Below, piece after piece: positions 1-47,497 of a stretch of DNA of 47,497 bases. The translations under genes were made by a program, and so were the position numbers. A model generated the notes under the pieces. That model saw nothing but the letters and a program-made list of their open reading frames with translations, searched no databases and was not told the DNA's origin. Position 1 is the stretch's first letter, and each line of letters begins with the position of its first letter. The stretch covers positions 1 to 47,497 of the forward strand of contig JADGDR010000014.1 in assembly GCA_016744795.1 (NCBI GenBank). The letters run 5' to 3'. The DNA is from Sulfurospirillum sp. Lineage in GTDB: Bacteria; Campylobacterota; Campylobacteria; Campylobacterales; Sulfurospirillaceae.

Positions 1-107
1 ATAGCATTTTTTGCAATTGATTCATAAAAATTACCTTGCTCGCATGCTGCTCTTTCTGGTATTAAGTTTGTTTCTACTTTTCCAGTTATCTCTTTTATGC
101 TTTGCAT
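1..107 (-). CDS. 5' end of an unidentified gene, divergent from the hydroxyproline module
   Basis: The first 35 codons of a gene that leaves the window on the left. The ATG at 107 is preceded by AAGGAG with ideal spacing, so the start is well supported. The visible N-terminus (MQSIKEITGKVETNLIP and onward) is hydrophilic, has no signal peptide and is not one I recognise. It shares its upstream region with the hydroxyproline genes at 199 and with the palindromic operator at 137-168. By inference it belongs to the same regulon, perhaps another enzyme of proline or hydroxyproline use. The fragment is too short to name a family. Confidence 0.6.
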   Translation of the reverse strand, partial: MQSIKEITGKVETNLIPERAACEQGNFYESIAKNA

Positions 108-136
108 ATGGTCTCCTTGTTTAGTGTGAAGCATTA

Positions 137-168
137 TGATATACTTCTGATATATCAAAAGTATATCA
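137..168. promoter_or_regulatory. Nested palindromic operator in divergent promoter region
   Basis: TGATATACTT (137-146) and AAGTATATCA (159-168) are perfect 10-bp inverted repeats. Between them lies another perfect 10-bp palindrome, TGATATATCA (148-157). The array sits between two divergent genes, just upstream of the Shine-Dalgarno of the gene at 199. The nearby GntR-family regulator at 2152 is the obvious candidate to bind it, which is inference. The three TGATATA-type half-sites suggest cooperative binding by more than one dimer. Confidence 0.7.
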
Positions 169-198
169 GAAAAAAAATAACTTTGTCAAGGAGTGTTT

Positions 199-1116
199 AT
201 GGAGATTATAAGCAAAGAAAAAATAGAAGAATTATTGGACTATCCTTCGCTTATATCGGCTTTAAAAGAGGGTTTTAAATCAGATATAATCGCTCCTATT
301 CGTCATCATCATGATTTTAAAAATTCTAAGGAGTGTGTAGATTCTACACTTTTACTTATGCCAGCATGGCAAGAGAGTGAAGTTCTAGGTGTAAAACTAG
401 TAACAGTTAGCCCAAACAATACAAAATATGACCTACCTGCTATAAATGGACTATATATTTTATTTGATGCTCACAAAGGTGGAGTTGAGGCTACTTTGGA
501 TGGAAAAGCATTGACTACAAAAAGAACAGCAGCAGCTTCAGCACTAGCAAGTTCATATCTTTCAAGAAAAGATGCAACTTCCATGTTAATGATAGGAACA
601 GGAGATTTAAGTAGTGAACTAATTTTGGCTCATGCAAGTGTTAGAGATATTAAAAAGGTTTACATTTGGGGCAGAAGTCTTAACAAATCTTCAAAGATAA
701 TCGATAAACTAAAAGATAGATTTGACATAGAAGCAGTAGCAAAAATAGAAGATGTAATTAGCAAAGTCGATATTATATCTTGTGCTACGCTCTCAAATGA
801 GCCTTTGGTTTTTGGAAAGTTTTTAAAAGAAGGGCAACATGTTGACTTGGTTGGTTCATATAAACCAAACATGAGAGAAGCTGATGACGAAACTATGAAA
901 AAAGCGGACATATACATAGATACAAATATGGCTCTAAAAGAGAGTGGAGATTTGAAAAATGTCAGCGAAAAAGATGTTGTTTCAGATTTATATAACTTGT
1001 GCAAAGAACAACATTGTGGAAGAAGAAGTGACAAGCAAATTACACTTTTCAAATCAGTTGGACATGCACTTGAAGATTTAGTAGCAGCAAAACTTGTAAA
1101 GGAGAGATTAGTATGA
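199..1116 (+). CDS. lhpI: Ornithine cyclodeaminase-family Delta1-pyrroline-2-carboxylate reductase
   Basis: A 305-residue protein of the ornithine cyclodeaminase/mu-crystallin family. The signature GKALTTKRTAAASALAS (residues about 102-118) and a Rossmann motif GTGDLS (133-138) are visible. The ATG at 199 is preferred over the GTG at 193, because the GTG lies inside the Shine-Dalgarno AAGGAG (188-193). Family members include ornithine cyclodeaminase, alanine dehydrogenase and the LhpI-type reductases that turn Delta1-pyrroline-2-carboxylate into L-proline. It overlaps by ATGA a gene encoding a trans-3-hydroxyproline dehydratase, whose product is exactly that imine. The reductase role is therefore favoured from context, not from residues unique to LhpI. 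Confidence 0.8.
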   Translation: MEIISKEKIEELLDYPSLISALKEGFKSDIIAPIRHHHDFKNSKECVDSTLLLMPAWQESEVLGVKLVTVSPNNTKYDLPAINGLYILFDAHKGGVEATLDGKALTTKRTAAASALASSYLSRKDATSMLMIGTGDLSSELILAHASVRDIKKVYIWGRSLNKSSKIIDKLKDRFDIEAVAKIEDVISKVDIISCATLSNEPLVFGKFLKEGQHVDLVGSYKPNMREADDETMKKADIYIDTNMALKESGDLKNVSEKDVVSDLYNLCKEQHCGRRSDKQITLFKSVGHALEDLVAAKLVKERLV

Positions 1117-2144
1117 ACATACAAAACTCCAAGGTAAAAGGTAACTTTACAAAAATAAAAACCATAGATATGCATACAGGTGGTGAACCTCTTAGAGTCA
1201 TTATAGATGGTTATCCTACCATTGAGGGCAATACAATACTAGAAAAAAGAAACTATGTAAAAGAAAATCTTGATTATCTGCGTACATCTTTGATGTTTGA
1301 ACCACGAGGTCATGCCGATATGTATGGGGTTTTAGTAGTAGAACCGGAGCATGAAGACAGTGATTTTGGAGTACTTTTTATGCATAACGAAGGGTATAGC
1401 ACCATGTGTGGACATGCAACTATTGCTATAAGTAAACTTGCAGTTGAACTAGGTTGGGTAAAAGTTACTAAACCAGTTACACACATAAAGATAGATGCTC
1501 CTTGTGGACAACTGAATTCTTATGTACATGTAAAACAAAATGCTGAGGTTGAAAGTGTAAAATTTGAGTGTGTTCCATCTTTTGTAATCGCTTTAGATGA
1601 GTCTTTACATGTAGAGGGTTTAGGTGATATAAAATATGACTTGTCTTATGGTGGGGCATTTTATGCCTATGTTGATGCCGATGAGATTGGACTAAATTTA
1701 GAAAAGCAGAACTATAATGAGATTATAGACTATGGTAGACGAATAAAAGAAGCAGTGATAAAGAATAAAGACAATGTAAAACACCCTTTAGAAGAAGATT
1801 TGAGTTTTCTTTACGGAGTAATTTTCATAAGTAAAAATAGTGATGTTCATAGTAAAAATGTTTGTGTATTTGCAGATGGGGAAGTAGACAGAAGTCCTAC
1901 AGGCTCAGGGGTTTCAGGAAGAGCTGCAATTCACTATAAAAAAGGTGAAATTGTTATGGGAGAGAGTATTACAATTGAGAGTATATTGGGTACAAAGTTT
2001 GATGTAAAAGTAGTTAGAGAGGTAGTTTGTGGCAAACTAAATGCGGTGATTCCTGAAGTGAGTGGAAATGCGTATGTAACAGGAGAACACACTTTTTTGA
2101 TAGACGAAAAAGATGAATTAAAATATGGATTCATATTAAGATAG
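1113..2144 (+). CDS. lhpH: trans-3-hydroxy-L-proline dehydratase (proline racemase superfamily)
   Basis: A 343-residue member of the proline racemase superfamily. The substrate-binding MHTGGEPLR is at 20-28 and the first catalytic cysteine is Cys99 in MCGHA. The second catalytic position, which is Cys in proline racemase and 4-hydroxyproline epimerase, is Thr263 in DRSPTGSG. The Cys/Thr pair is the established hallmark of trans-3-hydroxy-L-proline dehydratases, including human L3HYPDH. Water is lost to give Delta1-pyrroline-2-carboxylate, which the upstream reductase would convert to L-proline. The start codon overlaps the previous stop (ATGA), indicating translational coupling. Two copies of the TACATGTA palindrome lie inside the gene, at 1525 and 1606. 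Confidence 0.88.
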   Translation: MNIQNSKVKGNFTKIKTIDMHTGGEPLRVIIDGYPTIEGNTILEKRNYVKENLDYLRTSLMFEPRGHADMYGVLVVEPEHEDSDFGVLFMHNEGYSTMCGHATIAISKLAVELGWVKVTKPVTHIKIDAPCGQLNSYVHVKQNAEVESVKFECVPSFVIALDESLHVEGLGDIKYDLSYGGAFYAYVDADEIGLNLEKQNYNEIIDYGRRIKEAVIKNKDNVKHPLEEDLSFLYGVIFISKNSDVHSKNVCVFADGEVDRSPTGSGVSGRAAIHYKKGEIVMGESITIESILGTKFDVKVVREVVCGKLNAVIPEVSGNAYVTGEHTFLIDEKDELKYGFILR

Positions 2145-2151
2145 GGAAAAA

Positions 2152-2793
2152 ATGAGAGAAAACAATTTATCATCAAAAGCGTACTATATACTTGAAGAGT
2201 TATTAGTAACGCTACAACTAGAACCAGCAAAAATCTATTCAGAAAAAGAGCTTATGGATATATCTGGCATAAGCAGGACTCCTTTACGAGAGGCACTTTT
2301 AAGATTGTCAAATGAGTCATTACTTAAAATTATACCTAGACGTGGTATTGAGATTAGTGACATCAATATGATTGACCAGTTGGCAATGTTTGAGACTAGA
2401 AGAGTACTTGATACTCTTTTGATTCAACGAGCAACAAAATATGCTACACCATTTGAAAAAGAGAAAATAATATCACTAAAAATATTGATGCAAGAAGCAG
2501 TTAGCAAAAACAAAGTAGATGGTTATTTAAGAGTTGATGAGGAACTAGATCATACCATCTTTAAGATAGCAAGAAATGAGTTTGCTGCACATGCAACCAT
2601 ACCTTTACATGTAAAGAGTAGACGCTTTTGGTATTACTTTAAAGGGAGTGAAGATATGCACTCTTGCTCAGTTTTACATACAAAGATGATAGACGCTATT
2701 GTAGATGGTGATGAGGTAAATGCCGTGAAATATTCTAATGAAATTATTGATAACTTAGTTGTTGTTGTGAAAGACTATATACAGAGTTTATAA
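2152..2793 (+). CDS. GntR-family (FCD) transcriptional regulator
   Basis: A 213-residue regulator. An N-terminal winged helix-turn-helix (about 10-75) contains SEKELMDISGISRTPLREAL, the conserved GntR recognition-helix region. It is followed by an all-helical FCD ligand domain with Asp/His positions of the metal site (DEELDHTIF, HTKMIDA). It starts 7 nt after the dehydratase stop, with AGGG as ribosome-binding site, so it is the third gene of the operon. FCD regulators usually answer to small carboxylates or amino acids. Here a proline or hydroxyproline-derived ligand is likely, with the nested palindrome at 137-168 as probable target. Confidence 0.85.
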   Translation: MRENNLSSKAYYILEELLVTLQLEPAKIYSEKELMDISGISRTPLREALLRLSNESLLKIIPRRGIEISDINMIDQLAMFETRRVLDTLLIQRATKYATPFEKEKIISLKILMQEAVSKNKVDGYLRVDEELDHTIFKIARNEFAAHATIPLHVKSRRFWYYFKGSEDMHSCSVLHTKMIDAIVDGDEVNAVKYSNEIIDNLVVVVKDYIQSL

Positions 2794-2794
2794 G

Positions 2795-3673
2795 ATGGAA
2801 AAAATCAAACTTTAGCCTACAAGTATGCACTTATAGCTGTGCTCTTTTGGTCAACAACAGCCACAGTTTTAAAAGTTACATTAAAGTTTATAACTCCCTT
2901 GGAACTTCTTTTTTATTCAGCATGTAGTTCTCTTTTTATTTTGGGTATGATTTTGACATACCAAAAAAAATTTGGTGCAGTTTTTTTTCATATTAAAAAT
3001 CAGCCTATAATAGTCCTTGTCTTGGGTGCTATTAATCCTTTTATATATTATCTTATACTTTTTTAGTGCTTATGATTTACTTCCAGCACAAGAGGCTCAG
3101 ACCATCAACTATACATGGGCATTGATGTTTGCTTATCTTTCAGTTTTATTTTTAAAGCAGAAGTTAACAAAGGGAGATGTTCTAGCAGGAATAATTTGTT
3201 ATTTTGGTGTTTTGATTATATCTACTAAAGGGAATCCTTTTTCTCTAGATTTTTCAGATTTATTTGGTATTATATTAGCTCTTATAAGTACAGTTTTATG
3301 GGCTTTATATTGGATAATAAATACAAATTCTAAAGCAGATGCTACAGTAGGTCTTTTTTCAAATTTTTTAGTTGGCACAATTCTTATAGGATTATATGTT
3401 GTTTTTGTAGGAGGTATAAATCTACCAAATCTTCAAGCAACTTTTGGAGTTATTTACGTAGGTTTTTTTGAGATGGGAATTACTTTTGTGTTTTGGTTGA
3501 AAGCAGTAATCTTAACACCAAGCGTATCAAAAATCTCAAATCTTATATTTTTGTCACCCTTTTTATCTTTGGTTTTTATCTATTTTTTTGTGGGTGAAGA
3601 GATACTCCTTTCAACCATAGTAGCTCTATTTTTAATCATAAGCGGTTTAGTCATTCAACAAAAGTGGAAGTAG
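2795..3673 (+). pseudogene. EamA/DMT-family transporter disrupted by two homopolymer frameshifts
   Basis: A drug/metabolite-transporter superfamily permease of about ten hydrophobic segments, presumably an amino-acid or metabolite exporter. It is readable only by switching frame twice. The natural ATG at 2795 gives MEKIKL and then a stop. One extra A in the A6 run just after it would give MEKNQTLAYKYALIAVLFW, which continues smoothly. Near 3059-3066 a T6 run causes a second stop. With one T fewer the sequence runs on as YYLILFSAYDLLPAQEAQTI, a typical EamA junction. From there to 3673 the frame is open. It could be a true pseudogene, a phase-variable gene, or two base-calling errors. The start is 2 nt after the GntR stop, so it is operonic. 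Confidence 0.75.
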
Positions 3674-3830
3674 TTAATGTTGTTTTGAATTAAAATATTT
3701 AAGAATCAATTATTTGCAGACGATTAGCTATTTAAAAATCTAGGTTGAAGTATATGAGTAGTACAGACTTTTTTTCTTCCTTAAGCCTATTTCCCATTTT
3801 TATCTAAATACACATAGTGTTTTTATTTAT

Positions 3831-3838
3831 TGTATAAT
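3831..3838 (+). promoter_or_regulatory. Extended -10 promoter for the orphan gene at 3874
   Basis: TGTATAAT is a consensus extended -10 element 35 nt before the ATG at 3874, and an AAGGG ribosome-binding site follows. Apart from this element I see nothing in the 200-nt gap from 3674 to 3873. Confidence 0.55.
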
Positions 3839-3873
3839 ATTAATATGTATCAAAAATATTAATAAGGGATAAA

Positions 3874-4533
3874 ATGGAAAAAGAAATGGTAATTGATGTT
3901 ATTGGGTTAGTGTGTCCTCCTGGAGGATTAGTAGCTAAATACTTAATGAATATATCAACTAAATCCAGTGAAAAATTATTAAATAAACGATTAAATGATA
4001 TTGATTTAACTAAATTAGAATTGCTTTTTGTCAATTATATATTAGATATTGCAAGTAAAAGAGATGAATCAATAGACAATATTGAAATAGATTGTAGTGA
4101 ACTTATGGAAGCATTAAATTTACAAGAAAATGACTTTAATGATATAAGATATAACTTAGAAAGTTACGAATTTTTAGGTACGAGATTAGCAATGGGAAAT
4201 TGTTGTGCTTGTAGGTTAAATTATTCATTATTTTGGAAATCTAATTATTTAGAGTTGACTACAGAATATTCATTAAATTTTGAGTATTTACTGAAATCAA
4301 TTATTGATTATTTGTATTTGGAAAAAAGACACTTAACTGAAGAGGTAGATATACGAACATTATCTGAAAAATTTACTACGGAACAAATAAACCCTGTACT
4401 TGCATATTTACATGAAATTGGAGTCGCACAACATATTTCTTACAGCAGACCACAAGTTAAATATTTATACTTTAGTTTTTTTCTTGATAAACCAAAGCTA
4501 GTCAAAGTTTATAAAAGTTTATTATTAACATAA
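3874..4533 (+). CDS. Uncharacterised 219-residue protein
   Basis: Not recognised. A soluble, helix-rich, Asn/Leu-rich protein without signal peptide or membrane segment. The central motif GNCCACRLN (about 108-116) has three closely spaced cysteines, and an N-terminal VCPPGG adds another. Together they could bind a metal or be redox-active. The C-terminal part (ADVR-like helix, QINPVLAYLHEIGVAQHI) has the look of a winged helix. It has its own promoter and stands alone between convergent and codirectional neighbours. Base composition is even more AT-rich than the neighbours, so horizontal acquisition is possible. It could be a solitary regulator or a remnant of a mobile region. Confidence 0.6.
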   Translation: MEKEMVIDVIGLVCPPGGLVAKYLMNISTKSSEKLLNKRLNDIDLTKLELLFVNYILDIASKRDESIDNIEIDCSELMEALNLQENDFNDIRYNLESYEFLGTRLAMGNCCACRLNYSLFWKSNYLELTTEYSLNFEYLLKSIIDYLYLEKRHLTEEVDIRTLSEKFTTEQINPVLAYLHEIGVAQHISYSRPQVKYLYFSFFLDKPKLVKVYKSLLLT

Positions 4534-4613
4534 TAATTTTTTTAAAAAGATTATTTTCTGTTATTGTGCTTAATTATTTAAAAGTTACATTTTAAAAACA
4601 ATTACAATGCTAC

Positions 4614-5768
4614 CTACTCAGTAACAATGCACGTAGGTTTTTCAAAGTAAAAACCTTGGTAGTAGTCAAAACCTAGTTTTTGGGCTTCTTCAAAAGAGGC
4701 GTTTGAGTTTATGTGAGTTGCTATGGTTTTTATGTTTTGTTCTTTACATGTAGAGATTATTTTTTTACATGTAGAGACTGCGTTAGCGTCTATTTGTAGA
4801 AGTCTTATTAGGTCGCCTTTTATTTTGACAAACTCTATTTCTAGGTCTTTTATGTAGCTTGTATTATCGACGTTGTCGAGACAAATTTTAATATTTAGTT
4901 TTTTTAGTTCTGCTATTTTTTCAGGAAGTCTACTGTTGTGTAGGCACTCTTCATTTTGTAGTTCAAAAACAGTATTGCTATTTTTAAAACCTTCTGTATA
5001 AATCTGGTATAACTCATCATCAAAAAGTTCAGAACAAGATATATTTACTGCTTTAGCCTCTTTAATAGAGTTCATTTTTCCAATAACAAGTTTCACTATT
5101 TGTGTATAGAAACCTTTTTCTTTTGCAATATTTAAAAATATTTTTGGAGGAATTACTCCATTTTTACTGACAATACGAATTAGAGCTTCTTGGTAGAGAG
5201 TATTTTTGTCTAAGTTAATTACTTTTTGAAAATATGGAGTTATGGTTCCATCTTCAATAGAATCATGGAGTAAAGTGCATATGCGCTCTTCATCTTCTTC
5301 TAATAGAATATTTACAAAATCAGAGTATGTCATAAACGGCTGATTCTCTTTTTGTGCAATTTTCAAAGCTTTTTGTGCTTTTTTTAGAAGATTGTTTTGA
5401 TCCAAACAGATGCCCATGTGAGCTTTTATTGTGATTTCTTCTTTGTTGAAATTATACTTTTGAGCTTTTATAAAATCTATAACTAAAAAAAGAAGTTTTT
5501 CGATAGTTTTTAAATCAAAAGGTATATCTTTGATAAGGGCAAATTCATCTTCTTGCACTCTAAATGCACTCATGTTATTGTTTTTTGCAAAATTTGTTAA
5601 AGATAAAGCAAACTCTTTTAAAACAAAATCTCCAGCTTCATCAGAGTAAGTTAGGTTTAATTTAGTAAAATCTTTTAAGTCAATTAAAAAAAGTTTTGGG
5701 TGTTTAGACTCTTTTAAAGTCTGCAAAAGTGAGTTGAAAGAAGGTATATGAGTTAAAGTATCTAACAA
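4614..5768 (-). CDS. Degenerate GGDEF-EAL domain protein
   Basis: A 384-residue cytoplasmic protein with a GGDEF-like domain (about 1-155) and an EAL-like domain (about 165-384). The diguanylate cyclase signature is replaced by QEDEF within RVQEDEFAL. The EAL domain keeps EALIR but lacks DDFG (here LDNVD) and the later AEGVE (here ATHIN). It therefore probably neither makes nor degrades c-di-GMP and may act as a binding or regulatory protein. The start is TTG at 5768, and the next upstream in-frame codon but one is a stop. The TTG overlaps the mobA stop as TTGTTAG, so translation is coupled to mobA. Two TACATGTA palindromes (4745, 4766) fall in a frame that reads STCK rather than LHV. Confidence 0.75.
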   Translation of the reverse strand: MLDTLTHIPSFNSLLQTLKESKHPKLFLIDLKDFTKLNLTYSDEAGDFVLKEFALSLTNFAKNNNMSAFRVQEDEFALIKDIPFDLKTIEKLLFLVIDFIKAQKYNFNKEEITIKAHMGICLDQNNLLKKAQKALKIAQKENQPFMTYSDFVNILLEEDEERICTLLHDSIEDGTITPYFQKVINLDKNTLYQEALIRIVSKNGVIPPKIFLNIAKEKGFYTQIVKLVIGKMNSIKEAKAVNISCSELFDDELYQIYTEGFKNSNTVFELQNEECLHNSRLPEKIAELKKLNIKICLDNVDNTSYIKDLEIEFVKIKGDLIRLLQIDANAVSTCKKIISTCKEQNIKTIATHINSNASFEEAQKLGFDYYQGFYFEKPTCIVTE

Positions 5769-6331
5769 ATTTTATCCTTTGCTTTTTCGTATTCCTCAGG
5801 ACGATTTAGATTGGAAAATGTCTCATCACTAAGAAAATCAACATATTTAGTTTTTACTTTATCTAAAAGATTTCTTATTTTGTGATTGTTAGCTTCTATA
5901 TGTTTTTTTAAAATAGGTAAAATTGAAGGAGAGTAGATAGCACAAAGTTGATGAGAACCATAAGGAGACTTAGCTATAACAACAGCATAATCATCTTTAC
6001 ATGTAAAGAGTTTTTCGTAAACTTCTAAAGTTACAAAAGGCGTATCAACACTAAGTATACAAACAGGAGTGTCAAACTTTTTAAGTATGCTATAGAGGGC
6101 TATAAGAGGAGAGTATTCATCAAATTCTTTAGTATCTTCTATAAAACTTGCTTTAAAGTCAAATTTTTCTTTAGTTTTACAGCTTACATGTAAAGAGACA
6201 AAGTTATTTTTGTGCTTGTCAAGTTGGTATTGAGTTAGAGTTTGAGATGAACCAAAAGGAAGCAACGATTTGTCACTTCCCATACGACTACTTCTGCCAC
6301 CTGCGACTATAACACAAGGTAAGTCTAGCAT
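5762..6331 (-). CDS. mobA: Molybdenum cofactor guanylyltransferase MobA
   Basis: A 189-residue nucleotidyltransferase. The N-terminus VIVAGGRSSRMGSDKSLLPF is the MobA loop that binds GTP, and SVDTPFV matches the conserved second nucleotide motif. It attaches GMP to molybdopterin to make the bis-MGD cofactor used by formate dehydrogenase, nitrate reductase and related enzymes. The ATG overlaps the leuC stop as TAATG, and its own stop overlaps the next gene, so leuC-mobA-GGDEF/EAL is one coupled transcription unit. Length is normal for the family. Confidence 0.9.
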   Translation of the reverse strand: MLDLPCVIVAGGRSSRMGSDKSLLPFGSSQTLTQYQLDKHKNNFVSLHVSCKTKEKFDFKASFIEDTKEFDEYSPLIALYSILKKFDTPVCILSVDTPFVTLEVYEKLFTCKDDYAVVIAKSPYGSHQLCAIYSPSILPILKKHIEANNHKIRNLLDKVKTKYVDFLSDETFSNLNRPEEYEKAKDKIC

Positions 6332-7590
6332 TATCTTGGGTCTACTATTTTCCCTGCAATTGCACTTGCAGCTGCAACTGCTGAATTTGCTAAGTAAATT
6401 TCACTACTTCTGTCTCCCATGCGACCTATAAAGTTTCTGTTTGTAGTTGCGACACATCTTTCACCTTTTCCAAGAATTCCCATGTATCCACCAAGACAGG
6501 CTCCACATGTTGGGTTAGAAAAAACTGCTCCAGCGTTAATGAAGATTTCTACTAAACCCTCTTTACTTGCTTGAAGTGAGATTTTTTGTGTGGCTGGAGT
6601 GATGATAAGTCTTGTTTTTCTTGCTACTTTTTTACCGTCAAGAATTTTAGCAGCCATTCTTAAGTCTTCAATTCTTCCGTTTGTACAGCTTCCGATAAAT
6701 ACTTGGTCAAGGTCTAAGTTGTCAGCAACTGCTTGAGATACAGGTTTACCATTTGATGGTAAATGAGGGTAAGCAATAACAGGTTCAAGCGCAGCAACAT
6801 CTATATGAAGTGTTTGAACGTAAGTTGCATTTTCATCAGAGTAAAACTCTTTTGGTTCGCGTGCTAAAGTTTTATCAGCTAAAAATTCTCTTGTTATGTC
6901 ATCAACTGCAACAATTCCGTTTTTAGCACCAGCTTCAATAGCCATATTGCAAAGCGAAAATCTATCAGCCATGTTTAGATGAGCGATTGTATCACCAGTG
7001 AATTCTAAAGTTCTATAAAGTGCACCATCAACCCCAATCATACGGATAACTTCAAGAATAAGGTCTTTACCATAAATGTGTTTTCCAGGTTTACCACTAA
7101 ATACAACTTTTATAGCTTCAGGAACTTTAAACCAATTTCCACCAGTAATCATGGCATATGAGAGGTCAGTACTTCCCATACCAGTTGCAAATGCTCCTAA
7201 AGCACCATGCGTACAGGTGTGAGAATCAGCCCCAATAATGACATCGCCAGGAATCACAAGACCTTTTTCAGGTAAAAGTGCATGTTCTATTCCCATGTCT
7301 TTTTCATCAAAATAGTGTTTTAAATTATGTTTGTAGGCAAATTCACGGCTAATTTTTGCTTGATTTGCTGAAGCAATATCTTTTGCAGGGATGAAGTGAT
7401 CCATAACAATAGAAAAGCCATCTGGATTTGCTAGTTTTTCTACGCCACTATCTTCAAATGCTTTTATGCTTATTGGTGTTGTGATATCATTTCCTATAAC
7501 CATATCTATGTTACATTCTATGATCTCACCAGCTTTAACTTCTCGACCGACATGATCACTAAATATTTTTTCTGTGATTGTTTGACCCAT
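6331..7590 (-). CDS. leuC: 3-isopropylmalate dehydratase large subunit
   Basis: A 419-residue aconitase-family protein of the shorter archaeal/epsilonproteobacterial LeuC type. The [4Fe-4S] cysteines are in FIGSCTNGR and NPTCGACLGG, with DHFIPAKD and GADSHTCTHG near the N-terminus. It isomerises 2- to 3-isopropylmalate in leucine synthesis together with LeuD. No leuD lies in this window, so the small subunit must be encoded elsewhere. It is first in the operon. A 145-nt divergent leader holds two perfect hairpins (7617-7675) that may form part of its 5' untranslated region. Confidence 0.92.
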   Translation of the reverse strand: MGQTITEKIFSDHVGREVKAGEIIECNIDMVIGNDITTPISIKAFEDSGVEKLANPDGFSIVMDHFIPAKDIASANQAKISREFAYKHNLKHYFDEKDMGIEHALLPEKGLVIPGDVIIGADSHTCTHGALGAFATGMGSTDLSYAMITGGNWFKVPEAIKVVFSGKPGKHIYGKDLILEVIRMIGVDGALYRTLEFTGDTIAHLNMADRFSLCNMAIEAGAKNGIVAVDDITREFLADKTLAREPKEFYSDENATYVQTLHIDVAALEPVIAYPHLPSNGKPVSQAVADNLDLDQVFIGSCTNGRIEDLRMAAKILDGKKVARKTRLIITPATQKISLQASKEGLVEIFINAGAVFSNPTCGACLGGYMGILGKGERCVATTNRNFIGRMGDRSSEIYLANSAVAAASAIAGKIVDPR

Positions 7591-7616
7591 TTAGTAGCCT
7601 TTTTATTAATTTCTGT

Positions 7617-7643
7617 TTTTCAAAGAATTCACTTCTTTGAAAA
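7617..7643. repeat. Perfect 11-bp inverted repeat (hairpin 1) upstream of leuC
   Basis: TTTTCAAAGAA (7617-7627) and TTCTTTGAAAA (7633-7643) pair perfectly around a 5-nt loop. It lies in a divergent intergenic region where neither neighbour ends, so it is not a conventional terminator of an adjacent gene. It could be an RNA structure in the leuC leader or a dispersed palindromic unit. Confidence 0.7.
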
Positions 7644-7647
7644 TTCC

Positions 7648-7675
7648 TCTTGCAAAATCTTTGCCTTTTGCAAGA
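7648..7675. repeat. Perfect 10-bp inverted repeat (hairpin 2) upstream of leuC
   Basis: TCTTGCAAAA (7648-7657) and TTTTGCAAGA (7666-7675) pair perfectly around an 8-nt loop. It begins 4 nt after hairpin 1, making a tandem two-hairpin structure within the same divergent leader. Confidence 0.7.
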
Positions 7676-7735
7676 AATTGCATTTATATTAGCAAAATAA
7701 AGCTAAAAAATTGATTTTATGGTACTATTTGCACA

Positions 7736-10003
7736 ATGCAAAATATAATCAAGTTAGTAATTATTTTTTTATTGTCACTTAATCTGTACTCTAGTGAAGA
7801 TTTAGAAAAGGTTTCTCTTCAGCTCGAGTGGAAATTTCAGTTTGAACATGCTGGATTTATAATGGCTAAGGAGAAAGGTTTTTACAAAGAAGTTGGCTTA
7901 GATGTCATTTTGTTAGAGTACGAAGATGGTATAGATATTGAAGAAGATGTAATATCTAAAAAAGTAGATTTTGGTATCTCAAATACTCCTTTGATGGTAA
8001 AAAATGAAATTTTGCAACCAGTAGTTTTATTGGCGACATATCTACAAAGATCACCTCTCGTTTTTGTTACTCAACCTTATATAAAAAAGCCATCTGACTT
8101 ACAAAAAAAGAGAATTATGGCAACTGATTATGAGTATAAAAATAGTTCCTTGTCTTTGTTTATGGAACATTTTTTTGTACAAAGTACTTATGTACCTCAT
8201 ACTTACAATATAGAAGATTTTAAAAATAAGAAGGTAGATGCTATGAGTGCCTTTACTTCTAATGAACTTTATGATCTTCAAGAACAAAATATTTCTTACA
8301 ACATTATGGATCCATCTCAATTTGGATTTATTACAAATGCTATGAATCTTTTTTGTTCTTATGATACAGCTGAAAATGAGATAGATAAAGTCCTAAAATT
8401 CCTTAATGCTACTAAAAAAGGGTGGCAATATGCACTTGATAATACGGATGAGACTATAAACATAATACATCAAAAATATAATTCTAAAAGATCCATAGAA
8501 GCATTGAATTTTGAGGCAAAAGAGATAAGAAAACTAATGCTTTTAGGACTTTATGATATAGGCGAAGTAAGCAAAGAGTTGATGACAAGAGCGTATAAGC
8601 AGCTATCCAGAAGTGGAAAAGCTTTTCCTAATCAAAATGACAAGATGCTTGTTTTTGATGACATATTAAATAAAGTAGGAAACAATTGTGTATTGTTTAC
8701 AAAAAGTGAAAAGGAGTATTTACTTAAAAAAGGAGCTATTAAACTATGTGTGAGTCCTAATTGGATGCCTTTTGAGGGTTTTAAAGATGGAAAATATATA
8801 GGTATGATTGCTGAGTATTTTGAGCTTATACGACAAAAAACAAATTTAAATATAACAATATATCCAACAAAAAGTTGGGCTGAAAATATGGCTGCTATAA
8901 GGAATAAAAAATGTGATATTTTAGGTTCAGCATCACCTACTCCTGAACGTTTAACTTATATGAATTTCACTGATACATATATGAAATCTCCTATTGTATT
9001 GGTTACCAAAGTAGATAAACCTTTTATCAACCATATTACTGATGTGGCTGGGAAAAAGTTAGGTATATCAAAAGGTTATGCGATAAAAGAGATTATTAAA
9101 GGAAGGTATCCTCATATAAATATAATTGATGTAAAAAATATACGAGATGGATTAAAGAGAGTTGAAAATGGAGAACTTTATGGATATGTTGATAATCTTA
9201 GTGTGACAGTATCAACTATCCAGCAGAATTTTCATGGTATTTTAAAAGTATCGGCTAGGTTTGACGAAAATGATGAGTTTACCATAGGTTCAAGAAATGA
9301 TGAACCTATGTTAAATGAGATTTTTCAAAAAGTTGTTCATTCTATAGATAAAACCAAAGTAAGAAACATCTTAAATGAGTGGATTTCAGTAAAAGAGAGT
9401 GTAGGAGTTGATTATACTTTTTTATGGAAGGTAGCTTTTGGCTTATTTTGTATTTTTGTAATAATTATCTTTTATAATTATCAGTTAAGATTGAATAATA
9501 AAAAATTGATTCAAATATCTAGAGAAGATGCTCTAACAAAGGTGGGGAATAGACTTAAACTCAATGAAATTTTAGATGATGAACACAAGTATACACATAG
9601 GTATCAAGTCTCTTGTGGTGTTATACTTTTAGATATTGATGATTTTAAAAAGGTAAACGATATACATGGGCATCTTGAGGGTGATGAAGTTCTTAAAAAA
9701 TTTACGTTAATATTAGCTAAGAATATACGAGAAACTGATAAAGTTGGTAGGTGGGGTGGAGAAGAATTTTTGATTATATGTCCCAATACAAATATGGAAA
9801 ATCTAATTAAAGTTGCAGAGGGCTTAAGAGCAGAGGTTCAAAAGTATAACTTTGGAAAACATATAGATAGCATTACTGCTTCTTTTGGACTTAGCCTTTT
9901 TGATGGTCTCAAAGAAATAGAAGAAGTTTTAGATGAAGCAGATAAGGCTCTTTACTATGCAAAAAACAATGGAAAAAACAGAGTAGTTAATTCAAGAGTT
10001 TAA
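7736..10003 (+). CDS. Receptor diguanylate cyclase: NMT1-like and SBP_bac_3 sensor domains, TM, GGDEF
   Basis: A 755-residue membrane protein. A signal/anchor segment (1-20) is followed by an NMT1/THI5-like solute-binding domain (about 25-300), as in ABC receptors for thiamine precursors or sulfonates. A second, SBP_bac_3-type domain (about 325-555) follows, then a transmembrane helix (about 562-583) and a GGDEF domain. The active site is GGEEF at 674-678, and a product-inhibition I-site RETD lies five residues before it, so it should make c-di-GMP and be feedback controlled. The two periplasmic domains suggest control by small solutes. An extended -10 box TGGTACTAT ends 7 nt before the ATG and no Shine-Dalgarno is visible, so the mRNA is probably leaderless. 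The 3' end overlaps the convergent gene by 17 bp. Confidence 0.87.
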   Translation: MQNIIKLVIIFLLSLNLYSSEDLEKVSLQLEWKFQFEHAGFIMAKEKGFYKEVGLDVILLEYEDGIDIEEDVISKKVDFGISNTPLMVKNEILQPVVLLATYLQRSPLVFVTQPYIKKPSDLQKKRIMATDYEYKNSSLSLFMEHFFVQSTYVPHTYNIEDFKNKKVDAMSAFTSNELYDLQEQNISYNIMDPSQFGFITNAMNLFCSYDTAENEIDKVLKFLNATKKGWQYALDNTDETINIIHQKYNSKRSIEALNFEAKEIRKLMLLGLYDIGEVSKELMTRAYKQLSRSGKAFPNQNDKMLVFDDILNKVGNNCVLFTKSEKEYLLKKGAIKLCVSPNWMPFEGFKDGKYIGMIAEYFELIRQKTNLNITIYPTKSWAENMAAIRNKKCDILGSASPTPERLTYMNFTDTYMKSPIVLVTKVDKPFINHITDVAGKKLGISKGYAIKEIIKGRYPHINIIDVKNIRDGLKRVENGELYGYVDNLSVTVSTIQQNFHGILKVSARFDENDEFTIGSRNDEPMLNEIFQKVVHSIDKTKVRNILNEWISVKESVGVDYTFLWKVAFGLFCIFVIIIFYNYQLRLNNKKLIQISREDALTKVGNRLKLNEILDDEHKYTHRYQVSCGVILLDIDDFKKVNDIHGHLEGDEVLKKFTLILAKNIRETDKVGRWGGEEFLIICPNTNMENLIKVAEGLRAEVQKYNFGKHIDSITASFGLSLFDGLKEIEEVLDEADKALYYAKNNGKNRVVNSRV

Positions 10004-10640
10004 ATTTGATGACTGGTTTATTTGGAGTATTGTAGTTCATTTTTTCAATCATACTGATAGTATAATCATTAAGTTCCTTAAAGTAAGAAAAATAAAAGAG
10101 CATAGTTTTTAATGCTGCTACAAATTCAATTTTAAAAAATCCTGCTCCACCAGAACTCATCCAAGAATTAAATATTCGTTCTTTTCTGATATTTGTATGA
10201 GCTAATCCACAATAAATTATTATATCCATAATTGACCTAATCGAAATCCAACCTTCTTCAAAACAAACGGTTGCTGGAGAATCTAAGTAAGCATTAATTT
10301 TTTCTCTAGCTTGATTAAATTGTTGAGAACCTTCTTTTGGGAACCAATCATCATTGTAGATTTTTGATAAAGATGCTAATGAAACTCTATCGTTATTTTG
10401 AGTTAACATTCTATAAGTTAGAACAACAGCATCTATTTCATCTTCATTATATTCCGGAACCCAAGATTCCATTTCTCCTGATAAAGTAAAATTACCATCA
10501 CCTAAATTTTCAAATTTTATTGATTTAAATTTAGCCATAACTCCAGGTGTTTTATTTGAAAATCGGCTTGTAAAACCAGATCTTTCTAGACGTGCAATTT
10601 TTGAATTAAATGATTTTAAAATTTCTATAATATTGTCCAT
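9987..10640 (-). CDS. Uncharacterised 217-residue protein
   Basis: Not recognised. The ATG at 10640 is chosen over the TTG at 10655 because a weak AGAAG ribosome-binding site precedes the ATG and nothing precedes the TTG. No signal peptide is visible and there are no clear membrane segments. The C-terminal third (RSIMDIIIYCGLAHTN, FFKIEFVAALKTMLFYFSYF) is hydrophobic and helical and looks like a helical-bundle core. It is single-copy and convergent with the receptor cyclase gene, sharing 17 bp of overlapping 3' ends. I infer no function. Confidence 0.65.
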   Translation of the reverse strand: MDNIIEILKSFNSKIARLERSGFTSRFSNKTPGVMAKFKSIKFENLGDGNFTLSGEMESWVPEYNEDEIDAVVLTYRMLTQNNDRVSLASLSKIYNDDWFPKEGSQQFNQAREKINAYLDSPATVCFEEGWISIRSIMDIIIYCGLAHTNIRKERIFNSWMSSGGAGFFKIEFVAALKTMLFYFSYFKELNDYTISMIEKMNYNTPNKPVIKFKLLN

Positions 10641-10822
10641 ATTTTCTTCTTTCAAACAGAACTTTTATTTACGTCAGTATACTACAAGCAGTTAGCTTTA
10701 AAAATATTTTAGAAATTTCTTGCATCTTAAATATTGGTTTAAAATATAGGATAATAGGTTAAATTAAACTTTAAATTTTTGCATAAGTCCTAGATTGTTG
10801 ATTTAAAACCTTTACATGTAAA

Positions 10823-11047
10823 CTATTGCTCATCTCTTAACACCTCAAAGCTAGGAAAGGGTGATTTCTCTTTACATGTAAGCTCGAAACCTAGATAATC
10901 AAGTATTTGAAGAACTTTTCTTATAGCAACATCAGAATTATTTGCATTTTAAAGTGAGTTTATAGTAGTACGTGAAATATTTAAATCTTTTGCTAATTGT
11001 TCTTGAGATTTTTTTTTCTCTTTTCTTAGTTTTGATATTAATGTCAA
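10823..11047 (-). pseudogene. XRE/Cro-type helix-turn-helix gene with an internal stop codon
   Basis: Reading through one TAA (10949-10951) gives a 74-residue XRE-type regulator. It has the helix-turn-helix SQEQLAKDLNISRTTINSL, then the stop, then NANNSDVAIRKVLQILDYLGFEL and a C-terminal tail to the TAG at 10823. The conserved residue at the stop position is normally Glu (SLENG-type motif), so a GAA to TAA change is the simplest explanation. The likely start is TTG at 11047, without a clear ribosome-binding site. The frame is open upstream to 11179, but there it runs antisense through the FMN riboswitch and is unlikely to be protein. HipB/HigA-like antitoxins have this form, but no toxin partner is present. 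A TACATGTA copy lies inside at 10873 and another just beyond the stop at 10813. I see nothing else between 10641 and 10822. Confidence 0.7.
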
Positions 11048-11102
11048 ATATTTTGTACAAAAAGTTATATTTATGTTAATTACCAGTTCATGGTGATTAT
11101 GA

Positions 11103-11108
11103 TATAAT
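11103..11108 (+). promoter_or_regulatory. -10 box for the FMN riboswitch/ribB transcript
   Basis: TATAAT, ending 12 nt before the first base of the riboswitch P1 stem, is well placed to start transcription at about 11115. Confidence 0.6.
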
Positions 11109-11120
11109 TTACAAAATTTA

Positions 11121-11256
11121 TTTCTCAGGGCAAGGTGTAATTCCTTACTGGTGGTAACTACTTTTTTGTAGAAGTCCACGAGCGCTTTATTTATAAAGGT
11201 CAGCAGATTTGGTGTAAATCCAAAACCAACAGTTAAAGTCTGGATGGAAGAGAAAA
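11121..11256 (+). ncRNA. FMN riboswitch (RFN element)
   Basis: All conserved RFN blocks are present in order: TCAGGGCAAGGTG, a CTGGTGGT-type P2 closing block, CCACGAGCG, GGTCAGCAGATTTGGTG, CCAACAGTTAAAGTC and TGGATGGAAGAGAA. The P1 stem pairs TTTCTC (11121-11126) with GAGAAA (11250-11255). It binds flavin mononucleotide and should repress ribB when FMN is plentiful. The 80-nt expression platform to the ribB start lacks a strong U-tract terminator that I can see, so control of translation initiation is more likely. Confidence 0.95.
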
Positions 11257-11337
11257 TAATATATCTTTTTATTGTTGATAATTAGGATAGTATTGCCCTG
11301 ATTCAATAAGTTTAACTTAACTAAAAGGTAAACTGTA

Positions 11338-11967
11338 ATGAATCAAATTATGATGAATCACGAGTATAAATCGAGATTGCTTGGAGCACTCCAAACTTTG
11401 AAAGAAGGCAAGGGTGTTATTGTTATGGATGATTATGATAGAGAAAATGAAGCCGATATGATTTTTTCTGCTCAAAATTTAACAAAAGAACAAATGGCTC
11501 TTCTCATAAGAGAAGGTAGTGGAATAGTTTGTTTATGTCTTCTTTCTAAAAAGGTAGATGAACTTCAACTTCCAATGATGGTTCCCAAAAACAATTCTAA
11601 ATACCAAACCCCTTTTACAGTTTCTATAGAATCAAAAGACAATGTCACAACAGGTGTTTCAGCACAGGACAGAGTAACAACTATACAATCTGCAATTTCT
11701 AAAGATGGAGCTCTAAAAATAGTTTCTCCAGGACATGTTTTTCCTTTAAGAGCAAATGATAAGGGAGTATTGGGAAGAGCAGGGCATACAGAAGCTAGTG
11801 TCGATTTAATGAAATTAGCAAATTTAAGTCCTTATGCTGTTTTATGCGAAATAACAAATCCTGATGGGACAATGGCAAAATCTGATGATATTAAAAAATT
11901 TGCAAAAAAACATTCTATGCCAATTCTTAGTGTTGAAGACATTATAAAGTATAGAAAAGATAAATAA
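11338..11967 (+). CDS. ribB: 3,4-dihydroxy-2-butanone 4-phosphate synthase
   Basis: A 209-residue stand-alone RibB, not fused to GTP cyclohydrolase II. The acidic loop [12 protein letters not shown] (about 31-42) binds metal and ribulose 5-phosphate. TTGVSAQDR and [12 protein letters not shown] carry the remaining active-site residues. It forms the four-carbon precursor of riboflavin. It lies 80 nt downstream of the FMN riboswitch with AAAGG as ribosome-binding site, which makes this a classical flavin feedback unit. A strong hairpin terminator follows. Confidence 0.95.
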
Positions 11968-11979
11968 GAGTTTTTTATT

Positions 11980-12017
11980 GTTTACATGTAAGGCTTTTAC
12001 TTACATGTAAACTTTTT
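11980..12017 (+). terminator. ribB terminator built from two TACATGTA palindromes
   Basis: GTTTACATGTAAG (11980-11992) and CTTACATGTAAAC (12000-12012) form a perfect 13-bp stem with a 7-nt loop, followed by TTTTT. Each arm is itself a copy of the dispersed palindrome. It lies between the convergent ribB and the gene at 12024. The T-run is on the ribB side; the reverse strand lacks one. Confidence 0.75.
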
Positions 12018-12023
12018 AAACTA

Positions 12024-12254
12024 CTAAATATAACTCCAACAACATCCATCTTTATCCCAAATAATATCTTTGTTTTTGATTTTGTTGAATTCTCTTATAA
12101 CTTTTCTGTCTATTGTTAAAGTTCCATGTGTAGTTTCAAAAACAAATTCGTCACCAAATTTTTCTTTAATTATATCTACTAGTCCTACTTGAGGTAAGCT
12201 TCCTTTTTTATTTAATTCTTTTAGCATAAATTGTGCAACATCTTTTACTGTCAT
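12024..12254 (-). CDS. Small conserved hypothetical protein (resembles DUF6953)
   Basis: A 76-residue soluble protein beginning MTVKDVAQFMLKELNKKG, with a middle block KEKFGDEFVFETTHGTLTID and a Trp-containing end (IIWDKDGCCWSYI). This layout matches, from memory, a family of small bacterial proteins annotated as DUF6953. I cannot verify the match and no function is known to me. It is monocistronic, divergent from the RNase H-like gene, with AAAGGA before the ATG. Confidence 0.7.
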   Translation of the reverse strand: MTVKDVAQFMLKELNKKGSLPQVGLVDIIKEKFGDEFVFETTHGTLTIDRKVIREFNKIKNKDIIWDKDGCCWSYI

Positions 12255-12269
12255 AATTATTTCCTTTTT

Positions 12270-12284
12270 ACTTGTATATCAAGT
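12270..12284. promoter_or_regulatory. Palindrome in the divergent promoter region
   Basis: ACTTG-TATAT-CAAGT is an inverted repeat 16-30 nt upstream of the start at 12254, in the region shared with the divergent gene at 12359. It may be an operator. It shares the core TGATATAC, read on the reverse strand, with the palindrome at 12337. Confidence 0.4.
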
Positions 12285-12336
12285 ATGTTACATAATACAA
12301 GAAATATCATTAAATACTGGTTTGTATGTTTATAAA

Positions 12337-12353
12337 AAGTATATGATATACTT
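12337..12353. promoter_or_regulatory. Perfect 17-bp palindrome overlapping the -10 box
   Basis: AAGTATATGATATACTT is a perfect 8+1+8 palindrome. It contains the extended -10 TGATATACT (12344-12352), six nt before the ATG at 12359. A protein bound here would block the promoter. It resembles the TGATATACTT half-site of the operator at 137-168. Confidence 0.55.
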
Positions 12354-12358
12354 GTACT

Positions 12359-12829
12359 ATGAAACAACAATACTTATTTACAGATGGCAGTGTTAATCCT
12401 CAACAAAACATAGGTTTTGGGGCATATCTACATGTAAACGAAGATGATGCATATACTGAGTCGTTAATACAAAGAGTCAAAGTTAAGAGATTTGATGGTA
12501 CATCTTCAACAAAATTAGAGTTAGAAACTTTGTTATGGGCCTTAGATGAAATCAATCTTATAGATATAGATTTGATTGTTTTTACTGATTGTCAAAATAT
12601 TTTAGGTTTACAAAGTAGACGAGAAAAGTTTGAAAAGAATGATTATTTTACAAAAAAAAATAAAAAAATTGCAAATCACGAACTATATAAAAAGTTTTAT
12701 AAAATCACAGATGTTATTAAATGTAAATTTGTAAAAGTAAAAGGGCATAAACCCAAAAAAGAAAAAGACAATATAGATAAGTTTTTTACACTTGTGGATA
12801 TTGCCTCAAGAAATGCACTGAGAAAATAA
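12359..12829 (+). CDS. RNase H-like protein
   Basis: A 156-residue protein with the RNase H fold. The metal-binding residues are D9 (FTDGS), E54 (KLELETLLWAL), D77 (FTDCQ) and D147 (LVDIASR), with a catalytic His130 (KVKGHKPKK). The full DEDD set suggests an active ribonuclease acting on RNA:DNA hybrids. It diverges from housekeeping RnhA by the inserted basic stretch before the last Asp, and could be a second, specialised enzyme. No Shine-Dalgarno is visible, and an extended -10 ends six nt before the ATG, so the mRNA is probably leaderless. Confidence 0.75.
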   Translation: MKQQYLFTDGSVNPQQNIGFGAYLHVNEDDAYTESLIQRVKVKRFDGTSSTKLELETLLWALDEINLIDIDLIVFTDCQNILGLQSRREKFEKNDYFTKKNKKIANHELYKKFYKITDVIKCKFVKVKGHKPKKEKDNIDKFFTLVDIASRNALRK

Positions 12830-12834
12830 CTCTT

Positions 12835-13398
12835 TTACAGCTTCACCATAGCACTAAAAAATGCTCCATTTCTTCCTATGTTTTCTATTTGTATATGTTG
12901 ATTTTCATCTATTTTATCATCTTGTATAAACTGTTTTTTTATCTCTAGTATGACAGGTGTTGTTTTACCTGGAAGCTCAACTGTAGAGTAATACTCACAA
13001 AAAAGAGCTGATTGAGATGAGCTTATCATAGGAGGAAAGTCTTCTAAAAGTTGTTGTACTTCAATATTGTATTTTGTTACTTCGCTGTCTTCTTTGTCTA
13101 ATGAAGTTGAGCAGAGTTTTAACTGTTCTATATTGTCTTTGTTTGCAAAACAAATTGTTGCTTTTTTATTCTTTAGTATGTTTGCTAAAGTATCTTTTGG
13201 TACAGTTTCACTTTTTTGACCAATTGCTACTATTAGAGTTGCTGGGTCACTTGAAAGGGGAATAAAGTAAGAAAAAGGTGCAGCGTTGATGACTCCTTCA
13301 TCTTGGGTAACTATCCATGCTATGGGTCTTGGGACAACTGTATTAGACATGATTTTGTATCTATTCATATCATCTATATCTTTGTAATCTAAAAGCAT
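12835..13398 (-). CDS. Flavin reductase-like FMN-binding split-barrel protein
   Basis: A 187-residue protein of the flavin reductase (FMN-binding split barrel) family. The N-terminus has NTVVPRPIAWIVTQDEGVINAAPFSYFIPLSSDPATL, the typical FMN-contacting strand and loop (about 18-54). These proteins reduce flavins with NAD(P)H or act as flavoreductase-like esters-metabolism enzymes; the substrate cannot be told. It is convergent with the RNase H-like gene (5 nt apart) and divergent from fumarase. Start ATG at 13398 with AAGGAA. Confidence 0.85.
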   Translation of the reverse strand: MLLDYKDIDDMNRYKIMSNTVVPRPIAWIVTQDEGVINAAPFSYFIPLSSDPATLIVAIGQKSETVPKDTLANILKNKKATICFANKDNIEQLKLCSTSLDKEDSEVTKYNIEVQQLLEDFPPMISSSQSALFCEYYSTVELPGKTTPVILEIKKQFIQDDKIDENQHIQIENIGRNGAFFSAMVKL

Positions 13399-13488
13399 TT
13401 GTATTCCTTATTTTTTTATTTAAATTATATCCTAAAAATATCTTTTTATTTTGATATACTTTATAAAAATTTAATTAAGGAGAAATTA

Positions 13489-14979
13489 ATGTTGAAAATT
13501 ACACAAGATGATATTAAACAAAGTGTTGCTGATGCGATTCAGTATATATCTTATTATCATCCAGAAGATTTTGTAAAAGGTATGGTTGAGGCTTATGAAG
13601 TAGAAAAGTCAGAATCAGCTAAAAATGCGATAGGTCAGATACTTATAAATTCAAAGATGTGTGCCATGGGACATCGTCCCCTTTGCCAAGATACAGGCTC
13701 AGTAAATGTTTTTATAAAAGTAGGATTAAATGCTAATCTTGAACTTACAAAAGAGTTGGAAGATGTTATTAATGAAGGTGTTGCTTTAGGTTATAAAGAC
13801 CCATCAAATACTTTGAGATACTCTATTGTAAGTGACCCAGCAGGTGCACGAATAAATACAAAAGACAATACTCCAGCAGTAATTCATTACAGTGTTAACA
13901 ATTCAGATAAAATTGAGATTACAGTAGCTGCAAAAGGTGGCGGAAGTGAAAATAAATCTAAATTTTCAGTTTTAAATCCAAGTGATAGTGTATATGATTG
14001 GGTTATGGAAAATGTAAGAAATATGGGTGCAGGTTGGTGTCCCCCTGGAATTTTAGGTATAGGAATTGGTGGAAATCCAGAAAAATCTATGCTTTTAGCA
14101 AAAGAGTCACTTATGGGTCATGTTGATATTCATGAGCTTAAAGCCAGAGGTGCACAAAATGCTCTTGAAGAGTTGAGATTAAAACTTTATGAAGATATAA
14201 ACAAAGTAGGTATTGGCGCGCAAGGACTTGGTGGTATTACAACGGTTCTTGATGTTAAAATACTAGATTACCCATGTCACGCGGCTTCTCTTCCTGTGGC
14301 TATGATTCCAAACTGTGCTGCAACTAGACATATTCATTTTGAATTAACAGGTGATGGTCCAGCACTGTTTAAAAAACCAGATTTAGATTTATGGCCAGAT
14401 TTAGAGTTGCCTATGGATACAATTAAAAAAATCAATATTGAAGACTTGACTAAAGAAAACTTATCACAATTCAAATCAGGAGACACACTTCTGCTTTCAG
14501 GAAAGATTTTAACTGCTCGTGATGCTGCTCACAAAAAAATTGTTGAGTACAAAAATGCAAATAAACCTCTTCCAAATGGTGTTGATTTAGAGGGTAAGTT
14601 TATCTATTACGTTGGACCAGTTGATCCAGTTCGTGATGAAGCAGTAGGACCAGCAGGACCAACAACTTCTACAAGAATGGATAAGTTTACTAAAGATATG
14701 ATGGAGATAAACATACTTGGTATGATTGGAAAAGCTGAGAGAAAACAGCCTACAATCGATCTTATAAAAGAGTATGGTTCAATCTACCTCATAGCAACTG
14801 GAGGTGCTGCGTACCTTATAAGCCAGTCAATTAAAAAAGCAAAAGTAGTTGCTTTTGAAGAACTTGGTATGGAAGCAATTTATGAGTTTGAAGTAAAAGA
14901 TATGCCTGTTACTGTTGCCGTTGATAGTAGTGGAGTTTCAATTCACACTACAGGTCCTGCAAAATACAGAACCATATAA
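13489..14979 (+). CDS. fumA: Class I fumarate hydratase (iron-sulfur)
   Basis: A 496-residue single-chain class I fumarase with the alpha region (about 1-280) and beta region (about 300-496) fused. Likely [4Fe-4S] cysteines are in RPLCQDTG, GWCPPG and IPNCAATRH. The ATG at 13489 follows a perfect AAGGAG and is preferred over further upstream frame. It interconverts fumarate and malate in the TCA or reductive TCA cycle. It is followed by a strong terminator and is probably monocistronic. The oxygen-sensitive cluster fits a microaerobic or anaerobic lifestyle. Confidence 0.92.
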   Translation: MLKITQDDIKQSVADAIQYISYYHPEDFVKGMVEAYEVEKSESAKNAIGQILINSKMCAMGHRPLCQDTGSVNVFIKVGLNANLELTKELEDVINEGVALGYKDPSNTLRYSIVSDPAGARINTKDNTPAVIHYSVNNSDKIEITVAAKGGGSENKSKFSVLNPSDSVYDWVMENVRNMGAGWCPPGILGIGIGGNPEKSMLLAKESLMGHVDIHELKARGAQNALEELRLKLYEDINKVGIGAQGLGGITTVLDVKILDYPCHAASLPVAMIPNCAATRHIHFELTGDGPALFKKPDLDLWPDLELPMDTIKKINIEDLTKENLSQFKSGDTLLLSGKILTARDAAHKKIVEYKNANKPLPNGVDLEGKFIYYVGPVDPVRDEAVGPAGPTTSTRMDKFTKDMMEINILGMIGKAERKQPTIDLIKEYGSIYLIATGGAAYLISQSIKKAKVVAFEELGMEAIYEFEVKDMPVTVAVDSSGVSIHTTGPAKYRTI

Positions 14980-14987
14980 TTTTATAT

Positions 14988-15012
14988 AAAGAGGGAGTCT
15001 TTCCCTCTTTAT
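14988..15012 (+). terminator. Rho-independent terminator of fumarase
   Basis: AAAGAGGGA (14988-14996) pairs with TCCCTCTTT (15002-15010) around a 5-nt loop. Confidence 0.8.
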
Positions 15013-15049
15013 TAAGTAGCTTATAGCCGAATTTAGAATGGTATAAGAA

Positions 15050-16351
15050 CTAACCTTTAATCACCTCTTCTACATCAACAATATACTGTTGCCTTATTGA
15101 CTCATGAACTGAATCAATAGATGCTTTTAGTCCATTTTGTTGCCATCTAGGGTGTAAATCGCAACGATTCTCTTTACCTAAATTTGGAGAAGTATAAAAA
15201 CTTCCTATATCATAACATTTGTTACTATCTTCATTATATAATAACAATAACCTTTCATTTGTATCGCTATCTGGATATGTATCTGTTAAAAGCCAATTAG
15301 AATTTGGTGCATAAGTCATATGTCCATTTTCACACAATATATTTTTTGCAATTTCTTTTACTTTTTTTGTTTTATAATTATACAGATGATATGCAATTTT
15401 ACCTTCATGTGGAGTCCATGCTATTATCTCTTCATTGTTTTTCCAAGCAGGATGAGAAATTTGATACTGTGATTTCTCATAATCAAAAAAACCAACACTA
15501 TTTATATCAAAATTATCTCTAAGTTGTGGTAAGTCATGATCTGTACACTCTAATAACGATAAATCAGTCCCATCTTTGTTAATTGTAAATAATCTATGTA
15601 AATAACAAGTTTCATCTTCTACTCTTTCAGACCATCTATGAATAAACAAAATTCTTTTAGAATCAGGGCTTATCTCTATATGTGTTATCCAATGAATCGC
15701 TTTATCCATAGAGCTTACATTTTGAAAATTTTTCAAATCATCAAGAGATAAAACAAGTTTGACTTGGTTTGTTTTTAAATCCATAAAATACATACCATCG
15801 TTTTTAGGAGCATTTTCTAAATTTGGTTCGTTTACTGTACTACTATAGCCTATTGTTCTATGTGTCACTTGAAACCTTGAATAATCGACACTTAAAAAAT
15901 AAGAGGCATTAGGGGCAACTACATAGATAGGCAAAGGAAGCGTTGTTTTAGTTTTTGTATTTACATCATAAATTATTGAACAAAAATCAGGATAAATATA
16001 AGGACTGCTTGATTTTTGTTTTACTTGTGATGTTCTTACATTGTATATTATTTTGAGATTTTCATCTGTTTTATTGTTTGAACCACCTAACCATTGGAGT
16101 TGGCATCCCATTTGCCAATTCCAAGTAGTCGTTTTATCGATACTTATGTAGGCATTATTGTTCGATAAATCAAAATAACCAACTTCACTTACCTCTTTTC
16201 CTGTTAAATCTTCACTCATTTTTTCGACTCTGTTTGATAACAAAAAATTGCCAGAAGCATTCCATGGGCTTTTATTGTAATAGCCGAAAAAATGATGATA
16301 TTTGACACCATTATAAATTGATTTTATTTTGCATGATTTTTTTATAAACAT
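15050..16351 (-). CDS. Oligogalacturonate lyase-like (PL22-type) beta-propeller protein
   Basis: A 433-residue protein with repeated WD/PD40-like blades (EISPDSKRILFIHRW, APNSNWLLTDTYPD, DLHPRWQQNG). Histidines are in the places where polysaccharide lyase family 22 enzymes hold their metal and substrate: HWITH, HPAW, NGHMTYAP and DLHPRW. PL22 enzymes cleave unsaturated oligogalacturonates in the cytoplasm, and no signal peptide is present here. It starts 5 nt after tctA, at the end of the tct operon, so its substrate is probably what the transporter imports. The family match is from motifs. True lyase activity is uncertain, since many members of this fold have unknown substrates. Confidence 0.65.
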   Translation of the reverse strand: MFIKKSCKIKSIYNGVKYHHFFGYYNKSPWNASGNFLLSNRVEKMSEDLTGKEVSEVGYFDLSNNNAYISIDKTTTWNWQMGCQLQWLGGSNNKTDENLKIIYNVRTSQVKQKSSSPYIYPDFCSIIYDVNTKTKTTLPLPIYVVAPNASYFLSVDYSRFQVTHRTIGYSSTVNEPNLENAPKNDGMYFMDLKTNQVKLVLSLDDLKNFQNVSSMDKAIHWITHIEISPDSKRILFIHRWSERVEDETCYLHRLFTINKDGTDLSLLECTDHDLPQLRDNFDINSVGFFDYEKSQYQISHPAWKNNEEIIAWTPHEGKIAYHLYNYKTKKVKEIAKNILCENGHMTYAPNSNWLLTDTYPDSDTNERLLLLYNEDSNKCYDIGSFYTSPNLGKENRCDLHPRWQQNGLKASIDSVHESIRQQYIVDVEEVIKG

Positions 16352-16356
16352 TTAAT

Positions 16357-17853
16357 TTATCCTTTATTATGTTTTTTGTGTTGAGTAAAACCTCTATATA
16401 GTGCATAAGCACACAGCAATAAAATAACTAATGAAATAGGTCTAGTAACTAAGTGAATGAAAAAATCACTCACACTACCATGTGATAGAGATAAGGATCT
16501 AGCTAATTCACTCTCTGCCATAGTTCCTAAAACAAGACCTAAAATAAGCGGAGCACGTGGAACTTGAAAGAAATTCAAAACATATCCTAATATTCCAACA
16601 AAAAGCATAATTATAATGTCATCTGTAGAACCTCTAATTGAATAAGAACCAATTACTGCTAAACATAAAATAATTGGAGCTAATATTGAATATGGAATTA
16701 GTGTAATTTTAATAAAATATTTTGCAATAAGGAATCCAATTGGCACAAAAAGTAAATTGGATATAAAAAGACTCAAAATAAATCCATATGTAATGTCACT
16801 ATTTACAGTAAATAATTCAGCACCTGGTTTTAAACCATGAATCATAATTCCACCTAAAAATACTGCTGTTACTGGATTTCCTGGAATTCCTAAAGTTAAA
16901 AGTGGGATTAAAGTTCCTCCTGTCACGGCATTATTTGCAGTTTCAGATGCGACTATTCCATCAGGAGACCCTTTACCAAACTCTTCAGGTTTTTTAGAGT
17001 ATTTTTTTGCTGCATCATAAGCTATGAAACCTCCAATACTTGAACCAACACCTGGAATAATCCCTACAATAATTCCAATAATAGAAGAGCGTAATATATT
17101 CATTTTTTGTTGCAAAATTTCAGGAAAAAATTTGGCAAAATTATTTTGTTGTTTTATTTGGGTTTCATCTTTAATATTAGAATTTGTTGAAAGCATACTA
17201 ATTACTTCTGGAATTGAAAAAAGTCCAATAAGAGAAACAACTAAAGGTATCCCATCATAAAGTGATGGAATATCATTTGTAAATCTTGTAAATCCTGTTA
17301 AAGGATGAAAACCTATTGTACTTAATAATAAGCCCAAAGCACCAGAAATAAAGCCTTTTTCTATTGCACCAACGGACAATGAAGCAATAACAGTTACTCC
17401 AAATAGAGCTAGTAAAAAATACTCATAAGAGCCAAATTTTAAAGAAAACTCTGCAAGAGGTGGAGCTATTAACAATAGTGCAAAAACACTTGCTATTCCT
17501 CCTATGCAAGAAGCAAAAGTCGATAAAACTATGGCTCTATTTGACTCTCCTTTTTTTGACATCGGATTGCCATCAAGTGCGGTTGCAACAGAGGCAGGTG
17601 TTCCTGGAATATTTAATAAAATAGCACTAATTGAACCACTATAGGTAGATGCTACATAAATACCCCCAAGCATTGCCAAACCAATATGTGGTGGCAGGTT
17701 AAATGTTAAAGGAATCAATAATGCAATAGCCATAGTACTTGTAAGCCCTGGCAGTATTCCAACAATTACACCTCCAATTACGCCAGCTGCTATTGAAAAC
17801 AGCATCATTCCATCAGCTAAGGTATACAAACCTGTTAATATATTTTCAAACAT
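16357..17853 (-). CDS. tctA: Tripartite tricarboxylate transporter, large membrane subunit TctA
   Basis: A 498-residue integral membrane protein with about a dozen hydrophobic segments. It has both copies of the TctA glycine/proline signature (IVGILPGLTSTMAIALLIP near the N-terminus and GIIPGVGSSIGGFIAYDAAKK in the middle). It is the main permease of a secondary transporter that uses a periplasmic binding protein. The ATG at 17853 lies 6 nt after AAAGG, whereas the TTG two codons upstream abuts it. Order is tctC-tctB-tctA, then the lyase-like gene, all on the minus strand. Confidence 0.92.
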   Translation of the reverse strand: MFENILTGLYTLADGMMLFSIAAGVIGGVIVGILPGLTSTMAIALLIPLTFNLPPHIGLAMLGGIYVASTYSGSISAILLNIPGTPASVATALDGNPMSKKGESNRAIVLSTFASCIGGIASVFALLLIAPPLAEFSLKFGSYEYFLLALFGVTVIASLSVGAIEKGFISGALGLLLSTIGFHPLTGFTRFTNDIPSLYDGIPLVVSLIGLFSIPEVISMLSTNSNIKDETQIKQQNNFAKFFPEILQQKMNILRSSIIGIIVGIIPGVGSSIGGFIAYDAAKKYSKKPEEFGKGSPDGIVASETANNAVTGGTLIPLLTLGIPGNPVTAVFLGGIMIHGLKPGAELFTVNSDITYGFILSLFISNLLFVPIGFLIAKYFIKITLIPYSILAPIILCLAVIGSYSIRGSTDDIIIMLFVGILGYVLNFFQVPRAPLILGLVLGTMAESELARSLSLSHGSVSDFFIHLVTRPISLVILLLCAYALYRGFTQHKKHNKG

Positions 17854-17877
17854 ATTCAACCTTTATGTAGTAATGAT

Positions 17878-18318
17878 TTATGGTGTACTAATCCCTAAAA
17901 AATAAAAAAATATCAAATATAAAGCGGCATAGAAACCAACACTAATTACTATATTTAATATCAGATTTCTAAAACCTAAGATATACATCATTGCGGACAA
18001 AAATACTATAGTCGAGATACTATAATCTATATTTTTTAAAGCAATAATATATAAAATTAGTGATATGAATATCAAACCACCTACTTTAAATGTTTTTATT
18101 TGCTCAATTTTATCAATATCATATGTATCCTTATTTTCTTTAGAAATGGAAGATCTAACAAATAATATGACACCCATTATCAATAAAAAAAAAGTTATAA
18201 AACGTGGAAAATATGAAGATTCTATAGGATAAGAGAACAAAACAAAACCAACTAATATTGAAAAACATATTATAGTGATAGAAAACAATTTATCTCTTTG
18301 TCTACTATTTATATACAT
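17878..18318 (-). CDS. tctB: Tripartite tricarboxylate transporter, small membrane subunit TctB
   Basis: A 146-residue protein with four predicted membrane helices, the TctB arrangement. The sequence is poorly conserved in this family, so the call rests on length, topology and its place between tctC and tctA. AAGGAG precedes the ATG. It probably stabilises TctA. Confidence 0.85.
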   Translation of the reverse strand: MYINSRQRDKLFSITIICFSILVGFVLFSYPIESSYFPRFITFFLLIMGVILFVRSSISKENKDTYDIDKIEQIKTFKVGGLIFISLILYIIALKNIDYSISTIVFLSAMMYILGFRNLILNIVISVGFYAALYLIFFYFLGISTP

Positions 18319-18347
18319 GGATACTCCTTGAGTTTATTTCACCTATT

Positions 18348-19298
18348 TTATTTTAAAAGATGCATATACCTTTTAATCTCTTTTTGAGTCTTTTTCAAGT
18401 AAGTATCAAATTCTATTGAATTCATATATTGAAGTGGTAAATTTGTTTTTTTTGCATACAGTAAGAACTCTTTATCTTTCATCATATTCCCAAATGCATT
18501 TTCTAAAAATTTCTTTTGTGTAGCAGAAATGTTTTTAGGGGCAGCAATTCCTCTTAAAGCAGCACCAATACTTGGAACATTAACTCCTGAGGCTTGTGAA
18601 ATAGTAGGAACCCCTGGCAAATATTCATAGGGTTTATCAGCAAAAACAGCCAATACTCGTAATCTTCCGTTATTCACATGATTTGAAGCAGATGTTGCAG
18701 AAGGAACTGAAGCATCTATTTGTCCACCTAAAGTTGCAGTAATGGAAGGACCTGAACCATTGTAAGGTACAAAATTTGTTTTAAAACCAATTTTATCTTG
18801 TGCTATTAATAATTGAAGTTGATTATTAGATTGTGGTCCATCACCACCTATATTGAGGGTACGCTTTTTAGCGGCTTCTAAAAAATCAGCAAAAGTTTTA
18901 AAAGGGCTGTCAGCTTTTACTGCTAACACAACAGGATCTAATTGAATATTTGCAATAGTTTCAAAATCTGATATATTATATTTCACATTTTTCCTTAATT
19001 CTTTTACTAAAAAGATAGATGGAATATTTATAAAACCAATTGTATATCCATCGTTATTTGCAGTTGATAAAGAAGTAAAACCAATTTGTCCACCAGCACC
19101 TGGTTTATTTTTAATAACAAGTCTTTGTTTTAAGTACGGTTTTACATATTTTGAAACAACTCTAGCAGCTGTATCTGTTCCTCCACCTGGTGAATATGCA
19201 ACAATCATTGAAACTGGTTTAGCAGGGTAATCTTTAGCTATTGCAAAAGTACCTAACACTGATATACACAAAAACACTGATAAAAAACTCTTTTTCAT
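18348..19298 (-). CDS. tctC: Tripartite tricarboxylate transporter binding protein TctC (Bug family)
   Basis: A 316-residue periplasmic receptor. The signal peptide MKKSFLSVFLCISVLGTFA is followed by the Bug-family start YPAKPVSMIVAYSPGGGTDT, where the glycine-rich loop binds the ligand carboxylate. The start at 19298 fits the signal peptide and follows AAAGGG; upstream extension is spurious. Ligands of this family are carboxylates (citrate, tartrate, aromatic acids, uronates), and the one here is unknown. It is first in a four-gene operon whose promoter lies in the 19299-19530 region, shared divergently with the NFACT gene. No TACATGTA palindrome occurs anywhere in this operon. Confidence 0.93.
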   Translation of the reverse strand: MKKSFLSVFLCISVLGTFAIAKDYPAKPVSMIVAYSPGGGTDTAARVVSKYVKPYLKQRLVIKNKPGAGGQIGFTSLSTANNDGYTIGFINIPSIFLVKELRKNVKYNISDFETIANIQLDPVVLAVKADSPFKTFADFLEAAKKRTLNIGGDGPQSNNQLQLLIAQDKIGFKTNFVPYNGSGPSITATLGGQIDASVPSATSASNHVNNGRLRVLAVFADKPYEYLPGVPTISQASGVNVPSIGAALRGIAAPKNISATQKKFLENAFGNMMKDKEFLLYAKKTNLPLQYMNSIEFDTYLKKTQKEIKRYMHLLK

Positions 19299-19518
19299 AT
19301 TTTTCCCTTTTAAATAGAATAAAACATTTATTTGCGATATTAAAACCTCATGAACTACAAGAGATGATATTACGCACAGCTTCAACTTAAAACTCAAAAT
19401 TATAATAATTATATAAGTTTTTAAATAAATATTAATATAAATATTACATTAGTAAAATCATATAATATATTATTAAGTTATAATTATGAATATGAATATT
19501 ATTAAATTTTCTTTTAGA

Positions 19519-19524
19519 TATAAT
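19519..19524 (+). promoter_or_regulatory. -10 box immediately before the NFACT start
   Basis: TATAAT ends 6 nt before the ATG at 19531, placing the transcription start at or next to the A of ATG. Another TATAAT at 19479-19484 lies too close to an alternative upstream ATG (19486) to serve it. Confidence 0.5.
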
Positions 19525-19530
19525 TCTATT

Positions 19531-20859
19531 ATGAAAAGAAATGAATTAATAGAAGTAAGCAAATACTTACAAAAATACAAATCAATATCTACTATAGGCA
19601 GAGTTGAAGATAACATCATAAAGATAGTTTTTGATAAAGGAGAAATTCTTTTTTTTGATATGAAAAGAGGAGATTCTCATATATTTATAAAAGAGCATTT
19701 CAAGCGAGCAAAACTATACAACGCTCCTTTTGATGTCATACTTCATAAACGTTTTGGAAGAAGCCATATAGACTCTTTTGAAGTGGTAGAAGGTAATAGA
19801 ATTTTACGTTTACATGTAAGTGCTAATTCAAGCTACAAAGCACAAAGTAGTATATTGCAGTTTGAGTTTACGGGGCGTAATACAAATGTTATTATTTTAG
19901 ATGAAGAAGAGATAGTTTTAGAGGCTCTTAGACATATAGATTCTAGTGTTTCTTATCGTTCTATTAAAGTGGGCGAAGAACTAGAAGTTTTACCTATAAA
20001 AGAGTTTTCGGAGAAACCTTCAAACGTTGGTGAAGACATACAAGAGTATTTTAAAAATGAGTATCTTAAACGTTCTATTGTAAGATTAAATCAAATCAAA
20101 AATCAAAAACTTATAGGGCTGCAAAAAAAGATAGATAAACTTCAAAAACTTTTAGATAAGTTAGATGATGAAGATAAACTACTTAAAAAAAGTGATAAAC
20201 TAAACTTTTGGGGAACATTGGTTTTAAGCAATATTAATAAGGTAAAAGCTTATGAAAAGGTTATAAAATTAGATGATTTTGAAGGTAATGTAGTAGAAAT
20301 AATTTTACCAAAAGAGGCAAGAAGTCCTAGTGAAGCTGGAAATATTCTTTTTGAAAGTTCTAAAAAGTTAAAGAGAAAAGCCAAGTCACTCTACAAAGAG
20401 AGAGAAAATTTAGAAGGAAAGATAGAGTTTTTCAAAAAAATGCAAAGAGCAGTTGAAAGATGTGAAGATGAAACAGAGATAAATATACTTTTACCTCGTC
20501 AAAAAAAGACAAAAAAAGGGAAAAAAGAGCATAAATCTTATGAGAGTTTTTTCATAGAAGGTTTCAAAGTCATGCTTGGCAAAAATGAAAAAGGTAACAT
20601 AGAGTTACTAAAAGAGGCAAAAAAACGAGATATTTGGTTTCACATAAAAGATACTCCTTCAAGTCATGTCATAATAAGAACAGATAAAGTAAGTATTCCT
20701 CAGAGTGTACTAGATTTTGCGGCAAAAATATGCGTAGAATTTAGTGTTACTAAAAAAGGTACTTATTTGGTCGATTATACTCAAAGAAGGAATGTAAAAG
20801 TACACAATGGAGCAAATGTAACTTACGTGGAGTATAAGACTCTACATTTTGAGGAGTAA
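19531..20859 (+). CDS. NFACT-family ribosome quality-control protein (RqcH/FbpA-like)
   Basis: A 442-residue protein. It has an NFACT-N like region (about 1-160), a long charged coiled coil (about 170-330) and a C-terminal NFACT-R (DUF814) domain with RDIWFHIKDTPSSHVIIRT. RqcH proteins bind peptidyl-tRNA on split 60S-like/50S subunits and add alanine tails to stalled chains. The older name is fibronectin-binding protein. The start at 19531 gives the usual family N-terminus and sits 6 nt after TATAAT with no Shine-Dalgarno. It opens a codirectional run with a small gene, cdsA and dxr, the same order as Cj1349c-Cj1346c of C. jejuni, as I recall it. Confidence 0.85.
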   Translation: MKRNELIEVSKYLQKYKSISTIGRVEDNIIKIVFDKGEILFFDMKRGDSHIFIKEHFKRAKLYNAPFDVILHKRFGRSHIDSFEVVEGNRILRLHVSANSSYKAQSSILQFEFTGRNTNVIILDEEEIVLEALRHIDSSVSYRSIKVGEELEVLPIKEFSEKPSNVGEDIQEYFKNEYLKRSIVRLNQIKNQKLIGLQKKIDKLQKLLDKLDDEDKLLKKSDKLNFWGTLVLSNINKVKAYEKVIKLDDFEGNVVEIILPKEARSPSEAGNILFESSKKLKRKAKSLYKERENLEGKIEFFKKMQRAVERCEDETEINILLPRQKKTKKGKKEHKSYESFFIEGFKVMLGKNEKGNIELLKEAKKRDIWFHIKDTPSSHVIIRTDKVSIPQSVLDFAAKICVEFSVTKKGTYLVDYTQRRNVKVHNGANVTYVEYKTLHFEE

Positions 20860-20861
20860 AT

Positions 20862-21194
20862 ATGGCTGGTATTGGTCCTGTAGGAAGTATGATATACACA
20901 AACCAAAACATGCAAGCAGCAGCAACAAAGCAGACAAGTCAACAAAACAGAGTTGATATGCAAAACTTGATTGCAAGTGCTTCTGCAAATGAACAAGGTA
21001 AAGAAGTGCGTCAAATTCGACCTACAGAAGAGACTCATAAAATAGATCCAGAAAAAGAGCACCAAAAAGAGAAGAGTGAACAAGAGAGTGGTGCCAAAGA
21101 AGAAGAGACTACTCGTGATACTAAACATAAACAGCTTAAAGAGAGTGAGCAAGACGAAACACCCCCAACTACAATATTGGATATAACTGTATAA
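20862..21194 (+). CDS. Small charged hypothetical protein
   Basis: A 110-residue protein of low complexity. The N-terminal 45 residues are Gln/Ala/Asn-rich. The rest is a Glu/Lys/Gln-rich stretch, probably disordered or coiled, ending TTILDITV. It starts 2 nt after the NFACT stop with GAGGAG before the ATG, so it is certainly translated with it. Its position between NFACT and cdsA is conserved in related genomes as far as I recall. Function unknown. Confidence 0.75.
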   Translation: MAGIGPVGSMIYTNQNMQAAATKQTSQQNRVDMQNLIASASANEQGKEVRQIRPTEETHKIDPEKEHQKEKSEQESGAKEEETTRDTKHKQLKESEQDETPPTTILDITV

Positions 21195-21248
21195 GCAAAA
21201 ACTCACGAAGTATTGGATAAACTAAAGAAAAAATTCAAGGCTATACTT

Positions 21249-22013
21249 ATGGACATAAAAGAAATATATAATGCCAACAAAGAGAGGGTATTAACTGGTT
21301 TAGCACTTTTAGGTGTTGCAGGGCTGATGGCGTCTATGGACAGCTTGTTTATAACATGGGCAATACTAGGTATTGCTTATATGGCGGCTTTTCATGAAGC
21401 TATGAAACTTTTTGGTGTTGTAGATAACAAACTATATGTATATGCACTTCTTTTATGGGTTTCAGTTGCTTTTTATCCTTACCCTATAGGTGCTATTTTT
21501 ATTGTTTTGATTATATTGACTTCTATTATGGCACACAAGAAGAAGGTTGATTATAGAGTTTTAGCTCCATTTTTTTACCCTACTATTTCTATGCTTTTTC
21601 TTTTTACCTTGTATAAAGATTTTGGTATGAGTGTGCTTGTATGGTTAGTTGTAGTAGTGGCTTCAACAGATACAGCTGCCTATTTTGTGGGTAAAAGTGT
21701 GGGTAAAACTTCTTTTTCTCCAACGAGTCCCAATAAAACTTGGGAAGGGGTAATTGGAGGTATTGTAATAGCTACGATAGCAGGAACTTTTGTAGGACTT
21801 CTTTACTATCCTCTTTGGATAGCACTAGGAACATCTTTTCTAGTTTCATCTTTTTCTATATGGGGTGATTTGTTTGAGAGTTATCTAAAGCGTGAAGCAG
21901 GAGTAAAAGATAGTGGCTCTATACTTCCTGGTCATGGTGGTTTTTTAGATAGATTAGACGGTTATATGTTTGGTGTAGTTGTTATGGTATTTATCTTAAA
22001 AGGGGTAGTTTAA
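21249..22013 (+). CDS. cdsA: Phosphatidate cytidylyltransferase CdsA
   Basis: A 254-residue inner-membrane enzyme with about seven helices. The C-terminal family signature is complete: SYLKREAGVKDSGSILPG followed by HGGFLDRLD. It makes CDP-diacylglycerol for phospholipid synthesis. Two starts are possible, ATG at 21249 (AAGG upstream, typical family N-terminus) or TTG at 21213; I prefer the ATG. Its TAA is followed directly, in the same frame, by the TTG of dxr. Confidence 0.93.
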   Translation: MDIKEIYNANKERVLTGLALLGVAGLMASMDSLFITWAILGIAYMAAFHEAMKLFGVVDNKLYVYALLLWVSVAFYPYPIGAIFIVLIILTSIMAHKKKVDYRVLAPFFYPTISMLFLFTLYKDFGMSVLVWLVVVVASTDTAAYFVGKSVGKTSFSPTSPNKTWEGVIGGIVIATIAGTFVGLLYYPLWIALGTSFLVSSFSIWGDLFESYLKREAGVKDSGSILPGHGGFLDRLDGYMFGVVVMVFILKGVV

Positions 22014-23081
22014 TTGATACTTCTTGGATCAACTGGTTCTATTGGAGTAAATACACTCAAAATTGCAGATAAGTTTTCTTTACATGTAGAGACTCTTGTT
22101 GCAGGAACAAATATTGAGCTTTTAAATACTCAAATAGAAAAATATAACCCAATTTACGTGTGTGTAGCAAGCAAAGAGTTGGCTTTACATGTAAAGCATA
22201 AAAATGTTTTTTATGGTGAGGCTGGGATATTAGAAGTGATAGAACTTTCAAAATCAAATTTGGTTGTTAATGCTCTTGTTGGATTTACAGGACTTGCTCC
22301 TACTATTAAAACACTTGAGTTGGGTAAAAAACTTGCTTTAGCAAATAAAGAGTCTTTAGTAGTTGCTGGAAATCTATTGGATTGTTCTAAAATAACTCCT
22401 ATCGATAGTGAACATTTTGGTCTTTGGTATCTTCAAAGTGGACGTGAGATATCTAAAATGACTATTATGGCAAGTGGAGGAGCTTTTCGCAATACTCCAT
22501 TAAATGAACTTGCACTTCAAACTCCTGAGCAAGCTTTAAAACATCCAAATTGGTCTATGGGCAAAAAAATAACTATTGACAGTGCAACGATGACAAATAA
22601 ACTTTTTGAACTTCTTGAAGCAAAATGGCTTTTTAATATAGACAATTTAGATGCCATCATGGAAACAGGTTCAGTTATTCACGCGATGATAGATTTTAAA
22701 GATGGAAGTTCTACTGCTCAATTAGCAAATGCTGATATGCAGTTGCCTATTGCATATGCACTTCTTGGAAAAGTAGATACTCCTATAGTAAAACCAATAG
22801 ATTTATGTAAAATTGGTTCTTTAGAGTTTAGAGAGTTAACAAGTGAAAGATACCCAATTTGGGAGATAAAAGCTGATTTACTTCAAAACCCACAACGTGG
22901 AGTTGTCGTAAATGCAGCTAATGAGATAGCAATTGATAAGTTTTTTAAAAATGAACTCAACATATTGGAATTAGCAGAATTTACAAAAAAAGCATATAGG
23001 CATTTTGAAGATGTAAATCCAAAAAGCTTAGCAGATATATTTGAGATAGATAAAGAGGTTAGAAAATATTGTAATGGTTAA
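22014..23081 (+). CDS. dxr: 1-deoxy-D-xylulose 5-phosphate reductoisomerase
   Basis: A 355-residue enzyme of the MEP isoprenoid pathway. The NADPH motif LLGSTGSIG is at the extreme N-terminus, with ALANKESLV, the metal site IDSEHFG, the flexible loop MASGGAF and HPNWSMGKKITIDSATMTNK. The start must be TTG at 22014, because the preceding in-frame codon is the cdsA stop and AGGGG lies upstream. The short length is usual for this phylum. Two TACATGTA palindromes (22081, 22186) are read here as LHV. Confidence 0.95.
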   Translation: MILLGSTGSIGVNTLKIADKFSLHVETLVAGTNIELLNTQIEKYNPIYVCVASKELALHVKHKNVFYGEAGILEVIELSKSNLVVNALVGFTGLAPTIKTLELGKKLALANKESLVVAGNLLDCSKITPIDSEHFGLWYLQSGREISKMTIMASGGAFRNTPLNELALQTPEQALKHPNWSMGKKITIDSATMTNKLFELLEAKWLFNIDNLDAIMETGSVIHAMIDFKDGSSTAQLANADMQLPIAYALLGKVDTPIVKPIDLCKIGSLEFRELTSERYPIWEIKADLLQNPQRGVVVNAANEIAIDKFFKNELNILELAEFTKKAYRHFEDVNPKSLADIFEIDKEVRKYCNG

Positions 23082-23099
23082 TATCATTAAGGAGGATAT

Positions 23100-24344
23100 G
23101 TGAGTACAGATTATAACTTTAGATTGAAAGATAGTATTGTTGGTTTACAATTTTTATTTGTTGCGTTTGGTGCGCTTGTTTTGGTTCCTATTTTAACGGG
23201 GCTTAACCCTAGTGTGGCTCTTTTTACGGCAGGTATAGGAACTCTTATATTTCAAATTGTCAATAGAAAAGCAATTCCGCCAATCTTTTTGGCATCTTCA
23301 TTTGCTTTTATAGCTCCTATCATTTATGGAGTACAGACTTGGGGAGTTGCTGGGACTATGAGTGGACTATTTGCAGCTGGTATCTTTTATGTGCTTCTTA
23401 GTTTGTTAGTTCGTGTTAGAGGAAGTGAATTTTTACATGATATACTACCAGCTGTTGTGGTTGGTCCTGTTATTATGACTATTGGTCTTATTCTTTCACC
23501 TGTTGCTGTTTTTATGGCTATGGGTAAAACAGGTGATGGTTCATTTGTTCTTGTAGATTTTCCAATAGCTATTACAATCTCACTTATTACATTAAGTGTT
23601 GTTCTTTTAACTACACTTTTAGGAAAGGGTATCTTTAGATTGTTACCAATTCTTTGTGGAATTATCGTAGGGTATATTATTTCACTTATGTTTGGAATTG
23701 TTAGTTTTGATGCAGTTAGTGCTGCTCCTTGGTTTGCTGTGCCAGCGTTCGTAGCACCTGCTTTTAACCTTGAGGCTATCCTTTATATTTTACCTATTGC
23801 TATTGCTCCTGCTGTTGAGCATATCGGAGATATGTTAGCAATATCAAATGTAACAAAAAAAGATTATCTTCAAAATCCTGGTCTTAAAAATACTCTTTTA
23901 GGTGATGGACTTGCAACAAGTGCCGCAGCCTTGTTTGGTGGACCACCAAATACTACTTATTCTGAAGTAACTGGAGCTGTTACTATTTCAAAAGCATTTA
24001 ATCCAGCAATTATGACTTGGGCAGCACTTTTTGCAATTGTTTTAGCTTTTGTCGGAAAACTTGGAGCTCTTTTAGGAACTATTCCTATTCCTGTTATGGG
24101 TGGAATTTTACTTCTTTTATTTGGTATCATAGCATCAATTGGTATGCAAACTCTGATTAAAGAAGAAGTTGATTTACAAGACCCACGTAATATGATTATA
24201 GTTTCTATCATTTTGGTTTTTGCTATAGGTGGTATGAGTTTTAACTTTGGAGGAGTTGCTTTTAGTGGCATTGGACTTGGTGCTATTGTTGGAATTTTAC
24301 TTAATTTGGTATTGCCAAAAACAAAACATTTGGATGGTTATTAA
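23100..24344 (+). CDS. uraA: Uracil/xanthine permease (NCS2 family)
   Basis: A 414-residue permease with the 14-helix NCS2 pattern. Substrate-binding glutamates are in AVEHIGDM and NTTYSEVTG, with the GGPPNTTYSE motif characteristic of uracil transporters. The start is GTG at 23100: AAGGAGG precedes it, and the overlapping ATG at 23098 is followed at once by TGA. It imports uracil or a related base by proton symport. It probably belongs to the transcript from dxr, 18 nt away. Confidence 0.9.
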   Translation: MSTDYNFRLKDSIVGLQFLFVAFGALVLVPILTGLNPSVALFTAGIGTLIFQIVNRKAIPPIFLASSFAFIAPIIYGVQTWGVAGTMSGLFAAGIFYVLLSLLVRVRGSEFLHDILPAVVVGPVIMTIGLILSPVAVFMAMGKTGDGSFVLVDFPIAITISLITLSVVLLTTLLGKGIFRLLPILCGIIVGYIISLMFGIVSFDAVSAAPWFAVPAFVAPAFNLEAILYILPIAIAPAVEHIGDMLAISNVTKKDYLQNPGLKNTLLGDGLATSAAALFGGPPNTTYSEVTGAVTISKAFNPAIMTWAALFAIVLAFVGKLGALLGTIPIPVMGGILLLLFGIIASIGMQTLIKEEVDLQDPRNMIIVSIILVFAIGGMSFNFGGVAFSGIGLGAIVGILLNLVLPKTKHLDGY

Positions 24345-24387
24345 TATATAGGACAGATAAAAATATCTTACAAAAAAGGTGGTATAG

Positions 24388-25716
24388 ATGGAAAATATAG
24401 AAAACTTAGTTTCGACACTTTCAGCTATTGTATGGGGTCCTCCTATGCTGATTTTGTTGGTTGGTACAGGGCTTTATTTAACAGTTATACTTAAAGGCAT
24501 GCAGTTTTGGGCATTACCTCATGCTTTAAAGTTGATTTTTCATAAAGAAGAAGATGGTGCTGGTGATATATCTCACTTTGCTGCTCTAATGACTGCTTTG
24601 GCTGCTACGGTTGGTATTGGTAATATTGTTGGCGTTGCTACTGCTATTACACTAGGTGGTCCTGGCGCAGTTTTTTGGATGTGGGTTACTGGAATTGTGG
24701 GTATGGCGACAAAATACTCAGAAGCAATTTTAGCGGTGAAATACCGTGAAGTTGGTGCAAATGGTATGAAGGGTGGACCAATGTACTATCTCCGTGATGG
24801 TGCAAAACTTCCAAAATTAGGTATGGCATTTGCTATATTTACTGCTCTCGCTGCCTTTGGTATCGGTAATATGACCCAATCTAATGCAGTTGCTACACTT
24901 TTAAACTCTCAAATGAATATACCAACTTGGGTATCAGGCACTATTATGTTAACTTTAACAGCAGTTGTTATCCTTGGCGGTATTAAATCTATTGGTAAGT
25001 ACACATCAAGATTGGTGCCTGTTATGATTGTTGCTTATGTTGTTTGTGCCGTAGTAATTTTAGTTATGAACGCAGATAAAATTGGTGGAGCTTTTGGGCT
25101 TATCTTTTATCATGCATTTAATCCAATTGCCGCTGGTGGTGGTTTTGCGGGAGCTACAATTGCCGCAGCTATTCGTTTTGGTGTTGCTCGTGGTGTTTTT
25201 TCCAATGAATCAGGGCTTGGTTCAGCTCCAATTGCTGCCGCTGCGGCAAAAACTAATATACCTGCTAAGCAAGCGTTAGTTAGTATGACACAGACTTTTA
25301 TAGATACTCTTGTAGTTTGTACTATGACAGCTCTTATAATCCTTATATCGCCATTTTGGCAAGAAGGTGGAAGTGCTGGTGTACTTACCATGAAAAGTTT
25401 CACATATCATTTAGGTAATGTAGGTGGATATGTTGTCATTACAGCAACTGTTCTTTTCGCATATTCAACTATTCTTGGTTGGAGTTATTATGGTGAAAAA
25501 GCATTTGAGTTTATCTTTGGTGAGAAATTTGTAAAACTGTATCGTGTTATATTTATTGCAGTAGTTATGGTTGGAGCCATGATGAAATTAGAATTCGTTT
25601 GGAACTTCTCAGACCTAGCAAATGGTTTGATGGCAATTCCTAACTTGTTAGCACTTCTGATTCTTTCAAAAGTTATTTCAAGCGAAACAAAAAAATATTT
25701 CAAAGAAATAAAATAA
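24388..25716 (+). CDS. Sodium:alanine/glycine symporter (AGCS family)
   Basis: A 442-residue sodium-coupled amino-acid symporter with about 11 helices. The family signature GPGAVFWMWVTGIVGMATKY and the ARGVFSNESGLGSAPIAAA motif in the middle are clear. It takes up alanine or glycine. It lies 43 nt downstream of uraA and ends at a strong terminator, so it closes the NFACT-to-symporter run. Confidence 0.93.
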   Translation: MENIENLVSTLSAIVWGPPMLILLVGTGLYLTVILKGMQFWALPHALKLIFHKEEDGAGDISHFAALMTALAATVGIGNIVGVATAITLGGPGAVFWMWVTGIVGMATKYSEAILAVKYREVGANGMKGGPMYYLRDGAKLPKLGMAFAIFTALAAFGIGNMTQSNAVATLLNSQMNIPTWVSGTIMLTLTAVVILGGIKSIGKYTSRLVPVMIVAYVVCAVVILVMNADKIGGAFGLIFYHAFNPIAAGGGFAGATIAAAIRFGVARGVFSNESGLGSAPIAAAAAKTNIPAKQALVSMTQTFIDTLVVCTMTALIILISPFWQEGGSAGVLTMKSFTYHLGNVGGYVVITATVLFAYSTILGWSYYGEKAFEFIFGEKFVKLYRVIFIAVVMVGAMMKLEFVWNFSDLANGLMAIPNLLALLILSKVISSETKKYFKEIK

Positions 25717-25721
25717 ATTTT

Positions 25722-25750
25722 AGGGGAAGGTTTAGTCTTCCCCTCTTTTT
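25722..25750 (+). terminator. Rho-independent terminator after the alanine symporter
   Basis: AGGGGAAG (25722-25729) pairs with CTTCCCCT (25737-25744) around a 7-nt loop, followed by CTTTTT. Confidence 0.85.
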
Positions 25751-25756
25751 AGTAAA

Positions 25757-26683
25757 TTATTTTAAATTTAAATTCCAACACTCTTCTACTATAGGCTCTC
25801 CCCATTCTTTATTTTTATGTGTATTAACTAGCTTAAATCCTAATTTTTGATATAAATGTCTAGCAATAATTAAATCACTAAATGTCCATAAGAAGAGTTG
25901 TTTATAATTTTTTTCTCTACTAAAATCTATTGCTTTGTTAATAAGCATATTTCCAGCACCAAGTCCCCTGAGTGTTGATTCTATAAAGTAGAATCTTAAT
26001 TGTGCAACTTCCGCTTTCATATGTTTAACGGCAATACATCCGCAGGGATTATTGTTGACTTCTAATATGTAAATACAATCTTTTTCTGGACAAAACTTAT
26101 TAATGAGTTGGTTTACTCCATCGCTAACATATGCTTTCCATTTATCTGAATTAAAACTATATTCTTGTTTATAAAGATTTATTTGACTCGATATTATAAA
26201 ATCTTTATCTTCGTTTGAAAAAGGTCTAATTGTAATATCAGTTGTTACTTTAAAAAGATGTTTTTTTATTGTTTTCATTGCGGTATAAACTTCATCGCTT
26301 TCTTTAATGGATAAAGGAGAAAGTAGTTGTTCTATTCGATTATTAGATGTGTTTATTAAGTCATGAATAATTTTATTTCCTTTTTTAGTGAGCTCAATAA
26401 AAGAAACTCTACTATCTTCAGTAGATATTTTTTTTGATATCAAATTCATTTTTTTAAACTTTTCTAGTATTCTACTTATATAACTTTTGTCAATTTTAAG
26501 CTTTGTAGAGAGTTTACTCGCCTTGCAATAGCCTTGTTCATTTAACTCAAACAATATCCTTGCTTCTGTTAATGAAAATTTGGAATTAAGTATATGTTCA
26601 TCGAGTATGCCCATTACATTTGTATAAAAACGATTAAATTCTCTTATTTGGCTTATTGTTTTAGAATCAGTACTTGAATTCAT
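25757..26683 (-). CDS. MarR-GNAT fusion: regulator with acetyltransferase domain
   Basis: A 308-residue two-domain protein. A MarR winged helix (about 10-145) contains LTEARILFEL and KASKLSTKLKIDKSYISRILEKF. A GNAT acetyltransferase domain (about 150-308) has the acetyl-CoA motif STLRGLGAGNMLINKAI and a following LWTF and YQKLGF strand. Such fusions are known in bacteria; the acetylated substrate is unknown. The ATG at 26683 follows AAGGAG. The upstream region holds two matching operator sites covering the -35 and -10 boxes, so autoregulation is likely. Confidence 0.88.
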   Translation of the reverse strand: MNSSTDSKTISQIREFNRFYTNVMGILDEHILNSKFSLTEARILFELNEQGYCKASKLSTKLKIDKSYISRILEKFKKMNLISKKISTEDSRVSFIELTKKGNKIIHDLINTSNNRIEQLLSPLSIKESDEVYTAMKTIKKHLFKVTTDITIRPFSNEDKDFIISSQINLYKQEYSFNSDKWKAYVSDGVNQLINKFCPEKDCIYILEVNNNPCGCIAVKHMKAEVAQLRFYFIESTLRGLGAGNMLINKAIDFSREKNYKQLFLWTFSDLIIARHLYQKLGFKLVNTHKNKEWGEPIVEECWNLNLK

Positions 26684-26704
26684 AAATATCTCCTTACTTA
26701 TATT

Positions 26705-26749
26705 AGTTGACTTTAACAACTATATAATTTTTTGTTGTTTTTGTCAACT
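26705..26749 (-). promoter_or_regulatory. Promoter and paired operators of the MarR-GNAT gene
   Basis: On the minus strand TTGACA (26747-26742) and TATAGT (26724-26719) are separated by 17 nt, a good sigma-70 promoter. Two 17-bp sites flank it in opposite orientation. AGTTGACTTTAACAACT (26705-26721) covers the -10. Its partner AGTTGACAAAAACAACA (minus strand, 26749-26733) covers the -35. They agree at 13 of 17 positions, differing only in the central spacer and last base. Confidence 0.75.
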
Positions 26750-26853
26750 ATATTGTATTTTTATGTTTTCATTGAAAGAAAAATAATTTTAAAATGGCTT
26801 CTTTTTAGCAATCTCATCCAATACAAGTTTTTTATAAATGCTATAATTATAAT

Positions 26854-27684
26854 ATGAAAAACTATAGTGATAGTAGTTACAGTGTCAAATTTTGGCAGCC
26901 TAATATACAAGAAGATGTGACTTTTTATAAATCGCATTTTAATAATTGTGGTTTTGATAAGCATATGCATGACGAACATACTATTAGTATAATTAAAAAT
27001 GGAGTAATGGACTCTTTTATAAGTGGTTCAAAACAAAAAATAAATAATTTTTATGTGTCTTTTATAAACCCTGATGAAGCCCATTCAAATGCGAGTGAAT
27101 ATAAAAAAGAGTATCAATCTTATTCGATATACCTTAAGACATCTTATATTCGTAAACTCTTTGATAATAGTTTTACAAACAAAGAAATATTTTTTAATAA
27201 AAGTTTATTAGAAGATAAACAACTATCTCAAAAACTTTTGTGGATTATTGAAGAAGATGAAAAAAAGAATATTTCTAAGATAGATTTTGAGTGCCAGTTA
27301 GTGCAATTACTCGATAAAATAATCATTGAAAATACAAGTACTAAAATATATACTAAATTAACAACACATGATACAATAATCAAAAAAGCTAAAGAGTATA
27401 TGAATGATAATTATCAGTTTGATTTGAGTCTTGATGATATTTCAAATGAACTTGATGTATCCAAATATCATTTTCTTCGACTCTTCAAAGAGAAAACTTT
27501 TTTTTCTCCTCATGCATATCTAATGTTACGTCGTTTGGAAAAAGCTAAGCATTCTTTACAAGAAGGTAATAGTATTATTGCTACGGCTCATGAGTGTGGA
27601 TTTAGTGACCAAAGTCATTTGCATAGAAGATTTAAAGCTATGACAGGAGTTACACCAGGAAAATATCAAACTTTTTTTAAATAG
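26854..27684 (+). CDS. AraC-family transcriptional regulator
   Basis: A 276-residue regulator. The N-terminal cupin sensor has HMHDEHTISIIKNG (about 37-50). Two C-terminal helix-turn-helix motifs follow (about 175-276: DISNELDVSKYHFLRLFKE, and ATAHECGFSDQSHLHRRFK followed by GVTPGKYQ). It lies directly before azlCD and probably activates them. The regulator gene starts at ATG 26854, directly after TATAATTATAAT (26842-26853), with no Shine-Dalgarno, so its mRNA is probably leaderless. Confidence 0.9.
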   Translation: MKNYSDSSYSVKFWQPNIQEDVTFYKSHFNNCGFDKHMHDEHTISIIKNGVMDSFISGSKQKINNFYVSFINPDEAHSNASEYKKEYQSYSIYLKTSYIRKLFDNSFTNKEIFFNKSLLEDKQLSQKLLWIIEEDEKKNISKIDFECQLVQLLDKIIIENTSTKIYTKLTTHDTIIKKAKEYMNDNYQFDLSLDDISNELDVSKYHFLRLFKEKTFFSPHAYLMLRRLEKAKHSLQEGNSIIATAHECGFSDQSHLHRRFKAMTGVTPGKYQTFFK

Positions 27685-27730
27685 CAAGTGCATCCAATAT
27701 TTTATCTTACATGTAAAGATATAATATCTA

Positions 27731-28408
27731 ATGAAAAATGATTTTAAAAATGGCTTTATGGCTAATATTCCTATTGGATTCAGTGTTGCCGCGTATGGTT
27801 CTGTTTGCGGTATGTTAAGTTCTCAAAGCGGAATAGAGTTATATGAGATGATACTAATGAATGTTTTTATTTTTGCAGGAACTTCACAATTTTTGATAAT
27901 AGACATGTGGAGTAATACCTTAGATGTTATTGGAATAATATTGGCTGCTAGTATGATAAATCTTCGATATTTTTTAATAGGAGCTTCTTTAAACTCACTC
28001 TTTACAAAGAGTTCAAAAACAGAGAAGTTTGCTTATATGCATTTAGTTGCAGATGAGAATTGGGCAGTTACAATGGGGCGTTTACGTAATCAAGAGATTA
28101 CACCACTGTTTTTGTTTGGTGGTGGAGTCTGTTTACTTTTTGTATGGAACATAAGTACAATTACTGGGTATATACTTGGAGAATTTATCTCAGACCCTAG
28201 TAAATATGGTTTGGATTTTGCCTTTGTTTCTATCTTTATATCATTAATATTTACAATGTATAAAGGAAAAACTAATCTGTTTCCTTGGTTAGTAGCTGCA
28301 ATTGTATCAGTTGTAAGTGAAGCTATATTTCCTGGAAAATTATATATTGTATTAGGTGCTATTGCAGGCTCGCTAAGTGCAGTGTTAGCACATAAGGGAA
28401 CCAAATGA
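27731..28408 (+). CDS. azlC: AzlC-family branched-chain amino acid exporter subunit
   Basis: A 225-residue membrane protein with the AzlC N-terminus (GFMANIPIGFSVAAYGSVCG) and MINLRYFLIGASL. With AzlD it exports branched-chain amino acids or analogues (the YgaZH/BrnFE system). A TATAAT (27720-27725) ends 5 nt before the ATG, and no ribosome-binding site is visible. A TACATGTA palindrome lies just upstream (27708). It overlaps azlD by ATGA. Confidence 0.9.
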   Translation: MKNDFKNGFMANIPIGFSVAAYGSVCGMLSSQSGIELYEMILMNVFIFAGTSQFLIIDMWSNTLDVIGIILAASMINLRYFLIGASLNSLFTKSSKTEKFAYMHLVADENWAVTMGRLRNQEITPLFLFGGGVCLLFVWNISTITGYILGEFISDPSKYGLDFAFVSIFISLIFTMYKGKTNLFPWLVAAIVSVVSEAIFPGKLYIVLGAIAGSLSAVLAHKGTK

Positions 28409-28713
28409 GCAATATTGATTTATCTGCAATGCTAATTATATTAGGTGTTGCAGTAGTAACATATACTTTAAGAGTTTCTGGTTTAATGTTTTCTAATAGT
28501 TTGAAAAAAGAGGGCAAGGTAAAAGTCTTTTTAGATTACTTACCTGCAACACTTTTGCTTTCATTAGTCATGCCTACTATTTTAAAAGAAGGTTTTTTGG
28601 GGGTCATTGCAACGGTTTGTATAATTTTTTGCATGTATAAATTTAAAAATATATTGTTATCTATGAGTATAGGGATGCTAGTTGTTGGACTAGGACGAAA
28701 CTTTATTTTGTAA
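28405..28713 (+). CDS. azlD: AzlD-family branched-chain amino acid exporter subunit
   Basis: A 102-residue protein with four hydrophobic helices and the AzlD pattern (TYTLRVSGLMFSN, FLDYLPATLLLSLVMP). It is the small partner of AzlC and its start codon overlaps the azlC stop (ATGA). Length is typical. Confidence 0.9.
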   Translation: MSNIDLSAMLIILGVAVVTYTLRVSGLMFSNSLKKEGKVKVFLDYLPATLLLSLVMPTILKEGFLGVIATVCIIFCMYKFKNILLSMSIGMLVVGLGRNFIL

Positions 28714-28801
28714 CTTATAATCCGTCTTGTGTATAATTACTCATTTGTGTTTTATTGGTATTTACATAAACATATTATAATGAACCCAAAAAAGAGCAAA
28801 A

Positions 28802-29929
28802 ATGGAAATATTCCGTATTATATTTGTAATAGTTGCAACTTTAGTTTTAGCAGGTATAAATGTTTATGCTTATCGTAGATTTCTTTGTAAAGTAGAAATT
28901 CTTAAAAAACATAAAAAACTTATAAAGTGGCTAATTATTCTTATGAGTATATGTGAAATGATATTCTTTTATAGCCTACGTGCAAGCAACATGGATGTAT
29001 CTTTGTATCTCGTATTTTCATCTTTAATCGGTATATCATTTATGCTTTTTTGCATAGCTATTTTATATGATATTTTTCATATTCCGTTAAATAAAGTTCC
29101 ATTCGATAAATCACGAAGATTGATGTTAAAAACCATACTTGACGTAACTATGCTTGTTTTGGCATTTTCTTATATGATAAAAGGGTTTTTTAATGGTTTT
29201 AAAAAACCTATTATTAAAGAAGTTGACATTAAGATAAAGGGTCTAAAAAAAGAGTTAAATATAGTCCAAATTAGTGACGTACATATAGGTAAAAGTTTAG
29301 GCAAAGATTTTTTAGATGGAATTGTAAAAGATATTAATATGCTTAATGCAGACATAGTGGTTATTACAGGTGATTTAGTTGATTTACATGTAGATGAAAT
29401 TGGTGATAAACTTGATTCTCTTAAAGATATCAAAAGTCGATATGGAGTATATTTTGTGAGTGGAAATCACGAGTATTTTCATGGTGTAGAGGCTATTTGT
29501 GAATATTTAAAGTCTTTACATGTAAAGGTTCTTACAAATGAAAGCGTTGTTATAAATCAGCAAATAAACTTAGCAGGAATTACAGATTTGATGGGAAGAC
29601 GACTTGGTGTATTAAAGCCAGATTTACAAAAAGCGCTCTTACATGTAAACCCAGAACTTCCTACAGTTTTGTTAGCACATCAACCAAAAATAACAAATGA
29701 GTTAAAAAATGAAAAAATAGATTTAATTCTAAGCGGACATACTCATGGTGGTCAAATTTTTCCTTTTGGACTTTTGGTTTTACTTGATCAGCCTTATTTA
29801 GCTGGACTTTACCAACACTCTAAAAATACTCAGATTTTTGTAAGTAATGGAGCAGGGTATTGGGGACCACCAATAAGAGTAATGGCTCCTAGCGAGATAG
29901 TAAAAATAAAGTTAAACCTCTCTTTTTAA
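28802..29929 (+). CDS. Membrane-anchored metallophosphoesterase (YkuE/YaeI type)
   Basis: A 375-residue protein. The first about 130 residues carry four hydrophobic helices. A calcineurin-like phosphoesterase domain follows with all metal motifs: ISDVHIG, TGDLVD, GNHEYF and SGHTHGGQ. Relatives of this architecture act on phosphorylated membrane-linked substrates such as UDP-diacylglucosamine or lipids; the substrate here is unknown. Three TACATGTA palindromes (29385, 29517, 29640) all read LHV. Its 3' end overlaps the convergent methyltransferase by 18 bp. Confidence 0.87.
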   Translation: MEIFRIIFVIVATLVLAGINVYAYRRFLCKVEILKKHKKLIKWLIILMSICEMIFFYSLRASNMDVSLYLVFSSLIGISFMLFCIAILYDIFHIPLNKVPFDKSRRLMLKTILDVTMLVLAFSYMIKGFFNGFKKPIIKEVDIKIKGLKKELNIVQISDVHIGKSLGKDFLDGIVKDINMLNADIVVITGDLVDLHVDEIGDKLDSLKDIKSRYGVYFVSGNHEYFHGVEAICEYLKSLHVKVLTNESVVINQQINLAGITDLMGRRLGVLKPDLQKALLHVNPELPTVLLAHQPKITNELKNEKIDLILSGHTHGGQIFPFGLLVLLDQPYLAGLYQHSKNTQIFVSNGAGYWGPPIRVMAPSEIVKIKLNLSF

Positions 29930-30517
29930 AACCATTCTTATAACACTAGCCTCACCTCTGTGTCCTTTACCTTCATCTAGTACTACAATCTCTTGTGAGA
30001 GCTTGTGTATGGTACAGGGTAGGCTTGAAAACAGTTTGTATAACTCATCTAATTGATAGAGTAGATTTGTATTTTTAGGTCCTCCACTTAGAAAATTCAT
30101 TTGGTCTATACTAAAAAATTCTGCTATAAAATATCCATTTTCTTCTAAAGCATCGATTGCTTTTATAAACATATTTTTTTGTTCATCTCTTTTGAGGTGT
30201 ATAAAAGTTGAGATTATAACATCGTATTTGTGTGCAGCTTGCCAATTTTCTAAAAGTGTATGCCTTATAGTTATGGCTACATTTTCTTTAAGTGCTCTTT
30301 GTTGTAACTTTTTTAGTCCAATATCAGAAGCATCAAGCGCCTCTACATGTAAACCTTTTTTTGCTAAAAAGAGAGCATTTCTACCTTCTCCTTCACCTAA
30401 ACATAAAACCTTAGAACCTTTCTTAATTAAATGAGAGTTTTCTTTTATAAAATTATTTACTTCAGTTCCGTATAAAAATCCATCACGTGAAAACTTACTA
30501 TTCCATAATGCTTGCAT
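29912..30517 (-). CDS. Class I SAM-dependent methyltransferase (TehB-like)
   Basis: A 201-residue methyltransferase with the SAM-binding VLCLGEGEGRNALFLAKKG (about 38-56), acidic ALDAS after strand two and a later IISTFIHL. The overall form matches TehB/tellurite-resistance and thiol methyltransferase relatives, so small-molecule substrates are more likely than macromolecules. It is single and convergent with the phosphoesterase gene. Confidence 0.82.
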   Translation of the reverse strand: MQALWNSKFSRDGFLYGTEVNNFIKENSHLIKKGSKVLCLGEGEGRNALFLAKKGLHVEALDASDIGLKKLQQRALKENVAITIRHTLLENWQAAHKYDVIISTFIHLKRDEQKNMFIKAIDALEENGYFIAEFFSIDQMNFLSGGPKNTNLLYQLDELYKLFSSLPCTIHKLSQEIVVLDEGKGHRGEASVIRMVLKREV

Positions 30518-30644
30518 AAAATCAATCCTTTTTTATTGATAGTATTGTATCATATTAGACTTCACAAAGTGAAAACTTTAGTGATAGGAGTTTTTAAGGG
30601 ACTTTGTTGCTTAAAAAAGAGAAAATAATTAAAAAGGCTAATGT

Positions 30645-31226
30645 ATGTTATACCCAAAATTTTATGATGAAATTGAAACAATAAAAATTACTGATGAGTT
30701 ATCAGATATTCTTGGTGCTTTTGAAAATGGTGCTATAGAGTTTTCTTACTTAGATGCAGTAAAGAGCGCAGGGCATAGTTGTCCCACAGTAGCAGGAGCT
30801 TTTTTAATGCTTAAAGAAGGATTAAAAAGATTTGACAGTCCAAAACGTGGTGAAATTAATGCTTACCTTAAAGACGACATAACTGAAGGTGTGACAGGCG
30901 TTATATCTAATGTGATAGCCCAAGTAATAGGTTCTACATGCAAGAGTGGTTTTCATGGACTTGCTGGAAAGTATGATAGACGTGGTTTGATGCATTTTAA
31001 TGCTGACATTACTTCTTCTATGCGATTAGTTGACAGAAGTGGTAAAGTTGTGGATATAGAATATAATCCAAATGGATTAGCACCAAGTTCAAAAATGAGT
31101 CCTCTTATGCAAAAAGTTATCTCAGGAACTGCAATTAAAGAAGAAAAAGAAGAGTTTAAAGCGTTGTGGCAAGAGCGTGTGGAGCGAATTTTAAAATTTC
31201 CAGATGTAGTAATAACTATAAAATAA
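30645..31226 (+). CDS. FmdE-like protein
   Basis: A 193-residue soluble protein. The motif SAGHSCPTVAGAF (about 41-53) matches the GHxCP core of the FmdE family, named after a formylmethanofuran dehydrogenase subunit. A second part, STCKSGFHGLAGKYDRRG, may add metal ligands. FmdE-like proteins occur widely outside methanogens with unproven roles, sometimes with molybdenum enzymes. AAAGG precedes the ATG. It stands alone, 40 nt before the Cache-GGDEF-EAL gene. Confidence 0.7.
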   Translation: MLYPKFYDEIETIKITDELSDILGAFENGAIEFSYLDAVKSAGHSCPTVAGAFLMLKEGLKRFDSPKRGEINAYLKDDITEGVTGVISNVIAQVIGSTCKSGFHGLAGKYDRRGLMHFNADITSSMRLVDRSGKVVDIEYNPNGLAPSSKMSPLMQKVISGTAIKEEKEEFKALWQERVERILKFPDVVITIK

Positions 31227-31267
31227 TAGTACAATATGCTATCTCTTTGTTAACCTAGGATATTTTA

Positions 31268-33766
31268 TTGAAAAATAAGAATAGTAGTAGTAGTTTAACC
31301 AAATGGATGGTAATCCTACCACTTTTTGGGATAGCTATAACAGCACTTGCATTAATTAAGATTTTTTTAAACTATGAAACAGATGTTTACAATGAGAGTA
31401 TATTTGAGATACGTAAAGATGTAATTAAACAAAGTAAGATAAATGCATACGATAGAGTTTTTGAAATTGAAAATCATATAAAAACTAGTGAGAAAATATT
31501 AAAACAAGAGTCTGAAGAAGAAGTTAAAAGTATGGTAAATATTGCTTTTGGTCTGATAGACTCTATCTATAAAAATTCTAAAAATCTGCCTAAAAAAGAG
31601 ATAAAAACGAGAGTTATAAAGTATCTGCGAGATGTTAGATTTTTTAACAACAATAGTGGATACTTTTTTATCTATGATATGAATGGTACCTGTCTCTTAC
31701 TTCCCCCTATGCCAGATTTAGAAAACACAAATCTTCTAAATATAAAAGATGCAAAAGGTAATTTTACAATAAAAGAACATTTAAAAATAATCGAAAAATC
31801 AAAAGAGGGATTTTACGAATGGTATTGGTATAAACTAGGAAGTAAAGAGATGAAAAAGAAGATAGGTTTCGTAAAAGCTTATGAAAATTTAGGCATATAT
31901 GTAGGCACTGCTCGGTATGAAGAAGATATCTTGGAAAATGTAAAAAAAGAGGTACAAGAACAACTTATAGATATACGTTATGAAGACAAAGGATATATTT
32001 TTGCCTTTGATTATAGTGGAAATACAATATCTGATATTAAAAAAGATCTTATAGGTGTAAATAGATGGAATGTTGTTAGCGATAATGAGCATATTATTAA
32101 AAATTTTATAAATGGAACAAGATTATTAGAAGAGGGATCTTTTATGACTTATCTTGATACACCTAATTCAAAAACTGGTAAGAAAGCGTATAAAACATCT
32201 TTTGTTAAGGATATACCAGAAATTGGGTGGGTTATAGGTACTGGAGCTTACTATAATGATGTATTATCAAAGGTAGAATTTAAACGTAAAAAACTAAGAG
32301 AAAAATTTTCTGATGTTGTTAAAAAAATAGGATATGCTACGTCTTTAGTTTTAATAATAATGTTTATAATTACTCTAATTATATCTTTTAAATTACATAA
32401 TATTTTGAAAAATTATCAAAAGAGTTTGCTAATAAAAAATAAGCAAAGCATAAAACAAAAAGAGCAGTTGGTTTATCAATTAGAACATGATCATCTAACA
32501 CAACTACCAAATAGAATTTTGCTTATGGAAAGGTTAAATCAATCTATAAATCAATCTAAAAGAGATCAAAGAGAGATTGCTGTTATGTTTATTGATATAG
32601 ATAAGTTTAAAGATATTAATGACACTTTAGGACATGATGTCGGAGATATTATACTTAAAGAGACTGCCAAAAGACTTGAAAATTCTATACGAAAATCAGA
32701 TATAGTGGCTAGATTTGGTGGAGATGAGTTTATCATTATTGTAGATAATTATAAAAACATACAAGACATCATAACTATCATAGGAAAAATTCAAAAGTCG
32801 GTAAAAGATCCTATATACTTAGGTGAGAGTGAATATAAGACAACATTGAGCATAGGTATAAGTATTTTTCCAGAAGATGGAGAAGACCCTTCTTTACTTC
32901 TTAAAAATGCAGATATAGCTATGTATAGAGCAAAAGATAGCGGACGAGATGGCTATAGATTTTTTACTAAGCATATGGATGAAGAGATACAGACTCGTAT
33001 GAAAATTGAAAACTCTTTAGCTATTGCATGTAAAAAAAGAGAATTTGTCCTTTATTATCAACCAGTTATAGATGCAATTAGTGGGAAAATAGTAGGGGCT
33101 GAAGCTCTGATAAGATGGCAACATCCTACGCGTGGACTTATATATCCAGATGATTTTATTCCCATAGCTGAAGAGAGTAATCTTATAGTTTCAATTGGAG
33201 AGTGGGTTATCGATGAAGCTATGAGACAAATAGTAGAGTGGAAGACCAAAGGATATGGCATAGAAAAAGTAGCCATAAACTTGGCTACACGTCAACTTGA
33301 AAACAATAATTTGCTTGAATATATAGAACAATCACTCAAGCGTACTTCTTGCAAAGCAAAATGGATTGAATTTGAAGTAATTGAGCGTTATGTTATGAAA
33401 GATATTAAAAAATCAATAAAGACTTTAAAGGTATTGAGACAAATGGGAATAGATGTTGCTATAGATGATTTTGGCACAGGATATTCTTCTTTAGCATATC
33501 TTAAAAATCTACCTATAACAAAATTAAAGATTGATAGAGCTTTTGTTAAAAACTTGGACAATAGTTTTGAAGATAGAGCAATAGCAAAAACCATTATTGC
33601 TCTTGGAAATGGTCTTTTGATGAAGGTTTTAGCTGAAGGTGTTGAAACAAAAGAGCAAAAATCATTTTTGAGTAAACAAAGTTGTTCTTTGATGCAAGGA
33701 TATCTTTTTAGCAAACCATTGTCTTGTCAAGATATAGAGGCTCATCTAAAAAGAGGAAGTTTCTAG
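31268..33766 (+). CDS. Cache-GGDEF-EAL bifunctional c-di-GMP enzyme
   Basis: An 832-residue membrane protein. TM1 is at about 13-32, followed by a large periplasmic region with two Cache-like units (NNSGYFFIYDMNG and DKGYIFAFDYSGN each begin a PAS-like core). TM2 is at about 358-378. The GGDEF domain has GGDEF at 484-488. The EAL domain has EALIR at 612-616, plus IDDFGTGYSSL, KIDRAFV and AEGVET, so both activities look intact. The conserved NLSARQ and TES motifs read NLATRQ and VIERY, a modest divergence. Start TTG at 31268. It senses a small extracellular ligand and tunes c-di-GMP. Confidence 0.9.
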   Translation: MKNKNSSSSLTKWMVILPLFGIAITALALIKIFLNYETDVYNESIFEIRKDVIKQSKINAYDRVFEIENHIKTSEKILKQESEEEVKSMVNIAFGLIDSIYKNSKNLPKKEIKTRVIKYLRDVRFFNNNSGYFFIYDMNGTCLLLPPMPDLENTNLLNIKDAKGNFTIKEHLKIIEKSKEGFYEWYWYKLGSKEMKKKIGFVKAYENLGIYVGTARYEEDILENVKKEVQEQLIDIRYEDKGYIFAFDYSGNTISDIKKDLIGVNRWNVVSDNEHIIKNFINGTRLLEEGSFMTYLDTPNSKTGKKAYKTSFVKDIPEIGWVIGTGAYYNDVLSKVEFKRKKLREKFSDVVKKIGYATSLVLIIMFIITLIISFKLHNILKNYQKSLLIKNKQSIKQKEQLVYQLEHDHLTQLPNRILLMERLNQSINQSKRDQREIAVMFIDIDKFKDINDTLGHDVGDIILKETAKRLENSIRKSDIVARFGGDEFIIIVDNYKNIQDIITIIGKIQKSVKDPIYLGESEYKTTLSIGISIFPEDGEDPSLLLKNADIAMYRAKDSGRDGYRFFTKHMDEEIQTRMKIENSLAIACKKREFVLYYQPVIDAISGKIVGAEALIRWQHPTRGLIYPDDFIPIAEESNLIVSIGEWVIDEAMRQIVEWKTKGYGIEKVAINLATRQLENNNLLEYIEQSLKRTSCKAKWIEFEVIERYVMKDIKKSIKTLKVLRQMGIDVAIDDFGTGYSSLAYLKNLPITKLKIDRAFVKNLDNSFEDRAIAKTIIALGNGLLMKVLAEGVETKEQKSFLSKQSCSLMQGYLFSKPLSCQDIEAHLKRGSF

Positions 33767-33880
33767 ATTTATCCATTATTGTTATAACAAAGATGATATT
33801 ATTGTATTAGCTAAAAAAATCATATAAACTTTAATGATACAAAGTGTATGATAGAAAAATAAATTTTAAAAGAAGAAAAT

Positions 33881-35263
33881 ATGAATTCAGTTTTTGAACT
33901 TTTTAAAATAGGCATTGGACCTTCAAGCTCACACACAGTAGGACCTATGCGAATAGCTTGTATGTTTGTAAAAGAGGCGTATGAGAGTGGAGAGTTACAG
34001 AAGTGTGACCATATTAAAGTAGAGCTTTTTGGTTCACTTGGGGCAACTGGACGAGGACATAGTAGTGATAAAGCCACAGTTTTAGGGTTGATGGGAAATG
34101 TACCTGAAAATGTAGATATGATTGAAGCTAAAAAGAGGTTAAAAGATGTTATTGAGCATAAAAAAATCAATCTTTTAGAGATTAAAAGAGTAAATTTTGA
34201 TTTTGAGAAAGATTTGGTTTTAAATGGTTCAAAATTTTTAGACTTTCACCCTAATGCCATGAGTCTTTACATGTATGATGAAAATGAAGAGTTGCTTATA
34301 GAAAAAACATACTACTCAATTGGTGGTGGAGCAGTTGTTAGTGAAGATGATATAAACAGTGAGAATAACAAACAAAAAGTAGACTTACCCTATAACTTTA
34401 AAAATGCAGATGAACTTTTAGAAAAATGTCGCAAAAATTCTTTACATGTAAGTACTCTTATGCTTGAAAATGAGAAGGTTTTTAGAAGTGAAGATGAGGT
34501 TAGAAAAGGTCTTTTAGAGATTTGGCGAGTAATGCAAGAGTGTGTAAAAAAAGGTTGCGAGACAACAGGAGAGTTACCAGTTTTAGGAGTGAAAAGAAGA
34601 GCAAATAAAATCTATAATAAACTTCACGAAAAAGATGGATTTGCAATGATTGATCCCCTTGAAGTAATGGATTGGATAAATCTTTGGGCATTAGCAGTAA
34701 ATGAACAAAATGCTTGTGGTCAAAAAATAGTAACTGCTCCAACTAATGGGGCAGCTGGAATAATTCCTTCTGTAATGCACTATATGAATAAGTTTTTAGG
34801 AAGTACATTTAAAGAGTATGATGAAGATAAAATTATAAATTTCTTACTTACAGCAGGAGCAATAGGCTTGCTTTATCAAAATAATGCCTCTATAAGCGGG
34901 GCAGATGTTGGATGTCAAGGTGAAGTGGGTGTGGCTTGCTCTATGGCAGCAGGTGCTTTAGCTGAAGCAATGGGTGGAACAATAGAACAAGTAGAAAATG
35001 CGGCCGAGATAGCGATGGAACATAGTTTAGGACTTACTTGCGACCCCATAGGAGGACTAGTACAAATTCCGTGTATAGAGAGAAATGCAGTAGCTTCAGT
35101 AAGAGCTGTCAATTCAGCTAGAATGGCATTAAATGGAGATGGAAGTCACTACGTTTCACTTGATAGTGTTATAAAAACTATGTTTGAAACAGGTAAAGAT
35201 ATGATGAGTAAATACAAAGAGACTTCAAAAGGTGGACTTGCGGTAAATATTGTTGCATGTTAA
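33881..35263 (+). CDS. sdaA: L-serine ammonia-lyase (iron-sulfur serine dehydratase)
   Basis: A 460-residue single-chain enzyme. The beta-domain signature GIGPSSSHTVGPMR is at about 11-24. The alpha domain has TAPTNGAAGIIPSV, and cluster cysteines are in VGCQGEVGVACSM and GLTCDPIGG. It deaminates L-serine to pyruvate, a main carbon source route in Campylobacter relatives. AGAAG precedes the ATG. Two TACATGTA palindromes are present: 34268 reads SLYMY and 34443 reads LHV. Confidence 0.94.
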   Translation: MNSVFELFKIGIGPSSSHTVGPMRIACMFVKEAYESGELQKCDHIKVELFGSLGATGRGHSSDKATVLGLMGNVPENVDMIEAKKRLKDVIEHKKINLLEIKRVNFDFEKDLVLNGSKFLDFHPNAMSLYMYDENEELLIEKTYYSIGGGAVVSEDDINSENNKQKVDLPYNFKNADELLEKCRKNSLHVSTLMLENEKVFRSEDEVRKGLLEIWRVMQECVKKGCETTGELPVLGVKRRANKIYNKLHEKDGFAMIDPLEVMDWINLWALAVNEQNACGQKIVTAPTNGAAGIIPSVMHYMNKFLGSTFKEYDEDKIINFLLTAGAIGLLYQNNASISGADVGCQGEVGVACSMAAGALAEAMGGTIEQVENAAEIAMEHSLGLTCDPIGGLVQIPCIERNAVASVRAVNSARMALNGDGSHYVSLDSVIKTMFETGKDMMSKYKETSKGGLAVNIVAC

Positions 35264-35316
35264 AGTATGGTATAATAAATACTTAAGTTACATAAAAAAC
35301 ATAATATAGGTGGAAG

Positions 35317-36060
35317 ATGCGTAGAAGAGCGTTTTTAGGCCTTGTTGCAGCAACTTCTGTCTCTGCAATGGCAAATGTACGAAAGCAAGATAATATTGTT
35401 ATGTTGAGAGATGAACAAGTTGTTCCATTTCTTAATGTACAAAAAAAATTAGAATTAGTAAAAAGATATGTTGGTTATGGTAATTTCAATATTTTATCAT
35501 ATGACGATATGCTAAAAACAGCAGCAAGATATTCCAAAATAGGTAGGTTTACACCTCACGAACTTGATTTTATAGAAGAACTTTTTTACTCAGATCCAAG
35601 TGAACACGGTTTTTATGGTAGAAGAACTATGCCAACTCTCACAACAAATATCAATAAAAAAGAAGTTATGAAAATTTCACGTACTGGACATTATCTTTTT
35701 CGTGGGCATTCAGATGAATCATATAATAGAGTTATCTCTGATGTAGGTAAATCCCTTATACTCACTTCAGGAGTAAGAGGTATACCAAAACAGATGAATC
35801 TATATTTTAACAAAATAAAAAGAGCAAAAGGGAATATTACTTTAGCTTCTAGTTCTCTTGCTCCTCCTGCTTATTCTTATCACTCTATAGGTGATTTTGA
35901 TGTAGGGAAAAAAGGCTGGGGATACAAAAACTTTACTGTCTCTTTTGCAAGAACTGAAGAGTTTTGGAGACTTAAAAGATTATCATATATATCTATGAGA
36001 TATACAATAAACAATAAAGATGGAGTTAGATTTGAGCCTTGGCATGTTAAGATTATTTAG
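35317..36060 (+). CDS. Peptidase M15 (VanY/DUF882-type) peptidoglycan carboxypeptidase
   Basis: A 247-residue exported protein. The N-terminus MRRRAFLGLVAATSVSAMA has a signal peptide with an Arg-rich start, possibly Tat-type (one would expect RRxFL, and RRRAFL is close). The zinc-peptidase motif YSYHSIGDFDVG and the final EPWHVK match the SxHxxGxAxD and ExxWH motifs of M15 DD- or LD-carboxypeptidases. It overlaps the next gene, a DL-carboxypeptidase, by 17 bp, so the two probably trim the same peptidoglycan stems. Confidence 0.82.
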   Translation: MRRRAFLGLVAATSVSAMANVRKQDNIVMLRDEQVVPFLNVQKKLELVKRYVGYGNFNILSYDDMLKTAARYSKIGRFTPHELDFIEELFYSDPSEHGFYGRRTMPTLTTNINKKEVMKISRTGHYLFRGHSDESYNRVISDVGKSLILTSGVRGIPKQMNLYFNKIKRAKGNITLASSSLAPPAYSYHSIGDFDVGKKGWGYKNFTVSFARTEEFWRLKRLSYISMRYTINNKDGVRFEPWHVKII

Positions 36061-37357
36061 TACATTTATCCTTTTAACGGGATTGGTTTTTGCAGATGGA
36101 TTTGATTTTACCCTTATAAAAAAGGGTGAACAAAACGATAATAATAGACTTTTAGTAGTTGGTGGGATTCAAGGTGATGAACCTGGTGGGTTTATGGCTG
36201 CTTCTTTACTTTCAACTCATTATAAAATTACAAAAGGTTCTGTTTGGATAGTCCCAAATTTTAACTTTTATTCTATCATAAGACGTAGTCGTGGTCCTTA
36301 TGGAGATATGAATAGAAAGTTTGCAAAACTTTCAACTAATGACCATGATTATCACTCTATTGAAAAAATGAAGAAAATAATACAAGAAAAAAGTGTTAAG
36401 ATGGTTATTAACCTTCATGATGGTAGCGGTTTTTATAGAGAAAAATATGTAGATAAAAATCATCGTCCAGGTAAATGGGGACAAGCTACTATTATAGACC
36501 AAGCAGTTATAAAAGACATAAAGTATGGTAATCTTTTGGAAATTGCAGAAAAAATAGATAAACATATTAACAAAAATTTATTAAAAAAAGAACATATATT
36601 TCACACTAAAAATACAAAAACTCATTTGAAAAAGACTTATGAAGAAAAAGAGATGAGTAAAACTCTTACTTACTATGCTATTGGTGAAGGAAAATCTGCA
36701 TTTGGTAATGAATCAAGTAAGGCACTTCCTGTTCATGAAAGAGTTTATTATAAACTTTTAGCCTTAGAAAAATTTATGGATATCATGGGCATTGAGTATA
36801 AAAGAGAGTTTAATTTAAATGCAAAAGATTTGAAAAACATCATAGACAATGATATTTTTATCTCTTTTAACAATAAAAAGATTTTTATACCTCTTTCACG
36901 TATACGTTCCCATATTACGTATTTTCCAGTAGAAAAGGGCGCTAAAATTACATTTAAACCAAGTTCACCTGTGATGACTGTTTTAGAAGAAAAAGGAAAA
37001 TATATAGTCTATTATGGAAATAGAAAACTAACTACTCTTGTTCCTCAATATATGGCTTACGACAAGTTTAATGGAAATATAAAAGTTGATGTGGATGGAA
37101 AAATTCAAAATGTTACTTTAGGAAGTTTGGTAGAAGTAAAAAAGTATTTTAATGTCCAAGTAGACAAACGACTTCGTGTAAATGTAATTGGCTATGTAAA
37201 TAAAAAACATAAAAATGAATCAGGTTTGAATGTCAGAAAAAAGTATATATTAAAAAGATTTTCGATTGACAAAGATGGTAAAAGATTTAGAGTAGAAGTT
37301 TATGATAGCAAAGTAAAAAATAAGTTTCTAGGAATGTTCTTAGTAGAGTTTAAATGA
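36044..37357 (+). CDS. pgp1: Peptidoglycan DL-carboxypeptidase Pgp1/Csd4
   Basis: A 438-residue periplasmic M14-family enzyme. The signal peptide is [17 protein letters not shown], starting at ATG 36044, the choice supported by this signal. The zinc ligands fall in [10 protein letters not shown] (Gln43, Glu46) and INLHDGSG (His125). Gln in place of the usual His is the known hallmark of Csd4/Pgp1 (Gln46, Glu49, His128 in Csd4). The C-terminal 200 residues form extra beta domains as in Csd4. It trims tripeptide to dipeptide stems and sets helical or curved shape. tsaD follows with an ATGA overlap, as in Campylobacter. Confidence 0.92.
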
Positions 37358-38331
37358 TACTTAGTATTGAGAGTAGCTGCGATGATAGCTCTATTGCAAT
37401 TACTCGTATAAAAGATTCTAAATTACTTTTTCATAAAAAGATTTCACAAGAGATAGATCACTCTAAATATGGTGGAGTTGTTCCTGAACTTGCCGCTCGT
37501 CTTCATGCCATAGCTTTACCAAATATACTTGAAGAGTGCAAAGAGTATTTTAAAGAGTTAAAAGCCATAGCTGTTACCAATGAGCCTGGACTCTCTGTTA
37601 CGCTAGTTGAGGGCGTCTGTATGGCAAAAGCTCTTAGTATCTCTTTAGATATACCCTTACTTCCTATAAATCATCTTAAAGGGCATATATACTCACTTTT
37701 TATAGATAAACCAACAGTGATATTTCCAATGCTTGTTTTATTGGTTTCTGGTGGGCATACACAACTTTTACATGTAAAGAGTTATGATTACATTGAAGTG
37801 CTTGCTACAACACTTGATGATAGTTTTGGAGAGAGTTTCGATAAGGTAGCAAAAATGCTTGGGCTTGGTTATCCTGGTGGTCCTGTTGTTGAGCAGTCAG
37901 CCTTGAATGGTGATGAGAAAAAGTTTGATTTTACTGTACCACTTCTTAGAACTCCAAAACTTGCTTTTAGTTACTCTGGTTTGAAAAACCAAGTGCGACT
38001 TGCTATTCAAAAGTCTCCAGAATTCAAAAATGATATTTGTGCTTCTTTCCAACACATAGCGACCAAGCACCTTACTCATAAGCTAAAGAAAGTACTTCAA
38101 TCTCAAAGTTTTGATGACTTTGCCATTGTTGGAGGAGCAAGTGCTAATAAATATCTAAGAGCTGAAATACAGAGTATTTGTGATATTAATAAGATGGAAC
38201 TTCATGTTGCTGATATGCAGTTTTGTTCAGATAATGCTGCCATGATAGGAAGATGTGCTGTAGATGCTTATGAATTAAAAAGATTTTCTTCTTTAGACGA
38301 CATAAACATAAATCCTAGAACTAGTTTTTAA
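37354..38331 (+). CDS. tsaD: tRNA threonylcarbamoyladenosine transferase TsaD
   Basis: A 325-residue universal protein of the t6A tRNA-modification pathway. It has IESSCDDSS at the N-terminus, PELAARLHA, the metal-binding histidines in [20 protein letters not shown] for the nucleotide, and [10 protein letters not shown]. It overlaps pgp1 (ATGA), a linkage conserved in Campylobacter. A palindrome at 37769 reads LHV. A hairpin terminator follows at 38398. Confidence 0.96.
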
Positions 38332-38397
38332 ACTAAGATAGTATTTATAGGTTTTTATCTATAATTTCAGATTAGCAATACTGCTATATAGAGGGAC

Positions 38398-38424
38398 GGG
38401 TCAATTTAATTGACCCACTATTTT
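38398..38424 (+). terminator. tsaD terminator overlapping the murB 3' end
   Basis: GGGTCAATT-T-AATTGACCC (38398-38416) is a perfect 9-bp inverted repeat, followed at 38420 by TTTTT on the plus strand. It includes the murB stop codon and last codons. On the minus strand no U-tract follows, so it serves tsaD. Confidence 0.6.
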
Positions 38425-39177
38425 TATCTCTAATTCTAATTCAATTTCACTTTTTTCAAATACTCTTTTCTTGGCAATATTAATAAGTTCCATAGCTTCT
38501 TCAAAAGTACCATTACCAAGATTTACTAAGAAGTTTGCATGAGTTTCACAAAATGCCATATCCCCAACCTTAAATCCTTTTAAACCAGATTCATCTAAGA
38601 GTTTTCCTGCAAAATTATGAGGAGGATTTTTAAAGCAACTACCAGCACTTGGTAGTTTAGGTTGATTATCTCTAAGAAGCTTAAACATTTCTAAAAGAGT
38701 AGTGTCAAAGCCTTTGTGTATCTCAAAAGTTGCTTCATATATAGTACCTTTGATGTTAGTATGTCTATAACCAAACTTAATATCTTTTTTAGCACACCAA
38801 CCATGTTCTGTTTTTATAGCAACTAGATTATTAAAAATTTCCCACTCTTTTAGTCCTGCATTCATTTTTATCATGCCACCAAGAGTCCCAGGAAGTTTTT
38901 GCATAAGTTCAAAGTTTTTTATATCGTGTTTTTTTGCATAAGAGAGTATTTTACCACTAGGTGTTGCTGCGCCTATGTGAAGTAGATTTTTCTTTACATG
39001 TAAGAAGTTAAAAACACGACCAAGCATTGCCATTTTTGGAGGGTTTGGAGACACTAAAATGTTATTTCCACCACCAAGTATGAAATTCTCTACATGTAAA
39101 GGTTCCTCTATGATTTGCACATGTAAAGACGGACCAATTTTTATGCTTGTGTAAGTACTTAAATCTACGAGTTTCAT
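38401..39177 (-). CDS. murB: UDP-N-acetylenolpyruvoylglucosamine reductase MurB
   Basis: A 258-residue flavoenzyme of the short type common in this phylum. FILGGGNNILV is the FAD loop, with KLPGTLGGMIKMNAG and the catalytic serine in LPSAGSCFKNP. It reduces the enolpyruvyl precursor to UDP-MurNAc. The ATG directly abuts the fliQ stop, the same fliQ-murB pairing as in C. jejuni. Palindromes at 38995 and 39091 lie inside; a near-copy at 39118 begins CACATGTA. Confidence 0.94.
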   Translation of the reverse strand: MKLVDLSTYTSIKIGPSLHVQIIEEPLHVENFILGGGNNILVSPNPPKMAMLGRVFNFLHVKKNLLHIGAATPSGKILSYAKKHDIKNFELMQKLPGTLGGMIKMNAGLKEWEIFNNLVAIKTEHGWCAKKDIKFGYRHTNIKGTIYEATFEIHKGFDTTLLEMFKLLRDNQPKLPSAGSCFKNPPHNFAGKLLDESGLKGFKVGDMAFCETHANFLVNLGNGTFEEAMELINIAKKRVFEKSEIELELEIKIVGQLN

Positions 39178-39444
39178 CTAAAATATAAAGGTTGGAATCA
39201 TAGTTATAACTCTATGCGTAAATTCTATCATCATATTCATCATCCAAGGCATAGTAAAAATTGCTACAATGATAACAAGAATAATTTTTGGTACAAAACT
39301 CAAAGTCATTTCATTGATTTGAGTTGTTGCTTGAAATATAGAGATAGCAAGACCAGCAAGAAGACCAGCCATAAGCATGGGTAGAGCCATCATTAACGCG
39401 AGTTTGAATGTTTCTACACCTAATCCTATTAATTTAGCTTCCAC
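39178..39444 (-). CDS. fliQ: Flagellar export apparatus protein FliQ
   Basis: An 88-residue two-helix membrane protein with the FliQ/SpaQ pattern (LPMLMAGLLAGLAISIFQAT, QINEMTLSFVPKI). It forms part of the export gate of the flagellar type III secretion system. Start GTG at 39444, one nt after the mqnD stop. It implies that the organism is flagellated. Confidence 0.95.
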   Translation of the reverse strand: MEAKLIGLGVETFKLALMMALPMLMAGLLAGLAISIFQATTQINEMTLSFVPKIILVIIVAIFTMPWMMNMMIEFTHRVITMIPTFIF

Positions 39445-39445
39445 T

Positions 39446-40312
39446 TTAATTGTTCCTTAATTCTTTGTATTCATTTGGGATTAAAAAATCTTCAGCCTTT
39501 ATAAGCGTATCATAAAATCCGTTTTTGTAGCCTATCTCAAAGAGCTTGTTGATTGCAGTGTATTGAATCTCATTGAGTTCTACAGAATCTGCATTTGCAT
39601 AGAGACTTAAGTATTTCTCAAGTGTGGGAGCATCTACTCTTATAAGGTCACGTTCAAGTAGCATTTTTGAGAGTGGTTTTGAATGAGTTGTAGCCACTTT
39701 GACTGCTTTTATAAGTGTGTTTTCATAGTCAATTGCACAGTTAATTGGAATTGAACGACGAAGAGCCATGCCACCAAGAGGAAGAGGTAACTCTCCACCA
39801 CTAAGTTCAACCCAAATATCCCAAAGTTCTTTTTCTACTTCAAGGTTGTCATCGTAGGTAAGAATACTTTCATGTATTAGCACACCAGCATCAACTTCAC
39901 CACTTAAAACTGCATTTTCAATTTCTAAAAAGTTTTTGTAAATCACTCTAGCTTCAGGATAATAAATTTTAAATAGCATAGCATTTGTTGTGTGTTCACC
40001 ACTAAGAGCCACTTTGAAATTACGTTTTAGTCTTTTGTCTTTTAGTTTTACTACTTTTGGACCATATCCCTCTCCAAAGCTAACCGCAGTTTTTAGAAGT
40101 GCATAATCGCTTCTTATTTTTGGATAAAGTGCAAAACTAATAGCACTTACGTCATAAGTGTTTTTTAATGCTTCAACGTTTAGCGTTTCTATGTCAAGAG
40201 CAATGTTTGTGAACTCAACATCTTTGAGTGTAACCCAGCCAAATTTGATAGCATAGTACATAAATATATCATCAGCATCTGGAGAGTGAGCTACTGTGAC
40301 CATCTTTTTCAT
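39446..40312 (-). CDS. mqnD: 1,4-dihydroxy-6-naphthoate synthase MqnD
   Basis: A 288-residue periplasmic-binding-protein-fold enzyme of the futalosine menaquinone pathway. It has AHSPDADDIFMYYAI at the N-terminus, ISFALYPKI and GGELPLPLGGMALRR. It makes 1,4-dihydroxy-6-naphthoate from cyclic dehypoxanthinyl futalosine. This fits the phylum, which relies on menaquinone. It overlaps the small upstream gene (ATGA). The MqnA paralogue is similar, but the HSPDADD opening favours MqnD. Confidence 0.9.
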   Translation of the reverse strand: MKKMVTVAHSPDADDIFMYYAIKFGWVTLKDVEFTNIALDIETLNVEALKNTYDVSAISFALYPKIRSDYALLKTAVSFGEGYGPKVVKLKDKRLKRNFKVALSGEHTTNAMLFKIYYPEARVIYKNFLEIENAVLSGEVDAGVLIHESILTYDDNLEVEKELWDIWVELSGGELPLPLGGMALRRSIPINCAIDYENTLIKAVKVATTHSKPLSKMLLERDLIRVDAPTLEKYLSLYANADSVELNEIQYTAINKLFEIGYKNGFYDTLIKAEDFLIPNEYKELRNN

Positions 40313-40536
40313 TTTTTATTCTTCTTTTTTGATGCTTTTGCCATTTTAGCTCTTTTTTTAGCTTTTGCTTTTTTTAAATCTACATTTTTAGCTTTTCTAG
40401 CATTTACTATTTGTTCTTTTTGTTCTACATCTTTAGGTTTAAAACTTGCCTTAATAGCGGCTGTTCTTTGTGTACCAAAAGCTGCTATTTTATCTCCATT
40501 TTTAGTATCGACACTCGAAGTGTTTGTACTTGCCAT
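40309..40536 (-). CDS. Small lysine-rich hypothetical protein
   Basis: A 75-residue, very basic protein with a Lys/Ala-rich C-terminal half (KKAKAKKRAKMAKASKKKNKK is the tail), probably disordered and nucleic-acid binding. AAGG precedes the ATG and its TGA overlaps the mqnD start, so it is translated with mqnD, fliQ and murB. No family recognised. Confidence 0.65.
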   Translation of the reverse strand: MASTNTSSVDTKNGDKIAAFGTQRTAAIKASFKPKDVEQKEQIVNARKAKNVDLKKAKAKKRAKMAKASKKKNKK

Positions 40537-40632
40537 AATCTACCTTGTTTTTTTAATTTCTTTATTATATATAAATTTGGATAAAAAAGGTATTACATTT
40601 AAAGTCTTATAATAATTCATTGGATATCAAAA

Positions 40633-42213
40633 TTATATGCTTGCTTTTACTTCTTTATTTCTACCAGTTTCTTTAGCTTTATAAAGTGCTTTATCTGCTG
40701 ATTCGATTATGAGGCTTGAATTATTATCTTTTCTAGGAAAAATTGTGCAGTAACCTACGCTTATTGTTACAACATCCAAAGTATCTGAAAATTCATGTGG
40801 TATTTGCAATTTTTCAATTGCATGTCTGCATTTTTTTGCTATGACTTGTGCATTTTTTGTATCGGCCATAACGATAGCAAATTCTTCGCCGCCATATCTT
40901 GCAACTAAGTCACCAGGACGATTGACCATGGTTTTTAGCTTACTGGCAACTTTTTTTAAGCATTCATCTCCTTTAAAGTGACCATAGTTGTCATTGTATA
41001 ATTTAAAAAAATCAATATCTATCAAAATAAAGGATATTGGTGACTTGTTACGTATGGCTTGTATCCACTCTTTAGTAAGAAATTTGTCCATATATCTTCT
41101 ATTGGCAATTTCAGTTAGTCCATCTGTGAGTGAAAGTTTTTTTAGTTTTCTATTTGCTCTATTTAACTCTTTAGTTTTTTTAGTAATTATATTTCGTATT
41201 ACATTTGTACGTTTAGCCATAATATGAATATATATAGCAATAAAGACTGAAAAAAAGACACCAGCTATAAAAACTACCCAAGGTAAAAAACTTCTTTTAA
41301 CTGCAATATATTTTTGTGTTGGTGATGCTGTCAAGCTCCATTGTCTACCCCAAAACTTAGGCAACATTTTTTTGTATTTAATTTTTTCATGAGCAATAGC
41401 TCCATCTTGAAACTTGTGAGTATAGAGTATTTCACTTTTATTGGGGGATGTTTCATCTATAATGCTCATTTCAATGCCAAGAGGTTCATTGTTTGAGGAG
41501 GAACTAGTAAAAATATCACCTATGCGATAGACTCCTAGAACAAATCCCTTTAGGTTTTCTCTGCGTTTTTCTACACTTGTTGGATTTTCTTTATATATAG
41601 GATAAAAAGCTAAAAAACCTTTTTGTTTTGCATTTTCTTGTACAAGAGTGATACTGCCAGTGGCCTGAGGAGTAGCAGTATCCATCGAGTTTTTAAGAGT
41701 AGCGTGCCTAGTTGGACTAGAGGAAAGGTCATAGCCAAATGCCGTTTCATTTCCTACAAGTGGTTCAACATAGTAAACAGGAAAATACTCTTTTCTCTTT
41801 TTGGCTTTAATCATTTGTTTTTGCTTTTTTCGTTCTGTGATTTCAAATTTAGGAAATTCTTTTCGTTGTTGTGATACATAAGAATCTCTTTGTTTATGCT
41901 TGATTCTTGGTATCCATTCAAGTGCTTGAATGTCGCAATGACGGCTTAAGATTCTCTTTGCTTCAATACGAAATTGTTGAAATTCAGAAATACTCTCACT
42001 ATTGAATAGTATAGATAAAGAGTGTAGTGTTTCTAGGTTGATTATTATCTCACGGTACAGTGAATTAGCACGTTCATTTACATCTTTACGAAATTCAATA
42101 ACGATTGCTTTTTCTTCCATATTGTAAAGAGACCAGCTAATTATACTTGAGAATATAAGACCAACAACGATAACTAATATTTGCATTATTATTGAATTGT
42201 TTTTTTTATCCAT
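40633..42213 (-). CDS. CHASE-GGDEF diguanylate cyclase
   Basis: A 526-residue membrane protein. TM1 (about 9-28) is followed by a periplasmic CHASE domain (about 40-300; ALEWIPRI and GYDLSSSPTRHATLKNSMD are typical), TM2 (about 312-332) and a short coiled linker. The GGDEF domain has GGEEF at 441-445, and an inhibitory I-site RPGD five residues before it. It should be an active, product-inhibited c-di-GMP synthase responding to an extracellular ligand. It diverges from ung. Confidence 0.92.
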   Translation of the reverse strand: MDKKNNSIIMQILVIVVGLIFSSIISWSLYNMEEKAIVIEFRKDVNERANSLYREIIINLETLHSLSILFNSESISEFQQFRIEAKRILSRHCDIQALEWIPRIKHKQRDSYVSQQRKEFPKFEITERKKQKQMIKAKKRKEYFPVYYVEPLVGNETAFGYDLSSSPTRHATLKNSMDTATPQATGSITLVQENAKQKGFLAFYPIYKENPTSVEKRRENLKGFVLGVYRIGDIFTSSSSNNEPLGIEMSIIDETSPNKSEILYTHKFQDGAIAHEKIKYKKMLPKFWGRQWSLTASPTQKYIAVKRSFLPWVVFIAGVFFSVFIAIYIHIMAKRTNVIRNIITKKTKELNRANRKLKKLSLTDGLTEIANRRYMDKFLTKEWIQAIRNKSPISFILIDIDFFKLYNDNYGHFKGDECLKKVASKLKTMVNRPGDLVARYGGEEFAIVMADTKNAQVIAKKCRHAIEKLQIPHEFSDTLDVVTISVGYCTIFPRKDNNSSLIIESADKALYKAKETGRNKEVKASI

Positions 42214-42329
42214 TTTAAAACCCTCTCAAATATACACTAATAATTAAATATTATACTCTAATGAGAACCTATTGTTTGGTTTATAATGTTTATTTTGATA
42301 AGATTTTAAAAATTTAACTAGGTTTACAC

Positions 42330-43007
42330 ATGATTGATAGACAAATAGACGTGAGTTGGAAAGAGATACTTTGTGATGAGTTTGAAAAGCCATATTTTTC
42401 TAATTTGGAAGATTTTTTACTTGGTGAAAAACAAAACTATACTATTTTGCCAAAAACGAAAGACATATTTAATGCCTTTAATATTACGCCCTTTAATAAA
42501 CTAAAAGTTGTAATAATAGGACAAGATCCATATCATGGAGAAAATCAAGCTCATGGTCTTGCTTTTTCAGTAAATGATGGCATAGCTCATCCTCCTTCTC
42601 TTCGCAATATTTTTAAAGAATTAAAAGAAGATATAGGCTGTGAGATACCTGCTAATGGTAATCTAAACTCATGGGCAAAACAGGGGGTTTTTTTGATAAA
42701 TACAGTTTTAACAGTAAGAGCCCACGAAGCACACTCTCATAAAAACAAGGGTTGGGAAAGATTTATAGAGTATGTTATAAAAATGATTAGCGAAAATAAA
42801 AGTAATGTAGTTTTTATTTTATGGGGTAAACCTGCACAACAAAAAGCAAAGTTGATAGATGAACATAAACATCTTATTCTAAATGCTCCTCATCCATCTC
42901 CTTTGTCATCATATAGAGGTTTTTTCGGTTCAAAACCATTTACAAAAACAAATAGTTATCTGTTAGAACATGATTTAAAAGGTATTGATTGGACTTTGCC
43001 TTTGTAA
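42330..43007 (+). CDS. ung: Uracil-DNA glycosylase
   Basis: A 225-residue family 1 enzyme. The catalytic water-activating motif is GQDPYHGENQAHGLAFS and the minor-groove loop is HPSPLSSYRGFFG. It removes uracil from DNA. Its stop is immediately followed by the convergent stop of the methyltransferase gene (43008), with no spacer. The 11-bp sequence CCTTTGTAATT at its 3' end recurs at 43783. Confidence 0.96.
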   Translation: MIDRQIDVSWKEILCDEFEKPYFSNLEDFLLGEKQNYTILPKTKDIFNAFNITPFNKLKVVIIGQDPYHGENQAHGLAFSVNDGIAHPPSLRNIFKELKEDIGCEIPANGNLNSWAKQGVFLINTVLTVRAHEAHSHKNKGWERFIEYVIKMISENKSNVVFILWGKPAQQKAKLIDEHKHLILNAPHPSPLSSYRGFFGSKPFTKTNSYLLEHDLKGIDWTLPL

Positions 43008-43793
43008 TTATTCTTTTTTTGAATTTTTTGTTTTGTAAGCTTTTAATCTTAGCCTTACATAGTCAGCAACCCATCCATCTTTTTTAGAATAAATTTTTGG
43101 TTTTAAAATTGCTCTTACTTCTTCTTTAAATTGATTTTGTTGTTCTTTCGTTAAATGAGAGATTATCCCATTTGCAAATATATCTAACCAATTTCTAATA
43201 TCATCAATTTTTGTGGGTCGTGGAATTAGTTCAATATATTCAACATTGAAACCATTGTCTTGTAAAAGTTGTTTGTATTCACTATCTTTTGGGAAAATCC
43301 AAGGATTATTGAAGTTACCAAATTCTTCATGTCTGTTAAAAACTTCTTGCATTGCATCTGTTAAAAATTTAATATTTCCATAACCTCCAAACTCTGCAAT
43401 AAATCGTCCGTTATCGTTGAGAGATTTTGAAATTTCTTTTATGGACGCATCAGCATCTTTAACCCAATGCAATACTGCATTTGAAAACACTGCATCAAAT
43501 TCATTTACAAAAGTTAATTGGGTGGCACTCATTACAAAAGCTTCAATGCCCCTTTCTTTAGTTTTTTCAACCATACTATCGCTCAAATCTACAGCAATAA
43601 CTTTTGATTTGCATTTTATTATTTCAGCTGCTAATGTTCCATCACCACAGCCTAGATCCAAAATATTTTCATTTTCTTGTGGATTTAGTAATTCTAGTAC
43701 TGGAAATGCTAAATTAGATACAAAATCAGCATGTTTATTATATTTATCAGCATTCCATTTATTTATATTATCCAAGTATATTCCTTTGTAATT
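42999..43793 (+). repeat. 11-bp direct repeats flanking the methyltransferase gene
   Basis: CCTTTGTAATT occurs at 42999-43009 (end of ung) and at 43783-43793, just upstream of the methyltransferase start. The two copies bracket the gene exactly. They may mark an insertion or a recombination boundary at the end of the integron array. Confidence 0.4.
43008..43775 (-). CDS. Class I SAM-dependent methyltransferase, possible last integron cassette
   Basis: A 255-residue methyltransferase. SAM motif ILDLGCGDGTLAAEI (about 38-52), AVDLSDSMVE and SNAVLHWVKD are typical of the UbiE/Tam small-molecule class, with most resemblance to trans-aconitate methyltransferase-like proteins. Start TTG at 43775 with AAAGGA upstream. 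The sequence just upstream (43788-43818) is a 3' attC half, so the gene sits where a cassette would begin, but no attC follows it before ung. It could be a cassette that lost its attC or ordinary chromosome at the array end. Confidence 0.75.
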   Translation of the reverse strand: MDNINKWNADKYNKHADFVSNLAFPVLELLNPQENENILDLGCGDGTLAAEIIKCKSKVIAVDLSDSMVEKTKERGIEAFVMSATQLTFVNEFDAVFSNAVLHWVKDADASIKEISKSLNDNGRFIAEFGGYGNIKFLTDAMQEVFNRHEEFGNFNNPWIFPKDSEYKQLLQDNGFNVEYIELIPRPTKIDDIRNWLDIFANGIISHLTKEQQNQFKEEVRAILKPKIYSKKDGWVADYVRLRLKAYKTKNSKKE

Positions 43794-43818
43794 TAACGGT
43801 AAGCTTGAGCTTGCTCTC
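43788..43818 (-). other. 3' half of a degenerate attC site
   Basis: On the minus strand the sequence CTTAACCGTTA (43806-43796) is identical to the L'/R' end of the complete attC at 45102-45175. The upstream AAGCTCAAGCTT could form a local stem. A matching 5' half with TAAC is not seen within the preceding 100 nt, so this is read as a half-site left by deletion or insertion. Confidence 0.5.
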
Positions 43819-43847
43819 TTTTCTATTATTATAGTTTATTGTATATT

Positions 43848-43916
43848 TATCGTTTGTTTTGGATTATCTCCATATTGATTTGATTCTGCATCACTATCTT
43901 GTATTGCCCAAACAAC
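43848..43916 (-). pseudogene. C-terminal remnant of a DUF805-like membrane protein
   Basis: Twenty-two codons ending in TAA read VVWAIQDSDAESNQYGDNPN plus KR. The hydrophobic lead and the NQYGxNP end match the C-terminus of DUF805 inner-membrane proteins (typically DSxPGxNKYGPNPKG). The frame begins exactly at the inverted repeat of the transposase element, so the element has cut the gene. No upstream half is recognisable on the other side. Confidence 0.5.
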
Positions 43917-44777
43917 TAGGGTCAGGACACAACCCACTACCTAACATCTCTAAATACTTTAGAAATCATAGCAGGGGATATTTTTAAATATTTTGCAATT
44001 TCTGATTGTTTGTATCCATCTTCTATTGCAGTTATTATATCTTTATTTCTTTGTGGTAAATCTTGAGTATCTGTAAAATGCTCTTGTAGTGTTCTATTTT
44101 TTTCTTGAATGATTCTGTTCTCTTTATTTAAAATTATCTTTTTTTGTTCAGCTTGTAGTGTTTCTAGCTCTTTTTTGCTAAATTTAACTGATAAATACTC
44201 TTTTATATCATCCAATTCATTTTTAAGCTTTGAATTAATAGCACAAGGAATAATATTTAAATTTGTATTTATTATTGTGCCTAATAGTGTAAAAGGATAT
44301 TCTCCTATAGTGTTTGTGATTTTTGCATCAACTGGATTGTATTCTATATATTTAAATAAAGAATATAAATAATCATCATTTAGTATATACCATGATTTGT
44401 ATCTACCTTGCCAGAGATGTCCAATTCTTTTATATTTTTTGTTAAAGTATATTGCATAATTACTATTTACTTGACGCATAAACTGGCTTAGATTTTCAAG
44501 TGATAATTCTATTAATAGATGGTAATGATTGTCCATTAAACAATAAGTATGTATATCAACTTTATGTAATTTACATGCTTTACATAAAATTTCTAAAAAT
44601 TTATTTTTATCATCATTACATTTAAATACATTTTTTCTTTCTACTCCACGATTTACAATATGATGAAATCCTGCCATATCTAATCTTGGTCTTCTTGCCA
44701 TAAAATATTCCATTTGTTTTATTTGAAGTATTTTAGCTTAATTTCACTTAAAAGTAGTGGATTGTGTCCTGACCCTA
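43917..44777 (-). mobile_element. REP-associated (Y1) transposase element with 24-bp inverted repeats
   Basis: Terminal repeats TAGGGTCAGGACACAAYC and onward lie at 43917-43940 and, inverted, at 44754-44777, with one mismatch in 24. They enclose a single Y1/HUH transposase gene whose stop codon lies inside the left repeat. The right end continues into three 15-bp tandem copies (to 44811). It sits within the integron array and truncates a DUF805-like cassette gene. Confidence 0.7.
43937..44701 (-). CDS. REP-associated tyrosine transposase (RAYT, Y1_Tnp)
   Basis: A 254-residue HUH-superfamily nuclease. It has MARRPRLDMAGFHHIVNRG at the N-terminus, the HUH-containing MDNHYHLLIE (about 62-71), and FMRQVNSNYAIYFNKKYKR with the catalytic tyrosine, followed by GHLWQGRYKS. 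A C-terminal helix-turn-helix (IEDGYKQSEIAKYLKISPAM) follows. RAYTs nick single-stranded hairpins of REP-like repeats. The ATG at 44701 gives the standard family start; ATG 44713 is an alternative. Here the flanking inverted repeats may be its substrate. Confidence 0.87.
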   Translation of the reverse strand: MARRPRLDMAGFHHIVNRGVERKNVFKCNDDKNKFLEILCKACKLHKVDIHTYCLMDNHYHLLIELSLENLSQFMRQVNSNYAIYFNKKYKRIGHLWQGRYKSWYILNDDYLYSLFKYIEYNPVDAKITNTIGEYPFTLLGTIINTNLNIIPCAINSKLKNELDDIKEYLSVKFSKKELETLQAEQKKIILNKENRIIQEKNRTLQEHFTDTQDLPQRNKDIITAIEDGYKQSEIAKYLKISPAMISKVFRDVR

Positions 44778-44811
44778 AATTTCCTGACCCTAAATTTCCT
44801 GACCCTAAATT
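44767..44811 (+). repeat. Three perfect 15-bp tandem repeats
   Basis: The unit TCCTGACCCTAAATT occurs three times in a row (44767-44781, 44782-44796, 44797-44811). The first copy overlaps the right inverted repeat of the transposase element. Read on the minus strand it encodes repeating NLGSG after an ATG at 44834, but the frame has no clear ribosome-binding site. The rest of the 44702-44860 gap holds only the 5' half of a probable second attC. Confidence 0.85.
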
Positions 44812-44860
44812 CCCAATAGCTCTGAAAAATCGAAAAAGCATTTATCTCTACAATTTTTTG

Positions 44861-45088
44861 TTATATCTCTTTGTATCGTTGTCGTAATTTTTTAAACCAC
44901 TTAAATATTTCAGGTGTCAATAATAAAAATGTTAATGTTAGCCATAAATGTTGAAAATCAAATCTATCTTTAAACCCTTCTGCTAAAATTTGAAATATGC
45001 TCATAAATAAAAATATAATTATTAGAGTTCCTCTTAGTTTATTTTTATTAATCCATCCATACTTAAACCATTTTAATATAAAATCCAT
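44861..45088 (-). CDS. Small two-helix membrane protein (integron cassette 2)
   Basis: A 75-residue protein with two hydrophobic segments (about 19-36 and 47-61) and basic ends (MDFILKWFKYGWINKNKLRG, KKLRQRYKEI). AAGGAG precedes the ATG at good spacing, supporting translation. Its stop lies within AGATATAAC, the R'' end of its attC. Family not recognised. Small membrane proteins are common in chromosomal integron cassettes. The cassette's ends are GTTATATCT at 44860-44868 and the complementary AGATATAAC at 45102-45110. Confidence 0.75.
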   Translation of the reverse strand: MDFILKWFKYGWINKNKLRGTLIIIFLFMSIFQILAEGFKDRFDFQHLWLTLTFLLLTPEIFKWFKKLRQRYKEI

Positions 45089-45101
45089 ACTTCTGCTCCT
45101 T

Positions 45102-45175
45102 AGATATAACGGTTAAGGAGAGCAATAGTTTCCCCGCTAGGGTAAACTATTAGCTCCTGCGTTTTGTTATGATAC
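45102..45175 (-). other. Complete attC recombination site (attC1)
   Basis: On the minus strand, R'' GTATCATAAC (45175-45166) is followed by AAAACGC and AGGAGC. A long central stem comes next (AATAGTTT pairing with AAACTATT, and CCC with GGG around TAGC). The site closes with GCTCTCCTTAACC and R' GTTATATC (45110-45103). The imperfect dyad symmetry, the unpaired bases and a total near 74 nt are those of integron attC sites. R'' is the exact complement of the first 10 nt of the cassette (46343-46334). Confidence 0.88.
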
Positions 45176-46321
45176 TTACCCCTTGAAAGTTGTAAGTAAT
45201 AAAACTAATTTATCTCTTTCAATTAAACTCTGAATTGAATGTATTAAAGCTGTACTTTGATTATCGGACTTCTCAAATAGTTTGGCTAAAGTTGTAAAGT
45301 TTTTTACTTGTATTAATGATAGATTTTCTTTTAATTTAGTTAGTTCATTAAAATTTGTATCATTAATGTATATAAATAGTTTACCAATTAGTCCAATTAT
45401 TACATCAGATATTTGTATCAGGTCATTAGTTGTTGAATTTTGAAATTCAAAATTCTCCCATTTCTTTTTATCGTCCAAGAACTCCCATCTTTCAAAAATA
45501 TTCTCAATACTGCTTTCTTCATCAAAAATATGATAGGAGTTTTTAAAAATACCAAATGGTCTTTTGTAAAAAATAAATAAATCATCTATTAGTATATGAC
45601 TTTTTTCATCCATAATAAAAGGTAGTTCTGTATTTTTTGATTCTTCTATAATTTGATAAACTAGACCAATTAAACTTTTATCAATAGTTGGGTACTTTGA
45701 AATAAATTTTGTCTCATTAATTTTTATATAATTCAAGATTTCATCTAAAAAGTCATTTGCTTTTTTTCTATCAATATTTGGATACTCATATTTATATAGT
45801 ATTTCAATAAATTTATTTAAATCTATTTTTATAAACTCATAGAGAATTGTTTTTAATTCCATATGAATTTGAAGCAAATCTTGAGGAATCATTGATTCTA
45901 AAATATCAATAGTTGACCAATATAAAATATTTAAATTTGAATAATGTAAAAATAAATCATTTGATACGAACCAGTCTAAAAATATTTCAAGTTTTTTAGA
46001 TTTTAAGCATGATAAAAAATCACCTTTAGCTATATATGTTAATTTCATTTCTTTAACTGTATTTGGTAATTTTAAATCTTGATTTAATCTTTCTGTATCA
46101 AAATTTATTTTTGACTTAAGATGAGAGACTCCACCTAAAACAAAATTTTTAGATAAATCTGTAATAGGAATATTAAATTTATTTTCATTTTTAAACCAAA
46201 ACTTTCTAAGATTATTTGTTTCATCGTAATAAAAAGTATATTCAGTATCAATATTTTTAAAATTATGCATTTTGATTTCTAAATCTCTATTCTCATTAAT
46301 ATTAAACTTCATTTTTTCCAT
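45176..46321 (-). CDS. DUF3800-like protein (integron cassette 1)
   Basis: A 381-residue soluble protein of the DUF3800 type. YTFYYDETNNLRKFW (about 28-42) carries the conserved Asp-Glu start of the RNase H-like fold. FIMDEKSHI in the middle and a late LIQISDVIIGLIGK match the QxxD(x)2 helix of the family. Function is unproven; members occur in mobile elements and defence-like islands. AAGG precedes the ATG, which lies 22 nt from the attI crossover. The stop is directly followed by attC R''. Composition is more AT-rich than its neighbours. It is the first cassette and so the best expressed. Confidence 0.7.
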   Translation of the reverse strand: MEKMKFNINENRDLEIKMHNFKNIDTEYTFYYDETNNLRKFWFKNENKFNIPITDLSKNFVLGGVSHLKSKINFDTERLNQDLKLPNTVKEMKLTYIAKGDFLSCLKSKKLEIFLDWFVSNDLFLHYSNLNILYWSTIDILESMIPQDLLQIHMELKTILYEFIKIDLNKFIEILYKYEYPNIDRKKANDFLDEILNYIKINETKFISKYPTIDKSLIGLVYQIIEESKNTELPFIMDEKSHILIDDLFIFYKRPFGIFKNSYHIFDEESSIENIFERWEFLDDKKKWENFEFQNSTTNDLIQISDVIIGLIGKLFIYINDTNFNELTKLKENLSLIQVKNFTTLAKLFEKSDNQSTALIHSIQSLIERDKLVLLLTTFKG

Positions 46322-46333
46322 TTTGTTAGCCTT

Positions 46334-46343
46334 GTATCATAAC
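46334..46343 (-). other. attI x attC junction (insertion point of cassette 1)
   Basis: On the minus strand GTTATGATAC, a GTTRRRY-type core, with the crossover expected between G (46343) and T (46342). It is the reverse complement of the attC1 R'' arm at 45166-45175. The attI site proper lies on the integrase side (about 46343-46420). Confidence 0.8.
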
Positions 46344-46359
46344 TACTTATTCAACGAAC

Positions 46360-46368
46360 ATTATAACA
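46360..46368 (-). promoter_or_regulatory. Candidate cassette promoter Pc
   Basis: On the minus strand TGTTATAAT is an extended -10 box, ending 17 nt before the attI crossover and pointing into the cassettes. No good -35 is visible, which is normal for this phylum. Transcription would start near 46353. Confidence 0.6.
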
Positions 46369-46471
46369 CACTTGGCTCTTATTTAATAATTAACTGAACA
46401 TAAAAAGTGTACATTGATTGTTGAAAATATTTCATTTTGTAATGTTTTTAGCTCTTTTTTTAGAAATGCTC

Positions 46472-46477
46472 TATAAT
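46472..46477 (+). promoter_or_regulatory. Candidate -10 box for intI
   Basis: TATAAT on the plus strand, 117 nt before the intI ATG, leaving a long leader. The rest of the 46344-46594 region holds the attI site and the inverted repeat at 46562. Confidence 0.4.
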
Positions 46478-46561
46478 CCTTAAAAATAAAATGTGTTTTT
46501 AAAAAGAATATGGCAGATATTGGAACACTTTATGAGGTATTTGTTTAAAAACCTTTTAAAA

Positions 46562-46574
46562 GAACATTTTGTTC
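46562..46574 (+). promoter_or_regulatory. GAAC-N5-GTTC inverted repeat upstream of intI
   Basis: GAACA-TTT-TGTTC lies 20 nt before the intI start, just ahead of the ribosome-binding site. It resembles a LexA box of the GAACN4GTTC type but has one extra spacer base. It could equally be a small hairpin that affects translation. Confidence 0.4.
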
Positions 46575-46594
46575 CTTAAGCAAAGGAGGTAGAT

Positions 46595-47497
46595 ATGAGT
46601 CAAAAAAATAGATTATTAGATATTGTTAGAGATAAGATAAGAATAAAGCACTATAGTATTTCAACTGAAAAGACTTATGTTCATTGGATAAAATGTTATA
46701 TTTTATTTCACAACAAAAAGTACCCAACTGAAATGGGAAAAGATGAGATAGAACAGTATTTGACAAGTCTTAGTGTTAGAAACAAAGTATCTGCTACTAC
46801 GCAGAATCAAGCATTTTCTGCGATACTTTTTTTGTATAGAGAAGTTTTAGACATAGACATGAGTGAGTGGGACATACAAGCTTTAAGAGTTCAGGAGAAA
46901 AAACATATACCAACTGTTTTGACTAGGGAAGAAGTAGAAAAAATCATATTTAATTTAAATGGTATTTATCATCTTCTAACTTCTTTGATGTATGGTTGTG
47001 GTTTGAGGATGAGTGAGCTTTTAAGTCTTAGACTCAAAGATATTGACTTTGACTTTGACAAGATATACATTTGGGATAGCAAGTCACTTAGGGACAGAAC
47101 TTTACCATTGCCAAGTAAGTTAAAAACAAAGCTTATGGCACAAGTTGAACTAGTGAAAGAGTTACATGTAAAGGATTTGGCAGATGGTCATGGAACTGTT
47201 TATATGCCTTATGTCTTTGAAAAAAAGTATCCTAAAGCAAATAAAGAGACAAAATGGCAGTTTTTATTTCCTATGACTAAGGTAAGTAAAGACCCAAAAA
47301 GTCAAACCTTAAGGAGACATCATATTCATCCTCAAACATTAGGTCGCAACATAAAACAAGCTTCTTTAAAAGCAAATATTAACAAAAGGGTAACATCACA
47401 TATATTTAGGCATTCGTATGCCACACATCTTTTACAAGCGGGTATAGATTTAAGAACCATACAAGAACTGTTGGGACACAGAAGTGTTGAAACTACG
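46595..47497 (+). CDS. intI: Integron integrase IntI (3' end outside window)
   Basis: The first 301 residues of a tyrosine recombinase. The core-binding domain is at about 1-100. The catalytic domain has Arg138 (GCGLRMSELL), HIFRH (His269, Arg272) and LGH (His295); the nucleophile Tyr lies past the edge. Between them, residues about 205-245 carry the insert unique to integron integrases: KYPKANKETKWQFLFPMTKV, then SKDPKSQTLRRHHIHPQTL. This separates IntI from XerC/D. AGGAGG sits 5 nt before the ATG. It is divergent from the cassettes, as in class 1 integrons. A TACATGTA palindrome at 47163 suggests that it has long been resident in this genome. Confidence 0.96.
   Translation, partial: MSQKNRLLDIVRDKIRIKHYSISTEKTYVHWIKCYILFHNKKYPTEMGKDEIEQYLTSLSVRNKVSATTQNQAFSAILFLYREVLDIDMSEWDIQALRVQEKKHIPTVLTREEVEKIIFNLNGIYHLLTSLMYGCGLRMSELLSLRLKDIDFDFDKIYIWDSKSLRDRTLPLPSKLKTKLMAQVELVKELHVKDLADGHGTVYMPYVFEKKYPKANKETKWQFLFPMTKVSKDPKSQTLRRHHIHPQTLGRNIKQASLKANINKRVTSHIFRHSYATHLLQAGIDLRTIQELLGHRSVETT

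Follow-up and report, generated by a model that had tools for sequence, protein, structure and literature searches.

The window analysed here, a contig of 47,497 bp taken at its full length from an assembly of 30 contigs, carries what can be recognized with high confidence as the integrase-proximal end of a small chromosomal integron, with two cassettes behind its attI site. The host belongs to the same genus as Sulfurospirillum arcachonense (DSM 9755 genome). The region is identified by a gene of the integron integrase family, a conserved attI, the predicted fold of an attC, complementary ends in both cassettes, and the left edge of cassette 1 found again in a second family. The complementary ends are standard integron geometry and belong to ordinary, textbook integron biology; new here are a second family's confirmation of one edge to the base, a cassette with candidate antiphage content, and damage associated with a transposase element.

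In integrons generally, the substrates of IntI are attI as double-stranded DNA and the bottom strand of attC in folded form (PMC8946536). The anatomy of this region agrees with every stage of the scheme, and we propose that IntI, encoded outward at 46595, would recombine attI (46343/46342) with the attC sites of circular cassettes, which would be cut at G|TT. A cassette's start and its R'' box are complementary because, in the circular form, the folding of attC would pair them; after insertion the start would lie one cassette length from its R'' partner, the two staying complementary because attC needs to fold. The gene of cassette 1 would be read from a promoter inside attI, while attC2 and the cassette after it appear to have been damaged, apparently when a REP-associated transposase element arrived, and a single attC remains intact in the genome.

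Complementary ends and the edges of cassette 1

The features that bear on the ends of the two cassettes are as follows.

45110-46342, minus strand: cassette 1, 1233 bp, from the TT at the attI|cassette boundary to the G after attC1
46343-46334, minus strand: start of cassette 1, GTTATGATAC, R' of the circular form, its G contributed by attI
45175-45166, minus strand: R'' of cassette 1, GTATCATAAC, an exact 10 bp match to the start
45102-45175, minus strand: attC1 as integrated, with R'' at 45175-45166 and R' at 45110-45102 (this R' is that of cassette 2)
45110-45102, minus strand: start of cassette 2, GTTATATCT, read from the sequence
44868-44860, minus strand: R'' of cassette 2, AGATATAAC, an exact 9 bp match to the start

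An earlier note on this DNA had paired each start with its R'' by exact complementarity, over 10 and 9 bp, and had argued that chance would not give both. The matches are exactly of these lengths and lie at these positions, and the argument against chance holds up. Each of the two 10-mers occurs once in the 47.5-kb window and each of the two 9-mers twice; under a second-order Markov model of the window, the probability of the other seven bases of the first match, given GTT, is about 1.3e-4, and that of the other six bases of the second about 6.7e-4. In a stricter null, real cassette starts from relatives' integrons were paired with the R'' of other cassettes, and only six of 1190 mismatched pairs (0.5%) reach 9 bp, with none reaching 10. 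The GTT/AAC plus RRRY inside each match is integron core consensus, so the informative excess comes to about 3-6 bases per cassette. The general rule invoked by that note, complementarity of a start to its own R'', is correct: for 35 neighbouring attC pairs in relatives the match lengths form two peaks, with 18 pairs at 7-11 bp (most commonly 8), against 4% of mismatched pairs, and the others at 3-6 bp, many of these likely being pairs with an undetected attC between them. The matches of 9 and 10 bp in the window are normal for its group.

A stem-loop is predicted for attC1 on both strands, and in the predicted fold of the circular form the cassette's own start and R'' make an R stem of 10-11 bp with the usual unpaired and extrahelical bases. 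The site has 18 invariant columns in common with nine attC sites from three other genomes. A strict RYYYAAC/GTTRRRY consensus scan of the window missed attC1 because its boxes depart from the consensus. A covariance model built from ten training sequences, attC1 among them, so that its 62 bits follow by construction, finds one attC in the host genome and from 1 to 21 in 14 of 15 other genomes tested. No further intact attC was found in the 30 contigs of the host assembly, where the contig ends inside intI and not in the array.

When breakpoints were compared between genomes, as the earlier note had proposed, attI homology among relatives was found to end at G|TT, and the homology of the cassette-1 gene to a copy in a genome of another family (G282, locus L070) was found to begin at 46343, the G of the predicted G|TT. 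The G282 copy, in which the reading frame is disrupted, is 88% identical in nucleotide sequence over 791 bp. The DNA before the match is a structured, gene-less mini-cassette in G282 and attI in the window, so that one gene stands behind two different neighbours with its edge at the predicted base. This comparison covers the integrase-proximal edge only; the G282 copy meets the contig end before its attC, and the remainder of the gene was not found in G282, the copy ending at the contig start. Of the limits 45110-46342 given earlier for cassette 1, the integrase-proximal one is thus fixed by a breakpoint, and the far one is drawn from complementarity and attC. No second copy of the 1233-bp unit was found in the host genome. 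By BLAST, attC1 shares 95% identity over 65 bp with a G282 attC that had no part in building the model, and the attC of cassette 1 is therefore of the G282 type. GC content is 23% in the cassettes, versus 31% in the whole window. Cassette 1 is a real cassette, and its transfer between the two lineages, directly or via a third, is likely from the sequences compared. Its circular form is predicted to have the junction ...TCTCCTTAACCG|TTATGATAC, and its excision would leave attI joined to cassette 2 at ...GAATAAGTAG|TTATATCT.

The ends might instead have arisen by chance, or belong to some other inverted-repeat element, such as an insertion sequence or MITE-like element with repeats of 9-10 bp, with the recombinase gene merely incidental; transposons often end in inverted repeats of about 10 bp, and there is a transposase element in the vicinity. 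The repeats, however, are not terminal, R'' being followed by another 55-65 bp (L'' and L') before the boundary, as in attC. The boundary is G|TT in two independent comparisons (relatives' attI and G282), the adjoining gene scores above the integron-integrase cut-off, and matches this long are rare even between real ends of different cassettes. We give this explanation a negligible probability, and the region is treated below as an integron.

Integrase gene, attI and presumed promoter

Between the cassettes and the end of the contig lie four features.

46595-47497, plus strand: intI, integron integrase gene (NCBIfam TIGR02249), its 3' end cut by the contig end
46562-46574, no strand: perfect palindrome GAACAAAATGTTC, immediately upstream of intI
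46343-46412, minus strand: attI region, with crossover G|TT between 46343 and 46342, conserved in relatives
46360-46365, minus strand: TATAAT, presumed -10 box of Pc, with TG one base upstream, 17 bp before the crossover

Despite its truncation, the intI product scores 378 bits against TIGR02249, a curated integron-integrase model with a cut-off of 265. The gene is open across 301 codons, and the contig stops before the position of the catalytic Tyr. Matches to intI occur in 12 of the 44 genomes of the family, host counted, and full-length relatives show 60-85% amino acid identity; broken copies are present in the related genomes G033 and G036. The latter, S. arcachonense, has a full and a broken intI on contigs C13 and C23 (L059 and L060), and both contigs break off at one shared position shortly after attI (GTTGTACGTTC, where its mini-cassette starts).

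Homology in attI among relatives runs up to ...AATAAATAG|TT, and relatives keep ...TATAATGTnCnTTGAATAAATAG|TT as the end of the DNA between intI and the cassettes. Directly after G|TT the sequences part in G025, G033, G042, G040 and G007, and the contigs of G041, S. arcachonense, G039 and a Sulfurimonas MAG stop only a few bases away from it. Such divergence and contig ends at G|TT are the expected assembly effect of a busy insertion point. TATAAT is kept at the same place in attI in most relatives, and, standing 17 bp before the crossover, it is likely part of the cassette promoter Pc; a sigma-70 pair scan returned no partner -35 box for it. Cassettes close to Pc are those expressed (PMC8946536). 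A 44-bp copy of the attI end, 84% identical and including TATAAT, is found elsewhere in the host genome (C22:55702-55744; L108:3703-3745), between a RelBE-like toxin gene and an ORF of 134 aa. Similarity ends at the crossover base (46343), where the next bases are CA rather than TT, and this copy may be what remains of a second integron or of a fusion involving attI.

The palindrome at 46562-46574 is a candidate operator or integrase accessory site. In the intI-attI interval of eight sequences, some of them closely related, motifs of the form GRACA-N-TGTYC give 14 matches at no more than one mismatch, versus about 0.7 expected. Palindromes of the forms GRACA-N3-TGTYC (46562-46574 in the window) and GRACA-N6/7-TGTYC (46396-46412) recur between intI and attI in most relatives, and these recurring sites are candidates for repressor operators or integrase accessory sites. 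The Gram-positive LexA box is GAAC-N4-GTTC, and a LexA reading of the GAACA-N3-TGTTC palindrome was dropped because its spacing is unlike that box.

Related genomes also contain gene-less mini-cassettes of 151-191 bp with G|TT at both sides, observed in G007, G040, G282, G042, G036 and G008 (L057:1316; L058, minus strand 1277; L070:820-978; and L074, L145, L147, L150, L152, L156 and L157). Each is built of a hairpin, formed by R' and R'' arms with few bases between them, and then a large branched stem reaching to the next G|TT, so that nearly the entire mini-cassette is attC. Their sequences vary between genomes while the arms remain complementary. In G007, G040 and G042 they adjoin attI directly; elsewhere they stand between cassettes.

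Cassette 2 and the damaged distal array

Beyond attC1 the array continues through the following features.

44861-45088, minus strand: ORF of cassette 2, 75 aa with a hydrophobic stretch, AAGGAG ahead of it; cassette 2 starts at 45109
44818-44868, minus strand: left half of attC2, degraded or interrupted, with R'' at 44868-44860, from the sequence
43909-44812, minus strand: REP-associated tyrosine transposase element, with an ORF at 43937-44713
43836-43915, minus strand: 3' tail of a truncated ORF (...VWAIQDSDAESNQYGDNPKQTINIQ, then stop), from reading the sequence
43795-43830, minus strand: degenerate short attC ending ...TTACCG|TTAAATTAC, boundary 43797/43796
43008-43775, minus strand: class I SAM methyltransferase gene, after the last G|TT, with no attC of its own

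The cassette 2 protein has no significant family match, and a search of 397 genomes turned up no relative of cassette 2, so its limits are those given by complementarity. They had been placed at about 44860-45109. The start stands, the boundary 45109/45110 being shared with the end of cassette 1, and so does R''; 44860 as the end was mistaken, for this position is in R'', where attC begins. Past R'', some 25 bases (AACAAAAAATTGTAGAG...) still look like an attC left half; the likeness is then lost, and the attC model gives the site 7.6 bits. The far end of cassette 2 is not fixed because attC2 is degraded beyond R'' and the REP-associated transposase element comes next.

That element has inverted ends, GGGTCAGGACACAA[T/C]CCACTAC, and carries GGGTCAGGA three times at one end with 15-bp spacing; four GGGTCAGGA sites are present in all, versus 0.04 expected. 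Its ORF matches Pfam Y1_Tnp at 60.4 bits, over the cut-off, and NF047646 at 67.4 bits, under the cut-off of 80. Diverged copies with GGGTCAGGA-type ends are seen on five other host contigs (C9, C11, C13, C26 and C29), several partial ones being clustered at C9:91600-93600.

On the far side of the element, the truncated ORF tail, to judge from the sequence, is probably the remnant of a third cassette gene. The degenerate short attC is a weak match (9.0 bits, E 0.63) that has its ...ACCGTT end in common with attC1. The methyltransferase gene forms the distal end of the array and abuts a convergent uracil-DNA glycosylase gene; among the genomes searched it has no homolog at E <= 1e-50 in the same family, and homologs in other families of the order are 44-68% identical. 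A direct repeat, ATTACAAAGG, lies on both sides of this gene (42996-43015 and 43780-43800), one copy at the G|TT boundary and the other at the end of the uracil-DNA glycosylase gene, and the pair may be a scar that a deletion or an insertion left at this distal end. The array probably once had at least four cassettes, and what lies beyond cassette 2 is now largely wrecked.

The state of the array raises the possibility that the integron is real but a fossil, with immobile cassettes and an inactive intI or array. The genome retains a single intact attC, attC2 and the site after it are degraded and interrupted by the transposase element, the end of intI lies outside the contig, and related genomes include those with broken intI. 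Against this, intI is open over its 301 codons, attI and attC1 retain the conserved positions, and attC1 and cassette 1 are close to sequences of another family, which suggests fairly recent capture. A fossil is, on this evidence, rather unlikely, and we favour a platform that may still recombine.

The gene of cassette 1 and known systems

One gene occupies cassette 1.

45176-46321, minus strand: ORF of cassette 1, 381 aa, a DUF3800 / PADLOC PDC-S51 candidate antiphage protein

The product matches Pfam PF12686 (DUF3800) at 34.3 bits, against a cut-off of 21, and PADLOC PDLC05033 (PDC-S51) at 355.5 bits, with residues 4-377 aligned to profile positions 1-370 of 376. In PADLOC, a PDC entry denotes a predicted candidate. 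Among 397 genomes of the class only four others have a relative at E <= 1e-10, and the sole close one found, 81% identical over 189 residues, is that of G282, in the integron array of another Campylobacterota family. Plasmids in many bacterial groups carry relatives, the best of them 30-38% identical, and none was found in viral contigs. Searches of solved structures gave no significant match, a single-sequence AlphaFold prediction (mean pLDDT 37) was too poor for use, and a literature search found no paper naming PDC-S51.

By these profile matches cassette 1 carries a candidate antiphage gene. The gene may nonetheless serve some other purpose, RNA processing for example, within an integron that is correctly recognized: PDC-S51 is a statistical candidate, the structure prediction offers no help, and DUF3800 is described as having an RNase H-like fold and an unsettled role, standing beside a Cas12a2 branch (PMC10910872). 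On the other side are the full-length match to a defence-associated family, the related genes on plasmids of many bacterial groups, and reports that defence genes are stored in integron cassettes (Darracq 2025 and Kieffer 2025, as cited in PMC12690207). We give a non-defence role somewhat less than an even chance, and continue to regard the gene as a candidate for defence. In G282, where the mini-cassette precedes the PDC-S51 cassette, a cassette beside these two (L070:1100-3450) contains a long ORF; judged by eye, this ORF resembles a DNA methylase or restriction enzyme, so the cassette may be a second one for defence.

Like the sedentary chromosomal integrons of the Vibrio type, the host integron has an integron integrase, an adjoining attI, intI and cassettes back to back, one ORF and one attC per cassette, the G|TT cut, and a start complementary to R''. 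Unlike them, it has attC sites of the Campylobacterota type, about 60-75 bp long, and an array apparently damaged by a REP-associated transposase element; V. cholerae has some 180 cassettes, while the host genome has one intact attC. The possession of many cassettes with closely similar attC sites, a trait of large sedentary integrons, was not seen in the host assembly. Literature searches turned up no dedicated integron study for Campylobacterota and none on integrons in Sulfurospirillum, the one paper combining Sulfurimonas and attC being concerned with carbonic anhydrases.

Antiphage cassettes of integrons have reportedly been described by Darracq et al. 2025, Kieffer et al. 2025 and Getz et al. 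2025. Those studies are cited in PMC12690207 and PMC12444791. Cassette 1 resembles them as a single-gene candidate defence cassette, here in first position, and differs in that its host belongs to a different phylum and DUF3800/PDC-S51 is a candidate family only. Among PDC-S51 / DUF3800 proteins, it shares the full-length profile match and differs from the plasmid relatives (30-38% identical) in that its sole close relative lies in an integron array. A broader proposal, which we consider doubtful, is that Campylobacterota integrons would form a trade network for single-gene antiphage cassettes, that DUF3800/PDC-S51 would be a functional stand-alone defence recently moved between families as a cassette, and that the attC-only mini-cassettes of 151-191 bp interspersed in the arrays may be structural or transcriptional spacers.

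The case shows how the rule of complementary ends lets a cassette edge be fixed to the base from raw sequence. It also identifies a gene predicted to be antiphage as an integron cassette common to two Campylobacterota families. The value of the case lies in its natural test, two neighbours and one edge, and in a cassette small enough for direct testing.

Follow-up and report, generated by a model that had tools for sequence, protein, structure and literature searches.

A DUF3800 gene lies in an integron cassette near the end of contig 27 of the Sulfurospirillum sp. genome GCA_016744795.1 (30 contigs, 2.68 Mb). The window, i.e., the whole stretch of DNA analysed here, is this entire contig (47,497 nt), and its relevant features are collected in Table 1. 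The ORF lies exactly where a sequence-only reading of the window had placed it; that reading took the gene for the first cassette of an integron and for a candidate anti-phage or nucleic-acid-processing gene. The best explanation of the locus as a whole, which we regard as reasonably probable, is that the gene encodes an RNase H-like defence nuclease, dependent on metal and acting by itself, that is spread as an integron cassette.

Table 1 Features of the integron region in the window (positions are those of the whole contig).
Feature	Position	Strand	Basis and remarks
SAM methyltransferase gene	43008..43797	-	R'-like 5' junction GTTAAATTAC
REP-associated tyrosine (Y1) transposase element	~43909..44782	-	Profile match; ends set from partial genome copies
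Cassette 2, 75-aa ORF	44861..45088	-	Starts at R' junction 45109; R'' AGATATAAC overlaps stop
attC of cassette 1, 69 nt	45104..45172	-	R'' TCATAAC 45166-45172; R' GTTATAT 45104-45110; hairpin
Integron gene cassette 1, intact, 1233 nt	45110..46342	-	10/10 complementary R'/R'' ends; homology with relatives starts at the boundary
DUF3800 / PDC-S51 protein with a predicted RNase H-like fold, 381 aa	45176..46321	-	Pfam, PADLOC, predicted structure
intI-cassette intergenic region	46343..46594	.	Junction read in sequence; G of recombination junction = 46343
Integron integrase intI, 3' end missing	46595..47497	+	TIGR02249 378 bits against a cut-off of 265; open at contig end

The two ends of cassette 1 mirror each other. 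On the minus strand, GTTATGATAC begins at 46343, a distance of 22 nt before the ATG, and the sequence that immediately follows the stop codon, GTATCATAAC, is the exact reverse complement of GTTATGATAC. The resulting R'/R'' pair is complementary throughout, and a 10-nt match occurred in none of 5000 shuffles of both flanks. The attC folds into a hairpin whose stem has 15 pairs, and the 101 nt around it fold with z = -2.8. As far as sequence can tell, cassette status is best proved by comparison: three attC sites in Sulfurovum GLR145 (locus L022) share 83-87% identity with this attC. They are located before the PDC-S51 gene of that locus (5922-5982), after the same gene (7148-7217) and after the next one (8014-8077), and the Sulfurovum genome holds an integron integrase above the cut-off. 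DNA similarity to the cassettes in L021, L022 and L013/G238 starts at the predicted cassette boundary. The complementary ends, the folding attC shared with the L022 array and the adjacent integrase bear out the proposed cassette, which is complete and probably still mobile.

The integrase gene is transcribed away from the DUF3800 gene, and its last part is out of sight because the ORF runs off the contig end. No ORF of at least 60 aa is listed between intI and cassette 1, in agreement with the first position assigned to the cassette earlier. The intergenic region presumably holds attI and Pc, and the cassette might be expressed from the integron promoter; a promoter scan of positions 44700-46700 returned fewer sites than the shuffles did. 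The array appears to be short and in partial decay, cassette 1 alone being intact, because the attC region of cassette 2 is interrupted by the Y1 transposase element and the methyltransferase gene has no recognisable 3' attC. The Y1 element sits downstream of cassette 2, at the expected place of its attC, bears inverted ends of 24 nt as well as three end repeats at 15-nt spacing, and has partial copies on contigs 9, 11, 13, 26 and 29 of the same genome. The ORF of cassette 2 has no confident family in Pfam, and the methyltransferase gene is possibly a decayed cassette 3.

The assignment to DUF3800 held: the protein scores 34.3 bits against Pfam PF12686 (gathering cut-off 21), covering profile positions 2-147 of 149, and a long internal insertion spreads the match over residues 30-313. 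The accompanying statement that no clear function is established is not entirely accurate, since a candidate label already exists. PDC-S51, a single-gene model that PADLOC lists as a phage-defence candidate, matches the full-length protein with 355.5 bits (positions 1-370 of the 376 in the profile), and DUF3800 proteins are described as RNase H-fold nucleases in some VI-F and V-A2 loci in a 2025 classification (PMC12669027). The PADLOC entry carries no description; unlike this bare entry, PDC-S51 appears here as an integron cassette in Campylobacterota. All 72 relatives in our alignment match PDC-S51, although all were gathered by similarity to the PDC-S51 protein. A search of NCBIfam gave no match, and the PHROGs match, phrog_15126, is of unknown function.

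Structure prediction with AlphaFold2, based on the 72 aligned sequences, gave a confident model (pLDDT 95, pTM 0.92) that is consistent with the RNase H-like fold anticipated earlier. In the structural alignment of this model, rows 1-15 were all RNase HII or HIII (Z 5.5-7.3 over 136-161 residues) and the next row reached 3.7; a Z below 8 may reflect a common arrangement alone and is no proof of kinship, but fifteen rows from one family, well above the rest, are hard to account for in another way. Foldseek against the PDB returned no match with E < 1, and a sequence search of the PDB gave nothing convincing. In a viral fold library, the top match (E = 0.027, probability 0.96) was to a DUF3800 protein of a phage and adds nothing beyond Pfam. 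A published AlphaFold2 study describes DUF3800 as an RNase H fold that has undergone a catalytic rearrangement (PMC10910872).

Conservation of acidic residues points in the same direction. The alignment, A2, comprises 72 of 86 available sequences (the window and 71 of 85 loci) after exclusion of near-identical, truncated and stop-containing ones, and D33, E34, E91, K93, D139, H264, D267, E269, S296 and D306, among others, are invariant in all 72. For D33 and E34 this is partly by construction, because the genome scan required the motif [FML][YF][YH]DETNN; the other acids were not imposed. We therefore also consider a set of nine sequences in which peptide patterns played no part, seven of them found by tblastn in plasmid and phage records and one by whole-genome search: D33, E34, D139, H264, D267, E269 and D306 are again invariant (9 of 9), and E91 is replaced by Asp in one. 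Both motifs singled out by the sequence-only reading contain invariant acids, D33/E34 in YDETN and D306 in ISDVI. Neither of the outcomes that would have spoken against that reading, a predicted structure lacking the fold or homologues lacking conserved acids, was observed.

By structural alignment, the predicted core resembles that of RNase HII and HIII overall; the Asp-Glu pair of the first motif and an Asp that follows one of the later strands are further similarities. In contrast to these enzymes, the protein has a helical insertion, lacks the GRG motif and any profile similarity, and places its third and fourth acids elsewhere. Membership in RNase HII (PF01351) was considered and rejected, there being no profile similarity and DETNNL standing in place of DEAGRG; a profile comparison by hhalign, with 18 of the 22 RNase HII sequences found as the comparison set, gave no signal (probability 0.2). 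The query segment YHIFDEE (residues 263-269) resembles RNase HII YLFDGN, with D93 invariant in the local RNase HII sequences, which is a mere suggestion because the profile comparison left the two segments unaligned.

Most probably, the protein is a metal-dependent nuclease whose RNase HII-like core is broken up by a helical insertion at about residues 132-258. Its putative active site would consist of D33-E34, where the first core strand ends, of D267/E269 together with H264, and of D306. Such a protein would probably act alone, cutting nucleic acid upon sensing a phage or another foreign element, and its substrate would more plausibly be RNA or an RNA-DNA hybrid than plain DNA. Its role could then be that of a single-gene anti-phage or abortive-infection effector. 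Alternatively, the protein might be an RNA-processing or regulatory nuclease of mobile elements, working on a partner RNA rather than in defence. Rfam holds RNA families named after DUF3800 (DUF3800-I, DUF3800-IX), one paper ties DUF3800 to putative ncRNAs, and the family is present on plasmids and in prophages. However, no Rfam DUF3800 RNA occurs in positions 40000-47497 of the window or in any of the 12 relatives' loci tested (127 kb). Moreover, the ORF fills 1146 of the 1233 nt of the cassette and leaves about 90 nt, nearly all of them attC, so that neither a second gene nor a separate structured RNA would fit. We consider a partner-RNA nuclease unlikely here.

The reading as a defence nuclease spread by integrons gains from the recurrence of PDC-S51 in integrons, namely in L021, L022, L033 and a copy in genome G238. 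Three attC scans based on consensus rules were dropped, as two of them missed the true attC of cassette 1 and matches on the control strand were in excess (9 loci against 6 control matches in one, 6 against 3 in another). The final test relied on end complementarity and a hairpin, nothing else. With at least 8 complementary nt, it detected attC-like ends at 6 of 98 genes, whereas 30 permutations gave 0.37-0.47 on average and 1-2 at most. The 98 genes exclude duplicated or broken copies (L109, L006, L012, L013, L014, L113, L114, L101, L102 and L103) and any match shorter than 250 aa. The test misses L033, L053, L094 and L015, which were judged by eye, while L044, gained when 7 nt were allowed, is probably a chance match.

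Read by eye, G238 has the same cassette start, GTTATGAGACAAGG, after a different attC, and its copy of the gene contains a frameshift or stop and reaches the contig end; the gene of G021/L023 retains only a degenerate R''. In L021, a short noncoding cassette-like stretch separates the PDC-S51 gene from a two-gene cassette downstream (1453-3809), coding for an AAA ATPase (top PADLOC match AriA, 5e-28) and a DUF4435 protein; as DUF4435 corresponds to AriB, the two form a PARIS-like pair. The bin label of L021, Peptostreptococcaceae, is probably wrong, because both its gene and its attC resemble those of Campylobacterota. Beside their AT-rich PDC-S51 cassettes, both L021 (1324-1495) and L013 (830-970) have a short noncoding cassette-like stretch with a very GC-rich attC.

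Outside Campylobacterota, a 40% identical gene of Anaerolineales (L033) directly adjoins intI (436.7 bits), and related sites at 4241-4306, 5647-5712 and 6557-6607 bracket this gene and a MazE/MazF pair. The latter (5820-6443) makes up a second cassette after PDC-S51. In Gammaproteobacteria (L053), the gene either belongs to an array next to intI or adjoins the last unit of that array, and no clear attC of its own was recognised. Attachment-like ends were also seen in Bacteroidota, by the final test in L025, L035 and L093 and by eye in L094, in whose genomes no integron integrase scored above the cut-off. These Bacteroidota genes are flanked by complementary ends and an attC-like hairpin of 115-120 nt (7121-7250 in L025, 7096-7245 in L093), and L025 and L093 have central sequence in common.

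Defence genes are plentiful around the relatives. At a threshold of 1e-10, the flanking ORFs scanned (137 of the 292 selected) matched 228 PADLOC families in one set of 89 ORFs and 86 in another of 48, whereas 75 ORFs flanking rnhB matched 11, a contrast that is rough because families rather than proteins are counted, AAA ATPases match many models at once and the control ORFs come from Campylobacterota only. The matches include GajA/GajB (Gabija), AriA, PD-T7-1, AbiLi (AbiL), AbiEii (AbiE), PtuA, LmuB (Lamassu) and type IIG restriction-modification. Three of eight plasmid loci viewed, one of which is unannotated, carry AbiEii, AbiG or another Abi gene nearby. In one Campylobacterota genome (G488, locus L112, 85-2544), a DUF3800 domain of the PDC-S51 type is fused to the C-terminal side of a type ISP restriction enzyme; the 1956-aa frame holds the specificity domain Type_ISP_C at 80-430 (310 bits) and DUF3800 at 485-741. 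A GmrSD-like gene adjoins this fusion. In the P2-like phage fiAA91-ss, the PDC-S51 gene lies between the tail genes G and FI, a position that we take to be the fun(Z) exclusion locus of P2.

From this context, a role of the PDC-S51 cassette in defence is likely. Our literature search returned no report of phage protection by a PDC-S51 protein or a close relative, and a 2026 survey describes the PDCs as derived from guilt-by-embedding and still unvalidated (PMC12988326). The same neighbourhoods could arise if the protein served the housekeeping of mobile elements, i.e., plasmid or prophage exclusion, stability or replication, with defence genes nearby incidentally. Relatives do occur among plasmids (147 of 72,556 records) and phages (3 of 50,697 records), and superinfection exclusion by prophages would give the same genomic picture. 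Against this stand the lone cassette, which belongs to no such element, the fusion to a restriction enzyme and neighbours that vary between loci, and we judge a housekeeping role to be improbable.

The spread of PDC-S51 is patchy and broad. Within the order, 3 of 298 genomes hold a relative at E <= 1e-10, and within the phylum PDC-S51 is present in 5 of 397 genomes, the Sulfurospirillum genome being included in both counts. The genome scan yielded 176 relatives, of which the best 80 were kept, IMG/VR contributed 8 loci with relatives, and near-identical copies of the fiAA91-ss gene occur in 6 of 5426 E. coli genomes. That the gene is an inert passenger, a captured cassette without a present function in its host, is very unlikely: this patchiness, the broken G238 copy and the lack of a promoter excess would suit it, but the ORF is intact, dN/dS values of 0.21-0.24 against three relatives indicate purifying selection, and patchiness is equally typical of defence genes.

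Integron-borne defence cassettes are reportedly described by Darracq 2025 and Kieffer 2025. Like those of V. cholerae, V. parahaemolyticus and mobile integrons, the cassette described here joins a defence-type gene to its own attC; in contrast to them, it belongs to another phylum, occupies the first position beside intI and carries a gene of a family for which the DUF3800 literature searched mentions no cassette. That integrons act as stores of defence genes has already been published, as stated in a review (PMC12409362), and In0 and CALIN elements are listed for vent Campylobacterota in Table 1 of a survey. A DUF3800 gene as an integron cassette did not appear in the titles and abstract openings of the literature searched. 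What is new here is the gene family, the phylum and the repeated capture of PDC-S51 by integrons. Since integron defence stores are mostly known from Vibrio and mobile integrons, the present case extends the idea to Campylobacterota as well as to a further lineage of integrons. The same Pfam domain, described as an RNase H fold, is found in accessory proteins of Cas12a2 (V-A2) and VI-F systems, and those adjacent to Cas12a2 carry TPR domains, whereas the cassette protein stands alone. No CRISPR genes were detected among six neighbouring ORFs scanned against Pfam.

A defence role of the cassette protein, if true, would mean that one branch of DUF3800 has its first function; other members of the family occur alongside Cas12a2 and VI-F CRISPR systems. 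As a single-gene candidate, the cassette is compact, and its predicted active site is within reach of three point mutations. In a wider and more tentative picture, for which the odds are somewhat short of even, PDC-S51, its RNase HII-like site rearranged, would serve as a single-gene nuclease against phages and would have been captured repeatedly, and the integrons of Campylobacterota and Chloroflexota, possibly together with the integrase-less attC-like units of Bacteroidota, would serve as shared reservoirs in which it resides alongside PARIS-like cassettes.

We also noticed that the PDC-S51 genes of ten loci (L042, L043, L040, L044, L046, L049, L055, L056, L058 and L072), with hosts that include Pedobacter, Chryseobacterium and Flavobacterium, have flanking ORFs whose lengths and spacing are equal or nearly so, as would be expected of a single mobile element that has spread widely.
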